Shown: positions 1 to 64,000 of the stretch, in pieces
Layout: the number at the start of each line of letters is the position of its first letter
Position numbering within the stretch: the first letter of the stretch is position 1
Source of the DNA: Mycolicibacterium baixiangningiae
GTDB taxonomy: Bacteria; Actinomycetota; Actinomycetes; Mycobacteriales; Mycobacteriaceae
Assembly: GCF_016313185.1 (NCBI RefSeq)
Contig: NZ_CP066218.1
Span: 1-64,000, forward strand
Direction: 5' to 3'
DNA length: 64,000 nucleotides
Notes under the pieces: model-generated
The model's input: only the letters and a program-made list of their open reading frames with translations
The model's database searches: none
What the model was told of the DNA's origin: nothing
Made by a program: the position numbers and the translations under genes

Positions 1-1484
1 TGACCGCTGACCCCGACCCACCCTTCGTCGCCGTCTGGAACACCGTCGTCGCCGAACTCAACGGAGACCCCGCCTCCCACGGCGTGCGAAACGGTGACGG
101 CGCGCTGCCGACCCTGACTCCGCAGCAAAGGGCGTGGCTCAAGCTCGTCAAACCGCTGGTGATCACCGAAGGGTTCGCCCTTCTCTCGGTTCCGACGCCG
201 TTTGTCCAGAACGAGATCGAACGCCACCTCCGCGAACCGATCATCACCGCACTGAGCCGCCACCTCGGACAGCGCGTCGAACTCGGCGTGCGCATCGCCA
301 CCCCCTCCCCCGAAGACGACGATCCGCCGCCATCCCCGGTGGTGCCCGATCCCGATGAGGTCGACGAGGACACCGAAGCGCGAGTGAGCGCCGAGGAGAG
401 CTGGCCGCGGTATTTCAGCCGCCCCCCGGAGACCCCGGCCGAGGATCCCAACGCGGTGAGCCTCAACCGGCGGTACACGTTCGACACGTTCGTCATCGGC
501 GCATCCAATCGCTTCGCGCACGCCGCGTCGCTGGCGATCGCCGAAGCCCCGGCGCGGGCGTACAACCCCTTGTTCATCTGGGGTGAGTCCGGTCTGGGCA
601 AAACGCATCTGCTGCACGCGGCCGGCAACTACGCCCAGCGTCTCTTCCCCGGGATGCGCGTGAAGTACGTCTCCACCGAGGAATTCACCAACGACTTCAT
701 CAACTCGCTGCGCGATGACCGCAAGGCCTCGTTCAAGCGCAGTTACCGCGACATCGACGTGCTGCTGGTCGACGACATCCAGTTCATCGAAGGCAAGGAA
801 GGCATCCAGGAGGAGTTCTTCCACACGTTCAACACGCTGCACAACGCGAACAAGCAGATCGTCATCTCCTCCGACCGGCCGCCCAAACAGCTGGCCACGC
901 TGGAGGATCGCCTGCGGACCCGCTTCGAGTGGGGGCTCATCACCGATGTGCAGCCGCCGGAACTCGAGACGCGCATCGCGATTCTGCGTAAGAAGGCCCA
1001 GATGGACCGGCTCGACGTCCCCGACGACGTCCTCGAGCTGATCGCGAGCAGCATCGAACGCAACATCCGCGAACTCGAAGGGGCCCTGATCCGGGTCACC
1101 GCGTTCGCCTCGCTGAACAAGACCCCGATCGACAAGTCGCTCGCCGAGATCGTGCTGCGGGACCTCATCTCCGATGCCAGCACCATGCAGATCTCGGCGG
1201 CCGCCATCATGGCCGCCACCGCCGAGTACTTCGAGACCACCATCGAAGAGCTCCGCGGGCCCGGCAAGACCCGGGCCCTGGCCCAGTCGCGCCAGATCGC
1301 CATGTACCTGTGCCGTGAGCTCACCGATCTGTCCCTGCCCAAGATCGGCCAGACGTTCGGCCGCGACCACACCACCGTCATGTACGCGGAGAAGAAGATC
1401 CGGGGCGAGATGGCCGAGCGCCGCGAGATCTTCGATCACGTCAAGGAACTCACCACGCGAATCCGCCAGCGCGCCAAGCGCTGA
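1..1484 (+). CDS. dnaA: Chromosomal replication initiator protein DnaA (first base of start codon outside window)
   Basis: DnaA is the AAA+ initiator that binds DnaA boxes at oriC, melts the origin and loads the helicase. The window opens on 'tg', the last two bases of an ATG or GTG start. Reading in frame from there gives [16 protein letters not shown], which matches the N-terminus of mycobacterial DnaA, so an internal start near base 84 is too late. The full protein would be about 494 residues. Visible parts in order are domain I ([10 protein letters not shown]), an acidic Pro-rich linker at about residues 100-140, Walker [11 protein letters not shown] at about 195-204, Walker B LLVDDIQF, and the C-terminal helix-turn-helix with the DnaA signature DHTTVMYA. 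A strong hairpin terminator follows, then oriC and dnaN. The call is secure; only the first base is missing. Confidence 0.98.
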
Positions 1485-1506
1485 CTGACCCCTTTTTCCC
1501 GAATTC

Positions 1507-1535
1507 AAGGCCGCCGGAAGCATCCGGCGGCCTTC
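1507..1535 (+). terminator. Intrinsic terminator after dnaA
   Basis: A perfect 12-bp inverted repeat (AAGGCCGCCGGA, loop AGCA, TCCGGCGGCCTT) lies 23 bases after the dnaA stop. It should form a very stable hairpin. It lacks a long T run, as is common for mycobacterial terminators, and it separates dnaA transcription from the origin region. Confidence 0.8.
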
Positions 1536-2055
1536 TGTCACGTGTCGAAACCGCGCCGAGAGCATCCGGGCGCCGAAAAACTTGCGCCCCCGCTGTCACA
1601 CCTGTCACTTGCCGACACTGTGCACAGCGGTGGGGACAACCTGGTGACCGACCCTTGCATCACGCCACCTTTGTCAGACAACGGCCCCGCCGTGCACAGC
1701 CGTCGCCACGCGCCCGCATATCCGTCCACAACCGGCACACATCACGACACGCATGCCGGGCTGCGGCGACCGTGCTCCATCCCCAGTCTCCACAGCCCCT
1801 ATTACTGTTGCTTGTATATCTCTCTCATTGACTCTTTAGAACAAAGGCGTTGGGGAAACACCAGACCACGGCACCGGTGCCGTCGGGGTGCGCGCGATGT
1901 CAGCCCGATCGATTAGCTTTCAAGTTCGGGTGGAAAGCTCTACGGTGGTTCATCGGCAGCCGTTACGGTCGTCGAGACGCATCAGGGCGACGCGTTCCGA
2001 GAAACCGGTAGAAACTGCTGGTAGAGCTCATTGTGCTGTTATTCGAAGGGACGCT
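1536..2055. other. oriC: Chromosomal origin of replication (oriC), dnaA-dnaN intergenic region
   Basis: In mycobacteria oriC is the dnaA-dnaN spacer. This spacer has no credible gene. It has several DnaA-box-like sites related to TTGTCCACA: CTGTGCACAG at 1618-1627, TGGGGACAA at 1631-1639 (reverse strand TTGTCCCCA, one mismatch), CCGTGCACA at 1690-1698, CCGTCCACA at 1722-1730, GTCTCCACA at 1786-1794 and a TGGGGAAACA site at 1851-1860. A relatively AT-rich stretch at about 1800-1850 is a reasonable duplex-unwinding element. The boxes are degenerate, as expected for mycobacteria. The dnaN promoter and ribosome-binding site (GAAGGG, 2045-2050) sit at the right edge. The assignment rests on position plus the boxes. 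Confidence 0.88.
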
Positions 2056-3252
2056 ATGGACGTGGTGCCGACGACGGCGGGTCTCACCGATCTGAAGTTC
2101 CGCCTGGTGCGCGAGGACTTCGCCGACGCGGTGGCCTGGGTGGCGCGCAATCTGCCGACCCGACCGACCGTTCCCGTGCTCGCCGGTGTGTTGCTCACCG
2201 GTGACGACGACGGTCTGACCATCTCCGGATTCGACTACGAGGTCTCGGCCCAGGTCCGTGTCTCGGCCGAAATTGCTTCTCCGGGAAGCGTTTTGGTGTC
2301 CGGACGGCTGTTGTCCGATATCACCAAGGCGCTGCCCGCCAAACCCGTCGACGTCACCGTCGAGGGCACCCGCGTCTCGCTGACCTGCGGTAGCGCCCGG
2401 TTCTCCCTCCCCACCATGGCGGTCGAGGATTACCCCGCGCTGCCGAACCTGCCCGACGAAACCGGCATGATCGGCGCCGACCTGTTCGCCGAGGCCATCG
2501 GTCAGGTCGCGGTCGCGGCGGGCCGCGACGACACGCTGCCCATGCTCACCGGTATCCGGGTCGAGATCACCGGCGACAGCGTGGTTTTGGCGGCCACCGA
2601 CCGCTTCCGGCTGGCGGTGCGCGAACTGACCTGGTCGACCAGCTCCCCCGACATCGAGGCGGCGGTCCTGGTGCCGGCCAAGACGCTGGCCGAGGCGGCC
2701 AAGGCCGGTACCGGCGGCAGCGACGTGCACCTGGCGCTGGGCGCCGGCGCGGCCGTCGGCAAGGAGGGCCTGCTCGGTATCCGCAGCGACGGTAAGCGCA
2801 GCACCACCCGCCTGCTCGACGCCGAATTCCCGAAGTTCCGCCAACTGCTGCCCAGTGAGCACACCGCGGTGGCCACGATCGCGGTCGCCGAGCTGACCGA
2901 GGCGATCAAACGCGTCGCCCTGGTGGCCGATCGCGGCGCGCAGGTCCGCATGGAGTTCGCCGACGACGTGTTGAGGCTGTCCGCTGGTGCCGACGATGTC
3001 GGTCGGGCGGAGGAAGATCTCGCCGTCGCGTTCTCCGGTGAACCGTTGACGATCGCCTTCAACCCCACCTACCTCACCGACGGCCTGGGGTCGCTGCATT
3101 CCGAGCGCGTGACATTCGGGTTCACCACACCGAGCAGGCCCGCGGTGCTGCGGCCGGCCGGCGACGAGGAGACCGGCGGCGGCTCGGGGCCGTTCCCTGC
3201 ACTGCAGACCGACTACGTTTACCTGTTGATGCCGGTACGGCTTCCGGGCTGA
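2056..3252 (+). CDS. dnaN: DNA polymerase III beta sliding clamp
   Basis: DnaN is the ring-shaped processivity clamp that tethers DNA polymerase III and many repair proteins to DNA. The chosen ATG at 2056 has GAAGGG five bases upstream and gives [17 protein letters not shown], the usual mycobacterial N-terminus. An in-frame codon at 1888 would add unrelated residues from oriC. The product is 398 residues, close to the roughly 400 expected, with the three repeated clamp domains (for example [29 protein letters not shown]) and the conserved C-terminal end [12 protein letters not shown]. It lies between oriC and gnd in the standard order. Confidence 0.97.
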
Positions 3253-3281
3253 CCGGTTTCATTCGACGACGAGGGGCGCAG

Positions 3282-4175
3282 ATGCAACTGGGTTTGGTCG
3301 GGCTGGGCAAGATGGGCTTCAACATGCGTGAACGCCTCCGCGAAGGTGGTCACGAGGTGGTCGGCTACGACCCGCGACCCGAGGTCACCGACGTCCCGAC
3401 CCTCGCCGCACTCGCCGATGCGCTGTCCGCACCCAGGGTGGTGTGGGTGATGGTGCCGTCGGGTCCGGTCACCCACGACACGATCGTCTCGCTGGCCGAG
3501 GTCCTCGGCGAGGGCGACCTGGTGATCGACGGCGGAAACTCCCGTTACACCGAGGACGGCCCGCATGCAGAGTTGTTGAAAGCCAAAGGAATCGGCTTCA
3601 TCGACGCCGGTGTCTCCGGTGGCATCTGGGGGCTCGCGGAAGGCTACGGCCTGATGGTCGGCGGCGATGACGCCGACGTCAAACGGGTGATGCCGATCTT
3701 CGACACGCTGCGTCCTCCGGGCGAGCAGGCGGACGGCTTCGTCCACGCCGGCCCCGTCGGCGCAGGCCATTTCGCGAAGATGGTGCACAACGGCGTCGAG
3801 TACGCGTTGATGACCGCCTACGGCGAGGGTTACGAGCTGCTGGCCGCCGAAGACCTGATCCGGGATCCGCAGGCGGTCTACCAGGCCTGGACGAACGGCA
3901 CTGTGGTGCGGTCGTGGCTGCAGCAGCTGCTCGCCAAGGCGCTGCGGGAAGACCCCGACCTGGCCGAGATCTCCGGTTACACCGAGGATTCCGGCGAAGG
4001 CCGGTGGACGGTGGAGGAAGCGATCCGGCTGCGCGTGCCGGTGCCGTCGATCGCGGCGTCGCTGTTCGCGCGGTTCCAGTCGCGCCAGGAGGACTCCCCC
4101 ACCATGAAGGCGGTCTCGGCGCTGCGCAACCAGTTCGGCGGCCACGCCGTGCAGAGGATCAGCAAATCGGGGTAG
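3282..4175 (+). CDS. gnd: 6-phosphogluconate dehydrogenase, decarboxylating (short, Gnd/YqeC type)
   Basis: This enzyme oxidatively decarboxylates 6-phosphogluconate to ribulose 5-phosphate in the pentose phosphate pathway and acts in the cytosol. The 297-residue protein has the N-terminal Rossmann motif GLVGLGKMG, the substrate motif VIDGGNSRY at about residues 85-93, a VSGGIWG segment and the catalytic Lys/Asn region KMVHNGVEY at about 167-175. The length of roughly 300 places it in the short, often NAD-dependent bacterial class rather than the 470-residue class. It lies 29 bases after dnaN and 27 before recF. Presence of gnd here fits fast-growing mycobacteria. Confidence 0.94.
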   Translation: MQLGLVGLGKMGFNMRERLREGGHEVVGYDPRPEVTDVPTLAALADALSAPRVVWVMVPSGPVTHDTIVSLAEVLGEGDLVIDGGNSRYTEDGPHAELLKAKGIGFIDAGVSGGIWGLAEGYGLMVGGDDADVKRVMPIFDTLRPPGEQADGFVHAGPVGAGHFAKMVHNGVEYALMTAYGEGYELLAAEDLIRDPQAVYQAWTNGTVVRSWLQQLLAKALREDPDLAEISGYTEDSGEGRWTVEEAIRLRVPVPSIAASLFARFQSRQEDSPTMKAVSALRNQFGGHAVQRISKSG

Positions 4176-4202
4176 TTCCCGCGTACGCGAGGAGCGAGTG
4201 AC

Positions 4203-5345
4203 GTGTTCGTCCGGCACCTGACGCTGACCGATTTCCGGTCCTGGGCGCGCGCCGATCTGGAGTTGGCGCCCGGGCGCACGGTCTTCGTCGGCGCCAATGG
4301 TTTCGGAAAGACGAATCTCGTCGAGGCGCTGTGGTATTCGGCGACACTCGGCTCCCACCGGGTGGCCTCGGACGCCCCGCTGATCCGGGACGGCGCACCG
4401 CGCGCGGTGGTGTCGACGATCGTGGTGAACGAGGGCCGCGAACTGGCGGTCGACCTGGAGATCACCACCGGCCGGGCGAACAAGGCCCGGCTCAACCGGT
4501 CGCCCGTGCGCAGTCCCCGCGAGGTGCTCGGCGTACTGCGGGCGGTGTTGTTCGCGCCCGAAGACCTGGCGCTGGTTCGCGGCGATCCGGGAGAACGCCG
4601 CCGGTATCTCGACGAGTTGGCCACCACCCGCCGTCCCAGCATCGCCGGGGTGCGCGCCGATTACGACCGGGTACTCCGGCAGCGGACCGCGCTGCTGAAG
4701 AGTGCGGCGGCAGCGCGGTACCGCGGAGACCGCAGCGTGCTGGACACACTCGATGTGTGGGACGGACACCTGGCCGCGCACGGTGCCTTGTTGATGGCGG
4801 CGCGCGCGAACCTGGTCCACCACCTCACACCGGAGGTGGAGAAGGCGTACCAACTGCTGGCGCCCGGATCCCGGCCCGCGGCGATCCGGTACCGCACCAG
4901 CATCGACGCCGACGATGACGTCACCGCGGAGTATTACGAGGCCGCGCTGCTCGATGCCATGGCGCGCAAACGCGACGCCGAACTCGAACGCGGGGTGTGC
5001 CTGGTCGGCCCGCACCGCGACGACCTCGAGCTGAGACTCGGCGATCAGATGACGAAAGGCTATGCCAGCCACGGGGAATCGTGGTCGATGGCGTTGGCGC
5101 TGCGGCTCGCGTCCTACGAATTGCTCAGAACCGACGGCAGCGATCCGGTGCTCCTGCTCGACGACGTCTTCGCGGAATTGGACGCCGCGCGCCGGCGTGC
5201 GCTCGCCGAGGTGGCGGCGTCGGCCGAACAGGTGCTGGTCACCGCCGCGGTGGAGGAGGACATCCCCGCGGACTGGGATGCCCGGCGAATCATGATCCTG
5301 ATGCAGGACGACGAGGACGGACGCATGTCGATGGTGGAGTCATGA
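4203..5345 (+). CDS. recF: DNA replication and repair protein RecF
   Basis: RecF is an SMC-like ATPase that helps load RecA at single-strand gaps. The protein starts at a GTG and has 380 residues. Visible motifs are the N-terminal LTLTDFRSW, Walker [11 protein letters not shown] at about residues 30-39, an ABC-like signature region ([15 protein letters not shown]) and Walker [13 protein letters not shown] near residue 320. The stop overlaps the start of the next gene by four bases (ATGA), which implies translational coupling. Position and motifs both support the call. Confidence 0.96.
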
Positions 5346-5911
5346 GCGACAGCGACGAGGACAAAGACGACAACTGGGGCCCGCCGGCGCACCTCGCCGA
5401 CCTCAAGGGGATGGACCTGGTGCGGCGCACCCTCGAGGAGGCCCGCGGCGCGGCTCGCAGTCAGGGTAAGGACGTCGGCCGCGGCCGCACTTCACCGGCC
5501 CGCCGGGTCGCCGGCACGGGACGGCGCCGCAGCTGGTCGGGTCCGGGTCCGGATTCCCGTGATCCTCAGACGCTGGGCGCGGCGACCCGGGACCTCGCCC
5601 GCACCCGGGGTTGGTCGCCGCGGGTGGCCGAGGGTGCGGTGTTCGGCCAGTGGTCCACGGTGGTGGGCGAGCAGATCGCGGCACATGCCACGCCGTCCGC
5701 GCTGCGCGAGGGTGTGCTGACGGTGGCGGCGGAGTCGACCGCGTGGGCCACCCAGCTGCGGATGGTGCAGTCCCAGCTGCTGGCCAAGATCGCCGCGGCG
5801 GTCGGCGACGGTGTCGTCACCTCGCTGAAGATCACCGGCCCGACGGCGCCGTCCTGGCGGAAAGGCCGCTACCACATCGCGGGCCGCGGTCCACGCGATA
5901 CGTACGGATGA
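5342..5911 (+). CDS. DUF721 family protein (Rv0004-like)
   Basis: The ATG at 5342 overlaps the recF stop. It gives a 189-residue protein starting [18 protein letters not shown], which resembles M. tuberculosis Rv0004 in the same position. The C-terminal half holds the DUF721 domain ([36 protein letters not shown]), related to DciA-type proteins that in other bacteria help handle the replicative helicase. The N-terminal third is charged and Arg/Gly rich, so probably disordered. A role in replication is inferred from family and position. A longer frame opening inside recF is a read-through artefact. Confidence 0.93.
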
Positions 5912-6049
5912 GTGGTCGCCAATTGTGCGCTGAGAGCCACCACACGTTGCCGAGGCCAGTCCTCAAGCGTCTGGACGCGCCGAAGTTCGTAAAATTGCGC
6001 GCACGGCGCGGATAGGTAGGTGAAATCACCGCCGCAGCGTCGGTCCTGA

Positions 6050-8158
<2,109 letters not shown>

Positions 8159-8186
8159 GACTTCTGATCGAATCTAGGGATCACCG

Positions 8187-11100
8187 ATGACTGATACCAC
8201 TTTGCCTCCCGGCGACGAAGCCGGGGACCGGATCGAACCGGTCGACATCCAGCAGGAGATGCAGCGCAGCTACATCGACTACGCGATGAGCGTCATCGTC
8301 GGGCGTGCGCTGCCCGAGGTCCGGGACGGCCTCAAGCCCGTGCACCGACGCGTGCTGTACGCGATGTTCGACTCCGGTTTCCGTCCGGACCGCGGACACG
8401 CGAAATCCGCACGGTCGGTTGCCGAGACGATGGGCAACTACCACCCGCACGGCGACGCGTCGATCTACGACACCCTGGTGCGCATGGCGCAGCCGTGGTC
8501 GCTGCGCTACCCGCTGGTCGACGGCCAGGGCAACTTCGGCTCGCCGGGTAACGACCCGCCGGCGGCGATGCGGTACTGCGTCACGGGGGATGCGCTGGTG
8601 CGCTTGCCGCTTGGGCAGTCCGTGCGGATCAGCGGCGTGGTTCCGGGAGCGACACCCGATTCGGATAACGCCATCGATCTGAAGGTCGTCGACCGCCACG
8701 GCAACCCGGTCGCCGCCGACCGACTTTTCCACTCGGGTGAGCACCAGACCTACACGGTGACCACCACGGAGGGTTACACCGTCACCGGCACGGAGAACCA
8801 TCCGTTGCTTTGTCTTGTGGAAGTGGGCGGTGTCCCGACTCTGCTGTGGAAGCTGGTCGAGGAGATCCGGCCGGGCGACACCGTGGTGCTTCAGCGGACT
8901 CCGCCGATGGAGTTCGGTCCGGCCGACTGGCAGGAGACACTGGAAGGCCTGCTTGCGGGCGCGTTCATCAGTGAGGGTTTCATCTCGGAGAAGCGAGCAG
9001 GTTTCAACAACCTCGATCTCGACTTCTTCACCATGGTCGGCGCCGCCTACGACGCAGTAGTCGGTGGGCCGAGGTATGTCTCGAGTCGAAGGATCGCCTC
9101 GGGGTCGCTGCTGCACGAGTTGGATATCCACAATTTGAAGGCGCTGCGCGCGTCGCGCCTCGGAGTTGCGGTCGGTCAGCATTCGGCGGACAAGTTCGTT
9201 CCGGACTGGATCTGGCAGTCACCGGCCGCTGTAAAGCGCGTCTTCCTCCAGGCGTTGTTCGAAGGCGACGGCTCGTGTTCGAGTCTTCCGCGCAGCACGG
9301 TCCAGGTGTCCTACTCGACTCGTAGTGAGCGATTGGCTGCGGATGTTCAGCAGATGCTGCTGGAGTTCGGGGTCGTCTCGCGGCGCTACCGACATGCGGT
9401 GGGCGAATACAAGGTGGTGCTCACCAGCCGCGCTCAGGCAGAGCTTTTCGCCCGCCAGATCGGCTTCGGCGGAGCAAAGCAAACGAAACTACTGGGAATC
9501 CTTGCTGCGCTTCCGAGCGACGCTGTCGGTCTCGATCGGGACTTCGTGCCAGGCTTGGCGAGCTTCATCCGCGAGCACGGCGGTGGTCGGTGGACCGATA
9601 AGGAGTGGCTGCGCAAGCACAACATCGATCGCATCTCGCGATGGCAGCGCGACGGCGCCGAGATCCTCAGCCATATCGGCGATTCCGACGTGCGGGCCAT
9701 CGCAACGGAACTGACCGACGGACGGTTCTACTACGCCACAGTCGCGTCGGTGGTCGATGCCGGAACTCAACCGGTGTACAGCCTTCGTGTCGACACCGCT
9801 GATCACGCCTTCATCACCAACGGTTTCGTCAGCCACAACACCGAGGCGCGGCTGACTCCGTTGGCGATGGAGATGCTGCGCGAAATCGACGAGGAGACAG
9901 TCGATTTCATCCCGAACTACGACGGCCGGGTGCAAGAGCCGACCGTCCTGCCCAGCCGGTTCCCGAACCTGCTGGCCAACGGGTCCGGCGGTATCGCGGT
10001 CGGCATGGCCACCAACATGCCGCCGCACAACCTGCGTGAGCTGGCCGAGGCCGTCTACTGGTGCCTGGACAACTTCGAGGCCGACGAAGAAGCCACCCTC
10101 GAAGCGGTGATGGACCGCGTCAAGGGTCCGGACTTCCCCACCCACGGTCTCATCGTCGGGTCCCAGGGCATCGAGGACACCTACAGGACCGGGCGTGGGT
10201 CGGTCAAGATGCGCGGTGTCGTCGAGATCGAAGAAGACAGTCGCGGCCGCACTGGCATCGTCATCACCGAATTGCCGTACCAGGTCAACCACGACAACTT
10301 CATCACCTCGATCGCCGAGCAGGTCCGCGACGGCAAGCTGGCCGGCATCTCCAACATCGAGGACCAGTCCAGCGACCGGGTCGGTCTGCGTATCGTCGTC
10401 GAGCTCAAACGCGACGCCGTGGCCAAGGTGGTGCTGAACAACCTCTACAAGCACACCCAGCTGCAGACCAGCTTCGGGGCCAACATGCTGTCGATCGTCG
10501 ACGGTGTCCCCCGCACGCTGCGCCTCGACCAGCTGATCCGCCACTACGTCAACCATCAGCTCGACGTCATCAACCGGCGCACCCGCTACCGCCTGCGCAA
10601 GGCCAACGAGCGGGCACACATCCTGCGCGGTCTGGTCAAGGCGCTCGACGCGCTCGACGAGGTCATCGCCCTGATCCGGGCGTCGGCGAACGTCGATGTG
10701 GCCCGCACCGGGCTGATCGAGCTGCTCGAGGTCGACGAGATTCAGGCCCAGGCCATCCTCGACATGCAGTTGCGCCGCCTGGCCGCCCTGGAGCGTCAGC
10801 GCATCGTCGACGACCTGGCCAAGATCGAGGCCGAGATCGCCGACCTCGAGGACATCCTGGCCAAGCCGGAGCGGCAACGCGCCATCGTCCGTGACGAGCT
10901 CAAGGAACTCGCCGACAAGTACGGCGACGACCGGCGCACCCGCATCATCCCGGCGGACGGTGAGGTCAGTGACGAGGATCTGATCGCCCGGGAAGAGGTG
11001 GTCGTCACGATCACCGAGACCGGGTACGCCAAGCGCACGAAGTCCGACCTCTATCGCAGCCAGAAGCGCGGCGGCAAGGGCGTGCAGGGTGCCGGTCTCA

Positions 11101-11966
11101 AACAGGACGACATCGTCAACCACTTCTTCGTCTGCTCCACACACGACTGGATCCTGTTCTTCACCACGCAGGGCCGCGTGTACCGGGCGAAGGCCTACGA
11201 GTTGCCAGAGGCGTCCCGCACGGCCCGTGGCCAGCACGTCGCGAACCTGCTGGCCTTCCAGCCCAACGAGCGCATCGCGCAGGTCATCCAGATCAAGAGC
11301 TACGAGGATGCGCCCTATCTCGTGTTGGCCACGCGCAACGGTCTGGTGAAGAAGTCGCGGTTGACCGACTTCGACTCGAACCGCTCCGGCGGCATCGTCG
11401 CGGTCAACCTTCGTGACGGCGACGAACTGGTCGGCGCCGTGTTGTGCTCGTCCGACGATGATCTGCTGCTGGTGTCGGCCAAGGGCCAGTCGATCCGGTT
11501 CTCCGCCACCGACGAGGCGCTGCGGCCGATGGGCCGGGCCACCTCGGGCGTGCAGGGGATGCGGTTCAACACCGACGACGAATTGCTCTCGCTCAACGTG
11601 GTGCGCCCGGACACCTACCTGCTGGTGGCGACCAGCGGTGGTTACGCCAAGCGCACCTCGATCGAGGAGTACACCGCGCAGGGTCGCGGTGGAAAGGGCA
11701 TCCTGACGATCCAGTACGACCGCCGACGTGGCAACCTTGTCGGGGCGTTGATCGTCGATGACGACACGGAGTTGTACGCGATCACCTCAGGTGGCGGTGT
11801 CATCCGGACGGCTGCCCGTCAGGTCCGCAAGGCCGGGCGGCAGACCAAGGGCGTTCGGTTGATGAACCTGGGTGAGGGCGACACACTGATTGCCATCGCG
11901 CGCAACGCTGAGGCGGGCGACGGCACAGACGAGGTCAACACCGACCCCGACGCGTCGGATCAGTGA
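8187..11966 (+). CDS. gyrA: DNA gyrase subunit A precursor, interrupted by an intein
   Basis: GyrA is the DNA-cleaving and rejoining subunit of gyrase. The frame is 1259 codons. Residues 131-551 are an intein, leaving an 838-residue mature protein, the length I recall for mycobacterial GyrA. The N-extein has [16 protein letters not shown] and the quinolone-determining region [18 protein letters not shown], and ends in AAMRY, where Tyr130 is the catalytic tyrosine. The C-extein resumes at [13 protein letters not shown]. The C-terminal DNA-wrapping domain has GyrA-box-like motifs KRGGKGV and GRGGKGI. Function depends on protein splicing, since the intein separates the catalytic Tyr from its neighbour. 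Confidence 0.98.
8577..9839 (+). other. GyrA intein (421 residues, with LAGLIDADG homing endonuclease)
   Basis: The inserted segment begins at Cys131 ([16 protein letters not shown]) and ends at [10 protein letters not shown], followed by Thr552. Cys at the first position, the TxxH block TGTENHPLL, a penultimate His and C-terminal Asn, and a +1 Thr are the residues needed for class 1 splicing. The terminal thirds resemble the M. xenopi GyrA mini-intein (about 198 residues). The middle part contains two LAGLIDADG-type helices, [11 protein letters not shown] and [11 protein letters not shown], so the homing endonuclease domain is present in full length. GyrA inteins at this exact site are known in M. 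leprae, M. kansasii and others. Confidence 0.96.
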
Positions 11967-11976
11967 GGAGCCGTAG

Positions 11977-12834
11977 GTGAGCGCACCGAACGAGCCGGGA
12001 TTCCCGCGCGGAGGCGACAGCCCCGGCGGCGGTAACGGCTCCCCCGCGCCGGGCGCGGGCCGCGACAACGGCTCGGCGGGCCGGGTGGGTACCGAAGGCG
12101 GTGACGTGCCGCCGTGGCAGCGTGGCCGCGCGACCCGTCCGCCGCAGGGCCCACCGCAGGACGGTCCGGTCCGTCCGGAGCCGGCCCGCAGCGGGTCCGC
12201 GCCGCACGCACCGGGCGCGGAGGCCAGGAACACCGCCAGGTTCCCGGTGAGCGGTTCGGCTCCGACCGAGGAGACGCGCGCGCCGGTCGCCCCGGCGCGG
12301 ACCACAGAAACGCCCCGGCCCGAGGCGTACGCCAGCGAACTGCCGGACCTCTCCGGTCCGGTGCCGCGCCCGCCGCAGCGCAAGCCTGCCGGTGAGCGTC
12401 CGACTCCGGAGCCGTCGCCGCGGACCGCTCCTGCGGCCCGCACGCAGGTGGCTCACCGGCCCGCCCGCGGTCCGGTCCGGGCCAGCATGCAGATCCGCCG
12501 CGTCGACCCGTGGAGCGCGCTGAAGGTGTCGCTCGTGCTGTCGGTGGTGCTGTTCTTCGTGTGGATGATCGCCGTGGCGTTCCTCTACCTCGTCCTGGGC
12601 GGAATGGGCGTGTGGGACAAACTCAACAGCAACGTGGGTGACCTGCTGACCAGCACGAGCGGCGGCGGTGGTGGTGAGTTGGTGTCCAGCGGCACCATCT
12701 TCGGCGGCGCCGCCCTCGTCGGTCTGGTCAACATCGTGATCCTCACGGCGATGGCGACTGCCGGGGCGTTCATCTACAACCTCACCACCGACCTCGTGGG
12801 TGGTGTCGAGGTGACACTGGCCGACCGCGACTAG
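11977..12834 (+). CDS. DUF3566 membrane protein (Rv0007-like)
   Basis: A 285-residue protein starts at GTG 11977, ten bases after gyrA. The first 165 residues are Pro/Gly/Arg rich and probably cytoplasmic and disordered. After the conserved [19 protein letters not shown] come two predicted membrane helices at about residues 182-208 ([20 protein letters not shown]) and 240-265 ([20 protein letters not shown]). It ends EVTLADRD, as in M. tuberculosis Rv0007. The DUF3566 family is widespread next to gyrA in actinobacteria; its biochemical role is not known to me. Confidence 0.93.
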
Positions 12835-12931
12835 AGGGATGGCCGGCGGGCAGGAACGAAGTGACCCGGGCAGGGATTTGGGGACAGAGGCGCGGTTACG
12901 GTAATCTCGCTGCTCGGCCGTATGCGAATAC

Positions 12932-13005
12932 GGGCCTATAGCTCAGGCGGTTAGAGCGCTTCGCTGATAACGAAGAGGTCGGAGGTTCGAGTCCTCCTAG
13001 GCCCA
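12932..13005 (+). tRNA. tRNA-Ile (GAT)
   Basis: The 74-nt cloverleaf has acceptor arms GGGCCTA and TAGGCCC plus discriminator A, an anticodon loop CTGATAA with anticodon GAT, and a T arm GGAGG-TTCGAGT-CCTCC. The 3' CCA is not encoded. It is in the expected place after the DUF3566 gene. Confidence 0.97.
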
Positions 13006-13054
13006 CTGGACAGGCTGGTCTTCACACCGGCCGGGCCCGCTGGAAGGGGGCACC

Positions 13055-13159
13055 GTGCGATTCGTTCTGGTGCTCGCTGCGGTGTCTGCGGCGGTACTGG
13101 TGTGGCGGTCACGGCACGGGCCCGAGGTGTGGCACACGGTCGACGAACACACAGCCTGA
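13055..13159 (+). CDS. 34-residue membrane microprotein between tRNA-Ile and tRNA-Ala (DLW-39-like)
   Basis: A short frame starts at GTG 13055, right behind a strong ribosome-binding site (GGAAGGGGG, 13042-13050). It encodes a hydrophobic N-terminus MRFVLVLAAVSAAVLVW followed by RSRHGPEVWHT and an acidic tail, so one membrane helix with a short hydrophilic end. I recall a family of about 39-residue actinobacterial proteins (DLW-39) encoded at this tRNA locus; the position and N-terminus fit, but the terminal DLW motif is not present here. Function is unknown. Confidence 0.7.
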   Translation: MRFVLVLAAVSAAVLVWRSRHGPEVWHTVDEHTA

Positions 13160-13166
13160 CCCGCGA

Positions 13167-13239
13167 GGGGCCTTAGCTCAGTTGGTAGAGCGCTGCCTTT
13201 GCAAGGCAGATGTCAGGAGTTCGAATCTCCTAGGCTCCA
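13167..13239 (+). tRNA. tRNA-Ala (TGC), integration target of the 10.4-kb element
   Basis: The 73-nt cloverleaf has acceptor GGGGCCT pairing with AGGCTCC (one G-T pair) plus A, an anticodon loop with TGC and T arm AGGAG-TTCGAAT-CTCCT. Its 3' part from position 13195 is repeated perfectly at 23620-23665, so the element integrated here and kept the gene intact. Confidence 0.97.
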
Positions 13240-13240
13240 C
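13195..13240 (+). repeat. attL: attL core: 46-bp direct repeat overlapping the 3' part of tRNA-Ala
   Basis: Forty-six bases, from the anticodon arm through the 3' end of tRNA-Ala plus one base, are identical to 23620-23665. This is the classic att core of a tyrosine-integrase element using a tRNA gene. The integrase gene lies directly inside the left end. Confidence 0.95.
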
Positions 13241-13250
13241 AAGTGAAACA

Positions 13251-13285
13251 GCAGGTCAGGCCCCATAAGGTCTGGCCTGTTCTGC
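13251..13285 (-). terminator. Hairpin between tRNA-Ala and integrase stop
   Basis: GCAGgtCAGGCC and GGCCTGttCTGC form a ten-pair stem with one 2-nt internal mismatch around the loop CCCATAAGGTCT. It lies three bases beyond the integrase stop (13288) and 12 bases after tRNA-Ala, so it could terminate transcription from either side. Confidence 0.6.
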
Positions 13286-13287
13286 GT

Positions 13288-14412
13288 TCAGGCAGCGTCC
13301 GTGCCCACACTTTGCCCACAATCACGAGTCAACAAGGCGTTGATCGCGACACCGACCGCGTCCACGTCGGACCCGTACAGGTGGCCGTAGCGGTCCAACG
13401 TCAACGCCGCCGACTCGTGGCCCAGCATGTTCTGCAAGCTCTTGATGTTCGCGTTCGCCTGGACCGCCAACGACGCCGCGGTGTGGCGCAGCTCGTGGAT
13501 CTTGAACTCGAACACCGTCTTGTTGTCGACCTGCCGGGGGAACAGCTGAGCCTTGGCCACCGCATCGGACCACCACCGCCGCCGTACGTTGCTCGCCCGC
13601 ATATGCCCGCCCGCGCTGTCCGGGAAGATCAACTCGCTGTCAGCGCCTCGATGTGGTCGTAGGAGATCGGCGACGAACGCCGGGAGGCTGACCGTGCGGC
13701 TCTTCCCGCCCTTCGGTGACCCCACCACGAACTTGTTGTCCACGAGCACCACCGACCGCGAGATCCTGATCGACAGCCGGTCTAGATCGACATCACGCCA
13801 CCGAAGCTCCGCGACCTCGCCGAACCGCAGCCCACAAGTCCCCAGGACGTACACCAGCGCCCGATGATCGCCCGCTGCACCCGCAAGGGTGTGCAACTGA
13901 TTCAGCGTCAGGAACCGCTGCTCCACAGTCGCCACAGACGGCAGCTCCACCCCATCCGCAGGGTTGAGCACCAGGCGGTTATCCGACACCGCCATCGCGA
14001 GCACCTGCCGAAGCACACCGACCACCTTGTGCACCGTCGCCGGAGACCGCTTTGAGCTGAGATCCGCGACCCACTCACGCACGAGTTGCCGCGAGATGTC
14101 TCCAATGGGCACCTGCGCATGGTTGGCGATGAACGTGCTCAGCACTACCTCGTACCTGGCCCGCGTCGACGGCTTCAGATTGTGCTTCGACCCCAACCAT
14201 TCCTCGGCGTACTCCCCCAGCTTCACCCGGCCGGCGGCCGGCGCCACGTATGCGCCCCGACGTTTATCGACCTCGAGCTGATTCGCCCACGCCTCCGCGT
14301 CCCGCTTCGTCCGGAAGCCGCGTTTGTCGGTCTGCCGCTTGTCTGGCGTGCGGTACCGGACGCGGTAACGCGTTGCACCAGAACCAGTTTCGTACTTCTC
14401 AATCGTCGCCAT
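13288..14412 (-). CDS. int: Tyrosine-type site-specific integrase
   Basis: This recombinase should catalyse integration and excision of the element at tRNA-Ala. The 374 residues begin MATIEKYETGSGATRYRVRYR, an AP2-like arm-binding N-terminus (about 1-55). A SAM-like core-binding domain follows at about 65-165, then the catalytic domain with Arg196 (TCGLRFGEV), the HxLR box HELRHTAAS at about 304-312 and Tyr near 341 (LDRYGHLY). All key residues are present, so it looks active. It points toward attL, next to its own attachment site. Confidence 0.96.
   Translation of the reverse strand: MATIEKYETGSGATRYRVRYRTPDKRQTDKRGFRTKRDAEAWANQLEVDKRRGAYVAPAAGRVKLGEYAEEWLGSKHNLKPSTRARYEVVLSTFIANHAQVPIGDISRQLVREWVADLSSKRSPATVHKVVGVLRQVLAMAVSDNRLVLNPADGVELPSVATVEQRFLTLNQLHTLAGAAGDHRALVYVLGTCGLRFGEVAELRWRDVDLDRLSIRISRSVVLVDNKFVVGSPKGGKSRTVSLPAFVADLLRPHRGADSELIFPDSAGGHMRASNVRRRWWSDAVAKAQLFPRQVDNKTVFEFKIHELRHTAASLAVQANANIKSLQNMLGHESAALTLDRYGHLYGSDVDAVGVAINALLTRDCGQSVGTDAA
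13302..13320 (+). repeat. Candidate integrase arm-type site, left (paired TGCCCACA)
   Basis: TGCCCACACTTTGCCCACA holds two TGCCCACA octamers 11 bp apart, inside the 3' end of the integrase gene. A near-identical site in the same orientation occurs at 23519-23537 by the other end (17 of 19 bases match). A symmetric pair flanking the core is what arm-type integrase binding sites look like. Confidence 0.55.
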
Positions 14413-14419
14413 GTCCGCC

Positions 14420-14965
14420 CTATTTCGTTCGTTCGGATTGGGTTAGGTAGCCCGCGGCGACGGCTCTCCCGACCCAGCGTTTGACGGTCGCAGTCGATAG
14501 CCCAAGTTCCTCGGCGATCATTGCGGTTGGTTTGCCCTCCTGTAGGCGCACCCACCTGTAGGCCCGCGCCAGGTCGTGAAGATCGGCATCGGTGAGGCCG
14601 TTCTTCTCTACGCGATCCCAGAATTCGTCCGGCGGCCCCGGAAGCCCCACCTCGTTGCCCTCGTGGCGCATGACCGTCTCGGCGGCGACGAAGCGGATGA
14701 ACGGCTCGACGGAAATCTTGGCAAGTTCGCCGCGCTGAATCGGCGGGCCGCCGTCGACCTGCTCGGCGACCAACGAGGTAACGACGAGTTTCCCAGTGCC
14801 ATCCGGCTCCACCGTGGCAACCAGATCGTAGGGAAGCTGATCGGACTCCGACGCCTCTGCCTTCACCTCGACCACGGCGAACCCCATCAGTGTCGGCGCG
14901 ACCGGGTGCCTCGCGAAAAGGCGGCCCGGGCACCCTGGCTTGCCATCTGTAGCGGTGATCTGCAC
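14420..14965 (-). CDS. Helix-turn-helix regulator, candidate element repressor
   Basis: The protein is about 181 residues if it starts at GTG 14965. An upstream in-frame ATG at 15106 would run the coding sequence through two palindromes and into the divergent promoter, so I prefer the later start. The C-terminus has a clear helix-turn-helix with a resolvase-like look (MIAEELGLSTATVKRWVGRA). The N-terminal part is not recognised. It lies seven bases upstream of int on the same strand and divergent from the replication/packaging operon, the usual place of an immunity repressor. Repressor function is inferred. Confidence 0.7.
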   Translation of the reverse strand: MQITATDGKPGCPGRLFARHPVAPTLMGFAVVEVKAEASESDQLPYDLVATVEPDGTGKLVVTSLVAEQVDGGPPIQRGELAKISVEPFIRFVAAETVMRHEGNEVGLPGPPDEFWDRVEKNGLTDADLHDLARAYRWVRLQEGKPTAMIAEELGLSTATVKRWVGRAVAAGYLTQSERTK

Positions 14966-15093
14966 GTCACCCAGGTTGTCACGGCGTGACCCACGTTCGC
15001 AACACCGGTGTTGCAATACCCGCTCAATCACTGTAGCTTCCTGAACGTGAGCTAGTGATGCAAAGGGCGCTCGCACGACCGAAAGGGACATAA
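14966..15093. promoter_or_regulatory. Divergent control region with two palindromic operators
   Basis: Between the repressor-like gene and the HTH gene are two perfect palindromes: GTCACG-G-CGTGAC at 14978-14990 and GCAACACCGGTGTTGC at 14999-15014. The second overlaps TTGCAA at 15011-15016, a possible -35 box, 17 bases before TAGCTT at 15034-15039, which fits the actinobacterial -10 pattern TANNNT. A repressor bound to the 16-bp site would block the rightward promoter. GAAAGGGA at 15080-15087 is the ribosome-binding site for 15094. Confidence 0.65.
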
Positions 15094-15315
15094 ATGGCGA
15101 ATGCACTGGACGGGCTGGACACCGCGACCAGCAAGGAGGTAGCCGAGTACCTACACACCACAGAGGCCGGACTGGCCCAGATGCGTTATCGCGGCATTGG
15201 TCCGAAATTCGTGAAGGTCACCTCGCGCAAGGTCATCTACCGCTGGGCGGACGTTCAGGCGTTCCTCGACGCCAACACGTGCCAGCGGACCGATGACCCA
15301 CGCGGGGCCGCGTAA
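15094..15315 (+). CDS. Helix-turn-helix protein, excisionase/AlpA-like
   Basis: A 73-residue protein with a winged-helix fold of the MerR/Xis type: TSKEVAEYLHTTEAGLAQMRYRGIG (helix-turn-helix, residues 12-36) and KVTSRKVIYRWADVQAFLDA (wing and last helix). Such small proteins serve as excisionases or as AlpA-like activators in phages and satellites. It is the first gene of the rightward run and sits directly downstream of the operator region. Its TAA overlaps the next ATG (taATGa). Confidence 0.8.
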   Translation: MANALDGLDTATSKEVAEYLHTTEAGLAQMRYRGIGPKFVKVTSRKVIYRWADVQAFLDANTCQRTDDPRGAA

Positions 15316-15977
15316 TGAACACCCCCCCAACAACAACAGCCCCCGTGGACCTCGACGTTGCCGCGTCGAGCGGGAGCTGCTGCAACCAACCCGCAGATGA
15401 ATACCGATTGGAGAACACCATCATGACACAAACCGAATATCCTCCGCTGCCTCTCGGCGCAGATCCGGATTACCCGGGCAATGACGACTGGCAGCCCGCC
15501 GAGGACGGCCGACCCCCGTACCGGTGCGTCGGATCGAAGCCATTCGACAACTATCTCGAAATCCGCGCTGTCATCGTCCAGTTCGCGGACGGAACCATTG
15601 GCACCGACGACGGTGACGAACCGGTTGTCTTCATCGGTCACACCGATTACCACCCCGACGACGCACGGGAAATCGCCGCAGCGATTATACGGGCCGCCGA
15701 TCTCGCCGATCAGTGGGCGCAACAGTCCAGTCCGGTGCGCGACACCCGCCTGGACACCGCCCGCGGCAGTCTGTGGTTGGCGCTGGAGAAGTTGTCTCAA
15801 CTGGAGCGAGATAAGGCCCGCCACGAACTCAACTGCATGGCGTGCCGGGTCGAGACGGAAGACGTGCGTTGCCCGATCTGCCAGGCCGATCCCGGTCAGC
15901 CCTGCGCAGACACGGACGGTGAACCTCGGATCGCCCCCCACGCTTCCCGCGCCTCCGTCGCTGAGGGGGGCAAATGA
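15315..15977 (+). CDS. Unknown protein with C-terminal phage-type zinc-binding motif
   Basis: The frame gives 220 residues from ATG 15315, which overlaps the previous stop. The start could instead be the internal ATG at 15423 (MTQTEYPPLPLG), preceded by GGAGAA; that would give 184 residues. The C-terminus has CMACR, CPIC, a Cys in QPCADTDG and a final PHASR. The C-x2-C plus GxPC...PH spacing resembles the small zinc-binding domains common in actinophage proteins. The central part is acidic and unrecognised. Function is unknown. Confidence 0.7.
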   Translation: MNTPPTTTAPVDLDVAASSGSCCNQPADEYRLENTIMTQTEYPPLPLGADPDYPGNDDWQPAEDGRPPYRCVGSKPFDNYLEIRAVIVQFADGTIGTDDGDEPVVFIGHTDYHPDDAREIAAAIIRAADLADQWAQQSSPVRDTRLDTARGSLWLALEKLSQLERDKARHELNCMACRVETEDVRCPICQADPGQPCADTDGEPRIAPHASRASVAEGGK

Positions 15978-16264
15978 CTGAGTCGGTTCTGACCCAGATG
16001 AAGCGTCGCCGGCAGTACGCCGATACCCGCTGCGGCCTGCTGGCTTGTGGTCGCTGCACCGACCCGTGGACATGCCGCTGCTACGACTCGGTCAAGGTCA
16101 CCGAGCAGTACGTCGACGGCTACCGCGATGCCGCCCAACATCTGCTCGCGCAGGGCCTGGCGCCGAGCCCCAACCTCGCAGCGATGCGGATCTTATGGCG
16201 GCGTGGCGGTGACGATCAGCGGCTCGCTGTCCGGCTCGCTGAATTGTGGGAGGTGGCGGCTTGA
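15974..16264 (+). CDS. Small cysteine-rich protein of unknown function
   Basis: The protein is 96 residues and its ATG overlaps the preceding stop (ATGA). A cluster of four Cys (CGLLACGRCTDPWTCRCY, residues 20-37, five Cys in all) suggests metal binding near the N-terminus. The C-terminal half is helical (DAAQHLLAQGLAP, AVRLAELW). It sits directly before the RepA-like ATPase and overlaps its start, so it is probably co-translated and may act with replication. I do not recognise the family. Confidence 0.65.
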   Translation: MTESVLTQMKRRRQYADTRCGLLACGRCTDPWTCRCYDSVKVTEQYVDGYRDAAQHLLAQGLAPSPNLAAMRILWRRGGDDQRLAVRLAELWEVAA

Positions 16265-17703
16265 TCGACCCTGAAGTGATCGCACGCGGAAAGGCGGCAG
16301 CCCAGCAGTGGGCTGCCGCCCCCGCGGCGCAACAGCGCAACAACGTCCCACCCGCAGCGGGTCGATCCGCCTCCATCCAGTGGGCGTCCACGATTCGGCC
16401 GAAGCGGCAGGTGTGGCTGTGGGAGAACAAGATCCCAATCGCCACCCCGTCCGCCCTCGCCGGTCGAGGCGGCACCGGGAAGACCACCTACGCGTGCCAC
16501 ATGATCGCCAGACTGTCCCGCGGACAGCTTCCCGGCCAGTACTACGGCCAGCCACGCCCGTCGCTGATCTGGTCCGGTGAAGACTCGTGGGAAACCGTCC
16601 TCGTGCCCCGCCTGATCGCGGCCGGCGCCGACCTCAACATGGTCGGCCGTCTCAGCATCGCCTCCAGTCTCGATGGCGGCGAGGTGACCCCGAGGCTGCC
16701 CCTCGACACACAGGCGGTGTCTGAGGCCGTCAGCGCCAGCGGGGCCGTGCTGGTTCTCCTCGACCCCATCGCGTCCACGATGAGCGGCGACCTACACCGC
16801 GAAGCTGATGTCCGGATCGCGGTCGACGCACTCGCACGTGTAGCCGACGACACCGGGGCGGTGATGATGTTCGTCCGCCACTTCGGCAAGGGCGGCGGCA
16901 ACGCCTCCGACAAGATGAGCGGGTCGCACGCATTCCGCGACGCGGTTCGCTCAGTGTTCCTGTTCGCCGAGGACGGCGACCGTGTGGTCGTTACCCAGGA
17001 CAAAGGTAACTACGCCCCCCGCGGGGAAGAGTCCTTCGCGTTCCGCCTCGAGAACATCACCGTCCCCACCGAGGACGGGCCGACCGATGTTGCCCGCGTC
17101 GCCGAACTCGGAACATCGGAGGTATCGGTGGGCGACGTCATCAACCGCATCCACCACGACGACGACGATGCCGGGGAACGCACCGCCGCCGAGCACTGGC
17201 TCGAGGACTACCTCACCGAAAACGGAGCAACCCCGTCCAAGGTGATCAAGACCGAAGCGCGCAAAGAAGGCATCAGCGAAGCCACGCTCAAGCGAGCAAA
17301 GAAGAAGCTCGGCGTCCTCGACCGCTCTGAAGGGTTCCCCCGGACCTCCACATGGGACCTGCCCAGTCAGCTCACCGATGAGCCGACTGTCCCCACTCGT
17401 GAGCCGACTGAGCCAACTGAGCCAACTGGCCGCGACCAGCAGAAACGCCATGAGCCAACTGAAGCCGATTCACAGTCGGCTCACGCCCCAGTGAGTGAGC
17501 CAACTGATGAGCCCACTGACGGCGGAACCGTTCCGACACCACCCACACCCCTCACCGCTCGACGACAGGAACTCAGCCAGCGCCGAACCATCCGGGTCAA
17601 GGGCAAAGAAGTACCCCGCTGCCTGGTCTGCGGCAAGGCCGTCATGGCAGGACAAGGTGACACCCACCTCGGATGCCTCAGCAAACAAGAAGCCGTGTCA
17701 TGA
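16261..17703 (+). CDS. RepA-like AAA ATPase / replicative helicase-type protein
   Basis: I take TTG 16261 as start because GGGAGGT (16249-16255) is correctly spaced before it and it overlaps the previous stop (TTGA); GTG 16246 is possible. The 480-residue protein has Walker A AGRGGTGKTTYA near residues 68-79, the sensor-like SGEDSWETVLVPRL, Walker B LVLLDPIAS near 165 and VRHFGKGG, which is the RecA-fold arrangement of RepA/AAA_25 helicases. A winged helix follows (SEATLKRAKKKLGV), then a Pro/Thr/Glu-rich segment encoded by repeated DNA, and a C-terminal zinc pair CLVCGKAV...HLGC. It is probably the replication protein of the element. Confidence 0.8.
   Translation: MIDPEVIARGKAAAQQWAAAPAAQQRNNVPPAAGRSASIQWASTIRPKRQVWLWENKIPIATPSALAGRGGTGKTTYACHMIARLSRGQLPGQYYGQPRPSLIWSGEDSWETVLVPRLIAAGADLNMVGRLSIASSLDGGEVTPRLPLDTQAVSEAVSASGAVLVLLDPIASTMSGDLHREADVRIAVDALARVADDTGAVMMFVRHFGKGGGNASDKMSGSHAFRDAVRSVFLFAEDGDRVVVTQDKGNYAPRGEESFAFRLENITVPTEDGPTDVARVAELGTSEVSVGDVINRIHHDDDDAGERTAAEHWLEDYLTENGATPSKVIKTEARKEGISEATLKRAKKKLGVLDRSEGFPRTSTWDLPSQLTDEPTVPTREPTEPTEPTGRDQQKRHEPTEADSQSAHAPVSEPTDEPTDGGTVPTPPTPLTARRQELSQRRTIRVKGKEVPRCLVCGKAVMAGQGDTHLGCLSKQEAVS
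17379..17518 (+). repeat. Eight iteron-like 11-bp repeats TGAGCCRACTG
   Basis: Copies start at 17379, 17400, 17409, 17418, 17451, 17496 and 17508, with one inverted copy at 17473-17483. The variable sixth position of the motif is G, A or, once, C. Seven copies are in the same reading frame and encode Glu-Pro-Thr. The inverted copy encodes different residues, so protein repetition alone does not explain it. Iterons placed inside or beside a rep gene are a common origin design for phages, satellites and plasmids. Confidence 0.6.
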
Positions 17704-18098
17704 AACGCCGCGTCATCTACCCATCGGAATTCTTCGACCGCCCCGAACAGGAGACCACCACCATGAGCGACGACGACAACCTCGACGTCGACCCCGTCGA
17801 CGACCTGCGCATCTACCGCGGCCAACTCCAGGCCATCGAACTCTGCCGCGCCGTCGCGGCCAACGCCGGCGACGCAGCCGACGCCATGTACGCCGCCGAG
17901 GATGAACAGGGCGTGCTCAAGTACCTCGTCGCCGGCCTCACCCACCTGGCCATCTCACTGGCCCGCACAGTCGTCGAGCAGCACGACGACCCCAACGTTG
18001 ATGAGCAACGTGTGTGGGCCAGCCTCACCGAACGCAGCACCACCGGCCTGATCGCCACCCACGAGATCAGCCAAATCACCGGAGACGACACCGCATGA
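17700..18098 (+). CDS. Acidic protein of unknown function
   Basis: The ATG at 17700 overlaps the ATPase stop, and the stop overlaps the HNH start, so it is tightly coupled at both ends. It encodes 132 residues, very acidic at about 20-36 (MSDDDNLDVDPVDD) with predicted helices (AIELCRAVAANAGDAADAMYA, GLTHLAISLARTVVEQH). An internal ATG at 17763 preceded by CAGGAGACC could also serve. It is placed where phages often encode a small terminase, but I see no helix-turn-helix, so I do not make that call. Confidence 0.65.
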   Translation: MKRRVIYPSEFFDRPEQETTTMSDDDNLDVDPVDDLRIYRGQLQAIELCRAVAANAGDAADAMYAAEDEQGVLKYLVAGLTHLAISLARTVVEQHDDPNVDEQRVWASLTERSTTGLIATHEISQITGDDTA

Positions 18099-18478
18099 CC
18101 TTGAAGCCATGCGTCGACTGCGGCGAACCTTGCACCGGACCACGATGTGACGAGCACACCGTGGTCGACACCAAGGCCCCCGCCACGGCCCGCGGCTACG
18201 ACTGGCGCTGGACGCAATTGTCCCGCCGAGCGCGACGACTCCAACCGTTCTGCACCGACTGCGGCAACACCGAGGACTTGCAGACCGACCACTCCCCAGA
18301 AGCATGGGCACGCAAGGCCGCAGGCAAGACCATCAGGCTTCAGGACATCGACGTGGTGTGCGGACCCTGCAACCGTGCCCGTGGTGCGGCACGCGGCGAC
18401 TCAGCCACCAGGGGGGTAGGGCCTAGCCGACCTGCTCCCGACCCCGTGGTGAGGCCAAGTTTGAGAGTGAGATCGTGA
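18095..18478 (+). CDS. HNH endonuclease
   Basis: The 127-residue protein starts MTLKPCVDCGEPC. It has an N-terminal zinc pair (CVDCGEPC), then ARGYDWRWTQLSRRARRLQ, FCTDCGNTEDLQTDHSPEAW and VVCGPCNRARG. The TDH dipeptide with paired CxxC motifs is the beta-beta-alpha metal HNH nuclease fold. HNH genes placed right before the large terminase are common in phages and capsid-forming satellites, where they assist packaging or cos cleavage. Both ends overlap neighbours (ATGA and GTGA). Confidence 0.9.
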   Translation: MTLKPCVDCGEPCTGPRCDEHTVVDTKAPATARGYDWRWTQLSRRARRLQPFCTDCGNTEDLQTDHSPEAWARKAAGKTIRLQDIDVVCGPCNRARGAARGDSATRGVGPSRPAPDPVVRPSLRVRS

Positions 18479-19929
18479 AGTCCGGCGCGAAGGGCACCGT
18501 AAAGGTCGCTCCGCTGGACTTTTCCGGCCTCCCTGACGGCCGTGCGGCGCGTCGTCTGGCGTTCATCGAGCGGTACCTCAAGGTGCCGAAGGGTGTGGGC
18601 GCCAAGGCCCCCATTCATCTCCGTGACTTTCAGGTCGAGATCGTCGAGACGGTGTTCGCGGACGGCATCCGGACCGGACTGGTGTCGTTGCCCCGTGCCA
18701 ACGGGAAGACTGCCCTGGCGGCCATGCTGGCGGTCGCGGAGTTGTTCGTGGGGGACTCCTCGGCCGAGGTATTGGTGGTCGCCAGTGATCAGCGTCAGGC
18801 GATGATCACGCTGCGGATGGCCCGCCGGATGATCGAGCTGACGCCGGCCTTGGCTGACCGTTCGCAGATATATGCGGACCGCATCATCGTGCCGGAGAAC
18901 GACGGCTTGTTGCTGCCTCTGCCCGCCGAACCGGGTGCCCTGCACGGCCATGACCCTTCGCTGTTGATCGTCGATGAGCTGCACGTCGTGAACGAGCAGA
19001 CGTGGGAGGCCGTGACGTCGATGACGGGCAAGCGACCCGAGTCGTTGACGTTGGCGATCTCGACGCCGGCCTCGTCGCCAGACAGCATCATGTGGAAGCT
19101 GGTCGAGCACGGCCGGATGGGTGACGATCCGTCGTTCGCGTTGCGGGAGTTCGCGGCCCCGGACGGTTGCGCCACGGATGACAAATCAGCGTGGCGGATC
19201 GGCAATCCGGCACTGTCGTGCGAGGACCCGTTCCTCGCTGAGGATGGGCTGGCGGCCGCGCGGCGGACGCTGCGGGAGCCGGTGTTTCGTCAGCTTCGTC
19301 TCGGCCAGTGGGTGACGGGTGCAGACGCCTGGTTGCCGTTCGGGGCGTGGGATGGCTGCGGCATCGAGCGCACCGTGCAGCCCCGCGAGCGTGTCGTCCT
19401 GGCGTTCGACGGATCGGCGTCGGGTGACTCCACGGCGCTGGTGGGCTGCACTCTCGATGGGCACCTGTGGGTCGAGGGGTTGTGGGAGAACCCAGGGGAT
19501 CTGCGCTGGCGTGTGCCGCGCGAGGATGTCACCCGCGCTGTGGATGTGGCGTTCACGAAGTACGACGTCGTCGAATTGGCGTGTGACCCGTGGGGGTGGC
19601 GCTCGGAGATCGAGGACTGGGCTAAACGCCACGGTGAGCGTCGAGTCCTCGAATGGAACACCGCTCACGGGCAGCGGATGGCGCCGGCCACGGACCGCCT
19701 CTATCAGGCCGTGGTTACCAACGCCGTGACGCATGACGGTGATCCGCGGATGGCTGCCCACATTGCGCACTGCGTGGCTAAAACGACCCCGATGGGAGAT
19801 CTCGTTTCCAAAGACAAACGCGGGTCTCCCCGCAAGATCGACGCCGCCGTAGCCGCCATCGTGGCCTTCGACCGGGCGGCGTGGCACCAACAACGAAACC
19901 GTAAGCGAGTAAGGAGTTTTGCCTCATGA
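18475..19929 (+). CDS. Phage terminase, large subunit
   Basis: TerL is the ATP-driven motor and nuclease that packages DNA into preformed heads. The 484-residue protein (GTG start overlapping the HNH stop) has Walker A SLPRANGKTA at residues 71-80, Walker B LLIVDELHVV near 163-172, a coupling motif (LAISTPAS) and the nuclease domain opening with LAFDGSASGDSTALVG. The length and motif order are those of TerL from siphovirus-type phages. It overlaps the portal start by four bases. Confidence 0.94.
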   Translation: MKSGAKGTVKVAPLDFSGLPDGRAARRLAFIERYLKVPKGVGAKAPIHLRDFQVEIVETVFADGIRTGLVSLPRANGKTALAAMLAVAELFVGDSSAEVLVVASDQRQAMITLRMARRMIELTPALADRSQIYADRIIVPENDGLLLPLPAEPGALHGHDPSLLIVDELHVVNEQTWEAVTSMTGKRPESLTLAISTPASSPDSIMWKLVEHGRMGDDPSFALREFAAPDGCATDDKSAWRIGNPALSCEDPFLAEDGLAAARRTLREPVFRQLRLGQWVTGADAWLPFGAWDGCGIERTVQPRERVVLAFDGSASGDSTALVGCTLDGHLWVEGLWENPGDLRWRVPREDVTRAVDVAFTKYDVVELACDPWGWRSEIEDWAKRHGERRVLEWNTAHGQRMAPATDRLYQAVVTNAVTHDGDPRMAAHIAHCVAKTTPMGDLVSKDKRGSPRKIDAAVAAIVAFDRAAWHQQRNRKRVRSFAS

Positions 19930-21257
19930 CCCAAGATGAACTGGTGCTGCTGCTGATGCAGCGCCTCGACGAACCAGCCGCCCGTTACAGCGAGCTGGAC
20001 TTGTACTACGACGGCCAGCAGCCGTTGGCGTTCCTCAGCCCCGAAGCGAAGATCGCCTTGGGGAGCCGCTTCGGGGTGATGGCTTCGAACATCCCCCGCC
20101 TGGCGGTGACCGCGCTCGCGGAGCGGCTACGGATCACCGGATTCACCGGAGATGCTGGCCTGTGGGCGGATTGGATTCGTAACGACCTCGACCAGACCTC
20201 AGGTGTGGCGCACCGGGAAGCGCTGCTGCTCGGTGACAGTTACGTCATCGTGTGGGCCGACCAGTTCGGCCGGCCGAAGGTGACGGTGGAGTCTGCGAAA
20301 CAGGTTGCCGTGCAGATCGACCCCGGCACCCGGCAGATCACCGCCGCTATCAAGCGCTGGGAGACCAGGACGACGACCGAGGCGGTGTTGTACCTCCCGG
20401 ATCGGATTTTGCGGCTGCGCGCCAACCAGACCGGGGCCACCACCATCGGCTTCAACACCGTGGACACCATCGCCAACCCGCTTGGCGTGGTCCCTGTTGT
20501 GGCGCTGCGGAACTCCGACCGCATCCTCGACGACTACGGCGTCAGCGAGATCGACGACCTGAAGCCGCTCGTCGACGCGCTCAACAAGTCGTTGGCCGAC
20601 ATGATGGTCACCTCCGAGTATGTCGGCCGGCCGCGCCGCTGGGCCACGGGCATCGAACTGACCGAGGAACCGATCCTCGACGGCGACGGGCATCCGGTCA
20701 TGGACGGCACCGGCCAGCCCGCGACGCGGGAGATCAACCCGATTCCTGAGGGGCACCGGGCGATGATCTCGGAGAACGATCAGGCCAAGTTCGGGCAACT
20801 GCAAGCCGCCGACCTCACCGGCTACGAAGCGTCGGTTCGGGTAATCCTCGGGCAGGTCATGGCCGTCAGCACCCTGCCCGCGCACTACGTCGGCGTGTTC
20901 ACTGACAACCCGGCATCCGCAGATGCGCTACGGGCTGCCGAAGCATCACTGACTGCCCGCGCCGAAGCCCGGCAAGCCACCTTCGGCCGGTCGTGGGAAC
21001 AGGTGGCGCGGTTGATGATCGCAGTCCGAGATGGGCGCGACCCCCAGCTGATCACCGACATTCGAGTGCAGTGGGCCGACGCCGCAACGCGGTCGGTCGC
21101 CCAGGAGGCCGACGCCGTGGTGAAGCTGTTCCAGGCCGGTCTGCTGCCGCAGTCCTACGCACTGGCGAAGCTCGGTTACCCCGACGACGAAATCGCCAAG
21201 ATCAACGCCGCCACACCGGGAACCGATGCACAGCAGGTGATCCGCGATGCGGCTTAG
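19926..21257 (+). CDS. Phage portal protein
   Basis: The portal forms the dodecameric ring at the capsid vertex through which DNA passes. The protein is 443 residues, typical for the SPP1/HK97-like portal families of actinophages. Segments such as YYDGQQPLAFLSPEAK, NIPRLAVTALAERLRITGF, NPLGVVPVVALRN and VMAVSTLPAHYVGVFTDNPASADALRAAEASL follow the portal pattern. ATG 19926 overlaps the TerL stop. Identification rests on similarity to remembered actinophage portals and on the TerL-portal-capsid order. Confidence 0.9.
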   Translation: MTQDELVLLLMQRLDEPAARYSELDLYYDGQQPLAFLSPEAKIALGSRFGVMASNIPRLAVTALAERLRITGFTGDAGLWADWIRNDLDQTSGVAHREALLLGDSYVIVWADQFGRPKVTVESAKQVAVQIDPGTRQITAAIKRWETRTTTEAVLYLPDRILRLRANQTGATTIGFNTVDTIANPLGVVPVVALRNSDRILDDYGVSEIDDLKPLVDALNKSLADMMVTSEYVGRPRRWATGIELTEEPILDGDGHPVMDGTGQPATREINPIPEGHRAMISENDQAKFGQLQAADLTGYEASVRVILGQVMAVSTLPAHYVGVFTDNPASADALRAAEASLTARAEARQATFGRSWEQVARLMIAVRDGRDPQLITDIRVQWADAATRSVAQEADAVVKLFQAGLLPQSYALAKLGYPDDEIAKINAATPGTDAQQVIRDAA

Positions 21258-21432
21258 TTCACGGACTGTCTATGCGGACGTGAGCGTTGTGGAGGAGTCC
21301 ACCGCCCGGCCGCTGCGCATGAACTTCGGCGGCATCGTCTTCCGGCTAGACGTAGACGAAGCAATCGAACTGGCCAACAAACTCGTCGACACCGCCGAGA
21401 GCGTCAAGATACAAGACAGGAAGCAATCATGA
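21247..21432 (+). CDS. Small protein of unknown function between portal and scaffold-like genes
   Basis: The frame encodes 61 residues (MRLSSRTVYADVSVVEES), starting 11 bases before the portal stop and overlapping the next gene by four bases (ATGA). The tight packing on both sides argues that it is translated. It contains a beta-rich start and a helix DVDEAIELANKLVDTAESV. No family is recognised. Confidence 0.6.
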   Translation: MRLSSRTVYADVSVVEESTARPLRMNFGGIVFRLDVDEAIELANKLVDTAESVKIQDRKQS

Positions 21433-21902
21433 CCGACACGACCGACACCGAGTCCCCCGAGACCGACTCAATCAACACCGACGCCGACACAAATTCCAGT
21501 TCTGTAAATAGCGAATCCGCTAATACCGATTCGGGCAGCGATGTTGGGGAATCTCCCAATACCGACGATGAGCCCGATGCCTTCCCGCGGGTTTACGTCG
21601 AACGGCTTCGTCGGGAATCTGCCGGTTACCGCGAACGCGCCCAACGCGGCGACGCCTACGCCCAACGGCTCCACACGGAAATGGTGCGGGCCACCGGCCG
21701 CCTCGCCGACCCCACCGACCTCGCATTCGACGAAACTCACCTCGACGACCCCGACGCCCTGGCCGCCGCCGTTGACGATCTCCTCGCCCGTAAGCCACAC
21801 CTCGCGACTCGCCGGCCATCCGGTGACATCGGACAAGGCGCGATGTCGGGCGCCACAGCTAACGTGGACCTCGCCGCACTTTTGCGGCAACGAGCGCAAT
21901 AG
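21429..21902 (+). CDS. Acidic scaffold-like capsid assembly protein
   Basis: The 157-residue protein opens with about 50 Asp/Thr/Ser/Glu-rich residues and continues into a helical segment with many Arg/Glu (RVYVERLRRESAGYRERAQRGDAYAQRL), then ALLRQRAQ at the end. An acidic N-terminus, a predicted coiled coil and a position between portal and capsid are what phage scaffolding proteins look like. The role is inferred from position and composition. The base composition of the acidic stretch (many aat/tct codons) is less GC-rich than its neighbours. Confidence 0.7.
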   Translation: MTDTTDTESPETDSINTDADTNSSSVNSESANTDSGSDVGESPNTDDEPDAFPRVYVERLRRESAGYRERAQRGDAYAQRLHTEMVRATGRLADPTDLAFDETHLDDPDALAAAVDDLLARKPHLATRRPSGDIGQGAMSGATANVDLAALLRQRAQ

Positions 21903-21913
21903 AAGGAGAAGGC

Positions 21914-22093
21914 ATGGCAGACCTGCAGAACCTATCCGAGGAAGTCGCGGAGGCAATTCTGGCGCAGATTCGCGACACTGCTCCGCGCCACTCGGGAGGC
22001 GAAGCGCTGGCGCACCTCGCGAACGCTTACGCAACAGTGGTCGGAGCGATGCCAAGGCCGAAAAGCGGGGGGCGAAACGCGGTTACCGCCTGA
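21914..22093 (+). CDS. 59-residue protein of unknown function
   Basis: ATG 21914 follows a good ribosome-binding site (GAAGGAGAAGG, 21902-21912). The frame gives MADLQNLSEEVAEAILAQIR, then a helical middle and a basic end (PRPKSGGRNAVTA). It fills most of the gap between the scaffold-like gene and the capsid gene, which makes it likely to be real despite its size. No family is recognised. A longer frame on another register here lacks a start with a binding site. Confidence 0.6.
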   Translation: MADLQNLSEEVAEAILAQIRDTAPRHSGGEALAHLANAYATVVGAMPRPKSGGRNAVTA

Positions 22094-22190
22094 TTCTCCG
22101 GTATTCTGGAGGGGTCGGTCCTGGTGGCCGGCCCCTTCTCCGTCCTGACGACGTGGGCACCGAATCCACTCGAATCGTTAGGACACTCCC

Positions 22191-23060
22191 ATGGCTGTAT
22201 CGACGACCTCTGCAAGCGAACTCACCGCCGAGCAGGTCATCAAGATCCTCGTCAAACCGCTCGAGGAGGCCGCGAAGTTCCTCGCCGCCGGCCCCCGGAT
22301 CTTCGACACCGCCTCCCCGATCCGCATCCCCAAACTCGGCGGCCCCACCGTGGTGTCGTGGGTCGGTGAGAACGAACAGATCCCCGAGGCCAATCCCGAC
22401 TTCGACGAGATCGAGCTGCTCCCCTCGACGATGAAGTCACTTAAGACGCTCACCCGCTACTCCAACGAGCTGGCCCGCCAGTCCGTCATTGCCCTTGACG
22501 CCGCGCTGAAGGACCGCCTCGTGACCGACGTCGCCGCCAAGCTCGACTCGCAGCTCTTCTCCGCCTCCGGTGACGGAACCACCACCCCACAGGGATTGTT
22601 CGCCTGGTCGGGTACCCAGACCCTCGCTGTCGGTGGTGCGCTGACCCTCGACCACCTGCATGACGCCGAAGCCCTCGCCCTCGGGGCCAACGTCGACCCC
22701 ACGAGCATGCGGTGGGTGATGACGTCCCGCGAGCTGATCAAGCTTCGGAAGATCAAAGATTCGGACGGCCGATACATTGTGCAGTCCGATGTCACCGCGG
22801 CCGGCGGCTACACCCTGTTGGGGCACAACGTGATTGTGAGCAACCGTGTCCCTGACACCACCGGCGGCACCGCCACCGCCCGCGCCGCCCTCGTCGACTT
22901 CAGCAAGGTCGCCGTAGCCCGCGACCTGGCACCCTCGGTGAAGGTGCTCGACCAAACCTTCGGCGACTACGACCAACTGGCCCTGCGGGTCGTCTGCCGC
23001 TACGACGCCAAGCCGCTGAACGCCGAAGCCGTCGTGAAGCTCACCGGGATCACCATCTGA
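22191..23060 (+). CDS. Phage major capsid protein (HK97 fold)
   Basis: The 289-residue protein builds the icosahedral head. It shows features of HK97-type capsids: an N-terminal helix (EQVIKILVKPLEEAAKFLA), the E-loop region IPEANPDFDEIELLPSTMK, the spine-helix region YSNELARQSVIALDAALKDRLV, the conserved SASGDGTTTPQGLF and the C-terminal P-domain strand RVVCRYDAKPLNAEAVVKL. No N-terminal delta/protease domain is apparent; the separate acidic protein upstream may act as scaffold. The stop overlaps the next start (TGATG). Confidence 0.93.
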   Translation: MAVSTTSASELTAEQVIKILVKPLEEAAKFLAAGPRIFDTASPIRIPKLGGPTVVSWVGENEQIPEANPDFDEIELLPSTMKSLKTLTRYSNELARQSVIALDAALKDRLVTDVAAKLDSQLFSASGDGTTTPQGLFAWSGTQTLAVGGALTLDHLHDAEALALGANVDPTSMRWVMTSRELIKLRKIKDSDGRYIVQSDVTAAGGYTLLGHNVIVSNRVPDTTGGTATARAALVDFSKVAVARDLAPSVKVLDQTFGDYDQLALRVVCRYDAKPLNAEAVVKLTGITI

Positions 23061-23389
23061 TGCCCGCCGTCTACCCCGCCGATGTCGTCACCCTCACCAC
23101 CGAGGGCGACGGCACAGCACTTGCCGTGGCCGAGCAGATCGTGCCGCTCGTCACCGCGATGGCCAAGGCTTACACCAGAGGCCGCGGGTTTCACGACAAC
23201 GGCGAACCGTTCGACGACGTTGCCGCAGCGATCGCCACAGCCTGCGCCCGATTCATGGGCAACCCCAAGCAGGCGCTGGAGGCCCAGACCATGGGACCGT
23301 TCACCCGAGATCACCGGTCTCGGGGATTCGAGGGCTGGACCCTCGCCGAGCAGTCCGTCCTGAACCGGTACCGCAAACGGGCCATGTAA
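23060..23389 (+). CDS. Head-tail adaptor / connector protein
   Basis: The 109-residue protein starts at ATG 23060 overlapping the capsid stop. It is mainly helical (IVPLVTAMAKAYTRGRGF, DVAAAIATACARFMGNPKQA) and ends GWTLAEQSVLNRYRKRAM, resembling the small gp6/gp15-type adaptors that follow the capsid in actinophages and bind the portal to accept the tail. It is the last gene of the element: the tail genes that normally follow are missing, which is why the element looks dependent on a helper. Confidence 0.8.
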   Translation: MPAVYPADVVTLTTEGDGTALAVAEQIVPLVTAMAKAYTRGRGFHDNGEPFDDVAAAIATACARFMGNPKQALEAQTMGPFTRDHRSRGFEGWTLAEQSVLNRYRKRAM

Positions 23390-23619
23390 AGACCGGTAGC
23401 CGGGGGCACGGGCGTCAAACCCACTTTCAACTGGTGTTTCCTTTCATGGGCAAAGGACTGCCAAGACGGGCTTGGTCAGCCCCAGCGGTACCTGCGCCAA
23501 CCCCGGCTGCCCAACTTCTGCCCACAACTTGCCCACAGTTACAGTTATCTCTACTGAGTCACAGTGACGTAATTCTGCAGTGTGTGCATGACTCCAACCC
23601 CTGAACTGCACCGTGATTC
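23390..23619 (+). other. Non-coding right end of the element with candidate arm-type site
   Basis: No credible gene lies between the adaptor stop and attR. The stretch contains TGCCCACAACTTGCCCACA at 23519-23537, matching 17 of 19 bases of the site at 13302-13320 by the left end. Both sit 60-85 bp from the att core on their own side, as arm-type integrase sites would. No clear terminator hairpin is seen for the packaging operon. Confidence 0.55.
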
Positions 23620-23665
23620 GCCTTTGCAAGGCAGATGTCAGGAGTTCGAATCTCCTAGGCTCCAC
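23620..23665 (+). repeat. attR: attR core: duplicated 3' part of tRNA-Ala
   Basis: The 46 bases are identical to 13195-13240 and amount to a tRNA-Ala fragment from the anticodon arm to the 3' end. It is not a functional tRNA because the acceptor 5' strand and D arm are replaced by element sequence. It marks the right junction; excision would give a 10,425-bp circle. Confidence 0.95.
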
Positions 23666-23721
23666 TCTCTTCGTTTTTCATGGGCGCGCGCGTCCCCTCA
23701 CCCCCGGGCTACGTTGTTCGT

Positions 23722-24627
23722 GTGGAGCTCCGGCAGCTGGAGGCGTTCGTCGCCGTGGCCACCGAGCTGCATTTCGGGCGGGCGGCGCAGAAGCTACACG
23801 TCAGTCAGCCGACGCTCAGCGATATGGTGCGGCGTCTGGAACGCGAGCTGGGCACTCCCCTGCTGAACCGTACGACCCGCCGGGTTGTTCTGACCACGGC
23901 CGGCGTCGAGATGCAGCGGCGCGCCCAGCTGATCCTCGACGAGGTCAACAACGCCGCGGCTGCCGTGCACCGAATGGCCGACGGCGATGTCGGGACGGTG
24001 CGCGTCGGTGTCACACCGCCGGTCGCGCCGGTGCTCGCGCCGCATCTGGCCGCGGCGTTGCGTGCTGAGGCCCCCGAGGTGGAGATCACGGTCAGCCGGA
24101 TGTGGCTGCACGACCTGGAGCGTGCCCTCGTCGAGGCCACCGTCGACGTCGCGATCACGTGCAGCCCCGTTCCCGGATCCCACAGTGCGCTCACCGAAGT
24201 CGTCTGCGGTGAGGATCTTCTGGTGGGATTGCGGCCCGATCACCGGTTGGCCGGACAGGAAGCGGTGTCGCTGTCCGACCTGGCCGACGAAACGTTCGGT
24301 ATGCCCAGCGAGGCGTTGTTTCCTGCATGGGCACTCGCGCATCAGGACGCGTTGCGTGAGGCGGAGGTGGCCCCGCCGATCGTGGAGCTCGTCGACACCG
24401 ACCTCACGTCCCGTAAGTGGGCCGAGCAGGCCGGCGTCGACTGGATCATGACGACGGCGTCGGTCGCCGCGCCCGACATGAACGCCGTCCTGCGGCCGAT
24501 GGCACCACCCCGGCTGATCCGGTTCATGGTGCACTGGATTCCCGGTCAGGCGCCCAACCCGGCGGTGGCCCGCTTCGTCCGGTTGGCTCGCACCGCCGAA
24601 CTCCCCCCGGGGTGGATCAGGCTCTGA
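23722..24627 (+). CDS. LysR-family transcriptional regulator
   Basis: I chose GTG 23722 (MELRQLEAFVAVA) because LysR proteins start this close to their helix-turn-helix. A frame open from 23680 would add residues next to attR. The 301-residue protein has the classic winged helix-turn-helix HFGRAAQKLHVSQPTLSDMVRRLERELGTPL, a linker helix and a periplasmic-binding-like effector domain (VRVGVTPPVAPVLAPHL onward). It lies upstream of, and in line with, an alpha/beta hydrolase gene that it may control. The effector cannot be told from sequence. Confidence 0.92.
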   Translation: MELRQLEAFVAVATELHFGRAAQKLHVSQPTLSDMVRRLERELGTPLLNRTTRRVVLTTAGVEMQRRAQLILDEVNNAAAAVHRMADGDVGTVRVGVTPPVAPVLAPHLAAALRAEAPEVEITVSRMWLHDLERALVEATVDVAITCSPVPGSHSALTEVVCGEDLLVGLRPDHRLAGQEAVSLSDLADETFGMPSEALFPAWALAHQDALREAEVAPPIVELVDTDLTSRKWAEQAGVDWIMTTASVAAPDMNAVLRPMAPPRLIRFMVHWIPGQAPNPAVARFVRLARTAELPPGWIRL

Positions 24628-24733
24628 TTGATAGGCAGCGCCGATAACTGTTCTGCGCAAGTGCCGCTTTTTCTCGACGTGAATGGTGCGCAATCTGGTG
24701 GGAGCCATGCCACGCGTCCGAGAAGAGGCTTCC

Positions 24734-25600
24734 ATGACGTCATTCAGCACCCGTCACCAGACCGTCCAGATCGACGGTCTCGACGTCTTCTACCGAGAGG
24801 CCGGCGACCCATCCAAGCCGACTGTGCTTCTGTTGCACGGCTTTCCGTCCAGCTCGCACATGTTTCGCAATCTGATCCCCGCTCTGGCCGACGAGTACCA
24901 CCTCGTGGCACCCGATCACATCGGGTTCGGGCGCTCGGCGATGCCGTCGGTCAACCAGTTCACCTACAGCTTCGACCGGCTGACCGAGATCACCGAGAAA
25001 CTCATCGATCGCCTGGAGCTGGACCGGTTCGCGATCTACATCCACGACTACGGCGCACCGATCGGCCTGCGCATTGCGAGCTCGCGACCCGAACGCATCA
25101 CGGCCATCATCAGCCAAAGCGGTAACGCGTACCTCGAAGGCTTCACGCCGTTCTGGGACATATTGTTCGCTCACGCCGAAGACCGTGCAGCCAACGAGGA
25201 CGGGGTGCGCGCGTACTTCACGCTCACGACGACGAAATGGCAATACACCCACGGCGTTCCGGCCGACCGACTCGATCGGATCGCACCCGAAGCCTGGTTG
25301 CTCGATCAGGCGGGGCTGGACCGGAGGGGCAACGACGCGATCCAGCTGCAACTGTTCTGGGATTACCAGTTCAACCTCGACGGCTACCCGAAGTTCCAGG
25401 AGTACTTCCGTACGCATCGGCCGCCGCTTCTCGTCACCTGGGGCCGCAACGACGAGATCTTCGGTGCGGCGGGAGCCGAGGCCTTCCGGCGTGACCTCCC
25501 GGACGGAGAGTTCCACCTGCTCGATACCGGCCACTTCGCTCTGGAGACACACGGAGAAGAAATCAGCGGCTACATACGCGACTTCCTCGGGCGGCTCTAG
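24734..25600 (+). CDS. Alpha/beta-fold hydrolase, haloalkane dehalogenase / epoxide hydrolase-like
   Basis: Start ATG 24734 (MTSFSTRHQTVQIDG) has AGAAGAGG upstream; an earlier in-frame start at 24683 is less likely. The 288-residue protein has the oxyanion motif LLHGFPSSSHMF, the nucleophile elbow IHDYGAPIG (Asp where lipases have Ser), WGRNDEIFG before the acid residue and DTGHFALETH with the catalytic His. An Asp nucleophile points to haloalkane dehalogenase, epoxide hydrolase or fluoroacetate dehalogenase chemistry rather than an esterase. The substrate is unknown. The LysR gene 106 bases upstream is the probable regulator. Confidence 0.88.
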   Translation: MTSFSTRHQTVQIDGLDVFYREAGDPSKPTVLLLHGFPSSSHMFRNLIPALADEYHLVAPDHIGFGRSAMPSVNQFTYSFDRLTEITEKLIDRLELDRFAIYIHDYGAPIGLRIASSRPERITAIISQSGNAYLEGFTPFWDILFAHAEDRAANEDGVRAYFTLTTTKWQYTHGVPADRLDRIAPEAWLLDQAGLDRRGNDAIQLQLFWDYQFNLDGYPKFQEYFRTHRPPLLVTWGRNDEIFGAAGAEAFRRDLPDGEFHLLDTGHFALETHGEEISGYIRDFLGRL

Positions 25601-25609
25601 ACGTGTGAC

Positions 25610-26023
25610 CTACGGCTTGGGAGTCACCTCCACGCTCGGCGGCAGCGGCGACGGCTCCGGCTTCATCGAGCGGCGCACGATCGAGAACGTCACCGCGCCC
25701 ACGGCGAGCACGCCGGCGCCCACCCCGAGCGCCAGCAGACGCTTGCGCCGCCGGCCGCCGTCGCGGGCGTTCTGGATGGTCTTTGGCAGAGCGCTCACCG
25801 CCTCCTGGGCGGCCACCAGTTCCCCGACGAGGGTCTGCTGCGCGACGGCGAGCTGACGGCGCAGCTGCCCCTTGCGGTAGCGCCGGCGCAACTCCGCCGC
25901 GGTCGCCTGCGCGGAGTCCACGCCCACCCCGACAACGCCTCGCGTGACGTCGACAGGACCGACGGCGGTGTACTTCAGGCCGCGGGCCAATCGCTGCTGC
26001 GGGGTCAGGGGCTTCAGGCTCAT
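25610..26023 (-). CDS. cwsA: Cell wall synthesis protein CwsA (Rv0008c-like)
   Basis: CwsA is a membrane protein that, in mycobacteria, interacts with CrgA and Wag31 and affects polar wall growth and division. The chosen ATG 26023 has AAAGAGG upstream and gives 137 residues starting MSLKPLTPQQRLARGLKYTAVGP. It has the VGPVDVTRG motif, a basic helical middle (RRRYRKGQLRRQL), and one C-terminal membrane helix at about 105-125 (LLALGVGAGVLAVGAVTF) followed by the conserved SIVRRSMKPEPSPLPPSVEV end. It is convergent with the hydrolase and divergent from ppiA. Confidence 0.93.
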   Translation of the reverse strand: MSLKPLTPQQRLARGLKYTAVGPVDVTRGVVGVGVDSAQATAAELRRRYRKGQLRRQLAVAQQTLVGELVAAQEAVSALPKTIQNARDGGRRRKRLLALGVGAGVLAVGAVTFSIVRRSMKPEPSPLPPSVEVTPKP

Positions 26024-26130
26024 GCGGTACCTCTTTCGCGACGGTTCGGCGGGTGGGGTGGGAGTGGGTACAGCCTGCCATCCCGGGTGCGGTGTCAGCG
26101 AGCAATCCACGGATGGCAGACTGACATCCC

Positions 26131-26658
26131 GTGACGAGCCCCATTCAGACCGCGACGGCGACCCTGCACACCAATCGTGGCGACATCAAGATTGCCCTGT
26201 TCGGAAACCACGCACCCAAGACGGTGTCGAATTTCGTCGGACTGGCGCAGGGCACGAAGGACTACAAGGGTGAGAACGCCTCCGGCGGCACGTCGGGTCC
26301 GTTCTACGACGGTGCGGTGTTCCACCGCGTCATCTCCGGCTTCATGATCCAGGGCGGCGATCCGACCGGCACCGGGCGTGGCGGGCCGGGCTACCAGTTC
26401 GCCGACGAGTTCCACCCCGAGCTGCAGTTCGACAAGCCCTACCTGCTCGCGATGGCCAACGCAGGCCCGGGCACCAACGGTTCACAGTTCTTCATCACCG
26501 TCGGCAAGACTCCCCACCTCAACCGCAAGCACACCATCTTCGGTGAGGTCGTCGACCCGGATTCGCAGAAGGTGGTCGACGAGATCGCCTCGACCGCGGT
26601 CGACCGCAACGATCGCCCGAGCGATCCGGTGGTCATCGAATCGATCACCATTTCCTGA
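26131..26658 (+). CDS. ppiA: Peptidyl-prolyl cis-trans isomerase A (cyclophilin)
   Basis: This is a 175-residue single-domain cyclophilin that isomerises Xaa-Pro bonds. It starts at GTG 26131. The cyclophilin core is clear: [20 protein letters not shown] (active-site Arg, Phe and Gln), [18 protein letters not shown] and HTIFGEVV with the substrate-pocket His. No signal peptide is seen, so it should be cytosolic. It corresponds to M. tuberculosis Rv0009 by position. Confidence 0.96.
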
Positions 26659-26691
26659 TCGACTGACCGACCGTTTGACCTGACGACGCCC

Positions 26692-27111
26692 TTACTGCGC
26701 GCCGGTGTACCCGGCCGCGGTGAGGGCGTCGAGTACGTCGAGGGGGTCGGCGCCCAGATCCCAGCGGGTGAGCACGTGCAGCCCGTCGTCGGTCGTCTCG
26801 ATCTCGAGTAGCCGCTGCTTTCGGGCCAGCCGCCGGAACTCCGTGATCCGGACGAGTTTGACGTCGGCGGGCGTGAGTACCCGGGTGTTCCACCAACCGC
26901 GGACCGCAACGCCGTCCGCGGTGATTGCCAGTTTTGGTCGTGCACGCCACGACATGATTGCAAACGTGACTAGTCCCACTGCGGCAACGCCGCCGAGGAT
27001 GCGCCCCGGAGGGTCTGTGACAACCGTCACAGCCGCGATAGCCATCACCACACCCAAGAGCCCACAACCTGCGATTCCGAGCGTGGGTGGGCTCCACTCA
27101 CTTTGCTGCAT
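26692..27111 (-). CDS. PH-domain-like membrane protein (Rv0010c-like)
   Basis: The ATG at 27111 gives 139 residues beginning MQQSEWSPPTLGIAGCG, as in Rv0010c. Two N-terminal membrane helices (about 11-30 and 34-52) precede a bacterial PH-like domain (LAITADGVAVRGWWNTRVLTPADVKLVRI) that ends DVLDALTAAGYTG. It is convergent with ppiA. Its function is not known to me. An upstream in-frame start would add 15 residues that run into a DnaA-box-like cluster. Confidence 0.9.
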   Translation of the reverse strand: MQQSEWSPPTLGIAGCGLLGVVMAIAAVTVVTDPPGRILGGVAAVGLVTFAIMSWRARPKLAITADGVAVRGWWNTRVLTPADVKLVRITEFRRLARKQRLLEIETTDDGLHVLTRWDLGADPLDVLDALTAAGYTGAQ

Positions 27112-27146
27112 GCGTTCTGCACACCCTCTTACCGCTGCCGATGGGG

Positions 27147-27178
27147 TTATCCACAAGTGCTATCCCCAATGGGGATGA
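27147..27178. promoter_or_regulatory. Cluster of DnaA-box-like sites with a 15-bp palindrome
   Basis: TTATCCACA at 27147-27155 is a perfect classical DnaA box. CTATCCCCA at 27160-27168 and the reverse-strand TCATCCCCA at 27170-27178 are close variants, and together they form the palindrome ATCCCC-AAT-GGGGAT (27162-27176). The cluster lies upstream of the PH-like gene and downstream of crgA, about 25 kb from oriC. Confidence 0.45.
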
Positions 27179-27265
27179 ACTACACGGATGTGATTGGTCC
27201 GCCCCGGCGTTGCTGAGAAGTTCGCCGAGCGAACGAGAAATGAGGTCATTCCTCGGTTCTGCGGC

Positions 27266-27550
27266 TCAACGCCAGCGCATCGTGAGCAAAAGTCCGGTGA
27301 TCATGAAGGCAAACGCGATCGCGTAGTTCCACGGACCGAGGTCGGCCATCCACTGGAGCATGCTCGGCGAGTCGACCGGGTTGGTTGCGGCCAGCTGGAA
27401 AACCAGTAGCCAGATCAAGCCGATGAGCATCAGCCCGATGAACAGGACGACGAACCACACGCTGGACGGCCCGGCCTTCACCTTCACCGGAGTCCGACTC
27501 ACCTGGTTGATGGTGAAGTCGTTCTTCTTACGGACTTTGGACTTGGGCAT
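27266..27550 (-). CDS. crgA: Cell division protein CrgA
   Basis: CrgA is a small divisome membrane protein that binds FtsZ, FtsQ, FtsI and CwsA in mycobacteria. ATG 27550 has GAAGGTG upstream and gives 94 residues, matching the usual 93-94. The N-terminus is basic ([14 protein letters not shown]), followed by two membrane helices at about 31-53 ([20 protein letters not shown]) and 72-91 ([16 protein letters not shown]). Both termini should be cytoplasmic. It diverges from the DUF881 gene. Confidence 0.96.
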
Positions 27551-27616
27551 GGTCACCTTCGGAGGCTGTCGGCGTCGCACATCAACCGGTGCGGAGACCG
27601 GCCTCTCAATGCGACG

Positions 27617-28453
27617 ATGGTGCAGATGCCCCCTGAGCCTAACGTAGGACCCGACCGGGAATCGCCGCCCACGAAGCAGGCGGCCCCGGCCGGACCGGCT
27701 CGTGCGGCCGCCGCCCGCCGGTCCGGGTGGCGCTTCGGGGTGCCGCTGGTGTGTCTGGCCGCCGGGCTGTTGCTGGCGGCCACCCACGGGGTCTCCGGCG
27801 GTGACGAGATCCGCCGCAGTGATGCGCCCCGGCTCGTCGACCTCGTCCGCGAATCCCAGCAATCCGTCGACCGGCTCGGCGCAGAGCGCGACGCTCTCGC
27901 GGGCGCCGTCGACGGCCACCACGGCGGGTCCCCCGGCACCGACGCGGCGTTGACCGCGATCACCAAGCGGTCCACTGCGCTGGCGGTCGACGCCGGGCTG
28001 GATCCGGCGAAGGGCCCGGGCCTGGTCGTCACCCTCAACGACGCCCAACGCGACGCCGACGGCCGGTTCCCCCGGGACGCCTCCCCCGACGATCTGGTGG
28101 TCCATCAGCAGGACATCCAGGCCGTGCTCAACGCGCTGTGGAGCGCCGGTGCGGAGGGCATCCAGATGCAGGACCAGCGGATCATCGCCACCTCCGCGCC
28201 GCGCTGTGTCGGCAACACCCTGCTGCTCAACGGCCGGACGTACAGCCCGCCCTATGTCGTCACCGCGATCGGCGACGCCGGCGCCATGCAGGCCGCGCTG
28301 TCGGCGTCGCCCCTGGTGTCGCTGTACCGCCAGTACGTGGTGCGGTTCGGGCTGGGCTACACCGAGGAACCGCGCGCCGAGGTCGAACTCGTCGGGCATT
28401 CCGAACCCGTGCGCATGCAGTACGCCGAGCCGATCGGCCCCCTCGGGTACTGA
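27617..28453 (+). CDS. DUF881 family membrane-anchored protein (Rv0012-like)
   Basis: The 278-residue protein has a cytoplasmic Pro/Ala-rich N-terminus, one membrane helix at about 40-57 ([19 protein letters not shown]) and an extracytoplasmic DUF881 domain ([43 protein letters not shown]). DUF881 proteins in Gram-positives and actinobacteria are usually linked to division genes; the neighbourhood of crgA fits this. ATG 27617 is the first start; ATG 27626 is possible. The exact role is unknown. Confidence 0.9.
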
Positions 28454-28476
28454 CGCACCGCATGTAACCTGGCCGA

Positions 28477-29151
28477 ATGCAGTTCTTGGTCGTCGACAAC
28501 TACGACAGCTTCGTGTTCAACCTCGTCCAGTACCTCGGACAGCTCGGGGTGGACGTGACGGTGTGGCGTAACGACGACAGCCGGCTGGGGACCGACGGCG
28601 ATATCGCGAAGGCCGCCGAGGACTTCGACGGTGTGCTGTTGAGCCCCGGACCGGGCACCCCCGAACGCGCCGGGGCGTCGATCCCGCTGGTGCACGCGTG
28701 TGCCGACGCCGGCACTCCCCTGCTCGGCGTGTGCCTGGGCCACCAGGCGATCGGCGTCGCGTTCGGCGGCACCGTCGACCGCGCCCCCGAGCTGCTGCAC
28801 GGGAAGACCAGCGTCGTACATCACACGAATGCCGGTGTGCTGCAAGGCCTTCCGGATCCATTCACGGCCACCCGCTATCACTCGCTGACCATCCTGCCCG
28901 ACACGGTCCCCGACGAGCTCGAGGTCACCGCGCGCACACCCGGCGGAGTGATCATGGGTGTGCGCCACACCGACCTGCCGATCCACGGGGTGCAGTTCCA
29001 CCCCGAGTCGATCCTGACCGAGGGGGGGCACCGGATGCTGGCCAACTGGCTCGGCTACTGCGGCAGCGCGCCCGACGAGGAACTGGTGCGTCGCCTCGAG
29101 GACGAGGTCGCCACCACGGTCGCGGCCGCTACGACGCGAAGTTCAGCGTGA
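28477..29151 (+). CDS. trpG: Anthranilate / aminodeoxychorismate synthase glutamine amidotransferase (TrpG/PabA)
   Basis: This subunit releases ammonia from glutamine for its partner synthase in tryptophan or folate synthesis. The 224 residues show the class I amidotransferase triad: nucleophile Cys in [10 protein letters not shown] near residue 85, His and Glu in [14 protein letters not shown] near 173-175, plus [10 protein letters not shown] as the oxyanion region and [12 protein letters not shown] at the N-terminus. It corresponds to Rv0013. No partner synthase gene is nearby. Its 3' end overlaps the pknB 3' end by 23 bases, tail to tail. Confidence 0.95.
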
Positions 29152-31003
29152 TCCTGCTGTCGAAGTTCACACCCGAACCCGGCGCGGGGTTCTGACGCAC
29201 GACGGCGTTGGTGCGCTGACCGCTGTTCGGCACGTCGGCGCCCTTGTCGAGCCCGCCGGTCCAGCCCAGCGCGCGTAATCGCGGCTCCGCGTCGGCCCAG
29301 ACCTGACCGGTCAGGTCCGGCATCACGAACTGGTTACCTCGCGACACCTGAAGCTGGACCAGCGTGTCCACCGGCACACTCTCACCGGCGGTCGGACTGG
29401 TGCCGATGACCTGGCCACGCGGTTCGGTGCTGTCCACCTCGGCGGGCACCGAATTGCCGAAGCCCGACGCGGTGAGGATCTGCTGCGCGGAATCCACCGT
29501 CTGTCCGACGACGTCGGGAACGGCGCGGCTCTCGGGGCCCGAGCCGACGATGATCGTGATCTCGTTGGTGATCGCCGACGTCTGGTTGGCCGGCGGGTTC
29601 GTGGCCATGACCCGGTCCTTGAGTTCCGGCGTCGACGGTGAGGCCTGCTGGCGGAAGCGCCCGAACCCGGCGTCGGTGAGTTCGCGCACCGCCTCGGCGT
29701 AGGTCAGCGACTTCACGTCGGGTACCTCGCGCTGCTCGGGGCCGGTGGAGACGTTGAGGGTGATCTCCTCGCCGGCGGCGGCCTCGGTGTCCGCCTCGGG
29801 CGCCGTGCCGATCACGTGGTCGGGCGGTACCTCGGAGTTCGGCTCGTGCTGGGTGCGCACCGTGAAGCCGGCGTTCTGCAGCTGGGCGATCGCCTCCGCC
29901 GAGACCTCACCGCGCACGTCGGGCACCTGAACGGCGCGGGTCTCACCGCCGTAGGTGTTGATCGCCACGGTTACCACGACCGTCAGGATCGCGAGCACGG
30001 CGACGGCCACGATCCAGCGACCCAGGGACCCGCCACGGTTGCGCTCGGCGAGGCGCGGCTCGGGCCGGGGCATGTGGGCGATGGGTTCGGTGCGGTCGGA
30101 ATGCGGCGCCGCGGACAGCATCGACGTCCGCTCGGCGTCGGTGAAGACCTTCGGCGCCTCGGGGGGTTCGCCGCTGTGCACGCGGACGAGGTCGGCACGC
30201 AGTTCGGCGGCCGTCTGGTAGCGGTTGTCCGGGTTCTTCGCCAGCGCCTTGAGCACCACGGCGTCCAGATCGGGCGTGATGCCCGCATGCCGCTGCGACG
30301 GCGGCACCGGATCCTCCCGCACATGCTGGTAGGCCACCGCGACGGGCGAGTCGCCGACGAACGGCGGCTCCCCGGTGAGCATCTCGTAGAGCACGCAGCC
30401 CAGCGAGTAGACATCCGAGCGGGCGTCCACCTTCTCGCCGCGCGCCTGCTCGGGCGAGAGGTACTGCGCGGTCCCGATCACGGCCGCGGTCTGGGTGACG
30501 CTGTTGGCGTCGGCGAGCGCCTTGGCGATGCCGAAGTCCATCACCTTCACCGCGCCGGTCTTGCTGATCATGATGTTCGCCGGTTTGACGTCGCGGTGGA
30601 TCGTGCCGTGCTGGTGGCTGAAGTTCAGCGCCTGGCACGCATCGGCGATGACCTCGAGCGCCCGCTTCGGCGGCATCGGCCCCTCGGTGTGCACGATGTC
30701 GCGCAGCGTGACGCCGTCGACGTACTCCATCACGATGTAGGGCAGCGGGCCGGCGGGCGTCTCGGCCTCACCGGTGTCGTAGACCGCGACGATCGCGGGG
30801 TGGTTCAGCGCGGCCGCGTTCTGCGCCTCTCGCCGGAACCGCAGATAGAAACTCGGATCACGGGCGAGGTCGGCGCGCAGCACCTTGATCGCGACGTCGC
30901 GGTGCAACCGCGTGTCACGGGCGAGGTGGACTTCCGACATCCCGCCGAAGCCGAGGATCTCGCCCAGCTCGTAGCGGTCGGACAGGTGCTGTGGGGTGGT
31001 CAT
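29129..31003 (-). CDS. pknB: Serine/threonine protein kinase PknB with four PASTA domains
   Basis: PknB is the essential transmembrane kinase that senses peptidoglycan fragments and coordinates wall synthesis and division. The start ATG 31003 gives [22 protein letters not shown], the PknB N-terminus, and overlaps the pknA stop by four bases. The 624-residue protein has the glycine loop [10 protein letters not shown], Lys40, HRDVKPANI (Asp about 138), DFGIAKA, a Thr-rich activation loop, and a membrane helix near 335 ([20 protein letters not shown]). Four extracellular PASTA repeats follow, each opening with VPDV or MPDL. Longer in-frame extensions upstream lie inside pknA and are not used. 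Confidence 0.97.
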
Positions 31004-32319
31004 GTCTGTGTCTGGAGCCATGTCTGTGCTGGGGCCGGCAGCGCCCATAGGTGCGCGGGCGCGGTGACTGCGTCGGGGCGGGGTGCCCCGGAGATGTCTC
31101 CACCATGACCGATGACCGCAGAAGAGGTCCACTCGGGCATAGCGGCGGGCGATTGGAACGGCGTGGTCTCGGTGATGGTGTTGGTGACGGTCGGTGGCGG
31201 CACTTCCCGGTCTTTGCGGTCCTGCGCGTTGAGCACGATCAGGATCGCGATGACGATCGCGAGCGCACCGAGTACGCCGGCGGCCCACAGCAGTGCCCGC
31301 TGACCCGAGGAGAACGTACGCCGCGGCGGGGGCGGCCGGTGGATCGCGCCGGTGGGCCGCGCACGGGCCGCGGTGACCGGCGCCCGCCCGGTGAGGTCGG
31401 CGGCGGCGCGGGCCTGAGCGGCCGAGGGGACCGCGGCGGGGGTCGCGCGCCCGATGGTCGGCGCCTGGTTCGGCCGTGGGGGGCGGCGTCCCGCGCGCAC
31501 GGCGGCCACCGCGTCGGCGAACGGCCCGCCGGAGCGGTACCGCATGCCGGGATTCTTGACCAGCGTGATCTCGATCAGCTCGCGCACGTTGGGCGGCAGA
31601 TCGGCGGGTAGCGGCGGCGGGGTCTCCTTGATGTGCTTCATCGCGACGGTCAGCGCACCGTCACCGGTGAAAGGCCGCTTCCCCGAGACGGATTCGTAGC
31701 CGACCACACCGAGTGCGTAGACGTCACTGGCGGCGGTCGCGTCGTGCCCCAGGGCCTGCTCGGGAGCGATGTACTGCGCGGTGCCCATCACCATGCCGGT
31801 CTGGGTGACGGGCGCGGCGTCGACGGCCTTGGCGATACCGAAGTCGGTGAGCTTCACCTGGCCGGTCGGGGTGATGAGGATGTTGCCTGGTTTGACGTCG
31901 CGGTGCACCAGGCCCGCGGTGTGCGCGACCTGCAGCGCGCGACCGGTCTGCTCGAGCATGTCAAGGGCATGCCGCAGCGAGAGCCGGCCGGTGCGCTTGA
32001 GCACCGAGTTGAGCGGTTCGCCGTTGACCAGTTCCATCACCAGGTAGGCGGTGCGGCCCTCACCGTCCAAATCGGTCTCGCCGTAGTCGTAGACGCTGGC
32101 GATGCCCGGGTGGTTGAGCATCGCGACGGTGCGCGCCTCGGCGCGGAACCGTTCGACGAACTCCGGGTCGGTGGAGTACTCGGCCTTGAGGACCTTGACC
32201 GCGACGCGGCGGCCCAGCCGGCTGTCGACGGCCTCCCAGACCTGCCCCATACCGCCGGTGGCGATGAGTCGCTGGAGCCGGTAGCGGCCGGAGAGGGTGA
32301 CGCCGACGCGGGGGCTCAT
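31000..32319 (-). CDS. pknA: Serine/threonine protein kinase PknA
   Basis: PknA is a membrane Ser/Thr kinase that controls cell shape and division with PknB. ATG 32319 ([18 protein letters not shown]) is the family start. The 439-residue protein has the loop [11 protein letters not shown], Lys42 in [42 protein letters not shown] as activation segment, and a membrane helix near 345-370 ([20 protein letters not shown]). The extracytoplasmic tail is short, about 70 residues, and Pro/Thr rich, without PASTA domains. It lies 31 bases after pbpA and overlaps pknB. Confidence 0.97.
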
Positions 32320-32350
32320 TGCTTGCCTCGCTTCGCTCGGCTGCGGGGGC

Positions 32351-33826
32351 TCATGAGCCCTCCCGCAGGGCGGCGGCGATCGTCGCGCGGCCGATCGGGG
32401 CGGCGATCGATCCGCCGGTCGCCGAGAGCCGGTTACCGCCGTTCTCGACCAGGACCGCCACGGCGACCTTGGGAGCCTGTGCCGGAGCGAATGCGATGTA
32501 CCAGGCATGGGGCGGAGTGTTGCGGGGATCAGTCCCGTGCTCCGCAGTGCCCGTCTTCGAAGCGATCTGCACGCCGGCGATGGCTCCCTTCTGCTGCGTC
32601 TGCTGCTCGGCGCCGACCATCAGGTCAGTCAGTGTAGCCGCGACCTCGGGTGACACCGCCCGGCGCTCTTCGACCGGGTCGGTCGTGGTGATGTTTGCCA
32701 GGTCGGGTCCGCGCAGGCTGTCGACCAGGTAGGGCCGCATGGTCACCCCTTCATTCGCGATGGTGGCAGCGACCATCGCGTTCTGCAGCGGTGTCAACGC
32801 CACGTCCCGCTGCCCGATGCTGGACATCCCGAGCGCCGCGGCGTCGCCGATGGGGCCGACCGTCGATTCGGCGACCTGCAGCGGGATCGGCGCGGGTGCG
32901 GTGTCGAGCCCGAAGGCGGACGCGGTGCTCTTCAGTGCCTCCGTACCGGTGTCGATGCCCAGTTCGACGAAGGCGGTGTTGCACGACCGGGCGAAGGCTT
33001 CGCGCAGCGGTGCGGTCGGGCCGCCACCGCAGGCCGAGCCGCCGAAGTTCTCTAGCGACACGGTGCTGTTCGGCAGTGGGACGCGCGGCGCCGCGGTGAG
33101 TTGGGTGTCCGGGGTGGCGCCGTTCTGCAGTGCGGCGGCGGTGGTGATCACCTTGAACGTCGAACCGGGCGGGTAGGTCTCCGAGATGGCGCGGTTGACC
33201 AGCGGGTTGTCCGGATTGTCGCGCAACTGCTGCCACGCCGCGGTCTGCTCCTCGACGTCGTGGGTGGCGAGCAGGTTCGGATCGTAGGACGGCGCGGACA
33301 CCATCGCGAGGATCTTGCCCGTCGACGGGTCCAACGCGACCACCGCGCCCTTGCACGGCCCGCCGCAGCCGTTCTCCATCGCCTCCCACGCTGCTTGCTG
33401 CACCTGCGGGTTCAGCGTGGTCACCACATTGCCGCCGCGCGGATCGCGGCCGGTGAAGAAGTCGGCCAGCCGGCGGCCGAAGAGCCGCTCGTCGGATCCG
33501 TTGAGGATCGTGTCCTCCGCGCGTTCGAGGCCGATGCTCGAATAGGTCAGCGAGTAGAACCCGGTCACCGGCGCGTAGGCCGCCGCGTTCGGATAGACGC
33601 GCAGGAACCGGAACCGTCCCGGGGTGGACACCGAATACGCCAGAAGCTGCCCGCCGGCGGTGATCTGGCCGCGCTGCCGGGAGTACTCGTCGAGCAGCAC
33701 GCGCTGGTTGCGCGGATCAGTGCGCAACCCGTCGGCGGTGAACACCTGGGTGATGGTGGCGTTGCCCAGCAGCAGCACGATCAGCACCATGATCGTGACG
33801 GAGATGCGACGCAGTGAGGTGTTCAT
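32351..33826 (-). CDS. pbpA: Penicillin-binding protein PbpA (class B transpeptidase)
   Basis: PbpA cross-links septal or lateral peptidoglycan and is a PknB-linked division protein. ATG 33826 gives 491 residues, the length of M. tuberculosis PbpA. It has an N-terminal membrane anchor (residues 8-28, [19 protein letters not shown]), a dimerisation-type domain, and the transpeptidase motifs STFK ([12 protein letters not shown], active Ser near 222), SCN (FARSCNTAF) and KTGT ([11 protein letters not shown]). Its start overlaps the rodA stop (ATGA). Confidence 0.96.
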
Positions 33827-35238
33827 ACCTTGTCGATCACCTCGGTGCTGGCGGCCGCGAGCGGCGTCTGCTGCTGTGGTTTGGCGTTGGTGATCGGCCG
33901 GCGGGCCGCGTGCGAGATCCGCAGCAGGATGGCCAGCAGCAGGTAGTTGGCCAGCAGCGACGAACCGCCGTAGGACATCCACGGGGTGGTCAGCCCGGTC
34001 AGCGGGATCAGCCGGGTCACGCCGCCGACCACGATGAACAGCTGGATCGCCAGCGTCGAGGCAAGCCCGGCGGCGAGCAGCTTGCCGAAGCTGTCGCGCA
34101 CGGCGATCGCGGTGCGCAACCCGCGGACCACGAGGATGGTGTAGAGCATGAGCACGGCGGAGAAACCGACCAGGCCGAGTTCCTCACCGACCGCCGCGAT
34201 GATGAAATCCGTCGACGCCGCAGGCACCGTTCCCGGCTGGCCGTTGCCCAGTCCGGTGCCGAAGATGCCGCCCGTGGCGAAACTGAACATCGACTGCACC
34301 ATCTGGTAGCCGGCGCCCTCGGGGTCGGCGAACGGGTCGAGCCAGGTCTGCACCCGCACCCGCACGTGACCGAAAAGGTAGTATGCCGCAACGCATCCCA
34401 CCGCGAACAGCGACAGCCCGATCGCCACCCAGCTGATGCGGTCCGTCGCGACGTAGAGCAGCACCAGGAACGAGGTGTAGAGCAGTAGCGACGTGCCGAG
34501 GTCCTTCTCGAAGACCATCACCGCGATCGACGCCATCCACGCCGCCAGCAGCGGGGCGAGGTCGCGTGGCCGGGGCAGGTCCATCCACAGGAAGTGCTTG
34601 CCCGCGCTGGTGAACAGTTCGCGCTTGTCGACCAGGACGGCGGCAAAGAAGATCAGCAGCAGGATCTTGGAGAACTCGGCGGGCTGAATCGAGAAGCCCG
34701 GCAACTCGATCCAGATCTTGGCGCCGTTCTGCTCGGACATGGAGGCCGGCAGCACCGCGGGGATCGCCAGCAGGACCAGACCCGTCAGCCCGCAGACATA
34801 GCCGTAGCGGGCGAGCATCCGGTGATCACTGAGAAGCGTTATGACACAAGCGAATCCGATGACCCCAACCAGCGTCCACAGCATCTGCTGGTTGGCGGTG
34901 CCGCCCAGGCCTTGCTCGATCAGCTCACCTTGGGCGAGGTCGAGGCGGTGGATCATCACCAGACCCAGCCCGTTGAGCAGCGCCACCACCGGAAGGAGCA
35001 GCGGGTCGGCGTAGGGGGCGTACCGGCGGACGGCGAGGTGCGCACCGCCGAACAGCGCCAGGTACCCGGCGGCGTACTGGGCCAGGTCCCAGCTGATGCC
35101 CTGTTCCTGGTTGGCCTCCACCATCAGCAGGGCGATGGTGGTGATGACCGCGGCGAAGGCCAGCAGTAGCAGTTCGGCGTTCCGCCGATTCGGCAGTGGC
35201 GGGGTGACCGTCACCGGCGACTGCGGCTGGGTGGTCAT
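33823..35238 (-). CDS. rodA: SEDS-family peptidoglycan polymerase RodA
   Basis: RodA is the glycan-strand polymerase that works with a class B PBP, here the adjacent PbpA. The 471-residue protein is almost wholly hydrophobic with about 10-12 membrane helices. The SEDS signature regions are present: QMLWTLVGVIGFA, IWIELPGFSIQPAEFSKILLL (the conserved GFSIQPAEFSK), FEKDLGTSLLLY and the C-terminal GLTTPWMSYGGSSLLANYLLLA. It overlaps the pstP stop by four bases. Confidence 0.97.
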   Translation of the reverse strand: MTTQPQSPVTVTPPLPNRRNAELLLLAFAAVITTIALLMVEANQEQGISWDLAQYAAGYLALFGGAHLAVRRYAPYADPLLLPVVALLNGLGLVMIHRLDLAQGELIEQGLGGTANQQMLWTLVGVIGFACVITLLSDHRMLARYGYVCGLTGLVLLAIPAVLPASMSEQNGAKIWIELPGFSIQPAEFSKILLLIFFAAVLVDKRELFTSAGKHFLWMDLPRPRDLAPLLAAWMASIAVMVFEKDLGTSLLLYTSFLVLLYVATDRISWVAIGLSLFAVGCVAAYYLFGHVRVRVQTWLDPFADPEGAGYQMVQSMFSFATGGIFGTGLGNGQPGTVPAASTDFIIAAVGEELGLVGFSAVLMLYTILVVRGLRTAIAVRDSFGKLLAAGLASTLAIQLFIVVGGVTRLIPLTGLTTPWMSYGGSSLLANYLLLAILLRISHAARRPITNAKPQQQTPLAAASTEVIDKV

Positions 35239-36713
35239 GATGCCGCCCGGCAGGTCGTTCCCGGTTGTGGTGGCGGGGGTGGCAGCGCAGTCACGGTGGG
35301 GGAGGGCGGCGGGGGCGTCACCGTCGTCGGCGTCTCAGGGGCGGGAGAGGTGCCCGGACGCGGAGAAGCGCCCTCGCCAGGGGATCTCGTGGGCGAGGGC
35401 GTCGGAGTGGGCGGGGGTGGCGGCGTCTGCCGCGTGGTCGTGGGCTGGGTGGGGCAGATCGGCAACACAGAACTTCGGGCCAGTTCCTCGATCTGCGCGA
35501 TCGCCTCGTCGAGGGAGCCGCCGGGAAGGCCCGCGACGACCTGGGCGCGCTCCGACTCGCGCATGTCCTGCACGTCGAGCAGTTGGCAGCCGCGGTTCGC
35601 GCCGGACTGGCCCGCGCTGATCAGCGAGAGCTCGTCGCGGGCGTTGAGGCAGCCGAGGAGGTACGGCTCCTGCAGGGAGTAACCGAGAAACGAGCCGTCC
35701 ACGCCCCGCATGATCGACACGATGCCGTCATGCGCCGTGACGTAGTAGTTGCTGCGCACGATCTCGCGGCCGATCGCCATACCGGCGAGCACCACCAGCA
35801 CCAGCAGCGTGGCGGCGATGATCATGCGGCGCCGCGACCGTGGCTTCTTGACGGGCTCTTCCGGCGGCACCACAACACGTTTGGGCGCATTACGTTTCGG
35901 GTTGAACGCCGACGCGCGTCCGGCCGCGGTGTTCGGCGGGGGCTGATCGTCGTCGCCGGAGACGGCGCCGGCCAGGATTGGGGCGGTCTGGCCGTAGTCG
36001 TAGTCCACGACGTCGGCGACGACCACGGTGACGTTGTCGGGTCCGCCGCCGCGCAGCGCCAATTCGATGAGCCGGTCGGCACTTTCGGCGACGTCCGGGA
36101 TCTGCATCGCCTCGGCGATGGTCTCGTGGCTGACCGGATCCGACAGCCCGTCCGAGCACAACAGGTAGCGGTCGCCGGCGCGGGCCTCGCGCATGATCAG
36201 CGTCGGCTCGACCTCGTGTCCGGTCAGCGCCCGCATGATCAGGGAGCGCTGCGGGTGGCTGTGCGCCTCTTCGGCGGTGATGCGGCCCTCGTCGACGAGG
36301 GTCTGGACGAATGTGTCGTCCTTGGTGATCTGCGTGAGTTCACCGTCACGCATGAGGTATCCGCGGGAATCGCCGATGTGGACCAGCCCCAACCGGTTCC
36401 CGGCGAACAGGATCGCGGTGAGGGTAGTGCCCATGCCCTCGAGTTCGGGGTCGGCCTCCACGTGGGCCGCGATCGCCGTGTTGCCTTCGCGCACCGCACG
36501 GTCGAGCTTGCTGAGCAGATCGCCGCCGGGTTCGTCGTCGTCGAGGTGGGCGAGCGCGGCGATGACGAGCTGTGAGGCGACCTCCCCGGCGGCGTGACCG
36601 CCCATACCGTCGGCCAGCGCCAGCAGCCGGGCGCCAGCGTAGACGGAGTCCTCGTTGTTGGCGCGGACGAGACCGCGGTCGCTGCGCGCGGCATACCGGA
36701 GCACGAGTGTCAC
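35235..36713 (-). CDS. pstP: Serine/threonine protein phosphatase PstP (PP2C)
   Basis: PstP removes phosphates from PknA/PknB and their substrates and closes the signalling loop encoded in this operon. The 492-residue protein starts at GTG 36713, overlapping the fhaB stop (GTGA). The PP2C motifs are clear: RGLVRANNEDSVYAG, ALADGMGGHAAGEVAS, GMGTTLTAILF, HIGDSRGYL, LLCSDGLSDPV and GGGPDNVTVVVADV (metal Asp residues). A membrane helix at about 297-315 (IIAATLLVLVVLAGMAIG) precedes an outer domain and a long Pro/Thr-rich C-terminus of variable sequence. Confidence 0.97.
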   Translation of the reverse strand: MTLVLRYAARSDRGLVRANNEDSVYAGARLLALADGMGGHAAGEVASQLVIAALAHLDDDEPGGDLLSKLDRAVREGNTAIAAHVEADPELEGMGTTLTAILFAGNRLGLVHIGDSRGYLMRDGELTQITKDDTFVQTLVDEGRITAEEAHSHPQRSLIMRALTGHEVEPTLIMREARAGDRYLLCSDGLSDPVSHETIAEAMQIPDVAESADRLIELALRGGGPDNVTVVVADVVDYDYGQTAPILAGAVSGDDDQPPPNTAAGRASAFNPKRNAPKRVVVPPEEPVKKPRSRRRMIIAATLLVLVVLAGMAIGREIVRSNYYVTAHDGIVSIMRGVDGSFLGYSLQEPYLLGCLNARDELSLISAGQSGANRGCQLLDVQDMRESERAQVVAGLPGGSLDEAIAQIEELARSSVLPICPTQPTTTRQTPPPPPTPTPSPTRSPGEGASPRPGTSPAPETPTTVTPPPPSPTVTALPPPPPQPGTTCRAAS

Positions 36714-37174
36714 GGGCGTAGCTCGATCACCGTCTTGCCGATCCGAACCGGCGTGCCCATCGGAACCCTTACCGCAGTCGTCACCTTCGCCCTGTCAAGG
36801 TATGTGCCGTTGGTCGATCCTAGGTCTTCGACATACCACTCCGACCCGCGCGGCGAGATCCGGGCGTGCCGCGTGGACGCGTAATCGTCGGTCAGAACCA
36901 CGGTCGAGTCGTCGGCCCGCCCGATCAGCACCGGCTGGGCGCCGAGGGTGATCCGTGTGCCGGCCAACGCACCCTCGGTGACGACGAGCTGCCGGGCCAC
37001 GCTGCGTTGCCGGCTGGGCAGTAGCGAGCCCCGCAGCGCCAACCCGCGGCGCACCATGACCGCACCGGTCGGCGCGTAGATGTCAGTACGCAGGATGCGC
37101 AGCACTGACCAGATGAACAACCACAGCAGCAGCAGGAAGCCGACACGCGTCAGCTGCAGCACCAACCCCTGCAT
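36710..37174 (-). CDS. fhaB: FHA-domain protein FhaB (FipA)
   Basis: FhaB binds phosphothreonine on kinase substrates and links PknA signalling to FtsZ and FtsQ. The 154-residue protein has an N-terminal membrane helix (LTRVGFLLLLWLFIWSVLRI), a linker, and an FHA domain at about 80-150 with the conserved phosphothreonine-binding residues in LIGRADDSTVVLTDDYASTRHARI and DLGSTNGTYLD. Start ATG 37174. A 142-base gap separates it from fhaA upstream. Confidence 0.96.
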   Translation of the reverse strand: MQGLVLQLTRVGFLLLLWLFIWSVLRILRTDIYAPTGAVMVRRGLALRGSLLPSRQRSVARQLVVTEGALAGTRITLGAQPVLIGRADDSTVVLTDDYASTRHARISPRGSEWYVEDLGSTNGTYLDRAKVTTAVRVPMGTPVRIGKTVIELRP

Positions 37175-37316
37175 CTGACGTCCTCTCCGTGTTCACCTCA
37201 CGCCGGTATCACCGTCGGGCGTGCGCCTGCTGGCAACGTCACGATACTTGGGGTGGCGATCGGCACGAAGACGAAGCCGACAGCTTGACCTGAACGTGAC
37301 CGGGCGCCGCGTGTGC

Positions 37317-38744
37317 TCAGTGCACGCGCACGATGATTTCGGAGTGGCCCAGACGGATGACGTCGCCGTCGGCGAGCTGCCATTCCTGGACCGGCGCGTT
37401 GTTCACGGTGGTGCCGTTGGTGGAGTTCAGATCGGACAGCAGGGCCACCTGACCGTCCCAGCGGATCTCCAGGTGGCGCCGGGACACCCCGGTGTCCGGA
37501 AGGCGGAACTGGGCGTCCTGGCCGCGGCCGATGACGTTCGCGCCCTCGCGGAGCTGGTAGGTGCGGCCGCTGCCGTCGTCGAGCTGCAGGGTCACCGAGG
37601 TGCCGCTGGCGCTGGCCGGGTAGTCACCCTGGGTGTAGCCGCCGGCGTAACCGCCCGCACCCTGGCCGTAGTCGTAGTCCCGACCGGCGGGCTCGCCGTA
37701 ACCCGGATCGCCGTAGCCGCCGGCGGGTTCGCCGTAGCCACCGCCGGGTTCGGCGTAGCCGCGGCCGTAATCCTGCCCGTAGTCCTGACGGCCGCCGGCC
37801 GGGGCACCGTAGCCGCCGCCGTAGCCACCCTGATCCGGGTAACCGCCCTGGTCGGGGTAACCGGGACGCGGTTCACGCCCGTAGCCGCCGTCCTCGTGAC
37901 GGCCGGGGCCGGGGGGACGGCCGTAGTCGTAGTCCGCACCGGGTGCGCCGTAGCCGGGCTGGCCGCCGGGAGGGGGCGGGTATGCGCCCGGGCCCTGACG
38001 GTAACCCTGGTCGTAGCCGCCAGCGGGCGGGCCGTAGCCACCGGGACCGCGCTGGTCGTAGGGCTGCTGATAGCCGCCCTGGTCGGGGTAGCCACCCTGT
38101 TCGGGGTAGCCGCCGCCTTGCTCGGGGTAACCACCGCGGGGCGGCGGGTAGGCGCCCTGCTCCGGGGGTGTGTACGGAGCGCGGGGCTCCTGGCCACGGG
38201 GCTCATCCTGGGGACGGCCGTAGCGGTCGTCGTAGTACTCGTCGCCGGGCCGTCCCTGTCCCTGGCCCTGGCCGCCGCCGCGGTAAGTCGGGTTGTCGCT
38301 CATCGGTGGTACTCCTGATTCTGCGGGGAACGCATGGTCTCGGTGTGCTGGGGCGGGTTCGCCGGTGGTCGAGTCGGGGTTGACCACACCACGAGCGCGG
38401 AACTGTCCAGTGTGCAGATTAGGTGTCTGTTCGAATTTGACGACCACATCACCATACGTTTGCCACCCCTGCTCACGGATGTATCCCTCCAGATGCTTGG
38501 CGAAAGTGGACGCGGTCAGGTCAGGATCAGCGCTTACCTTCTTATGGTCGGGCACACTGAGGGTAATTACGTACTCATTCGGGGCCAAAACGGGACCGCT
38601 GCCGACGGGGCGGGTGCCCGCCTCGGCTTCGCGCCTCAGCAGGGCCTCAACCTCCTGCGGCACAATCGAACCGCCGAAAACGCGGGCGAACGCGTCGCCG
38701 ACCGTGGACTCGAGTTTGCGCTCGAAGCGGTCCACCAGACCCAT
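37317..38744 (-). CDS. fhaA: FHA-domain protein FhaA with DUF3662 and a Gly/Tyr-rich linker
   Basis: FhaA is the first gene of the kinase/wall operon and binds phosphorylated MviN (MurJ) in mycobacteria. ATG 38744 gives 475 residues. It has an N-terminal DUF3662 domain (LVDRFERKLESTVGDAFARVFGG to about 125). A long low-complexity linker (about 150-380) follows, with repeats such as GGYPDQGGYPEQ, encoded by repeated tac/ggt DNA. The C-terminal FHA domain has NVIGRGQDAQFRLPDTGVSRRHLEI and DLNSTNGTTVNN. Linker length differs from the M. tuberculosis homologue (527 residues). An earlier in-frame start at 38834 adds a non-conserved tail. Confidence 0.95.
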   Translation of the reverse strand: MGLVDRFERKLESTVGDAFARVFGGSIVPQEVEALLRREAEAGTRPVGSGPVLAPNEYVITLSVPDHKKVSADPDLTASTFAKHLEGYIREQGWQTYGDVVVKFEQTPNLHTGQFRARGVVNPDSTTGEPAPAHRDHAFPAESGVPPMSDNPTYRGGGQGQGQGRPGDEYYDDRYGRPQDEPRGQEPRAPYTPPEQGAYPPPRGGYPEQGGGYPEQGGYPDQGGYQQPYDQRGPGGYGPPAGGYDQGYRQGPGAYPPPPGGQPGYGAPGADYDYGRPPGPGRHEDGGYGREPRPGYPDQGGYPDQGGYGGGYGAPAGGRQDYGQDYGRGYAEPGGGYGEPAGGYGDPGYGEPAGRDYDYGQGAGGYAGGYTQGDYPASASGTSVTLQLDDGSGRTYQLREGANVIGRGQDAQFRLPDTGVSRRHLEIRWDGQVALLSDLNSTNGTTVNNAPVQEWQLADGDVIRLGHSEIIVRVH

Positions 38745-38993
38745 GTCACCGCCCGCCTCACTCGTCGCCGTTGCGTCGTGCCTGCTCACACTGCCGGACC
38801 GCCGCGTGTCAGCTGGTCCCGGTTCTTCCTGCATGGTATCTACCCACGTTCGGCCGTTGGGACCAACAGAACTCTGAGAATCACATCTGGGCAGGTCAAG
38901 TCACCCGCGTCGCCGTGACGACGATGATCAGACCGCGGCTCTGCCGCGGTTTGGGGACGACGCGACGTGGGTGATAGGCTCCTGCGGTCGTAC

Positions 38994-39076
38994 GGGCGAG
39001 TGGCGGAATGGCAGACGCGCTGGCTTCAGGTGCCAGTGTCCTTCGGGACGTGGGGGTTCAAGTCCCCCTTCGCCCA
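38994..39076 (+). tRNA. tRNA-Leu (CAG)
   Basis: The 83-nt class II tRNA has acceptor GGGCGAG pairing with TTCGCCC plus A, anticodon loop TTCAGGT with anticodon CAG, a long variable arm (GTCCTTCGGGAC) and T arm GGGGG-TTCAAGT-CCCCC. No CCA is encoded. The accessory island begins immediately downstream. Confidence 0.97.
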
Positions 39077-39145
39077 CAGTGAGGAGTTCTACGAACTCCA
39101 GGCGCTTAGGTCACGATCCAGAAATGGGTCGTGACCTTTGTGTTT
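39075..39145 (+). repeat. Left 71-bp imperfect direct repeat at tRNA-Leu
   Basis: This segment, from the last two tRNA bases through the terminator, aligns without gaps to 62990-63060 with 57 of 71 bases identical. Identical blocks include GTTCTACGAACT and GGTCGTGACCTTTGTGTTT. It is the best candidate for the left boundary of the island. The divergence means it is not a fresh duplication. Confidence 0.7.
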
Positions 39146-39146
39146 T
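39108..39146 (+). terminator. Intrinsic terminator after tRNA-Leu
   Basis: AGGTCACGA (39108-39116) pairs with TCGTGACCT (39129-39137), followed by TTGTGTTTT. A smaller hairpin GGAGTTC-TAC-GAACTCC lies just before it (39083-39099). The same two-hairpin layout recurs in the right repeat. Confidence 0.75.
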
Positions 39147-39341
39147 GTGTGGGTAGTGCAGGAGCGAGCCACCCGGGGCAGGTCTGCGGGACATAGAGCT
39201 CCAAGTCCCCATTCGGATGCCCGCAATCTCGCGGGCGGCCCGATCTACCGAATCGATCCTCAGCGTTGTGCGCCACTTGTCGGCCGGGTCCTATATACAG
39301 TTCCGTTCAGTTCAAGACGACGAGTTGAGGGGGAATCCGCC

Positions 39342-40796
39342 GTGATCACCGGTGAGTTGAAGAGCAAGGTCGACCGGGTCTGGGACGCATTCTGGTCCGG
39401 TGGCATCTCAAACCCTCTGGAGGTCATCGAGCAGATCACCTACTTGTTGTTCGTCCGGCGGCTGGATGACCTGGAGACGCTCGCCGAGCGCAAAGGTCGC
39501 CTCGGCGGGCCAAGTGACCTCCGATTCGGCTCCGACCAACAAGAGCTCCGGTGGTCGCGGTTCAAGAACGAGGAGCCAGCCGTGATGTTCGCGACGGTGG
39601 GGGACAAGGTGTTCCCGTTCCTCCGGACCCTTGGCGGCGACGGCTCGACCTACGGCGAGCACATGAAGGACGCTCGGTTCACAATCCCGACTCCGCAGCT
39701 GCTTTCCCGGGTGGTCGACCTCTTGGATGAGATCCCGATGGCCGATCGCGACACCAACGGCGACCTGTATGAGTACATGCTTTCCAAGATCGCCAGTGCA
39801 GGCCAAAACGGACAATTCCGGACCCCTCGCCACATCATCAAGCTCATGGTCGATATGACCGCGCCGACGCCGACCGACGAGATCTGCGACCCGGCTTCCG
39901 GTACCGCAGGCTTCCTTGTGGCCGCATCAGAGTACATCCGCGAGCAACACCCGTCGGTTTTGACTGATGCTGTACAACGTAAACACTTCCACGCCAGCAT
40001 GTTTCATGGGTACGACTTCGACAACACGATGCTTCGGATCGCCAGCATGAACATGCTGATGCACGGCGTCGAATCACCGGACATTCGATACCGGGATTCG
40101 TTGTCGGAGGGTGCTTCTGAGGACGCCGAAAAGTACACGCTGATTCTCGCCAATCCGCCGTTTGCTGGCTCGCTCGACTACGAGTCGACGTCGAAAGATC
40201 TACAGCGGGTAGTGAAGACGAAAAAGACAGAGTTGCTGTTCGTGGCTTTGTTTCTCAAGTTGTTGAAACCTGGTGGGCGCGCGGCCGTGGTCGTGCCAGA
40301 TGGCGTGTTGTTCCAATCTTCGAAGGCGCACAAAGAGCTTCGGCAAAGTCTGGTTGAAGATCAGAAGCTGGATGGGGTTGTGAAACTGCCGTCAGGGGTG
40401 TTCAAGCCTTACTCGGGGGTCTCGACGGCAATCCTGCTGTTCACGAAGACAAACTCGGGTGGCACCGACAGTGTGTGGTTCTACGAAGTGGCTGCCGACG
40501 GGTACTCCCTCGACGATAAGCGGAATGCGGTGGAGGCAAATGACCTCCCTGACGCGTTGGCCCGGTGGAGCGCACGCGCAGGGTCCGAACGTGAGCGAGC
40601 TCGCACGGACCGGTCGTTCTGCGTCTCAAAGAAGGACATCGTCGCCCAGAGTTATGACTTATCGCTCAACCGGTACAGGGAAAGTGTTCATGACGCAATC
40701 CAACACCGACCGCCACTGGAGATCGTCGCCGAGATCGAGAAATTAGAGCGGGAGATTGCCGCGGGCTTAGTCGAGTTGAAGGCAATGCTGACATGA
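39342..40796 (+). CDS. hsdM: Type I restriction-modification system, DNA methyltransferase subunit HsdM
   Basis: HsdM methylates adenines in the target read by HsdS and protects host DNA. I chose GTG 39342 (VITGELKSKVDRVWDAFW), preceded by GAGGGGG; an earlier frame from 39138 would pass through the tRNA terminator. The 484 residues contain the N-terminal HsdM helical domain, the SAM motif DPASGTAGFL near 183-192 and the catalytic NPPF near 270-273, followed by AAVVVPDGVLF. The gene is coupled to hsdS by an ATGA overlap. Confidence 0.96.
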   Translation: MITGELKSKVDRVWDAFWSGGISNPLEVIEQITYLLFVRRLDDLETLAERKGRLGGPSDLRFGSDQQELRWSRFKNEEPAVMFATVGDKVFPFLRTLGGDGSTYGEHMKDARFTIPTPQLLSRVVDLLDEIPMADRDTNGDLYEYMLSKIASAGQNGQFRTPRHIIKLMVDMTAPTPTDEICDPASGTAGFLVAASEYIREQHPSVLTDAVQRKHFHASMFHGYDFDNTMLRIASMNMLMHGVESPDIRYRDSLSEGASEDAEKYTLILANPPFAGSLDYESTSKDLQRVVKTKKTELLFVALFLKLLKPGGRAAVVVPDGVLFQSSKAHKELRQSLVEDQKLDGVVKLPSGVFKPYSGVSTAILLFTKTNSGGTDSVWFYEVAADGYSLDDKRNAVEANDLPDALARWSARAGSERERARTDRSFCVSKKDIVAQSYDLSLNRYRESVHDAIQHRPPLEIVAEIEKLEREIAAGLVELKAMLT

Positions 40797-41983
40797 CGTG
40801 GCCGACCGTGTCGTTAGGTGACTGCGGCGAGATCCAAGGCGGACTCCAGGTAACAAGCAAGCGCGATTCTTTACCGCTATCTAGGCCGTATCTTCGGGTA
40901 GCAAATGTTTATCGCGGTCGCCTCGATTTAACCGAGATCAAGACAATCTCCGCAACTCAGTCCGAAATCGACCGGACTCGGCTCGAACCCGGAGACCTAC
41001 TCTTCGTGGAGGGGCACGGTAACCCCGAAGAAGTAGGTCGAGTGGCCATGTGGAACGGCTCAGTTCCAAACTGCGTGCACCAAAATCACCTAATTCGCGT
41101 CCGACTGGATCGCAACGTTCTGATACCCGAGTTCGCGGCCAGGTGGTTTAATTCCCCGGCCGGGGCCAGTCATTTCCGACGGGCAGGAAAGACAACATCC
41201 GGCCTCAATACCATCAGCGCCCATACGGTTCGATCCGCCATCACTCCGCTGCCACCACTTGACGAGCAGCGCCGTATCGCCGCAGTCCTCGACCGGGTCG
41301 ATGAATTGGCCCTGTCGCGTCGGGCAGTCGACCAGCGGGTCGACGAAGTGCCTACCGCCATTTTTTTCGAAATGTTTGGCGACCCAGCCGCCGCGTCGAC
41401 TCGCGATACCGAGCCGCTGGGTGAACTTGTGACTCTCTGTGGTGGCGGGACTCCGTCAAAGGCGAACCCCGCTAATTGGAAGGGCGAACTTCCCTGGTTC
41501 AGTCCTAAAGACCTCAAGCGCAAGTTTCTATTCGATTCAATAGACCACGTATCAGAAACGGTCCTCGACTCGACCTCGTTGAAGGCGTTCCCGCGCGACA
41601 CGATACTGATCGTTGTACGCGGCATGATCCTTGCTCACACTGTCCCAATCTCGATTGTCAAGACGAGGTGCACGATCAACCAGGATCTAAAGGCGCTGAT
41701 CCCACGTGTCGAAATCGACCCGCTGTTCCTCCATACCGCGCTTGCTATACAACACGCGCGGATCCTTGACAGCGTAAGCACGGCAGCGCACGGTACGAAA
41801 CGCCTCGATGTTGAGGACCTGAAAGCCGTCCGTATCCCCCGACCTACCGCTGGTGCACAGAGGGAGTTCATCGAACGAGTCAATCAGGTTGAGGGCATCG
41901 CGCGCGCCGCTGCATCTCAAGCCAAAACTATCAACGAGCTCTTCAGATCCCTCCAATCCCGCGCGTTCTCCGGTCAGCTGTGA
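40793..41983 (+). CDS. hsdS: Type I restriction-modification system, specificity subunit HsdS
   Basis: HsdS carries two target-recognition domains that read the two halves of a split DNA site. The 396-residue protein has a first recognition domain (about 1-150), a helical spacer with PLPPLDEQRRIAAVLDRVDELALSRR, a second recognition domain starting LGELVTLCGGGTPSKANPANW, and a final helix ending LQSRAFSGQL. Codon use is less GC-rich than its neighbours, as is common for horizontally exchanged hsdS genes. Recognition sequence cannot be predicted here. Confidence 0.95.
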   Translation: MTWPTVSLGDCGEIQGGLQVTSKRDSLPLSRPYLRVANVYRGRLDLTEIKTISATQSEIDRTRLEPGDLLFVEGHGNPEEVGRVAMWNGSVPNCVHQNHLIRVRLDRNVLIPEFAARWFNSPAGASHFRRAGKTTSGLNTISAHTVRSAITPLPPLDEQRRIAAVLDRVDELALSRRAVDQRVDEVPTAIFFEMFGDPAAASTRDTEPLGELVTLCGGGTPSKANPANWKGELPWFSPKDLKRKFLFDSIDHVSETVLDSTSLKAFPRDTILIVVRGMILAHTVPISIVKTRCTINQDLKALIPRVEIDPLFLHTALAIQHARILDSVSTAAHGTKRLDVEDLKAVRIPRPTAGAQREFIERVNQVEGIARAAASQAKTINELFRSLQSRAFSGQL

Positions 41984-41992
41984 GGTAACGGC

Positions 41993-44900
41993 ATGTCGAA
42001 CTTCGCCTTCCTGCACACGGTCAATTGGTCGGAGATGTACTCCGACTGCGCGCGAGCAGAGAGTTATGCCACCACCGACCCTCGTTCGGCATGCTTCTAC
42101 AGCCGCCGGACCGTGGAGCTATTGGTGGACTATCTCTATGACGTTTTGGCGCTGACGATTCCGTACAAGAATGATTTCGCCGCCAAGATCAATGACCCGG
42201 CGTTTAAGTCGAAAGTGGGTCTGGGGATCGCTAACAAGCTCAATCTGATTCGCAAGCTCGGAAATACTGCCGTCCACGAGGCACAGCCGATACCACCCCG
42301 GGCCGCCCTCGATACGCTGCGTGAACTGCACCACGTGATGCTGTGGGCTGCCTTCCGGTATTCGACCAACCCGCAAGCGGTTCCGATGAAGGCCGCCTTC
42401 GATTCAAAGATGGCGGTCAAGGCTGCACCGCTGACTCGGCAGGAAGTCGCTCAGCTCGCGGCGAAGTTCGCCGCTCAGGATGAAGCGCATGCCAAGGCGT
42501 TGGCGGAGAAGGACGAGCTGGCCGCGACGCAAGCCACTGAGATCGCCGCACTGCGCGAAGCGGTCAAGCAGGCCCAGGCGGCCAACCAGCAGACCGATGA
42601 CCGCGACTACAACGAAGCCGACACCCGCGACCGGTTCATCGACGTCATGCTCACCGAAGCAGGCTGGCCCCTGACAGACACTAAGGACCGCGAGTACCCG
42701 GTCATCGGTATGCCCAGTGGCGACGGCAGGGGGTTCGTCGACTACGTCTTATGGGGTGCAGACGGTCTCCCTTTGGCGATCGTGGAGGCCAAACGGACGA
42801 CCAAGAGCCCGCAGATCGGCCAGCAGCAGGCCAGGCTGTATACGGACTGCCTGGAGAAGATGACCGGCCGTCGACCGGTCATCTTCTACACCAACGGCTT
42901 CGAGCATTGGATCTGGGATGACACCGGCGGCTACCCTCCGCGCGAGATCCAGGGCTTCTACACCCGGGACGAGCTGGAGCTCCTAATCCAGCGCCGCGAC
43001 ACCCGCAAGTCGTTGTCCGACATGCCGATCGACTCGGCCATCGTAGAACGTCACTATCAACACCGTGCGATCCGCGCGATTGACGACGCGTTCTCCGCTA
43101 AGGAACGCGACGCCCTATTGGTGATGGCCACCGGATCGGGGAAGACCCGCACCGTCATCGCGCTGGTGAAGCAGCTGATGGAAGCCAACTGGGCCAAACG
43201 GGTCCTCTTCCTCGCCGACCGCACAGCCCTGGTCACCCAGGCGGCCAACGCGTTCAAGGCACACCTGCCAGATGCCACCACCGTGAACCTGGTGACCGAG
43301 AAGATCACCGACGGCCGGGTGTACGTGTGCACCTACCCGACGATGATGAACCTCATCAACGAGACCGACTCTGGCATCAGGAAATTCGGACCCGGCTACT
43401 TCGACCTCGTCGTCATCGACGAAGCCCACCGGTCGGTCTACCAGAAGTATGGTGCCATCTTCGACTGGTACGACTCACTGCTTGTCGGTCTGACCGCCAC
43501 CCCCAAAGACGAAGTGGACCACAACACCTACCGACTGTTCCACCTCGAAGACGGCGTGCCCACCGATGCCTACAGCCTCGACGACGCCGTCAAGGAAGGC
43601 TTCCTGGTCCCGGCGGTCGGAATCTCCGTCGGTACCAAATTCCTGCGTCAAGGCATCCGCTACGCCGATCTCTCCGAAGAGGAGAAGGACGACTGGGATG
43701 CCCTGGACTGGGGTGACGAGGATCCACCTGACGAGGTGAGCTCTGAGGAGATCAACCGGTTCCTATTCAACGAGGACACCGTCGACAAGGTGCTCGCCGA
43801 ACTGATGAGCAAGGGCCACCGCGTCGCCGAGGGTGACCGGCTCGGCAAGACCATCATCTTCGCCAAGAACCAGGCACACGCCGAGTTCATCGCGCGACGC
43901 TTCGACGTCCAATATCCACAGTACGCCGGAGCATTCGCCCGCGTCATTACCCACAGCACCGCCTACGCTCAGTCGCTGATCGACGACTTCTCCGTCACCG
44001 ACAAGGCGCCACACATCGCCATATCGGTCGATATGCTCGACACCGGCATCGATGTCCCCGACGTCGTCAACCTCGTCTTCTTCAAGCTCGTACGGTCCAA
44101 GACCAAGTTCTGGCAGATGATCGGCCGTGGCACTCGCCTACGTCCCGACCTCTTCGGACCCGGCAAGGATAAACAGAACTTCTATGTCTTCGATTTTTGC
44201 GGCAACCTCGAATTTTTCAGCCAGGACCTGCCCGGATCGGAAGGCTCATTTCAGAAGTCATTGAACCAGCGCCTGTTCGAAACACGCCTCGGGCTGATCA
44301 CCGCGATCGACCACGCGTGGCCGCCCTCGGAACCAGAACCCGAAGAGGGACAGGGCACCGAAACCGAACGAGGATTGCGCGTCGATGTCGCGTGGTCGCT
44401 CCATCGCTCCGTCACGGGGATGAACCTGGACAACTTCCTGGTGCGCCCCCACCGCAGGCTGGTCGAGCAATACTCGCAATGGCCGGCCTGGACATCGCTG
44501 ACGCCCGAGGTCGCCGGAGATGTAGCCGAACACCTCGCCGGGCTGCCATCAGTCCATAAAGACGACGACGAGGACGCCAAGCGCTTCGACATGCTCGTCT
44601 TGCGCCGTCAACTAGCCCAACTCGAAGGCGACGCTGTTGCGGCCGAACGGCTACGCGAGCAGATCCAGAACATCGCGACTGGCCTGCTCAGCCAGACAGC
44701 AATCCCGTCGGTAAAGGCACAGCAGGTGCTTCTCGAAGAGGTCGGCGGGGATGAGTGGTGGGTCGACGTCACCCTGCCGATGCTTGAATCTGTACGGCGC
44801 AAGTTACGCGGGTTGCTCCGGTTCCTGGAGAAGGTGAAACGGAATCAGGTCTATACCGACTTCGCCGACGAACTCAGCGAAGCGACCCTTGTTGATCTGC

Positions 44901-45448
44901 CAGGGATCACGCCCGGCACCAACTGGGAACGCTTCCAGGCCAAGGCCCGCGCATATCTTAGACAGCACCAGGATCACGTTGCGCTGCAACGGTTACGACG
45001 CAACAAGCCCCTGACCCCCGATGACCTCGCTTCGCTGGAGCAGATGCTCATCGAGAGCGGTACGGGAGAGCAAGCCGACATCGATCTGGCCAAAGAGCAG
45101 TCGCACGGCCTGGGGTTGTTCGTGCGGTCGCTGATCGGTCTGGACCGCGAGGCAGCCGCCGAAGCCTTCGGCGCGTACCTGGACGGCACGAAGTTCAACG
45201 CGGACCAGATCCGCTTCGTGAACCTCATCGTCACCGAACTGACGGCCAACGGGTTCATGGAACCCGTGCGGCTCTACGAATCGCCGTACATCGACCACGC
45301 ACCGACTGGCCCCGACGACGTGTTCGGCGGAGCGGACGTGGACAACATCGTGGCCATCTTGAACGCCGTGCGGGACAACGCGGCTCCTGGCAACGGCTCA
45401 GCAGGGCAACTTCACACTAGTGAACAGGGAGAGATCGGCTTTGGATAA
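41993..45448 (+). CDS. hsdR: Type I restriction enzyme, endonuclease/translocase subunit HsdR (EcoEI-like)
   Basis: HsdR is the ATP-driven translocase and nuclease of the system. The 1151-residue protein begins with a DUF4145-like domain (about 1-125), then a coiled coil, the PD-(D/E)XK nuclease (FVDYVLWGADGLPLAIVEAK, near 248-267) and a superfamily 2 helicase with Walker A MATGSGKT near 380, DEAH near 476 (VVIDEAHRS) and motif VI QMIGRGTRLRP near 708. The C-terminus (from about 960) resembles the EcoEI R C-terminal domain. All catalytic motifs are intact. The next gene overlaps its 3' end. Confidence 0.96.
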   Translation: MSNFAFLHTVNWSEMYSDCARAESYATTDPRSACFYSRRTVELLVDYLYDVLALTIPYKNDFAAKINDPAFKSKVGLGIANKLNLIRKLGNTAVHEAQPIPPRAALDTLRELHHVMLWAAFRYSTNPQAVPMKAAFDSKMAVKAAPLTRQEVAQLAAKFAAQDEAHAKALAEKDELAATQATEIAALREAVKQAQAANQQTDDRDYNEADTRDRFIDVMLTEAGWPLTDTKDREYPVIGMPSGDGRGFVDYVLWGADGLPLAIVEAKRTTKSPQIGQQQARLYTDCLEKMTGRRPVIFYTNGFEHWIWDDTGGYPPREIQGFYTRDELELLIQRRDTRKSLSDMPIDSAIVERHYQHRAIRAIDDAFSAKERDALLVMATGSGKTRTVIALVKQLMEANWAKRVLFLADRTALVTQAANAFKAHLPDATTVNLVTEKITDGRVYVCTYPTMMNLINETDSGIRKFGPGYFDLVVIDEAHRSVYQKYGAIFDWYDSLLVGLTATPKDEVDHNTYRLFHLEDGVPTDAYSLDDAVKEGFLVPAVGISVGTKFLRQGIRYADLSEEEKDDWDALDWGDEDPPDEVSSEEINRFLFNEDTVDKVLAELMSKGHRVAEGDRLGKTIIFAKNQAHAEFIARRFDVQYPQYAGAFARVITHSTAYAQSLIDDFSVTDKAPHIAISVDMLDTGIDVPDVVNLVFFKLVRSKTKFWQMIGRGTRLRPDLFGPGKDKQNFYVFDFCGNLEFFSQDLPGSEGSFQKSLNQRLFETRLGLITAIDHAWPPSEPEPEEGQGTETERGLRVDVAWSLHRSVTGMNLDNFLVRPHRRLVEQYSQWPAWTSLTPEVAGDVAEHLAGLPSVHKDDDEDAKRFDMLVLRRQLAQLEGDAVAAERLREQIQNIATGLLSQTAIPSVKAQQVLLEEVGGDEWWVDVTLPMLESVRRKLRGLLRFLEKVKRNQVYTDFADELSEATLVDLPGITPGTNWERFQAKARAYLRQHQDHVALQRLRRNKPLTPDDLASLEQMLIESGTGEQADIDLAKEQSHGLGLFVRSLIGLDREAAAEAFGAYLDGTKFNADQIRFVNLIVTELTANGFMEPVRLYESPYIDHAPTGPDDVFGGADVDNIVAILNAVRDNAAPGNGSAGQLHTSEQGEIGFG

Positions 45449-47765
45449 GAAGTTCACAAGCGGTGACACGCCACTGGGCGACCTGCTCCGTCAGGCTGGA
45501 CACGGGACCCTGCAGCTGCCCGATTTTCAAAGAAACTGGGTGTGGGACGACGGACATATCAGCAGTCTGCTGGCCTCGATCTCGTTGTCTTACCCAATCG
45601 GCGCGGTCATGACGTTGCGTACGGGCAACCCCGATGTGAAGTTCAAGCCGCGAGCCTTGGAGGGCGCCAAGGCCGCTGCAACGGTCGAGCCTGAGTTGCT
45701 GCTACTCGACGGGCAGCAGCGCATCACGTCATTGTACTTGGCACTGGGCTCCGGCGAACCTGTGCCCACGCGAGACGCACGCGGCAATTCGATTCACCGA
45801 AGGTACTTTGCGGACATCGCGAAGTGCATCGATCCCGACCAAGATCGTGAAGAGGCGATTCTCTCGGTGTCCGCTGACGGCCTGCTCCGAAGCAGGGGCG
45901 AGGTGGGCCTAGATATCTCATCACTGCAGGGACAGGTTGACGCAGGATTGTTCCCGCTGGAAATCGTGCTGGATGCGGCAAAGACTAGGAAATGGATGAG
46001 GCAGTTCTGCGCGTCCGACGGCGTCGACGCAGACACACGCATCGAGCAATGGGATGCGTTCGAAGAAGCAGTAGTTCACAACTTCGAGCGATACACCGTT
46101 CCATCAATCGAACTGGCTAAGATGACGCCGAAAGAGGCTGTCTGCCAGGTGTTCGAGAAAGTCAACACCGGCGGTGTTTCCCTGACCGTTTTCGAATTGC
46201 TCACCGCGACCTTTGCCGCAGATGACTTCGCCCTGCGTGATGATTGGGCTGAGCGTGAGAAGTTGCTGGCGGAACACCATGTTCTCGGTTCGTTTCGGTC
46301 GACAGACTTCCTCCAGATCATCAGCTTGCTCGCGACTTACCATCGCCGGGCACTACACCTAGAAAATCACCCGGGAGATGATCGTGCGCCCGCGACGTCA
46401 TGTAAGCGAAGGGACGTGCTTCGCCTGACGGTGAATGACTACCAATCTTGGGCTGACACGGTGACCGATGCGCTGCCCAAGGTGGTCCGTTTCCTCCACG
46501 CCGAGAGAGTTTTCAAGGAGTCCGACCTGCCTTACCCGACCCAGTTGGTACCTCTTACTGCGATCTTCGTAATTCTGGGCGACCGAGCTGAAAGTCATGG
46601 TGTCGCCGAGATGTTGCGTCGGTGGTACTGGTGCGGTGTCTTCGGTGAAATGTACGGCACATCAACCGAAACACGGTTCGCCAATGATCTTCAGGACGTT
46701 GTTAGCTGGGTTAAGAATGGTGCGGATGAACCGCGAACCATCCGTGAGTCGCAACTTCAGGCCGGACGCCTCGTTCGCTTGCAAACGAGGAACAGCGCAG
46801 CTTACAAGGGTCTGTACGCTCTTCAGATGAAGCGCGGGGGACGAGATTTCCGTACTGGCAACACTATTGACTTGCATGCGTACCTCGACGATGCGATCGA
46901 CATCCACCACATCTTCCCGCAGGACTGGTGCCGCGCCAACGGCGTGCAGCGGTGGATCATGAACAGTATCGTCAACAAGACGGCTATTGACTCAAGAACC
47001 AATCGACGGATCGGCGGCAGTGCGCCAAGCGTCTATGTAGAGCGGCTGCAGAAGAATGAGAAGATCTCTCCCGAAGAACTCGACGCAATTCTGAGTTCGC
47101 ACGACATTGACCCTATTGCTTTGAGAGCAGACGACTTTGAGGAGTTCTTCACAAAGCGCCTCGAACGTCTGATCAAGCAAGTCGAGTCAGCCACGGGGAA
47201 GGCCGTAACGCGCAGCCAGGATGGATTCGATTCACCCTTCGCACGTACCGACAGCAGTGGCGATGCCGAAGGGATAGTCGCCGTTGCAAAGGCGGGGGAA
47301 AGCAGAATCGTCGAGTTCAAATCAACGGCGCTCACGAACCTTCGAACCGGTGAGCGCGACTCGCAGATGGAGTGGGCCATCGTAAAGACCCTGGCCGGCT
47401 TCATGAATGGCAACGGTGGATCACTACTGGTCGGAGTCGCGGACGACGGGACTTTCCTTGGCATCGAGCAAGACTTTGCGATGCTCGGGAAGAAGCAGGA
47501 TAGTGACGGATGGGAGCTCTGGCTCACCGACCGCATCTCATCGTCACTCGGCAAGGTGGCTGCCGCAGACCTCCGGACGACGATCTGCGAAATAGAGGAC
47601 CACACGATCGCCAGGATCGACGTAGGTCCTGCGGCAGCGCCAGTTTTTGCGAGCACGATCAAAGGTGAGAAGCGCCAAGCCTTTTTCGTCCGTGTGAACA
47701 ACTCCACTCAGGAACTATCCGGGCAGGAAGCCCACGACTATCAACGTCGCCGCTGGCCAAGCTAG
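45441..47765 (+). CDS. DUF262 / HNH (GmrSD-like) protein fused to a C-terminal AlbA_2 (Schlafen-type) domain
   Basis: I place the start at TTG 45441 behind GGGAGAG (45427-45433); GTG 45420 is possible. Either way it overlaps the hsdR stop. The 774-residue protein has a DUF262 ParB-like nucleotidase core (LPDFQRNWVW near 25-34, LLDGQQRITSLY near 86-97), then a DUF1524-type HNH centre IDIHHIFPQDWC near 486, and from about 615 an AlbA_2 domain (AGESRIVEFKSTALTN, MNGNGGSLLVGVADDG). DUF262-DUF1524 proteins (GmrSD, SspE, BrxU types) attack modified phage DNA. Fusion to AlbA_2 is unusual. Coupling to hsdR suggests a joint role; that is inference. Confidence 0.85.
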   Translation: MDKKFTSGDTPLGDLLRQAGHGTLQLPDFQRNWVWDDGHISSLLASISLSYPIGAVMTLRTGNPDVKFKPRALEGAKAAATVEPELLLLDGQQRITSLYLALGSGEPVPTRDARGNSIHRRYFADIAKCIDPDQDREEAILSVSADGLLRSRGEVGLDISSLQGQVDAGLFPLEIVLDAAKTRKWMRQFCASDGVDADTRIEQWDAFEEAVVHNFERYTVPSIELAKMTPKEAVCQVFEKVNTGGVSLTVFELLTATFAADDFALRDDWAEREKLLAEHHVLGSFRSTDFLQIISLLATYHRRALHLENHPGDDRAPATSCKRRDVLRLTVNDYQSWADTVTDALPKVVRFLHAERVFKESDLPYPTQLVPLTAIFVILGDRAESHGVAEMLRRWYWCGVFGEMYGTSTETRFANDLQDVVSWVKNGADEPRTIRESQLQAGRLVRLQTRNSAAYKGLYALQMKRGGRDFRTGNTIDLHAYLDDAIDIHHIFPQDWCRANGVQRWIMNSIVNKTAIDSRTNRRIGGSAPSVYVERLQKNEKISPEELDAILSSHDIDPIALRADDFEEFFTKRLERLIKQVESATGKAVTRSQDGFDSPFARTDSSGDAEGIVAVAKAGESRIVEFKSTALTNLRTGERDSQMEWAIVKTLAGFMNGNGGSLLVGVADDGTFLGIEQDFAMLGKKQDSDGWELWLTDRISSSLGKVAAADLRTTICEIEDHTIARIDVGPAAAPVFASTIKGEKRQAFFVRVNNSTQELSGQEAHDYQRRRWPS

Positions 47766-47849
47766 CGACCATCACGAGTCCCCGACAACTGGGTCAAGCT
47801 CTTTGATTGGGAATTCCCGAGATGCGCCGCGAAAGATCTAGCGACTCGG

Positions 47850-48167
47850 CTAGAAGAGGGGGTCTTGGTCGTCGGGTAAGGCGATATCTTCATCGTCGAC
47901 GATGAGTTCGTCGTCGTTTGAGTAGTCGGCGAGCATCCGAACACGCGTTGGATCGATGAGCCAGTTGTAGTTGCCCTGCTTCTGAATAATGCGCGAAGCG
48001 CGCGGGGGTGAGTCGCTCCTGTGCGCCTCGATCGCAATCTCGTATTGCTCAGGATTGAGGGCGATACGCACAGTGCGCAACCGAGGTTGGTTCGCTACGT
48101 GCAGTCGGACCGTGTACTCACCGACATTCGCGACGTGCTCAAGCAGGGTCACCTGGGTCTGCTGCAC
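47850..48167 (-). CDS. Hypothetical acidic protein, possibly truncated by the IS3 element
   Basis: The frame encodes up to 105 residues, with a beta-rich core (GEYTVRLHVANQPRLRTVRIALNPEQYEIAIEA) and a very acidic tail (DDELIVDDEDIALPDDQDPLF). The GTG at 48167 lies inside the inverted repeat of the neighbouring IS and has no ribosome-binding site, so the real gene may have lost its 5' end to the insertion. It converges on the DUF262 gene. The family is not recognised. Confidence 0.45.
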   Translation of the reverse strand: MQQTQVTLLEHVANVGEYTVRLHVANQPRLRTVRIALNPEQYEIAIEAHRSDSPPRASRIIQKQGNYNWLIDPTRVRMLADYSNDDELIVDDEDIALPDDQDPLF

Positions 48168-48169
48168 GA

Positions 48170-49093
48170 TCAGGTGACAGTTTGACCTGCCCTACCTGCT
48201 GGGTTCCAGTCGGGTGGCCAACTGACTGCGGTGAGGGTGTCGTTGGTGAAGGATAGTTCGTACTCGATTGGGGTGCGGTAGTTCAGCGCGGAGTGGCGGC
48301 GTTGGCGGTTGTAGAAGATCTCGATGTAGTCGAAGATCGCGTTGGCCAACTCCAGTCGGGTTCTCCACTTCTGGCGGTCGAGAAGTTCGATCTGCATGGA
48401 GGACCAGAAGCTTTCCATCATGGCGTTGTCCAGGCCGTCTCCGATCGATCCGAAGGACGGTAGTAGTCCGGTGGAGCGAATCTTCTCTCCGAAAACCCAT
48501 GAGGTGAACTGAGTTCCGTGGTCAGCATGGACGATGCCGCCGGCTTCTGGTCGGCGGTTGCGGATAGCCATGTCTAACGCGTTCACCACGAGCGTGGAGT
48601 CCGCCCGCGAGTCGATCGACCACCCCACGATCCGTCGGCTGAACGCATCCAGCACCGCACAGCAGTACAGCCATCCCTCCCGGGTGTGGTGTTGGGTGAT
48701 GTCGGTGACCCACAACTCATTTGGTCGGATTCGATGGAACTTGCGGTTGACCAGATCGTCAGCGGTAGCCACTCCGCGCAAGCGCTTCACCCGTGTCGGC
48801 CCGGGTAGCCCGTAGATGCCGGCGCGGGTCATGAGCACCGAGACGGTGCGCAGGCACACCGTGATGCCCATACCCAAGGTGAGTTCAGCATGGACACGGC
48901 GATACCCATACGTGCCCCGTGAGGCGATGTGGACTTCCCGAATGAGGCTGGTCAACAATTGCTGCCGTAGGGCGGTGGCAGTGGTCGGGGTGCGTTTGTG
49001 TTTGTAGTAGTTCTGCCGCGTCACACCGAGAATGACACAGCAGCGATCCACGGGCGCCCCGGCGTCGACGAGTCGGTCGATCACCGGGTACAT
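48170..49093 (-). CDS. IS3-family transposase OrfB (DDE integrase core)
   Basis: From ATG 49093 (MYPVIDRLVDAGAPVDRCC) the product is about 307 residues. It has the HTH_21-like region (GVTRQNYYKHKR, YGYRRVHAEL) and the rve integrase core: first Asp in ELWVTDITQH, second in VHADHGTQFTS, and the Glu in DNAMMESFWSSMQIELLDR. The C-terminus (FYNRQRRHSALNYRTPIEYE) is standard for IS3. Its stop lies in the inverted repeat. The same frame is open further upstream to 49348, so it may also be made as an OrfAB fusion by frameshifting. Confidence 0.9.
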   Translation of the reverse strand: MYPVIDRLVDAGAPVDRCCVILGVTRQNYYKHKRTPTTATALRQQLLTSLIREVHIASRGTYGYRRVHAELTLGMGITVCLRTVSVLMTRAGIYGLPGPTRVKRLRGVATADDLVNRKFHRIRPNELWVTDITQHHTREGWLYCCAVLDAFSRRIVGWSIDSRADSTLVVNALDMAIRNRRPEAGGIVHADHGTQFTSWVFGEKIRSTGLLPSFGSIGDGLDNAMMESFWSSMQIELLDRQKWRTRLELANAIFDYIEIFYNRQRRHSALNYRTPIEYELSFTNDTLTAVSWPPDWNPAGRAGQTVT

Positions 49094-49376
49094 CCTTTTG
49101 GGAGGGGCTTCTCCTCGCCGAGAAAGGCCGCGGCTGGCGCACGATCGCCAGTTCGGTTTCCAGTTCGCGGATCTGACGGCGAGCAGCGCGCAGCTCAGGC
49201 GATTCACTCGACGGTACGCCGGGTCGTGCGCCGCGGTTGATGTCGTCCTGCTTGATCCATTTGGACAACGTGACGGGATGGATACCGAGATCATCAGCGG
49301 TCTGCTTCTGCGGCTTGCCGGCGCGCACGAGCGCGATCGCGCGGGCACGGAACTCGGCCGGATAAGGGCGAGGCAT
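48885..49376 (-). CDS. IS3-family transposase OrfA (helix-turn-helix)
   Basis: The frame begins MPRPYPAEFRARAIALVRAG with the HTH KQTADDLGIHPVTLSKWIKQD and a leucine-zipper-like helix (SPELRAARRQIRELETELAIV). These 80 or so residues are the functional part. After them the frame runs on in a register different from OrfB. CCCAAAAG just before the OrfB ATG could permit a -1 shift. The middle register reads AAAFLGEEKP, the usual linker sequence, so a small indel may have altered the OrfA-OrfB junction. Confidence 0.65.
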   Translation of the reverse strand: MPRPYPAEFRARAIALVRAGKPQKQTADDLGIHPVTLSKWIKQDDINRGARPGVPSSESPELRAARRQIRELETELAIVRQPRPFSARRSPSQKDVPGDRPTRRRRGARGSLLCHSRCDAAELLQTQTHPDHCHRPTAAIVDQPHSGSPHRLTGHVWVSPCPC

Positions 49377-49473
49377 GGCTGTCAGCCTTTCGTACAGGCC
49401 GTCAGTTAGTCACCCAATCTGGAACCTAGATGGTAGGGCAGGTCAAGATGTCACCTATTCGTGCAGCAGACCC

Positions 49474-49977
49474 CCTCGCCTACCAGGTTGACCGGCTCAG
49501 GCTCCTTCGATGAGAATGCCCCAACTACCGGTGAGAACGGACATCGGGCTGTCGGCAAGCGAGGTCCCCCGCATCGGAGCCGACGTCATTACCGCCGTAA
49601 AGGCCGCCGGCGGTCGCCTGGCGGCCATCATTCTCACGCAACTGACGAGCAGCCGGTGCACCACCGGCAAGGCCGCCGCGAACAACACGCTTGAGATCGC
49701 CTGCCACGAAATTGCCCACAATATCGTAGGACGATGTCATTGTCAGCGATAGACGCTCAGGTGCATAATCTGTTCGGGTGGTGGTTAGTGAGACCGTGCT
49801 TTGCATTCGGGGGCGTATGACCAGTCAGGCGCGGTGCAAAATTCGGATCGCATACGGGAACCTTCCCCGGTCTCACCCCTCCGCCTAAAGATGCCCACGT
49901 ATCTCGGTGCGTTAGGAATTGACGAAAGGCTTCGGTCTGTCATCTAAGTAAGCCGTTGTTAGAGAGGAGATTTCGCC
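49474..49977. other. 504-bp stretch without a supported gene
   Basis: Short frames exist on both strands (for example 49510-49752 on plus) but none has a ribosome-binding site or a recognisable family. An inverted pair GTGAGACCG (about 49788) and CGGTCTCAC (about 49868) lies 70 bases apart. TTGACG at 49919-49924 is a possible -35 box for the gene at 49978. The rest may be debris from IS insertion. Confidence 0.4.
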
Positions 49978-50634
49978 ATGCGCGCGAAAACCTATGATGG
50001 CGCAGCCTTGGAAGAAGCGCTGCGCAGCGATCTATTCGCTAACGCGGGCGTGGAACTTGTCGGCATGCTCAAGCCCACAGACAAATCTGGCCACATCCAG
50101 TTCACCAAGTCCGGATGCGATGCCTGGGTGGAGCTTCCGACGTCGATGATCGACAACGCCGAGCACCTCGGCCAGGCTCGCTGCAAGGATCACTCGCATC
50201 CGATCTTCAAGATTTTGCTGAAGGAGGCGACGAGTCCGGAGGCGAAAGTCCTTGCTACGCTCTTGGCACAGCCCGCAACTACTCCAGACTTCTCGGACCA
50301 TATGTTGAGCGGAGCCGGTGAGTCAACGCAGCCGCCCACCTCTGCAATCCTGGCGCAGCGGGCGTTAAGACGGCCAACTGCTCAGATTCCAGCGGGTTTA
50401 ATGCGAGGCCCGTTACCTGGGGCGCACTCTGGAACTGATTGGCGTCGCCCGTTAGGAGAGCAATTCGGCGTTACCGTGCGTCCCAACGCTGCATACTGGC
50501 CGACCTCCGATGGCTGGCAGTGTGTGGGATGGGGAGACTGTATCAATATGATCAACGAAGTAGGTTATTGTACACATTTCGACTGTTACACCGGATGGCT
50601 TACAGGCGAAGTAACTTGCATTTGTAAGCAATGA
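49978..50634 (+). CDS. Unknown protein with a cysteine-rich C-terminal segment
   Basis: ATG 49978 has a strong ribosome-binding site (GAGAGGAGA). The 218-residue protein has an N-terminal domain (about 1-90) containing GMLKPTDKSGHIQFTKSGC and CKDHSHPIFKILLKEA, a Pro/Ala-rich linker, and a final 45 residues with six Cys (WQCVGWGDC, YCTHFDCY, EVTCICKQ). A conserved-looking leader-like domain, a linker and a compact Cys-rich tail would fit a peptide precursor, but no modification or export gene is adjacent. I do not recognise the family. Confidence 0.65.
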   Translation: MRAKTYDGAALEEALRSDLFANAGVELVGMLKPTDKSGHIQFTKSGCDAWVELPTSMIDNAEHLGQARCKDHSHPIFKILLKEATSPEAKVLATLLAQPATTPDFSDHMLSGAGESTQPPTSAILAQRALRRPTAQIPAGLMRGPLPGAHSGTDWRRPLGEQFGVTVRPNAAYWPTSDGWQCVGWGDCINMINEVGYCTHFDCYTGWLTGEVTCICKQ

Positions 50635-50834
50635 TAGACGCCTAATCGTCCGGGAAACGGACCGTCGACCGTCCCGGGGTTCATGCGGCCTCGGGCGTCT
50701 GTCGAGGCGGCCAGTCGGTCAGTTTATGCGATCGGAATCGCGGGCCTCGGCTTTGAAGCAGGCGTCACGACCGGAGCGCCGGCCCGCGAGAGACGCGCGC
50801 CGGCACTGACCGCGTGAACCATCACGACGAAAAA

Positions 50835-52764
50835 TTGACGTGTATGGGTTCAGGACATCTTTGACCGTTCGTCATCGGGACATTGTTGACGAGCAACCTG
50901 TGCCTGCCATGGTCTCGTGGTGTTCAAACCACAAGACTCTGAATCCGATTCCGATGTTGCGGCACGCGTCACGGTCGAGATCCGTCTGCGCGCTGTCACC
51001 GAAGTCAACGACGGCGCACCCGTCGGTGAGGTAGCCGAACGATACGGCGTCACGCGGCAGACGGCCACGGCCTGGCGTAAACGCTACGAGGGCGGCGGCC
51101 TGGACGCTTTGGCTGATCAGTCGCGTCGCCCGCATTCCAGCCCAGGCCGGATTTCTCCGGATGTCGAAGCGTTGATCTGCGAAATGCGCCGCCATCATCG
51201 GCGCTGGGGAGCCCGGCGCATCGCCTACGAGTTGAAGCTCGAAATCGGCGAAGAAGCGCCGTCGCGATCCACGACCCACCGCGTTCTGGTGCGCAATGGT
51301 CTGGTGAATAGCCAAGAACAACAACACAAAAGAGTCTACAAGTGGTGGGCACGCGAAGCGCCAATGCATCTGTGGCAACTCGACATCGTCGGCGGGGTGT
51401 TCCTGGTCAACGGCCGCGAACACAAGATTCTCACCGCCATCGACGACCATTCCCGGTTCGTCGTCGCCGCCACCGTATTGCCGGTACCGTCCGGTCCCGC
51501 GGTGTGTGATGCGTTCCTGGCCGCGATCGCCCGTTGGGGTGTGCCGTTTGAGGTGCTCACCGACAACGGCAAGCAGTTCACCGGCAAGTTCACCAGGCCA
51601 TTACCGGTCGAGGTCCTCTTCGAGAGGATCTGCCGAGAGAACGGCATCACCGCCCGATTGACTAGGCGGCGCTCACCAACGACCACCGGCAAGGTCGAGC
51701 GCTTCCACAAGACGTTGCGACGCGAACTTCTCGACGAGACAGGCGCATTCGAGTCGATCGAGGCCGCCCAGGCAGCCATCGACGAATGGGTGCACGCCTA
51801 CAACACCGTGCGACCCCACCAATCGCTGGACATGGCGACGCCAGCAAGCCTGTTCCGCAGCCGAGTCACCGATCCGGAACTACACCCCGCCGCGGACGTC
51901 AGCCGCCCCGACGAACCGGCCAATGCCATTCTGCGGATTCCACCGCCGATCGTCCGCAGTGGGCCGCTGCCGATCGAAATGGAGGCCCGCGTGCCGCCGT
52001 CGGGCGTTGTGGTGATCGCGGGTCTGCAGCAGCTCTGGGTCGGCAAGAACTACGCCGGGCTGACGGTGACGCTGTGGATTCACCTGACCAGCATCCATAT
52101 CCTGCTTGCCGACGAGGTGATCAAAACCGTCTCGTCCCGAGTGACCACCGCCGACCTCGAACGGCTGTCACTGCGCGGAGTTCGAACCGGACGACCCGAC
52201 CCCGCACAGCCTGCGCCACCCACTACCCGCTCCAACGGAAGACCGACGCCAATCGAGCTTGAGCGCACCGCTAACCGCGACGGCATCGTCGTTGTCCGCG
52301 GCCAGGAACTGGCGTTGGGCACCGGTGTCGCCGGAACTCGAGTGACACTGCGATTCGACGTCGGCCTCATCCACGCCTCAGCGGGCAACATGCTGCTCAA
52401 GACACTGCCAAACCCGTTTTCTATCAATGAGTTCCGAACAATCAAAGGCGCCCGTCCTGCGACGTCACCACTGCCGTCACCGCCACCGGCAGGACCCCAA
52501 AGCGTGCAGCGGCGGGTTCCCAAAGATGGCGTCGTGATGGTCGCTGGACAGCGATTCCGAGTGGGAAGAACACACGCCGGCACCATCGTTACGGTCGTGG
52601 TCGAAGATCATCACTTCCGCGTGCTCGACGGAATCAAGGAGCTTTCACTCCATGTGCGGACGTCGTCCAAACCCATCCGCAACTTCAACGCTCACCGTCC
52701 CCGGAAGCGGTAACCATGTCCCGGTAACGTTTCGTCACCTATGTCCTGAGACCACACACGTCAA
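50835..52764 (+). mobile_element. IS481-family insertion sequence
   Basis: Terminal inverted repeats of 24 bp flank the transposase gene: TTGACGTGTATGG... at 50835-50858 and its partner at 52741-52764, with 21 of 24 positions matching. They share the blocks TTGACGTGT and TCAGGACAT. The unit is 1.93 kb, longer than a typical IS481 member because of an extended transposase. No obvious target-site duplication is seen. Confidence 0.75.
50917..52713 (+). CDS. IS481-family transposase with three tandem C-terminal beta-rich modules
   Basis: The 598-residue protein has an N-terminal HTH (PVGEVAERYGVTRQTATAWRKRY), then an rve core with Asp in LWQLDIVGGVF, Asp in VLTDNGKQF and Glu in GKVERFHKTLRREL, and the typical end NTVRPHQSLDMATPASLF near 310. 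Usual IS481 transposases end soon after. Here about 250 more residues contain three related modules near 352-412, 444-505 and 528-588, each with the pattern DG(I/V)V.V.G..(W/L/F).VG...AG..VT followed by H or HF and a Leu-Lys segment. They look like small beta-barrels. Confidence 0.9.
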   Translation: MVFKPQDSESDSDVAARVTVEIRLRAVTEVNDGAPVGEVAERYGVTRQTATAWRKRYEGGGLDALADQSRRPHSSPGRISPDVEALICEMRRHHRRWGARRIAYELKLEIGEEAPSRSTTHRVLVRNGLVNSQEQQHKRVYKWWAREAPMHLWQLDIVGGVFLVNGREHKILTAIDDHSRFVVAATVLPVPSGPAVCDAFLAAIARWGVPFEVLTDNGKQFTGKFTRPLPVEVLFERICRENGITARLTRRRSPTTTGKVERFHKTLRRELLDETGAFESIEAAQAAIDEWVHAYNTVRPHQSLDMATPASLFRSRVTDPELHPAADVSRPDEPANAILRIPPPIVRSGPLPIEMEARVPPSGVVVIAGLQQLWVGKNYAGLTVTLWIHLTSIHILLADEVIKTVSSRVTTADLERLSLRGVRTGRPDPAQPAPPTTRSNGRPTPIELERTANRDGIVVVRGQELALGTGVAGTRVTLRFDVGLIHASAGNMLLKTLPNPFSINEFRTIKGARPATSPLPSPPPAGPQSVQRRVPKDGVVMVAGQRFRVGRTHAGTIVTVVVEDHHFRVLDGIKELSLHVRTSSKPIRNFNAHRPRKR

Positions 52765-52794
52765 GATGAGGTGACTCACGTGTCCCTGACGCCT

Positions 52795-52875
52795 CCGTCA
52801 GGTCGTAGGTGGTTCTCCCACCAGTTCGAGCACCTTGCGGCGGAACTCTTCGGGATAACGCTTGGGCACGGACAC
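52795..52875 (-). pseudogene. Fragment of another IS3-type orfA
   Basis: Reading leftward from GTG 52875 gives MSVPKRYPEEFRRKVLELV, the conserved start of IS3 orfA transposases, and then the frame stops after a few more residues without any helix-turn-helix. The fragment abuts the right end of the IS481 element and seems to be what remains of an older insertion. No orfB is present. Confidence 0.6.
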
Positions 52876-52984
52876 GGCTCCTTCGTGGATGTCGTGACCG
52901 GAAGTCAAGCAATCCGACTCCAAGCAACCTAGGGCACATCAGAGCCTCCGGCGGAACCAGGGCGATTCAGTCGGGCGGATGATT

Positions 52985-54730
52985 TCAGGTCTTCCCTTTG
53001 ACTTGAGTTAGTTCGGTTGCGCCGCAGCTGCAACGCAAAACTCCTTGCCCGGCAAACTGAATCCATCCCGTACAGACGCTGCACCATGTATGGCCGAATA
53101 GGTCGAGGACGGCGGCCGCGAACCGATTGGCCTCGCTCAGCGTTACGGTCTGGGCCCATTCGTTGTGATGCGCGCCCACTAGGTTCCGGAGATGACGAAG
53201 GCCCTCAGTTTGCTGAATGGATGGCGCGACTGACGAGTTCCGGAGCGCTGATTTGACACCGGGCCACAGGTCCTCAAGCGTGTAGCGGTCGTCGCGGCGC
53301 CGTTGGACACGGACGGGAATCGTCCAGCTCAGTACGTCGCAGATTTGTTCAAGGAGTCGTCCGGCTAGTGCGCATATGGCGGCGGGGTCCCGTGTGCTCG
53401 CCACCGTCCGTAGCGCTGCACTGGGATCACGTAGGGGCTGACCCACGTGTGAACCGGCGTCGAAGGTCCAGCCGTGTAGTTCGATGGCGGCAAGCGGCAT
53501 CCCGGCGTCTTGAAAGAGCTTTTGTAGCTGTTCACGCCACAGTCGATCATGGACGGTGACGATGAGTTGCCATTGCTTGAATTCTCGCAGAATGAACTGC
53601 ATCAACGCGACGCGTATATGGGCGTCCACACTTTGCAGCACGTCGTCGAGGACCAGGACCCGTACTTGCCCAAGCGTTGTTGTCACCCGTGCCGTCGCGA
53701 GGAAGAACAGCATTGCCAGGAGATCCTGGTAGCCCTCACTGAGTATCCGCTCACCGAATGATGTTCCATTTGCAGCATCAATGCGGATATCGAGAGCTGA
53801 CACGCTCGATATTCCTAGGTCGATGCGGATTTTCTCAATGTGAGAGGACGCCGTGATCTCGCGAAATGCGTCCGTGAGCCAGTCATCGACGTCGACCAGC
53901 GTCTCCTTGAGTTCGGCGATACGTCGCGGCGCACTGGCTTCGGCCAGGCGTTGCGCCCTGCCGCGTACCTTCCGCACTTCGCTGGCCTGCTTCTGATACT
54001 CCTCGATTCGGGTCACTGCCGACTCAAGTTGACGCGGTATGCGGATTTTGTGCCGCTGATTTCGGGCCACGCCTTTGTAGAGGTCGTCGACCATCGCAGC
54101 GACCTGTTCCAAATCGTATGGGTGGGGGCGGCCAAGGTGCTCGGCGATTGGTACCGCGGCCTCGCGGATCTGTCGCTTCAACTCGAGAAGTTCTTGGTCT
54201 AGGTAGGCAACGTCAGCGGTGGGTGCATTGCTTGGTGTTGCGATGTTCCCGGATGCACCGAGGGCGTAGTCAAGAAAGACACGGCCCCGCGCTGACGGTG
54301 GGTTGGTGATGAATGACAGCACGTCGGCGCGTGTGAGCACCAGGGGGGACCGCGTGAACTCAGAGAGCGGTTCTGAGCCCTCGAACCGAAATGACTGATC
54401 CTCTGCATCCCAAGTTGCTTGACGCCGAAGTTCGGTTCCGTCGGACAACGTGACGACAGCCCACCCGTCGCAAGAACTTTCGTTCGATGCATTGAGGACG
54501 CTGGCGCGCGGCCCGCGCTTTCGCGGAGCAGAGCGGTTGATCCGGTCTTGCGTGCTCCATTCAATTGCCTTCGCGATGGAAGACTTTCCCGAACCGTTCT
54601 CACCGAAGATGATCGCCGATGCCGGGCGATCCGATCGGACGGGAACGAAAGACACATCCAGCTGGTCCGGGACTCCGAAGAGCCGAGACACACTGACACC
54701 GGCAATCCGCAGCTCGTCCGATCCGGCCAC
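52985..54730 (-). CDS. SMC/RecF-like ATPase with HEPN-like motif and C-terminal zinc ribbon
   Basis: The 581-residue protein (GTG start) opens with a RecF-type ABC domain: IIFGENGSGKSSIAKAIEWS (Walker A near 43-50), a short coiled coil at about 190-270, signature LSEGYQDLLAMLFF near 329 and Walker B VRVLVLDDVLQSVD near 356. After the ATPase comes a helical domain with EGLRHLRNLVGAHHNEWAQ near 510-525, which contains an R-x5-H pattern as in HEPN ribonucleases, and a final zinc ribbon CSVC...CSCG. It is an AAA_23-type ATPase of the kind found in defence islands. The target is unknown. It stands alone on the minus strand. Confidence 0.8.
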   Translation of the reverse strand: MAGSDELRIAGVSVSRLFGVPDQLDVSFVPVRSDRPASAIIFGENGSGKSSIAKAIEWSTQDRINRSAPRKRGPRASVLNASNESSCDGWAVVTLSDGTELRRQATWDAEDQSFRFEGSEPLSEFTRSPLVLTRADVLSFITNPPSARGRVFLDYALGASGNIATPSNAPTADVAYLDQELLELKRQIREAAVPIAEHLGRPHPYDLEQVAAMVDDLYKGVARNQRHKIRIPRQLESAVTRIEEYQKQASEVRKVRGRAQRLAEASAPRRIAELKETLVDVDDWLTDAFREITASSHIEKIRIDLGISSVSALDIRIDAANGTSFGERILSEGYQDLLAMLFFLATARVTTTLGQVRVLVLDDVLQSVDAHIRVALMQFILREFKQWQLIVTVHDRLWREQLQKLFQDAGMPLAAIELHGWTFDAGSHVGQPLRDPSAALRTVASTRDPAAICALAGRLLEQICDVLSWTIPVRVQRRRDDRYTLEDLWPGVKSALRNSSVAPSIQQTEGLRHLRNLVGAHHNEWAQTVTLSEANRFAAAVLDLFGHTWCSVCTGWIQFAGQGVLRCSCGATELTQVKGKT

Positions 54731-54852
54731 GGGTGAACGGTACCCTCCACGGGAGACACACCGACTAGCGGGCGGCGCGATGAGGGGCTATGGCACCAAG
54801 CCCGGCCCGCGACTGCAAGCTGTTTGCCTACCAGCTGACATCACGCTGATGG

Positions 54853-55434
54853 CTAGCTGGACTCGTGGAGTAAGCCTGTAATCTCTTCAACTGAGACCGG
54901 TGTGAGCCCCCAGGCGTCTAAGCCGACGTGGATGCTCTGCTGTTCGCGACGAGTAGAGCTGTGAGTGTGTCCATGGAGCAGCCAGGAACCGATATCCGGT
55001 AGCCGCCATTGGTCGTAGCGGCCGCCAGCGCCCTCGTTTCCGGCTGTACCCGCGTATGGGAAGTGGGATAGCAGAACCTCATAGCCTGCGATCTTGCGGC
55101 GCGCTGATTGGGCGACTGAAGCGAACACATCCAAGTAGGCGGGCAGTGCCTTATGGGCATCGCGGTGCATGGGGTGTACGCCGTCGTGGTTGCCGGCGAT
55201 GAGGTGCTTGGAGCCGGGTCGCTCGGCGAGCCACTCCAGGGCGCGACGTTGACTGCCGCGCCCGCCGCCGGAGATATCGCCGAGAACCCAGACGCCGTCG
55301 AGGGGGCGGATTCGGGCATCCCACCGAAGGGCGAGTTCGTCGTCGTGAGCTTCGGTGGTGTCGAAGCCACGTACTCCGGAGACGAGGGTATGCCCGAGGT
55401 GTAGGTCAGACGTGAACCAGGTTTCAGAGCGCAT
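54853..55434 (-). CDS. Calcineurin-like metallophosphoesterase
   Basis: The 193-residue protein starts MRSETWFTSDLHLGH; ATG 55437 or 55455 would add a few residues. It has the full set of metal ligands in order: SDLHLGH, VWVLGDIS, LIAGNHDGVH, LLSHFPYAG and LLHGHTHSS. Proteins of this size and pattern are common in phages and mobile islands and hydrolyse phosphodiesters, but the substrate is not predictable. It is 123 bases from the ATPase gene on the same strand. Confidence 0.9.
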   Translation of the reverse strand: MRSETWFTSDLHLGHTLVSGVRGFDTTEAHDDELALRWDARIRPLDGVWVLGDISGGGRGSQRRALEWLAERPGSKHLIAGNHDGVHPMHRDAHKALPAYLDVFASVAQSARRKIAGYEVLLSHFPYAGTAGNEGAGGRYDQWRLPDIGSWLLHGHTHSSTRREQQSIHVGLDAWGLTPVSVEEITGLLHESS

Positions 55435-55627
55435 CATCGCTGTCTCTGCCAGCATCGGTCGGGCCTCGCCACATCTTGGGTAACGATCTCGGCGACCGGT
55501 GGTGGCGTGCTCGCCGGATGCTCACGTCTGCCACTCTCGCACCCAACACCGATGGTCGGCCAGTCCCCGGCGGCCCGCGCCGTTCGGAGTCCGCAACGCC
55601 GGTGGTGGGAATGGTTGCCTCGCCGAG

Positions 55628-56467
55628 TCAGCGGTCTTCACAGTCGCGCTTGTGCGCCGAGAGTAGGTAGGTGACGGCCTCGACAACATCCGGGCCGATC
55701 TCGTTCAAGGCGTCGCCGACGACTAACCACTGCTCTGCGCCGTCTTGATCGACGTACCGAAAGACCTGTTCAAACGCAAAAATTGGCTTCAGCGTCACTT
55801 CGGTCGTCCCTGGCTGGGCGGGTCTGGCGAACTCGACCCGGGCCAGTACCGATCCCTTGGCGACGACTCCCTGGTTGACGGTGGAGACCACGCCGCCGGG
55901 TGGCTCCGGATCAACGGTTACACCGCCCAGGTCGACCTGGGTGTTGGCCACAATGTTGAGCAGCTGGTGCTTGTCGGTGTTCGACAGGAACTGCAGGATG
56001 TGCAGCGGATGCAGCGTGCCGGTGCCCACGGCGTTGAACGGCTGGCTGCTTTTGAACACCTCGAACACCTCCGGCCCGTACCAGTCGCGGCGGGCCTTCG
56101 CCCACTTGGCGTAGCTCTGCTCGGTCGAGCGCAGCCCGAACGCCACCTCAGTCGGTCGCTTCTCCTGAATGTGTGCCGGGGTGATCGCCCACACGGCGTG
56201 ATCTAGGGCGGCGCGCAGGTTGTGAATGAAATCCCCCAGGAGCAGCGCTGCCTCGGTGTAGTCGAGATCTGAGTCCAGCACCCACTCCGCCCAGGTCGTG
56301 CGCGAGCTGTACTCACTGCTGTTGTCGCGCCGGAGGTACTGCCGCTCGACCGCCTGCTGCTCGGCCAGCACATCGCGCAGTCGGTCGCGGATCGCGAAGC
56401 CATGCGTGAGCTTGTGGAACGCCGACTGTCCCAGCAATTCTGTGTCGACGCCGTTCTCTTCGGTCAT
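55628..56467 (-). CDS. Unknown helical protein with a HEPN-like R-x4-H motif
   Basis: The 279-residue protein overlaps the upstream HicB-like gene by four bases (ATGA). It contains LLLGDFIHNLRAALDHAVWAI near 85, where Arg-x4-His matches the HEPN RNase pattern, and SNTDKHQLLNIV near 165. The remainder is beta-rich. Similar IHNLRxALDH/DKH proteins are frequent in actinobacteria as hypothetical genes. An RNase toxin role is only inferred, from the motif and the neighbouring antitoxin-like gene. Confidence 0.7.
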   Translation of the reverse strand: MTEENGVDTELLGQSAFHKLTHGFAIRDRLRDVLAEQQAVERQYLRRDNSSEYSSRTTWAEWVLDSDLDYTEAALLLGDFIHNLRAALDHAVWAITPAHIQEKRPTEVAFGLRSTEQSYAKWAKARRDWYGPEVFEVFKSSQPFNAVGTGTLHPLHILQFLSNTDKHQLLNIVANTQVDLGGVTVDPEPPGGVVSTVNQGVVAKGSVLARVEFARPAQPGTTEVTLKPIFAFEQVFRYVDQDGAEQWLVVGDALNEIGPDVVEAVTYLLSAHKRDCEDR

Positions 56468-57096
56468 CGGGGTCCCCGACCGCCGGTGTCGGGGTCATCG
56501 GCCGCGATCTGCTCGACGACCTTGATGATGCCGCGCAGCGCTTCGTCCTCGGTGGGTGCCAACCAGGACAGCGAGGGGAACTCGGCGACCAGGCCCACGA
56601 ACTCGTTGTCCGCCGGCGACCACTCGACCCGGTAGGCATAGTCCGAGCTGGCGGCGGCCTCGGCGGTCTGTGTGTGCCGCAGATGGTTGCGGATGGTGGT
56701 GACGATGAACGCCGCCCGCTCTCGGGGGCTCTGCCCATATCCGGGGGCGGTGATTGTGCCGGTGGCGATGCGCTCTCCCCTGGTGATGCCGGGCTGCTGC
56801 TCGTGCAGGTCCAGTTCGATGTCCCAGTCCCCGCCCCGTTCGCGGAAGTAGAAGCTGTGCCCGTCGACCTGGCCCTCCCACTGCTCGGGCACCTGACCGC
56901 CGTGGCGGCCCACGACGACGCCCGACTGATCGGCCAGCCACGCTTGCAGGTCAGCCTCGGCAGCGTGTTGATCGGCCTGCAGCTGCCGACCTTCCGGTGA
57001 GCGCCGGAACTCGTCCATGTGGTCGAGAAACCCCTGGAAGGTCTCTGCTGATCGCCACCGCCGGTGCCCGGGCGCGTTATCCATGTCGTCGGGCAT
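56464..57096 (-). CDS. HicB-like protein
   Basis: The 210-residue protein has a charged helical N-terminus, a beta-rich middle (QWEGQVDGHSFYFRERGGDWDIELDL) and a C-terminal segment YAYRVEWSPADNEFVGLVAEFPSLSWLAPTEDEAL that has the HicB antitoxin pattern (partial RNase H fold, E-F-P near the middle, then T-x-x-E-A-L helix). It is seven bases downstream of the TacT gene and coupled to the next gene, so it could be the antitoxin of an atypical pair. Confidence 0.7.
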   Translation of the reverse strand: MPDDMDNAPGHRRWRSAETFQGFLDHMDEFRRSPEGRQLQADQHAAEADLQAWLADQSGVVVGRHGGQVPEQWEGQVDGHSFYFRERGGDWDIELDLHEQQPGITRGERIATGTITAPGYGQSPRERAAFIVTTIRNHLRHTQTAEAAASSDYAYRVEWSPADNEFVGLVAEFPSLSWLAPTEDEALRGIIKVVEQIAADDPDTGGRGPR

Positions 57097-57103
57097 CAGC
57101 CAA

Positions 57104-57613
57104 TCACTTCTGCGGCCGGTCGAGCAGGGCGCGGGCGTCTTTAATCAACAGCAGCAGGTGCAACGGGTCGGTCGGTGAGGGCTCGAAATCGAAGTGCGCG
57201 TAGAACTCCCGCGCCCGCTCATGCAGCGCGTGCACCAGCAGTGCCCGCACACCGATGATCTCCGCGGCTGCCACCGCGCGGATGATCGCGTCCCGCAAGA
57301 GCGCAGCGCCGAGACCCTGGCCTTGTTCCTTGCGGTCGATCGCCAGCCGCGACAACAGGATCACCGGCACCGGGTCGGGCATGTTGCGTCGCACCCGCCC
57401 GGGTGTTCCGGCGCGCTCCACCGCCGCCGAGGCCAGCGCATAGAACCCGACGACGCGGCCATCCCGGCACGTCACAAAGCACCGGGAGGCACCTTCGACG
57501 TGGTTGGCCAGAGCGCGACCTCGCAGGTACTCATCCAGGCTGGGTTCGCCGCTGTCGAAGTCGGCGACCACATCGTGCTCGCTGATCGGCCGGGGCGCGC
57601 CATACCCGCTCAC
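57104..57613 (-). CDS. TacT-like GNAT acetyltransferase toxin
   Basis: The 169-residue protein starts at GTG 57613, overlapping the antitoxin stop (GTGA). The GNAT fold is clear: VVGFYALASAAV, then LLSRLAIDRKEQGQGLGAALLRDAI with the acetyl-CoA loop (Q-x-x-G-x-G/A), and ALHERAREFYAHFDFEPSP with the catalytic Tyr. TacT toxins acetylate the amino group of charged tRNAs and block translation. The RHH antitoxin gene directly upstream makes this a standard TacAT pair. Confidence 0.9.
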   Translation of the reverse strand: MSGYGAPRPISEHDVVADFDSGEPSLDEYLRGRALANHVEGASRCFVTCRDGRVVGFYALASAAVERAGTPGRVRRNMPDPVPVILLSRLAIDRKEQGQGLGAALLRDAIIRAVAAAEIIGVRALLVHALHERAREFYAHFDFEPSPTDPLHLLLLIKDARALLDRPQK

Positions 57614-57879
57614 TCGTCGAAGATCGAGGGCTCCGCGAACAACTTCTCCAGCCGCGGCTTCTGCGACACCGGCCGGTCCAGCACCGACACGAACTCCGAC
57701 CAGGCCGACGCATCAAGCATGAACAGCCGCCGATCGGCGAGCACCTCGCGGGCACGCGCCAGCGTCGCAGTCACCGTGAAGTTGGTCAGATCCATCCCCT
57801 CTACCTCGGCGGCCCGACGAATCAGCGCGTCCTGCTCAGCAGTCAGGCGCACCGCGAACCGCTCCGTCTTTATAGCCAT
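57610..57879 (-). CDS. TacA-like DUF1778 ribbon-helix-helix antitoxin
   Basis: From ATG 57879 (MAIKTERFAVRLTAEQDALI) the protein has 89 residues; ATG 57888 would add three. The RHH DNA-binding segment (RFAVRLTAEQDALIRRAAEVEGMDLTNFTV) is followed by a toxin-binding tail (SEFVSVLDRPVSQKPRLEKLF), the DUF1778 pattern. It should neutralise the adjacent acetyltransferase and repress the operon through the palindrome over its start. Confidence 0.9.
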   Translation of the reverse strand: MAIKTERFAVRLTAEQDALIRRAAEVEGMDLTNFTVTATLARAREVLADRRLFMLDASAWSEFVSVLDRPVSQKPRLEKLFAEPSIFDE

Positions 57880-57887
57880 GCCATTCA

Positions 57888-57910
57888 TTGTGTGCCTACC
57901 AGGCACACAA
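57888..57910. promoter_or_regulatory. Operator palindrome of the TacA-TacT operon
   Basis: TTGTGTGCC and GGCACACAA form perfect 9-bp arms around TACCA, immediately upstream of the antitoxin start. RHH antitoxins bind such sites with their toxin for conditional cooperativity, so this is the likely autoregulatory operator. Confidence 0.75.
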
Positions 57911-58064
57911 TGCAACGGGGTATTGGTCACGACTCTGACCAGCCTCGATGCACTTCGTACTCGTAAAACACGCTCTGACTCACGGGAAGGGTTACCGGGG
58001 CCAGTCGGGTCGCGTGGGGACGGCCACGGTCGTCTCGTCGCTTTCAACCCGGTGAGGGGGAGGC

Positions 58065-58316
58065 ATGTCTTCTCGTCTGCTGACCGCGCTCAAGCTTCTG
58101 CTGACCACGGTAGTCGTCATCGTCGCGTCCTGGTTGGTGGTGTGCGTCGTGGCGATGTTCACCGGCCACACCGACGTTCTGCCCGCCATCGGTGCGGTGC
58201 TGGTCGACCTGATCGAAGCGCTCATCACAGGTCCGATGCACGACCCGGCCACCATGGGGCCCCAGTCGGCCCAGGGGCGGCCACTCCCGTCCGACGGCAC
58301 GTGCGCGGTGATCTGA
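58065..58316 (+). CDS. Small membrane protein of unknown function
   Basis: ATG 58065 follows a very strong ribosome-binding site (GAGGGGGAGG, 58054-58063). The 83-residue protein has one long membrane helix at about 8-32 (LKLLLTTVVVIVASWLVVCVV), a second amphipathic helix (IGAVLVDLIEALI) and a polar C-terminus. It is divergent from the TacA-TacT operon. The family is not recognised. Confidence 0.65.
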   Translation: MSSRLLTALKLLLTTVVVIVASWLVVCVVAMFTGHTDVLPAIGAVLVDLIEALITGPMHDPATMGPQSAQGRPLPSDGTCAVI

Positions 58317-58654
58317 TCGCTCAGTAGGTCGCGCTGCGTCTCGGTTTCGTCGTGGCGTAGGCCGTCACGAACACCTCGCCGTGCCCACCGGACAGGTGCA
58401 GCCGTTCCGGTGAGCTGGCGGTCGTAACCGGCGTGATTTGGCCGCGCTTGCCGGCGTGGAAGAGGTCGCCGATCATCGTGACCCCGGCCGGCGGCATGCT
58501 GGCTGACCCCGCGCCGCGAACGGCTTGAGGCACCAGCACGGTCGATTGCCGCCCGGCGGTCGGGGCGGGACTGGTCGATCACTTGGGGTGCGGTGCCGAG
58601 GGACTCCTCGCCCGTCTCGCATACCTGTCACTGCTGCAGGCGAGACTGGCGCGC
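58317..58654. other. 338-bp stretch without a supported gene
   Basis: A minus-strand frame at 58321-58539 has no ribosome-binding site or recognised family. Nothing else stands out apart from GC-rich sequence; the promoter for the following zinc-binding gene may lie here. Confidence 0.4.
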
Positions 58655-58939
58655 ATGACGGACACCGAACCACAGTGGCGGCACATCTGCGAAGTGTGCG
58701 GGGTGGAGGAGATCCTGACCCCGGCCGAAGCATTCGACCTCGGATGGGACTACCCGCCGCGCATGGGCCAGTTCGGCGTCGTCGGCCCCCGATGTTGTCC
58801 TCGATGTCCCAACATGAGAACGGTGTGGTGGGCTCTGGCGATCGATGGCTACACCGAGGACATGCTGACCGACATGCAGCGGGCTACCGTCAGGCGTATC
58901 GCCGGGGAACCGGACTCAGTTGCCGTGGTTGATGATTGA
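58655..58939 (+). CDS. Small zinc-binding protein of unknown function
   Basis: From ATG 58655 (MTDTEPQWRHICEVCG) the protein has 94 residues; a start at 58583 would add 24 unrelated-looking residues. CEVCG and CCPRCP form a probable zinc site around the conserved-looking LTPAEAFDLGWDYPPRMGQFGVV. Similar short proteins occur on actinobacterial plasmids and phages. Function is unknown. Confidence 0.65.
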   Translation: MTDTEPQWRHICEVCGVEEILTPAEAFDLGWDYPPRMGQFGVVGPRCCPRCPNMRTVWWALAIDGYTEDMLTDMQRATVRRIAGEPDSVAVVDD

Positions 58940-59403
58940 ACAGAATCGTCAGATCTGGCGGCGAACGAAGCTGGGTGTCCCGTCCTGGTTCTCGCCGCTG
59001 TCGATGCGTCAGCGCCGGCGACACGCGCGCAAAATGCAATTTGCGAAGAGTTCTCCGAAGCTGTAGCTGGATGTTTTGATCTGCATTGTCGAGTCCCGTG
59101 CGCAGGAACTAACGGCGGTCGCGAGTTCGATCAAAATTGAGGCGTTGCTTGCTCCCAATAGATCGAAATATGTTGTTCAGCAGGGAGTATGCGCACAGAG
59201 TGCGTACATCGAGTGGAACCATGACCTGAACAGGGACCATCTTCGCCGCCACAGCGCCTAGCTTTCGAAGTTCACCACATACGGTGAACGTTTGCACCGA
59301 TTGTTGCGAGAAGTCCTCAACAGCAATGCATTCAGCGTGAAAGGTCGGTTAATCTACGGCCGGGAATCTCTCGACAAATCTCCGGGACTCGATGGGAGCT
59401 GCG
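58940..59403. other. 464-bp stretch without a supported gene
   Basis: This stretch is less GC-rich than its surroundings (for example around 59130-59180) and contains only weak short frames (such as 59076-59261). It lies upstream of the recombination module and probably contains its promoter, but I cannot fix one. Confidence 0.4.
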
Positions 59404-59643
59404 ATGGGCAGGCCACGGAACGGGCGCCTTTCACGGGTGCGAGTCGAGTTCAGCTTGCCACCGGCAATCGCCGAAGCCGTCTACACGTATGCGGGCTCCG
59501 CCGACATCACGTTGTCGCAGGCCGGCAGTGAACTCCTGAAGCTGGCGCTGAGTCAGCGGGGAATCGATCGTGGGGAGTCTATCGAGAATCTACTGAATCC
59601 TGTTGCTCCCGAACGAAATTTGGGAGGTGAACCGAAAACCTAG
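59404..59643 (+). CDS. Ribbon-helix-helix-like DNA-binding protein
   Basis: ATG 59404 has TGGGAG at a proper distance; ATG 59392 would add four residues. The 79-residue protein has a basic start (MGRPRNGRLSRVRVEF) and SLPPAIAEAVYTYAGSADITLSQAGSELLKLAL, a strand plus two helices in the MetJ/Arc manner. It precedes the leader peptide and the recombinase-like genes on the same strand and may regulate them or act as a directionality factor. Confidence 0.65.
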   Translation: MGRPRNGRLSRVRVEFSLPPAIAEAVYTYAGSADITLSQAGSELLKLALSQRGIDRGESIENLLNPVAPERNLGGEPKT

Positions 59644-59765
59644 CTCCAGCGAAGAACGGTACTTCCCGCGGCATATGCCGCCCAGAAATGCCGAAAGCCG
59701 GGCGGCAACCCGGCTTCCAGACAAACAAAGAGTTCTCAGGCTCTTCAAACCCTCCAAGGAGGACT

Positions 59766-59834
59766 GTGTTCATTTCAGCGTGCCTACGCACGATTGTCAA
59801 CCAACCACGCCGCGCGATCGGCAATGGTCGCTGA
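59766..59834 (+). CDS. 22-residue leader peptide coupled to the recombinase-like gene
   Basis: AAGGAGG at 59757-59763 is the strongest ribosome-binding site in the area and serves GTG 59766. The frame MFISACLRTIVNQPRRAIGN ends with TGA at 59832-59834, which overlaps the next ATG (TGATG). Ribosomes ending here would restart on the recombinase-like gene, which has no good site of its own. Confidence 0.45.
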   Translation: MFISACLRTIVNQPRRAIGNGR

Positions 59835-60898
59835 TGGCCCGATTCAAGAAGTTCACCACGGCGGATGCGTCGGTGACTGTTCCTAACGAGGCACCGCCCG
59901 AGCCCCTCCTGGAAGCGGCATCGGCGTTCATGCAACGCGCCGCCCTAACGCCGGTGCCGCAGCCGGGTCCCGATCGCGAGGAGCGGCTGGCCATGCTCAC
60001 CGCGATCAGGATCCGCTACCCGGACCCGGAGGTCGCCAGGGAAGCGGTTCTGCAGGCCGCGAAGGTCCAGTGCATGACTGAGTTCACCACCGCAGCTACC
60101 GACAAGAAGTCTTGCGCTGAGGTGGCCAGGCATCTGGCCTGGGCTGCCGTCGGTGGCGTCGTCGACGCGAAGAGAGCTCTCAAACGCGGACCTGTAGACG
60201 AGCGACTGGAGGTTACCGGAGCGCAGAGCCCCCGAGGTCATCGGCAAGTTCGTCACGTCCTCTACACCGCGGGGCGCTTGTTCCATCCGCGGGAATACCC
60301 GCCAGAGCGGGTAACGCCGGTGGCGCGGACGAAACGGAAGGCCGCCAGCTACGACGAGATCCGCTCCTTCTACAGGGTCGTCTGGGAATTGCCCACCCCG
60401 CTGGGGATGCGAGCGCTGGCGTTGGCGGATCTGAGCTACGGCGTCGGTGCCCGAGCGGCAGACTTCAAGGTCCTGCGAGGAACGGCGATCACGACCGTGC
60501 GCTCACACGGCCGCGCGATCTGCGTGGTCGCCCTGCCCAACGCCGCCGGCGGTGCGCGGCAGGTACCGGTCCTGGACCCCGGCATCAACTCCCGGCTCAT
60601 CGAATTGGCGGCCCGAGTCGGCGACGGCTTGGTGCTGGCCCCCAACGCCGAGTTCGCTGAACGCAATATCGTGAACCGCATCAGCGAAAGGCTGACCAAC
60701 AAGGGATATCCACCCGTCAGGGCGGCGGCGCTGCGCAACCGGTGGATACTTGACATGGCCGAACGACGCATTCCCACAGCGATGCTGTTGCAGTTAGCGG
60801 ATGTTGCGGACCTGAGGGTATTGAGCGATCTACGAAAGGAATTGCCGCACTTCAAAATCCGGCACGCTATCACCATCCAGCAGGAGAGCCTGCGATGA
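59834..60898 (+). CDS. Degenerate tyrosine-recombinase-like protein
   Basis: I place the start at ATG 59834 because of the leader overlap; the frame is open back to 59603. The 354-residue protein has an N-terminal helical domain, RTKRKAASYDEIRSFYRVVWELP, then LALADLSYGVGARAADFKVLRG, which resembles the box I region (R-x-x-D) of tyrosine recombinases, and VRAAALRNRWILDMAERRIPTAMLLQLADVADLRVLSDL, which resembles box II. No candidate nucleophile Tyr follows. It may be an inactive or alternative recombinase partner. Its stop overlaps the next start (ATGA). Confidence 0.6.
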   Translation: MARFKKFTTADASVTVPNEAPPEPLLEAASAFMQRAALTPVPQPGPDREERLAMLTAIRIRYPDPEVAREAVLQAAKVQCMTEFTTAATDKKSCAEVARHLAWAAVGGVVDAKRALKRGPVDERLEVTGAQSPRGHRQVRHVLYTAGRLFHPREYPPERVTPVARTKRKAASYDEIRSFYRVVWELPTPLGMRALALADLSYGVGARAADFKVLRGTAITTVRSHGRAICVVALPNAAGGARQVPVLDPGINSRLIELAARVGDGLVLAPNAEFAERNIVNRISERLTNKGYPPVRAAALRNRWILDMAERRIPTAMLLQLADVADLRVLSDLRKELPHFKIRHAITIQQESLR

Positions 60899-62682
60899 TC
60901 GCCGCACGCAAACCGGAGTGCATCATCGCCGACGACCTCTTCAACTACGCCCGCCACCTGGTGTGGGAATCTGGGGCAGCCGAACTCATCGACGATCAAC
61001 ACCCTCATCGTCGTGAGGCGGTCGGGCGACGCCGACAAGGCATCGCCTATACGACCACCGCGGTTCTGGTCTCGCTTCTGATCAGGGTCGTGATGAAACG
61101 CCCTCCCACACTGACGGGCATCCTGCAGACGATGACGGAGCTCACCGCGGCCCAACTCACCGCAGTCGGCATGCACGACCAGGATTGCTCGCGGATCTGG
61201 CGACAACACCATGCTGAGTACAAGCGCTTCACCGCCTGGTGGACACGCAGACTCAGGCCTTTCGATTCCTGGGCTGACCTGCCGGCCAGGCGCATGACAA
61301 ACGGCCAATATCGCGCCCGCCTCAAGAAGCGCACCGATGAACAACGCGAGAATGCTGAACGAGCCGCACGACTTGTGCACCTGGCCATCAACCGCCTCGT
61401 CGCAGCGTCCGTAGAGGTCAAGAACCCCGACGGCTGCCGGGGAGACTTGGTCGTCGACGGCACCCTCTACCTCGTCGCCAAACAAGACGGCACGATCGGC
61501 GTCGCCGACGACAAGATGCGCGGCGCCGTACCGAGTGCGAACTACCACGTGCGCGAACGCAAGTCTGCGGCGGCCAGCGACGGCACCGGCACCACCCGCC
61601 AAATCACCTATGCGGGGATGACCCTGGAAATGACCGCACTGACCCGCATCGGCAAGCCCACTGCGATGCACGCCGTGGCCCCGGTCTTTGTCGGCATCGC
61701 CATCCACTACGGAACCTCAGGAAGCCCGGAAGGCATGGCCGATGCACTCGAACAAGCAGAGGCCAACGGTCTGACCGGACGTCCCGAAAGCCTCCGGGCC
61801 AAATGGCCGTTCATGGTTTCCGACATGGCCTACAACACCAAGGACAAAACTGCCGACATCCTGCTCGAACGTCGATACAACTTCGTCGGCCGGTTCCCCA
61901 AGGGCTGGGGAATCGAATGCCCCTCCACGAAACCGGCCGGAGCGCCCGCCTCCGAGCCCGAGCCCGGCGCACTCCAATGGGCCGGGGCGTTCTTCTGCCC
62001 CGCCGTCCTGGCCAAGATCAAAGACCACAGCGCACCGAAGATGGAGCACCTGCTAAGCAACGACCAGTTCCGCCTCCACGACAAACGGCTGCGGCGCATC
62101 CTGCCCTACCTCATGGGTTACAACTCACGGCCCTTCTACGCACAAAGCGGGCATGGCAGGCCCCTGCTGGGTCGCTCACGCAACCAAGTGGTGAAGGTCA
62201 AGCTGGTCTGCCCGGCGGCGCTGGGGAACGTCAGCTGCCCACTCAAACCAGAATCCATGCAATACGGCCGTCGCGGTGTCCCCGTCGCGGAGCCGACCTG
62301 GCAAGCCCACGAACGAGGATGCTGCGCCAAGTCCAGCGTCATGGTCACCCTCACCCCGGACCAGTTCAAACGAGCTCAATGGGATCTGGTACCCGGGAGC
62401 TGGGAACACGCGGTGTACTTCGAGGCAGCTCGCGCGCTCACCGAGCAGCGGTTCAGCCATCTGAAGTCGGCCCACGTGACGGGGCTGAGGCAGCTCACCG
62501 ATGGTCCGCGACGTGACCCGATGATCAAGCTGATCCTGGCCATGGCCGTCGTCGCTTCCAACCGGGAAAGCCAAGCAAACTTCGACCCTGCCAAGGTCAG
62601 AGAAGAGTCCATCGACATCCGGATGCGTCAGCTCGCCGCCGACCTCGGCCACGAACCCGCCCGCACACCGCCACGAACCTAG
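60895..62682 (+). CDS. DDE transposase-like protein
   Basis: The 595-residue protein is coupled to the preceding gene. Candidate catalytic residues are Asp188 in DLVVDGTLYLVAK, Asp310 in PFMVSDMAYNTKD and Glu517 in RALTEQRFSHLKSAHV. The spacing, with a long insertion before Glu, matches IS4/IS1182-like DDE transposases. A zinc-like CCAKSS/CPAAL region lies between. No terminal inverted repeats typical of an IS surround the gene, so it looks like part of an integration module rather than a simple IS. Confidence 0.65.
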   Translation: MIAARKPECIIADDLFNYARHLVWESGAAELIDDQHPHRREAVGRRRQGIAYTTTAVLVSLLIRVVMKRPPTLTGILQTMTELTAAQLTAVGMHDQDCSRIWRQHHAEYKRFTAWWTRRLRPFDSWADLPARRMTNGQYRARLKKRTDEQRENAERAARLVHLAINRLVAASVEVKNPDGCRGDLVVDGTLYLVAKQDGTIGVADDKMRGAVPSANYHVRERKSAAASDGTGTTRQITYAGMTLEMTALTRIGKPTAMHAVAPVFVGIAIHYGTSGSPEGMADALEQAEANGLTGRPESLRAKWPFMVSDMAYNTKDKTADILLERRYNFVGRFPKGWGIECPSTKPAGAPASEPEPGALQWAGAFFCPAVLAKIKDHSAPKMEHLLSNDQFRLHDKRLRRILPYLMGYNSRPFYAQSGHGRPLLGRSRNQVVKVKLVCPAALGNVSCPLKPESMQYGRRGVPVAEPTWQAHERGCCAKSSVMVTLTPDQFKRAQWDLVPGSWEHAVYFEAARALTEQRFSHLKSAHVTGLRQLTDGPRRDPMIKLILAMAVVASNRESQANFDPAKVREESIDIRMRQLAADLGHEPARTPPRT

Positions 62683-62696
62683 AAGCACTCCCGCAC

Positions 62697-62727
62697 GATG
62701 GGCCGCGCCCAACAGGCGCGGTCCATC
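62697..62727 (+). terminator. Intrinsic terminator after the DDE-like gene
   Basis: GATGGGCCGCGCC and GGCGCGGTCCATC pair over 13 positions (one G-T) around the loop CAACA. It starts 14 bases after the stop codon. Confidence 0.75.
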
Positions 62728-62746
62728 GCCATGTCCGCACCAGGAA

Positions 62747-62946
62747 AAAGTCGGTGGAATGAAACGGCACAAATTCACCAAACCGCCACAGAACGCCGGC
62801 TGCCAGCGGAAACGCCTGCCTAGCATTCTGCGAGGACGAGCGTTGATGCCACCAGACGCGACCAACCGAAGGGCAGAGCGGCACCACTGAACTCGGACCC
62901 TGACCCTGACTAAAGTCGGTGGAAAAAACGAAGAAAGTCGGTGGAA
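62747..62946 (+). repeat. Three 13-bp direct repeats AAAGTCGGTGGAA
   Basis: Identical copies lie at 62747-62759, 62912-62924 and 62934-62946, between the recombination genes and the right boundary repeat. The last two are spaced 22 bp apart. No gene is seen in this 300-bp stretch. They could be binding sites for the neighbouring recombinase or RHH protein. Confidence 0.6.
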
Positions 62947-62989
62947 TCAACTTTCGAAACAACCCTCTGACCTGCCTTTGAGATCCGCA

Positions 62990-63060
62990 CACAGTGAGCG
63001 GTTCTACGAACTGCGACCACAAAGGTCACGAACTCGAAAGAGGTCGTGACCTTTGTGTTT
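62990..63060 (+). repeat. Right 71-bp imperfect direct repeat of the tRNA-Leu terminator region
   Basis: The segment aligns without gaps to 39075-39145 (57 of 71 identical) and keeps the same two-hairpin layout, here with an 11-bp terminator stem AAAGGTCACGA / TCGTGACCTTT followed by GTGTTT. The tRNA itself is not repeated. Confidence 0.7.
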
Positions 63061-64000
63061 GGGTGGAGAGGGCGCTTTCGGGCCGGCTCGGCCTGGTGCG
63101 GGGGACTTCGCTGGATAAATCCCTGAAGTGACGGCAACGTCGTTAGCGTGCGGATTCGCAGCGGACTGAGGTCGGGCCCTCGCAAGACCCCGTATCGCCA
63201 GACACTCTCCCGATTGCCTGCAACGATGTGACATCTGTCGGCTTCGCGCAGGCACGCTCCGACAGATTTGCAACAGGTGGGGGGTTATGAGAGTGGCACG
63301 TAAGTGGTGCTTTGTTGCGACAGTCCATAGGTGACCTAGATGGTCTCCGAAGTCGCGGAGCGGGTGCAGTGGTTCCCCTCCGCCTTGGGCTGCGAAATGG
63401 AGGGCAGACCGTGACGAATGAATCTGCTGGCGACAGCTTCCAGGAGACGCCTGAAGTCTTGAGCGGCTTCAACCAAAGCAGTCCTGCGCCACATGCGCGT
63501 GGAAACGCCGCGGACCAACCACCAGCGTGAGTGCGCGGCGCACCGCAAAGGCAAGAAGGCCCACCACCTTCTGGCCGGTGACACCCACCTCGTTGTCGTC
63601 GAAAACGACACGTCGTTTAGGTACTGCCCGGCGGCGGCCGCTGAAGTCCTCGACCTCGCTCAAAGCGATCTCGACCGTCTGCGACGACAGCTGGGCATTT
63701 AAACTCGCAAACCGCGGTGACGACGTCACGGCGCACACCTCTCGACGTCGGACCCACCATTCTGCAGGGATGACGGTGATGTCAGCGAGTTGACTCGTCG
63801 GGCGTCGTTGTTCGTGCACGCCGGTGCGGACCGATAAATATGACTTTGCGGTCGCAGGGGACGGATGCCGCAACCTCTTTATTACAGACGGGGTCAAATT
63901 CCGCCGGAGCAGGGCAAGCTCCCGGTAGCGCACCACAGCGGCTTTGGTAACGAGGACATCGTCGAAGGTGACGACGATGCGCCGGCGCTGTGTCGACCCC
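63061..64000. other. Right flank, 940 bp without a recognised gene
   Basis: No family is recognised. A plus-strand frame at 63493-63702 (69 residues, ending AEVLDLAQSDLDRLRRQLGI) and a minus-strand frame open from the window edge to 63469 overlap each other; at most one is real. Neither has a clear ribosome-binding site. This may be degraded island flank. Confidence 0.35.

Follow-up and report, generated by a model that had tools for sequence, protein, structure and literature searches.

The window, a stretch of 64,000 nucleotides from contig NZ_CP066218.1 of Mycolicibacterium baixiangningiae, contains a 10,425-bp element inside a tRNA-Ala(TGC) gene (Table 1). The element is bounded by two perfect 46-bp direct repeats, 10,425 bp apart, which an earlier note on this DNA had already read as att sites. 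In a relative in which the same site is unoccupied (L213), one flank of the repeat matches the window up to position 13194, and the other flank, about 50 bp from the repeat, matches it from about position 25609.

Table 1. Features of the element and its insertion site, in window positions
Feature	Position	Strand	Evidence
tRNA-Ala(TGC), integration target	13167..13240	+	ARAGORN
attL, 46-bp repeat within the tRNA gene, at its 3' end	13195..13240	+	repeat search
Candidate integrase arm sites, TGCCCACA repeats	13302..13321	.	repeat family; role inferred
Tyrosine integrase	13288..14412	-	PF00589 2e-20, phrog_1 4e-70
Regulator with C-terminal helix-turn-helix (HTH)	14420..15106	-	weak HTH matches
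Small HTH protein, excisionase-like	15094..15315	+	PF12728 1e-4, phrog_66 1e-6
220-aa protein, C-terminal zinc finger	15315..15977	+	PF24623 1e-7
96-aa Cys-rich protein	15974..16264	+	no Pfam or PHROG match
RepA/RadA-like AAA ATPase	16246..17703	+	PF13481 (AAA_25) 8e-29, phrog_10729
141-aa protein	17673..18098	+	no family match; sole match in relatives, 30 residues in L131
HNH endonuclease	18095..18478 (longest ORF from 18014)	+	phrog_4234 1.7e-5, weak; gene kept in relatives
Candidate cos site, in 3' end of HNH gene	18441..18470	+	conserved motif and contig ends
Terminase large subunit (TerL)	18475..19929	+	PF03354, PF20441, phrog_9 1e-86
Portal protein, SPP1-type	19926..21257	+	PF05133 1.5e-33, phrog_104 6e-108
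61-aa protein	21247..21432	+	present in some relatives
Scaffold protein	21429..21902	+	phrog_4708 and phrog_233, weak, best E 2e-4; position kept in relatives
59-aa protein	21914..22093	+	present in a few relatives
HK97-type major capsid protein	22191..23060	+	PF05065 7e-44; no protease domain match
Head-tail adaptor (portal-proximal neck ring)	23060..23389	+	profile and fold match to Douge gp9
Candidate integrase arm sites, similar to the TGCCCACA repeats of 13302-13321	23508..23538	.	repeat family; role inferred
attR, 46-bp repeat	23620..23665	+	repeat search

Gene content and the end of the element

All named genes of the element are open reading frames, in agreement with the earlier note's statement that none is broken. 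Its intact integrase, its divergent control region (regulators on the minus and plus strands) and its RepA-like ATPase were likewise recovered. The true start of the minus-strand regulator probably lies further inside the listed frame, at an ATG near 14887, and the ATPase is a probable replication helicase. The Cys-rich protein had 10 matches among the ORFs of other elements, with some loci counted twice.

Among the packaging and head genes, the TerL, portal and HK97 capsid assignments rest on Pfam matches, and the HNH and scaffold-like genes proposed earlier also held, through weak PHROG matches and, for HNH, conservation in relatives. The claim that nearly all genes are coupled by 4-bp overlaps was overstated: with the longest ORFs, such overlaps occur at 4 of 12 plus-strand junctions, and alternative starts at 16261 (TTG), 17700 (ATG) and 18095 (ATG) would raise the number to 7. 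At two junctions the genes are instead separated, by 11 and 97 bp. No head maturation protease family was found among the 17 ORFs scanned with Pfam and PHROG, and the same families revealed no small terminase, for which the HNH and TerL genes leave no gap; the 141-aa orphan protein could be one. Family searches of the ORFs recognized no stopper, tail or lysis genes in the element.

On its own, the adaptor sequence matches nothing in Pfam and, weakly, one PHROG of unknown function. Its family profile matches gp9 of siphophage Douge (E = 8e-7), which is also the best fold match of the predicted adaptor model (TMq, 0.71), and the adaptor named in the earlier note is thereby borne out. Beyond it, as the note had said, nothing but attR follows: the 230 bp 3' of the gene hold two tiny ORFs without family matches. 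Since the last protein matches the adaptor of a siphophage, the element probably ends at the joint between adaptor and stopper. In the published Douge connector (8ZDJ; PMC13033339), the adaptor shares family and fold with that of the element, and the portal is related. Douge itself, by contrast, is described as a complete siphophage that has a stopper, a terminator and a tail tube.

Relatives, selection and a candidate cos site

To compare lengths, we defined bounded elements as those with a repeat pair overlapping a tRNA or tmRNA gene, picked by eye. Forty regions with close capsids were fetched: 25 were of the window's type, 4 (L141 to L144) were of another type, and 11 were not bounded (L124, whose sole pair is 16 kb apart; L136 and L158, with short repeats away from a tRNA; and eight without countable repeats). 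The 28 bounded elements of the window's type, window included, have a median length of 10,555 bp (range, 10,050 to 12,855 bp), and the longest carries a transposase ORF. The same plan and size recur at 17 kinds of tRNA or tmRNA gene, with anticodons counted apart. Members of the family are carried by, for example, Acidipropionibacterium jensenii DSM 20535 (L004), Cryobacterium sp. 1639 (L006) and Isoptericola cucumis CCM 8653 (L020). Genes were not counted with a simple ORF chooser, as its gene calls were poor.

The earlier note had proposed a search for the same gene block between att repeats and without tail genes, with homologs that always run on into tail and lysis genes, or that carry inactivating mutations, as the contrary outcome. 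In the 27 bounded relatives, the distance from capsid to attR is 412 to 3,345 bp (the capsid end of L167 was assumed), and scanning both strands 3' of the capsid revealed no convincing tail gene. The post-capsid ORFs of at least 60 aa (101 on the strand of the capsid gene, 95 on the opposite one) mostly lacked any match; the rest matched head-tail adaptor or connector families, one transposase, one DNA-binding protein and a few unknown families, and a single weak "minor tail" stretch covered 34 residues. Some relatives look damaged, such as L146 with a split TerL and L008 with its capsid in two frames. That so many relatives share one plan points to a working parasite lineage rather than a broken virus.

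Against the three closest copies compared, the capsid, TerL and portal genes have dN/dS ratios of 0.03 to 0.21, indicating purifying selection. Compared with the capsids of L128, L131 and L133, which are 45% identical, the capsid ratio is 0.68 to 0.79, a poor estimate at such a distance; the adaptor ratio is 0.29 to 0.78. Among 50,697 phage records, every match to the capsid, TerL and portal was below 60% identity (best among the matches listed, 27%, 33% and 37%, respectively), megablast gave no match to the element, and no full-length phage with close head genes was present in this collection.

We then searched the stretch upstream of TerL for a conserved motif, using ten seeds that included the window. 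An unrestricted search had been dropped, as it converged on the conserved start codon of TerL. The seeded search returned a cos-like motif scoring above 10 bits in 111 of 131 regions and 24.8 bits in the window, itself a seed; an unseeded search trained on half of the data returned it too. The right part of the motif, 22 bases long, has a single occurrence in the window, and the predicted cut falls at 18452/18453 with an overhang of about 10 nt (18443-18452). In 11 elements whose capsid is of another type, and in two further elements that occupy the same tRNA-Ala site, no convincing copy of the motif was found (best score, ≤13.1 bits).

Metagenome contigs bear on the same position. From 72 picked by name, we removed 18 distant contigs and 4 truncated by the flank limit of the analysis, leaving 50 complete contigs of the family. 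Eight of these are rotated across attP, contig ends cluster at the HNH-TerL motif, and rotated contigs that end on it lack about 10 nt; terminal repeats of at least 10 bases are absent from all 50. The ends of L052 and L320 are off the exact predicted position, and that of L254 fits the motif weakly (5.1 bits). Because the motif is conserved and the rotated contigs end on it, these data suggest that it is a cos site and that the contigs represent packaged linear DNA. A 19-base degenerate pattern of the half-motif matched 10 viral contigs, five of which were family contigs already in the set, two of them under new locus numbers (L329 and L330). The other five (L326, L327, L328, L331 and L332) contained no family terminase in the stretch examined and were therefore treated as chance; one weak 23% match, in L332, was their sole capsid match.

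A satellite reading and its alternatives

The element is most plausibly an integrated member of a phage satellite lineage that is widespread in actinobacteria, a reading to which we assign a probability of roughly 0.8 on sequence evidence. Since it has its own genes for building and filling heads and no recognizable tail genes, it probably borrows tails from another virus. The earlier note's preference for a working satellite over a decayed prophage is supported by the bounded, tail-less relatives and by the constraint on the head genes.

Also in favor of the satellite reading, the tape-measure family PF10145 had 18 matches, spread over 16 of the 58 genomes scanned (the window's own and 57 from which a capsid region was fetched), and none of them lay within the fetched elements.

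We searched for a resident helper. The host genome contains no second TerL, portal or capsid detectable with the Pfam families searched, and neither PF10145 nor PF05709 matched there, the latter being insensitive in these genomes (one weak match in 58). That no resident helper was detected with these families would fit a lineage member whose copy in this genome has lost mobility. We consider this unlikely, as the ORFs are all open, the 46-bp repeats perfect and the cos-like motif present.

Deletion of the tail and lysis genes from a prophage would also leave a phage-like region holding head genes only, and elements of the same content have been filed as prophage-like, defective or, for phiBN44_1, remnant (PMC3986857). 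However, 28 bounded elements share this content between att repeats, their sites span many tRNA and tmRNA genes and their sizes a narrow range, the head genes are constrained relative to their closest copies, and the collection searched held no full-length phage with close head genes. Neither inactivated genes nor relatives with full-length gene content, the marks of a remnant, were found for the element, and decay is very unlikely.

An autonomous small phage with an unrecognized or unusual tail or entry device might be sought in the small proteins without assigned function (61, 59, 96 and 141 aa) and in contig ends that resemble packaged DNA. The adaptor, which is of siphophage kind, closes the set of structural genes, no lysis gene was recognized, and relatives have no more than 3.3 kb beyond the capsid, too little for the tail module of a siphophage, which makes this highly improbable. 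Chromosomal head genes under purifying selection could in principle serve the cell as a gene-transfer-agent-like or domesticated head, but gene-transfer agents package random host DNA. Signs of mobility make this barely credible: the element encodes an integrase and lies between att sites, unoccupied sites exist, the family uses many different targets, and the ends of rotated contigs cluster at one site of the element's own.

If the element is a satellite, it would excise and then replicate, HNH and TerL would cut concatemers at the cos site directly upstream of TerL, and TerL would pack one 10.4-kb unit into a small self-made head. An infecting siphophage would contribute the stopper and tail on which the adaptor ring docks, and would also lyse the cell. 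A broader proposal, which we regard as tentative and on balance doubtful, is a class of cos-packaging satellites of Actinomycetota in which the division of the siphophage virion falls precisely at the joint between adaptor and stopper. Above the joint would lie satellite parts, with a very small head fixing the genome at ∼10.5 kb, and below it parts of any of several siphophages; such satellites would use their own HNH-TerL cos site, with no small terminase of the classical kind, and public metagenomes would already contain packaged copies.

Small "prophage remnants" that hold head genes only are frequent in mycobacteria and are also present in other actinobacteria. Should these prove to be working satellites, they would carry genes from strain to strain and compete with phages, and they could alter phage behavior in their hosts. 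The element yields two sharp predictions: its packaged DNA should end at one named site, and the virion should be joined at the adaptor.

Comparison with known systems

The same architecture was published in 2014 for mycobacterial prophage-like elements of 11.1 to 12.9 kb, phiMmcs_1, phiBN44_1 and phiMCAN_1 (PMC3986857). By their described gene content, they largely match the window's element: all are listed with an integrase, a RadA-like protein or primase, HNH, terminase, portal and capsid, two of the three also with a scaffold, and one element lies in tRNA-Pro. Unlike the window element, phiMmcs_1 was assigned a lysin-like gene at its end. That account terms the three prophage-like, defective or remnant. 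In 2023, phage-like regions combining an integrase and a major capsid gene, including phiRv1 and phiRv2, were proposed as candidate mycobacterial PICIs, some in tRNA genes and some with helicase, terminase and scaffold genes (PMC10654092). Our element has both genes in one such region. The description of these candidates states that phage induction is yet to be demonstrated, and the passages on them mention neither a packaging site nor a neck interface nor a constraint on size.

Capsid-forming PICIs (PMC10690885) carry their own head and packaging genes and HNH and use helper tails. The element likewise encodes head and packaging proteins and HNH, and helper tails would complete the likeness. 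The definition given there also calls for a protease for head maturation and for a small terminase. In this strict sense, the earlier label "capsid-forming" fits in part: capsid, portal, head-tail connector, TerL and HNH (the last a weak match) are encoded, whereas neither the protease nor a small terminase was recognized; the element also differs in its separate scaffold. The Streptomyces phage satellites MulchRoom and MiniFlayer are described in the same source with terminase, portal, capsid, scaffold, head-to-tail adapter and HNH genes, and MulchRoom with a tyrosine integrase, all as in the element. Those two have direct terminal repeats and both small and large terminase, whereas the element has cos-like ends and no small terminase that we could recognize. 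The element is thus another member of an already proposed kind; new in this analysis are the HNH-TerL motif and the rotated contigs that end on it.

The element and its tRNA-Ala site

A repeat search of the window confirmed the element as it had first been observed: it is 10,425 bp long and ends in perfect 46-bp direct repeats, and the 230 bp from the adaptor gene to attR hold no recognisable genes. The earlier claim that nearly all genes are coupled by 4-bp overlaps stands only in part; such overlaps exist, but at 4 of the 12 plus-strand junctions when the longest ORFs are taken and at 7 at most if the internal starts 16261, 17700, and 18095 are used. Because the left repeat forms the 3′ end of the tRNA-Ala(TGC) gene, the tRNA stays whole upon integration. 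Short TGCCCACA repeats flank the att core on either side in the circular form, placed as integrase arm sites would be, a role that we infer from their position.

Features of the element, its surroundings, and elements at the same repeat in other genomes (percentages are identities)
Feature	Position	Strand	Remarks
gyrA-like gene	8187-11966		just upstream; insertion reads like an intein (from translation)
tRNA-Ala(TGC)	13167-13240
Left 46-bp repeat	13195-13240
TGCCCACA repeats	13302-13321, 23508-23538
Tyrosine integrase		minus
Regulator		minus	with integrase
First part, in order		plus	small HTH protein, zinc-finger protein, 96-aa protein, AAA_25 ATPase, 141-aa orphan, HNH
Second part, in order		plus	TerL, SPP1-type portal, 61-aa protein, scaffold, 59-aa protein, HK97-type capsid protein, 109-aa adaptor
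Candidate cos motif	18441-18470		predicted cut 18452/18453; inside HNH gene end
Right 46-bp repeat	23620-23665
Stretch right of attR	23666-25608		LysR-type and hydrolase-type ORFs (named from translations)
Element in L209	3873-14105 (of L209)		10,232 bp; integrase 81%; capsid, no match
Element in L210	4804-14842 (of L210)		10,038 bp; integrase 80%; capsid 26%
Element in L133			10,805 bp; integrase 75%; TerL and portal 82%; capsid 45%

The site is unoccupied in the related genome G014, where locus L213 has a single repeat copy; one flank matches the window up to 13194, and the match of the other, to the window from about 25609, begins about 50 bp beyond the repeat. Loci L215 and L216 are also without the 10-kb insertion, as only about 0.8 and 0.3 kb, respectively, separate their matches to the two window flanks. 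The stretch directly right of attR is unmatched at all three sites, with the match resuming at about window 25609-25626, and may have been inserted separately at this location.

In three further genomes, elements are bounded by the window's 46-bp repeat in perfect copies. Their identities differ by module, which suggests that the integrase, TerL/portal, and capsid/adaptor modules recombine between elements. Those in L209 and L210, about 10 kb long, combine a related integrase with different head genes, and the tRNA-Ala site seems common to several capsid types. Locus L211 of genome G012 is probably a shrunken element at this site: the tRNA-Ala repeat, from 3076, is followed after about 3.1 kb by a second copy (98%), and a short piece of an integrase is also present.

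Relatives, element size, and tail genes

The element's DNA had no megablast match in 50,697 phage records. At the protein level, the capsid matched 126 of these records, TerL 2,703, and the portal 1,894, all below 60% identity (best among the matches listed, 27%, 33%, and 37%, respectively), and the adaptor matched none. The head genes therefore branch separately from the full phages in this collection.

Relatives were found elsewhere. The capsid query returned 19 loci in genome contigs, all actinobacterial by record title, and 43 contigs in IMG/VR, many with a length of 9 to 11 kb. Capsid matches at E ≤ 1e-3 occurred in 127 of 396 genomes of the genus (57 at E < 1e-45 by hand count of the table, own genome included) and in 85 of 401 genomes of the family-rank set. 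We examined the surroundings of 40 close and 20 distant capsids, 60 regions of about 20 kb each (two shorter). The order HNH-TerL-portal-scaffold-capsid-adaptor was conserved in most close regions, exceptions including L141-L144 (a different head cluster), L125 (no HNH match), and L146 (TerL split). A second set of 8.4- to 10.6-kb elements in tRNA genes (L141-L144, L163, L168, L169, L172, and L174-L176) has other capsids and, in some cases, another gene order. In the larger contigs L290 and L029, the element genes come in two consecutive sets, or with a second integrase next in line, which suggests neighbouring or tandem elements.

The earlier note had proposed searching other genomes for the same att-bounded block without tail genes, and such blocks were found. 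Counting as bounded a repeat pair that overlaps a tRNA or tmRNA gene, we obtained, besides the window's own element, 25 of its type from the 40 close regions and 2 from the 20 distant ones. These 28 span 10,050 to 12,855 bp (median, 10,555; mean, 10,733; SD, 534). In L127, the longest, a transposase ORF follows the adaptor; leaving this element out brings the mean to 10,654 bp (SD, 342), and then adding six further loci, for a total of 33 with a minimum of 9,437 bp, gives 10,559 bp (SD, 419). Eleven elements of other capsid types measured 8,402 to 10,608 bp.

In the 27 relatives, the capsid end lies 412 to 3,345 bp from attR (capsid end assumed for L167). We scanned every ORF of at least 60 aa in this stretch on both strands against PHROG and Pfam, and the only sign of a tail gene was a single weak "minor tail" PHROG match (34 residues; E = 5e-4) on the capsid strand. 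The 101 ORFs of that strand otherwise matched mostly head-tail adaptor, connector, and head closure PHROGs, plus the transposase ORF and some unknown families (Pfam: transposase and DUF). On the other strand, the matches among the 95 ORFs were to one DNA-binding family, two PHROGs without a known function, and two Pfam families whose function is unknown or unrelated. Tape measures (PF10145; 18 matches in 16 of 58 genomes searched) lay outside the fetched elements in every case; the closest one to share a contig with an element is about 76 kb off, in genome G477 (by subtraction; shared contigs only, some genomes being fragmented). Longer unknown ORFs lie between capsid/adaptor and attR in L157 (11716-12546), L167 (12013-13173), and L122 (7567-8493, minus strand); this position may be a cargo slot, left empty in the window's element.

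At close range, the head genes appear constrained. The dN/dS values for capsid, TerL, and portal were 0.07, 0.12, and 0.14 against L021 (a metagenome contig with the window's tRNA-Ala repeat), 0.03, 0.12, and 0.10 against L119, and 0.13, 0.21, and 0.19 against L120, the pattern expected of a lineage whose heads work. The adaptor (0.29 to 0.78) and the small accessory genes are under weaker constraint. For the capsid, values of 0.68 to 0.79 came from the comparisons with L128, L131, and L133 (45% identity), a divergence at which the simple method is unreliable. As comparative evidence, size, tail test, and dN/dS support the earlier reading of a satellite over that of a decayed prophage.

A candidate packaging site

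Scanning IMG/VR with capsid, TerL, portal, and HNH yielded 72 contigs with metagenomic names, of which 50 are complete members of the element family. In eight (L037, L039, L052, L254, L271, L272, L302, and L320), the integrase or HNH follows the capsid/adaptor, so these rotated contigs span the joined att site. TerL starts 34 (L039), 51 (L052), 36 (L053), 34 (L254), 81 (L272), and 63 (L320) bp from the 5′ end, and HNH ends 37 (L037), 0 (L039), 33 (L052), 15 (L272), and 186 (L320) bp from the 3′ end. Nine of the 100 contig ends fall within one 100-bp stretch, versus about one expected (binomial P = 7e-7 if ends are uniform). Tandem integrated copies could explain some rotated contigs but not the clustered ends. 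None of the 50 contigs has terminal direct repeats of at least 10 bases.

Between HNH and TerL, 22 to 564 bp from TerL, a motif, ccCCCnnGGcaA/GGCAAAGTTTGcGTTACA (slash, boundary of its halves), exceeded 10 bits in 111 of 131 distinct regions, versus 0 to 3 of 131 shuffled; the search was seeded with ten sequences, the window included. With an unseeded model trained on 65 regions, the best whole-locus hit on both strands fell in the HNH-TerL stretch in 53 of 66 held-out loci, many of which are related and hence not 66 independent tests. The motif was not convincingly found in the second set of elements. L039 (17.8 bits) and L053 (12.1) carry its right half from base 1, as does L254 with a weak score (5.1), and L272 carries it from base 2 (13.1); the ends of L052 and L320 depart from this pattern. 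At the 3′ side, L037, L039, and L272 stop about 10 to 11 bases short of the boundary (by eye against integrated relatives). Judging from how cos phages cut their DNA and how sequencing libraries are made, such contig ends would result from a staggered cut with a 3′ overhang of about 10 nt, subsequently blunted.

Neck boundary, helper, and known satellites

A model of the adaptor built from a 41-adaptor alignment (mean pLDDT, 85) had as its best fold match 8zdj_a (TMq, 0.71; Foldseek E = 0.0012), followed by 7z4w_a of the SPP1 gp6/gp15/gp16 connector (0.64; E = 0.02); the SaPI1 neck 9mu3_A was a weak eighth (0.59; E = 4.8). The adaptor profile likewise matched 8zdj_a and 8zdl_a, "Adaptor Protein (gp9)" (E = 8e-7 and 1e-6). 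8ZDJ is the connector of the mycobacterial siphophage Douge, with portal gp5, adaptor gp9, and gp10, gp12, and gp13 as stopper, terminator, and tail tube (PMC13033339). The element's portal matches Douge gp5, with 9d94 as the better match. Given the profile and fold matches to gp9, the element's neck genes reach the adaptor and probably end before the stopper; stopper and tail would be supplied by a helper phage.

The window's own genome (6.18 Mb) has a single match each for TerL (PF03354), portal (PF05133), and capsid (PF05065), all in the element, and none for PF10145 or PF05709. As no resident helper was detected with these five families, any helper would probably be of outside origin; the account of one cfPICI (capsid-forming PICI) in PMC11389934 likewise describes working helpers not native to its strain.

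Elements of this kind are already known. phiMmcs_1, phiBN44_1, and phiMCAN_1 have largely the same gene set (PMC3986857, 2014); integrase-plus-capsid regions, phiRv1 and phiRv2 included, have been proposed as candidate PICIs in an account that does not show induction (PMC10654092, 2023); Streptomyces satellites with head genes are described (PMC10690885); and small actinobacterial prophages may be satellites (PMC10023795). In our searches of open-licence papers, we saw no report of a neck boundary or a cos site in such elements. What we add here, the adaptor boundary and the candidate cos site, makes the satellite idea directly testable. Although the element departs from the strict cfPICI gene list, with no protease and no recognised small terminase, it appears to work most like a capsid-forming satellite.
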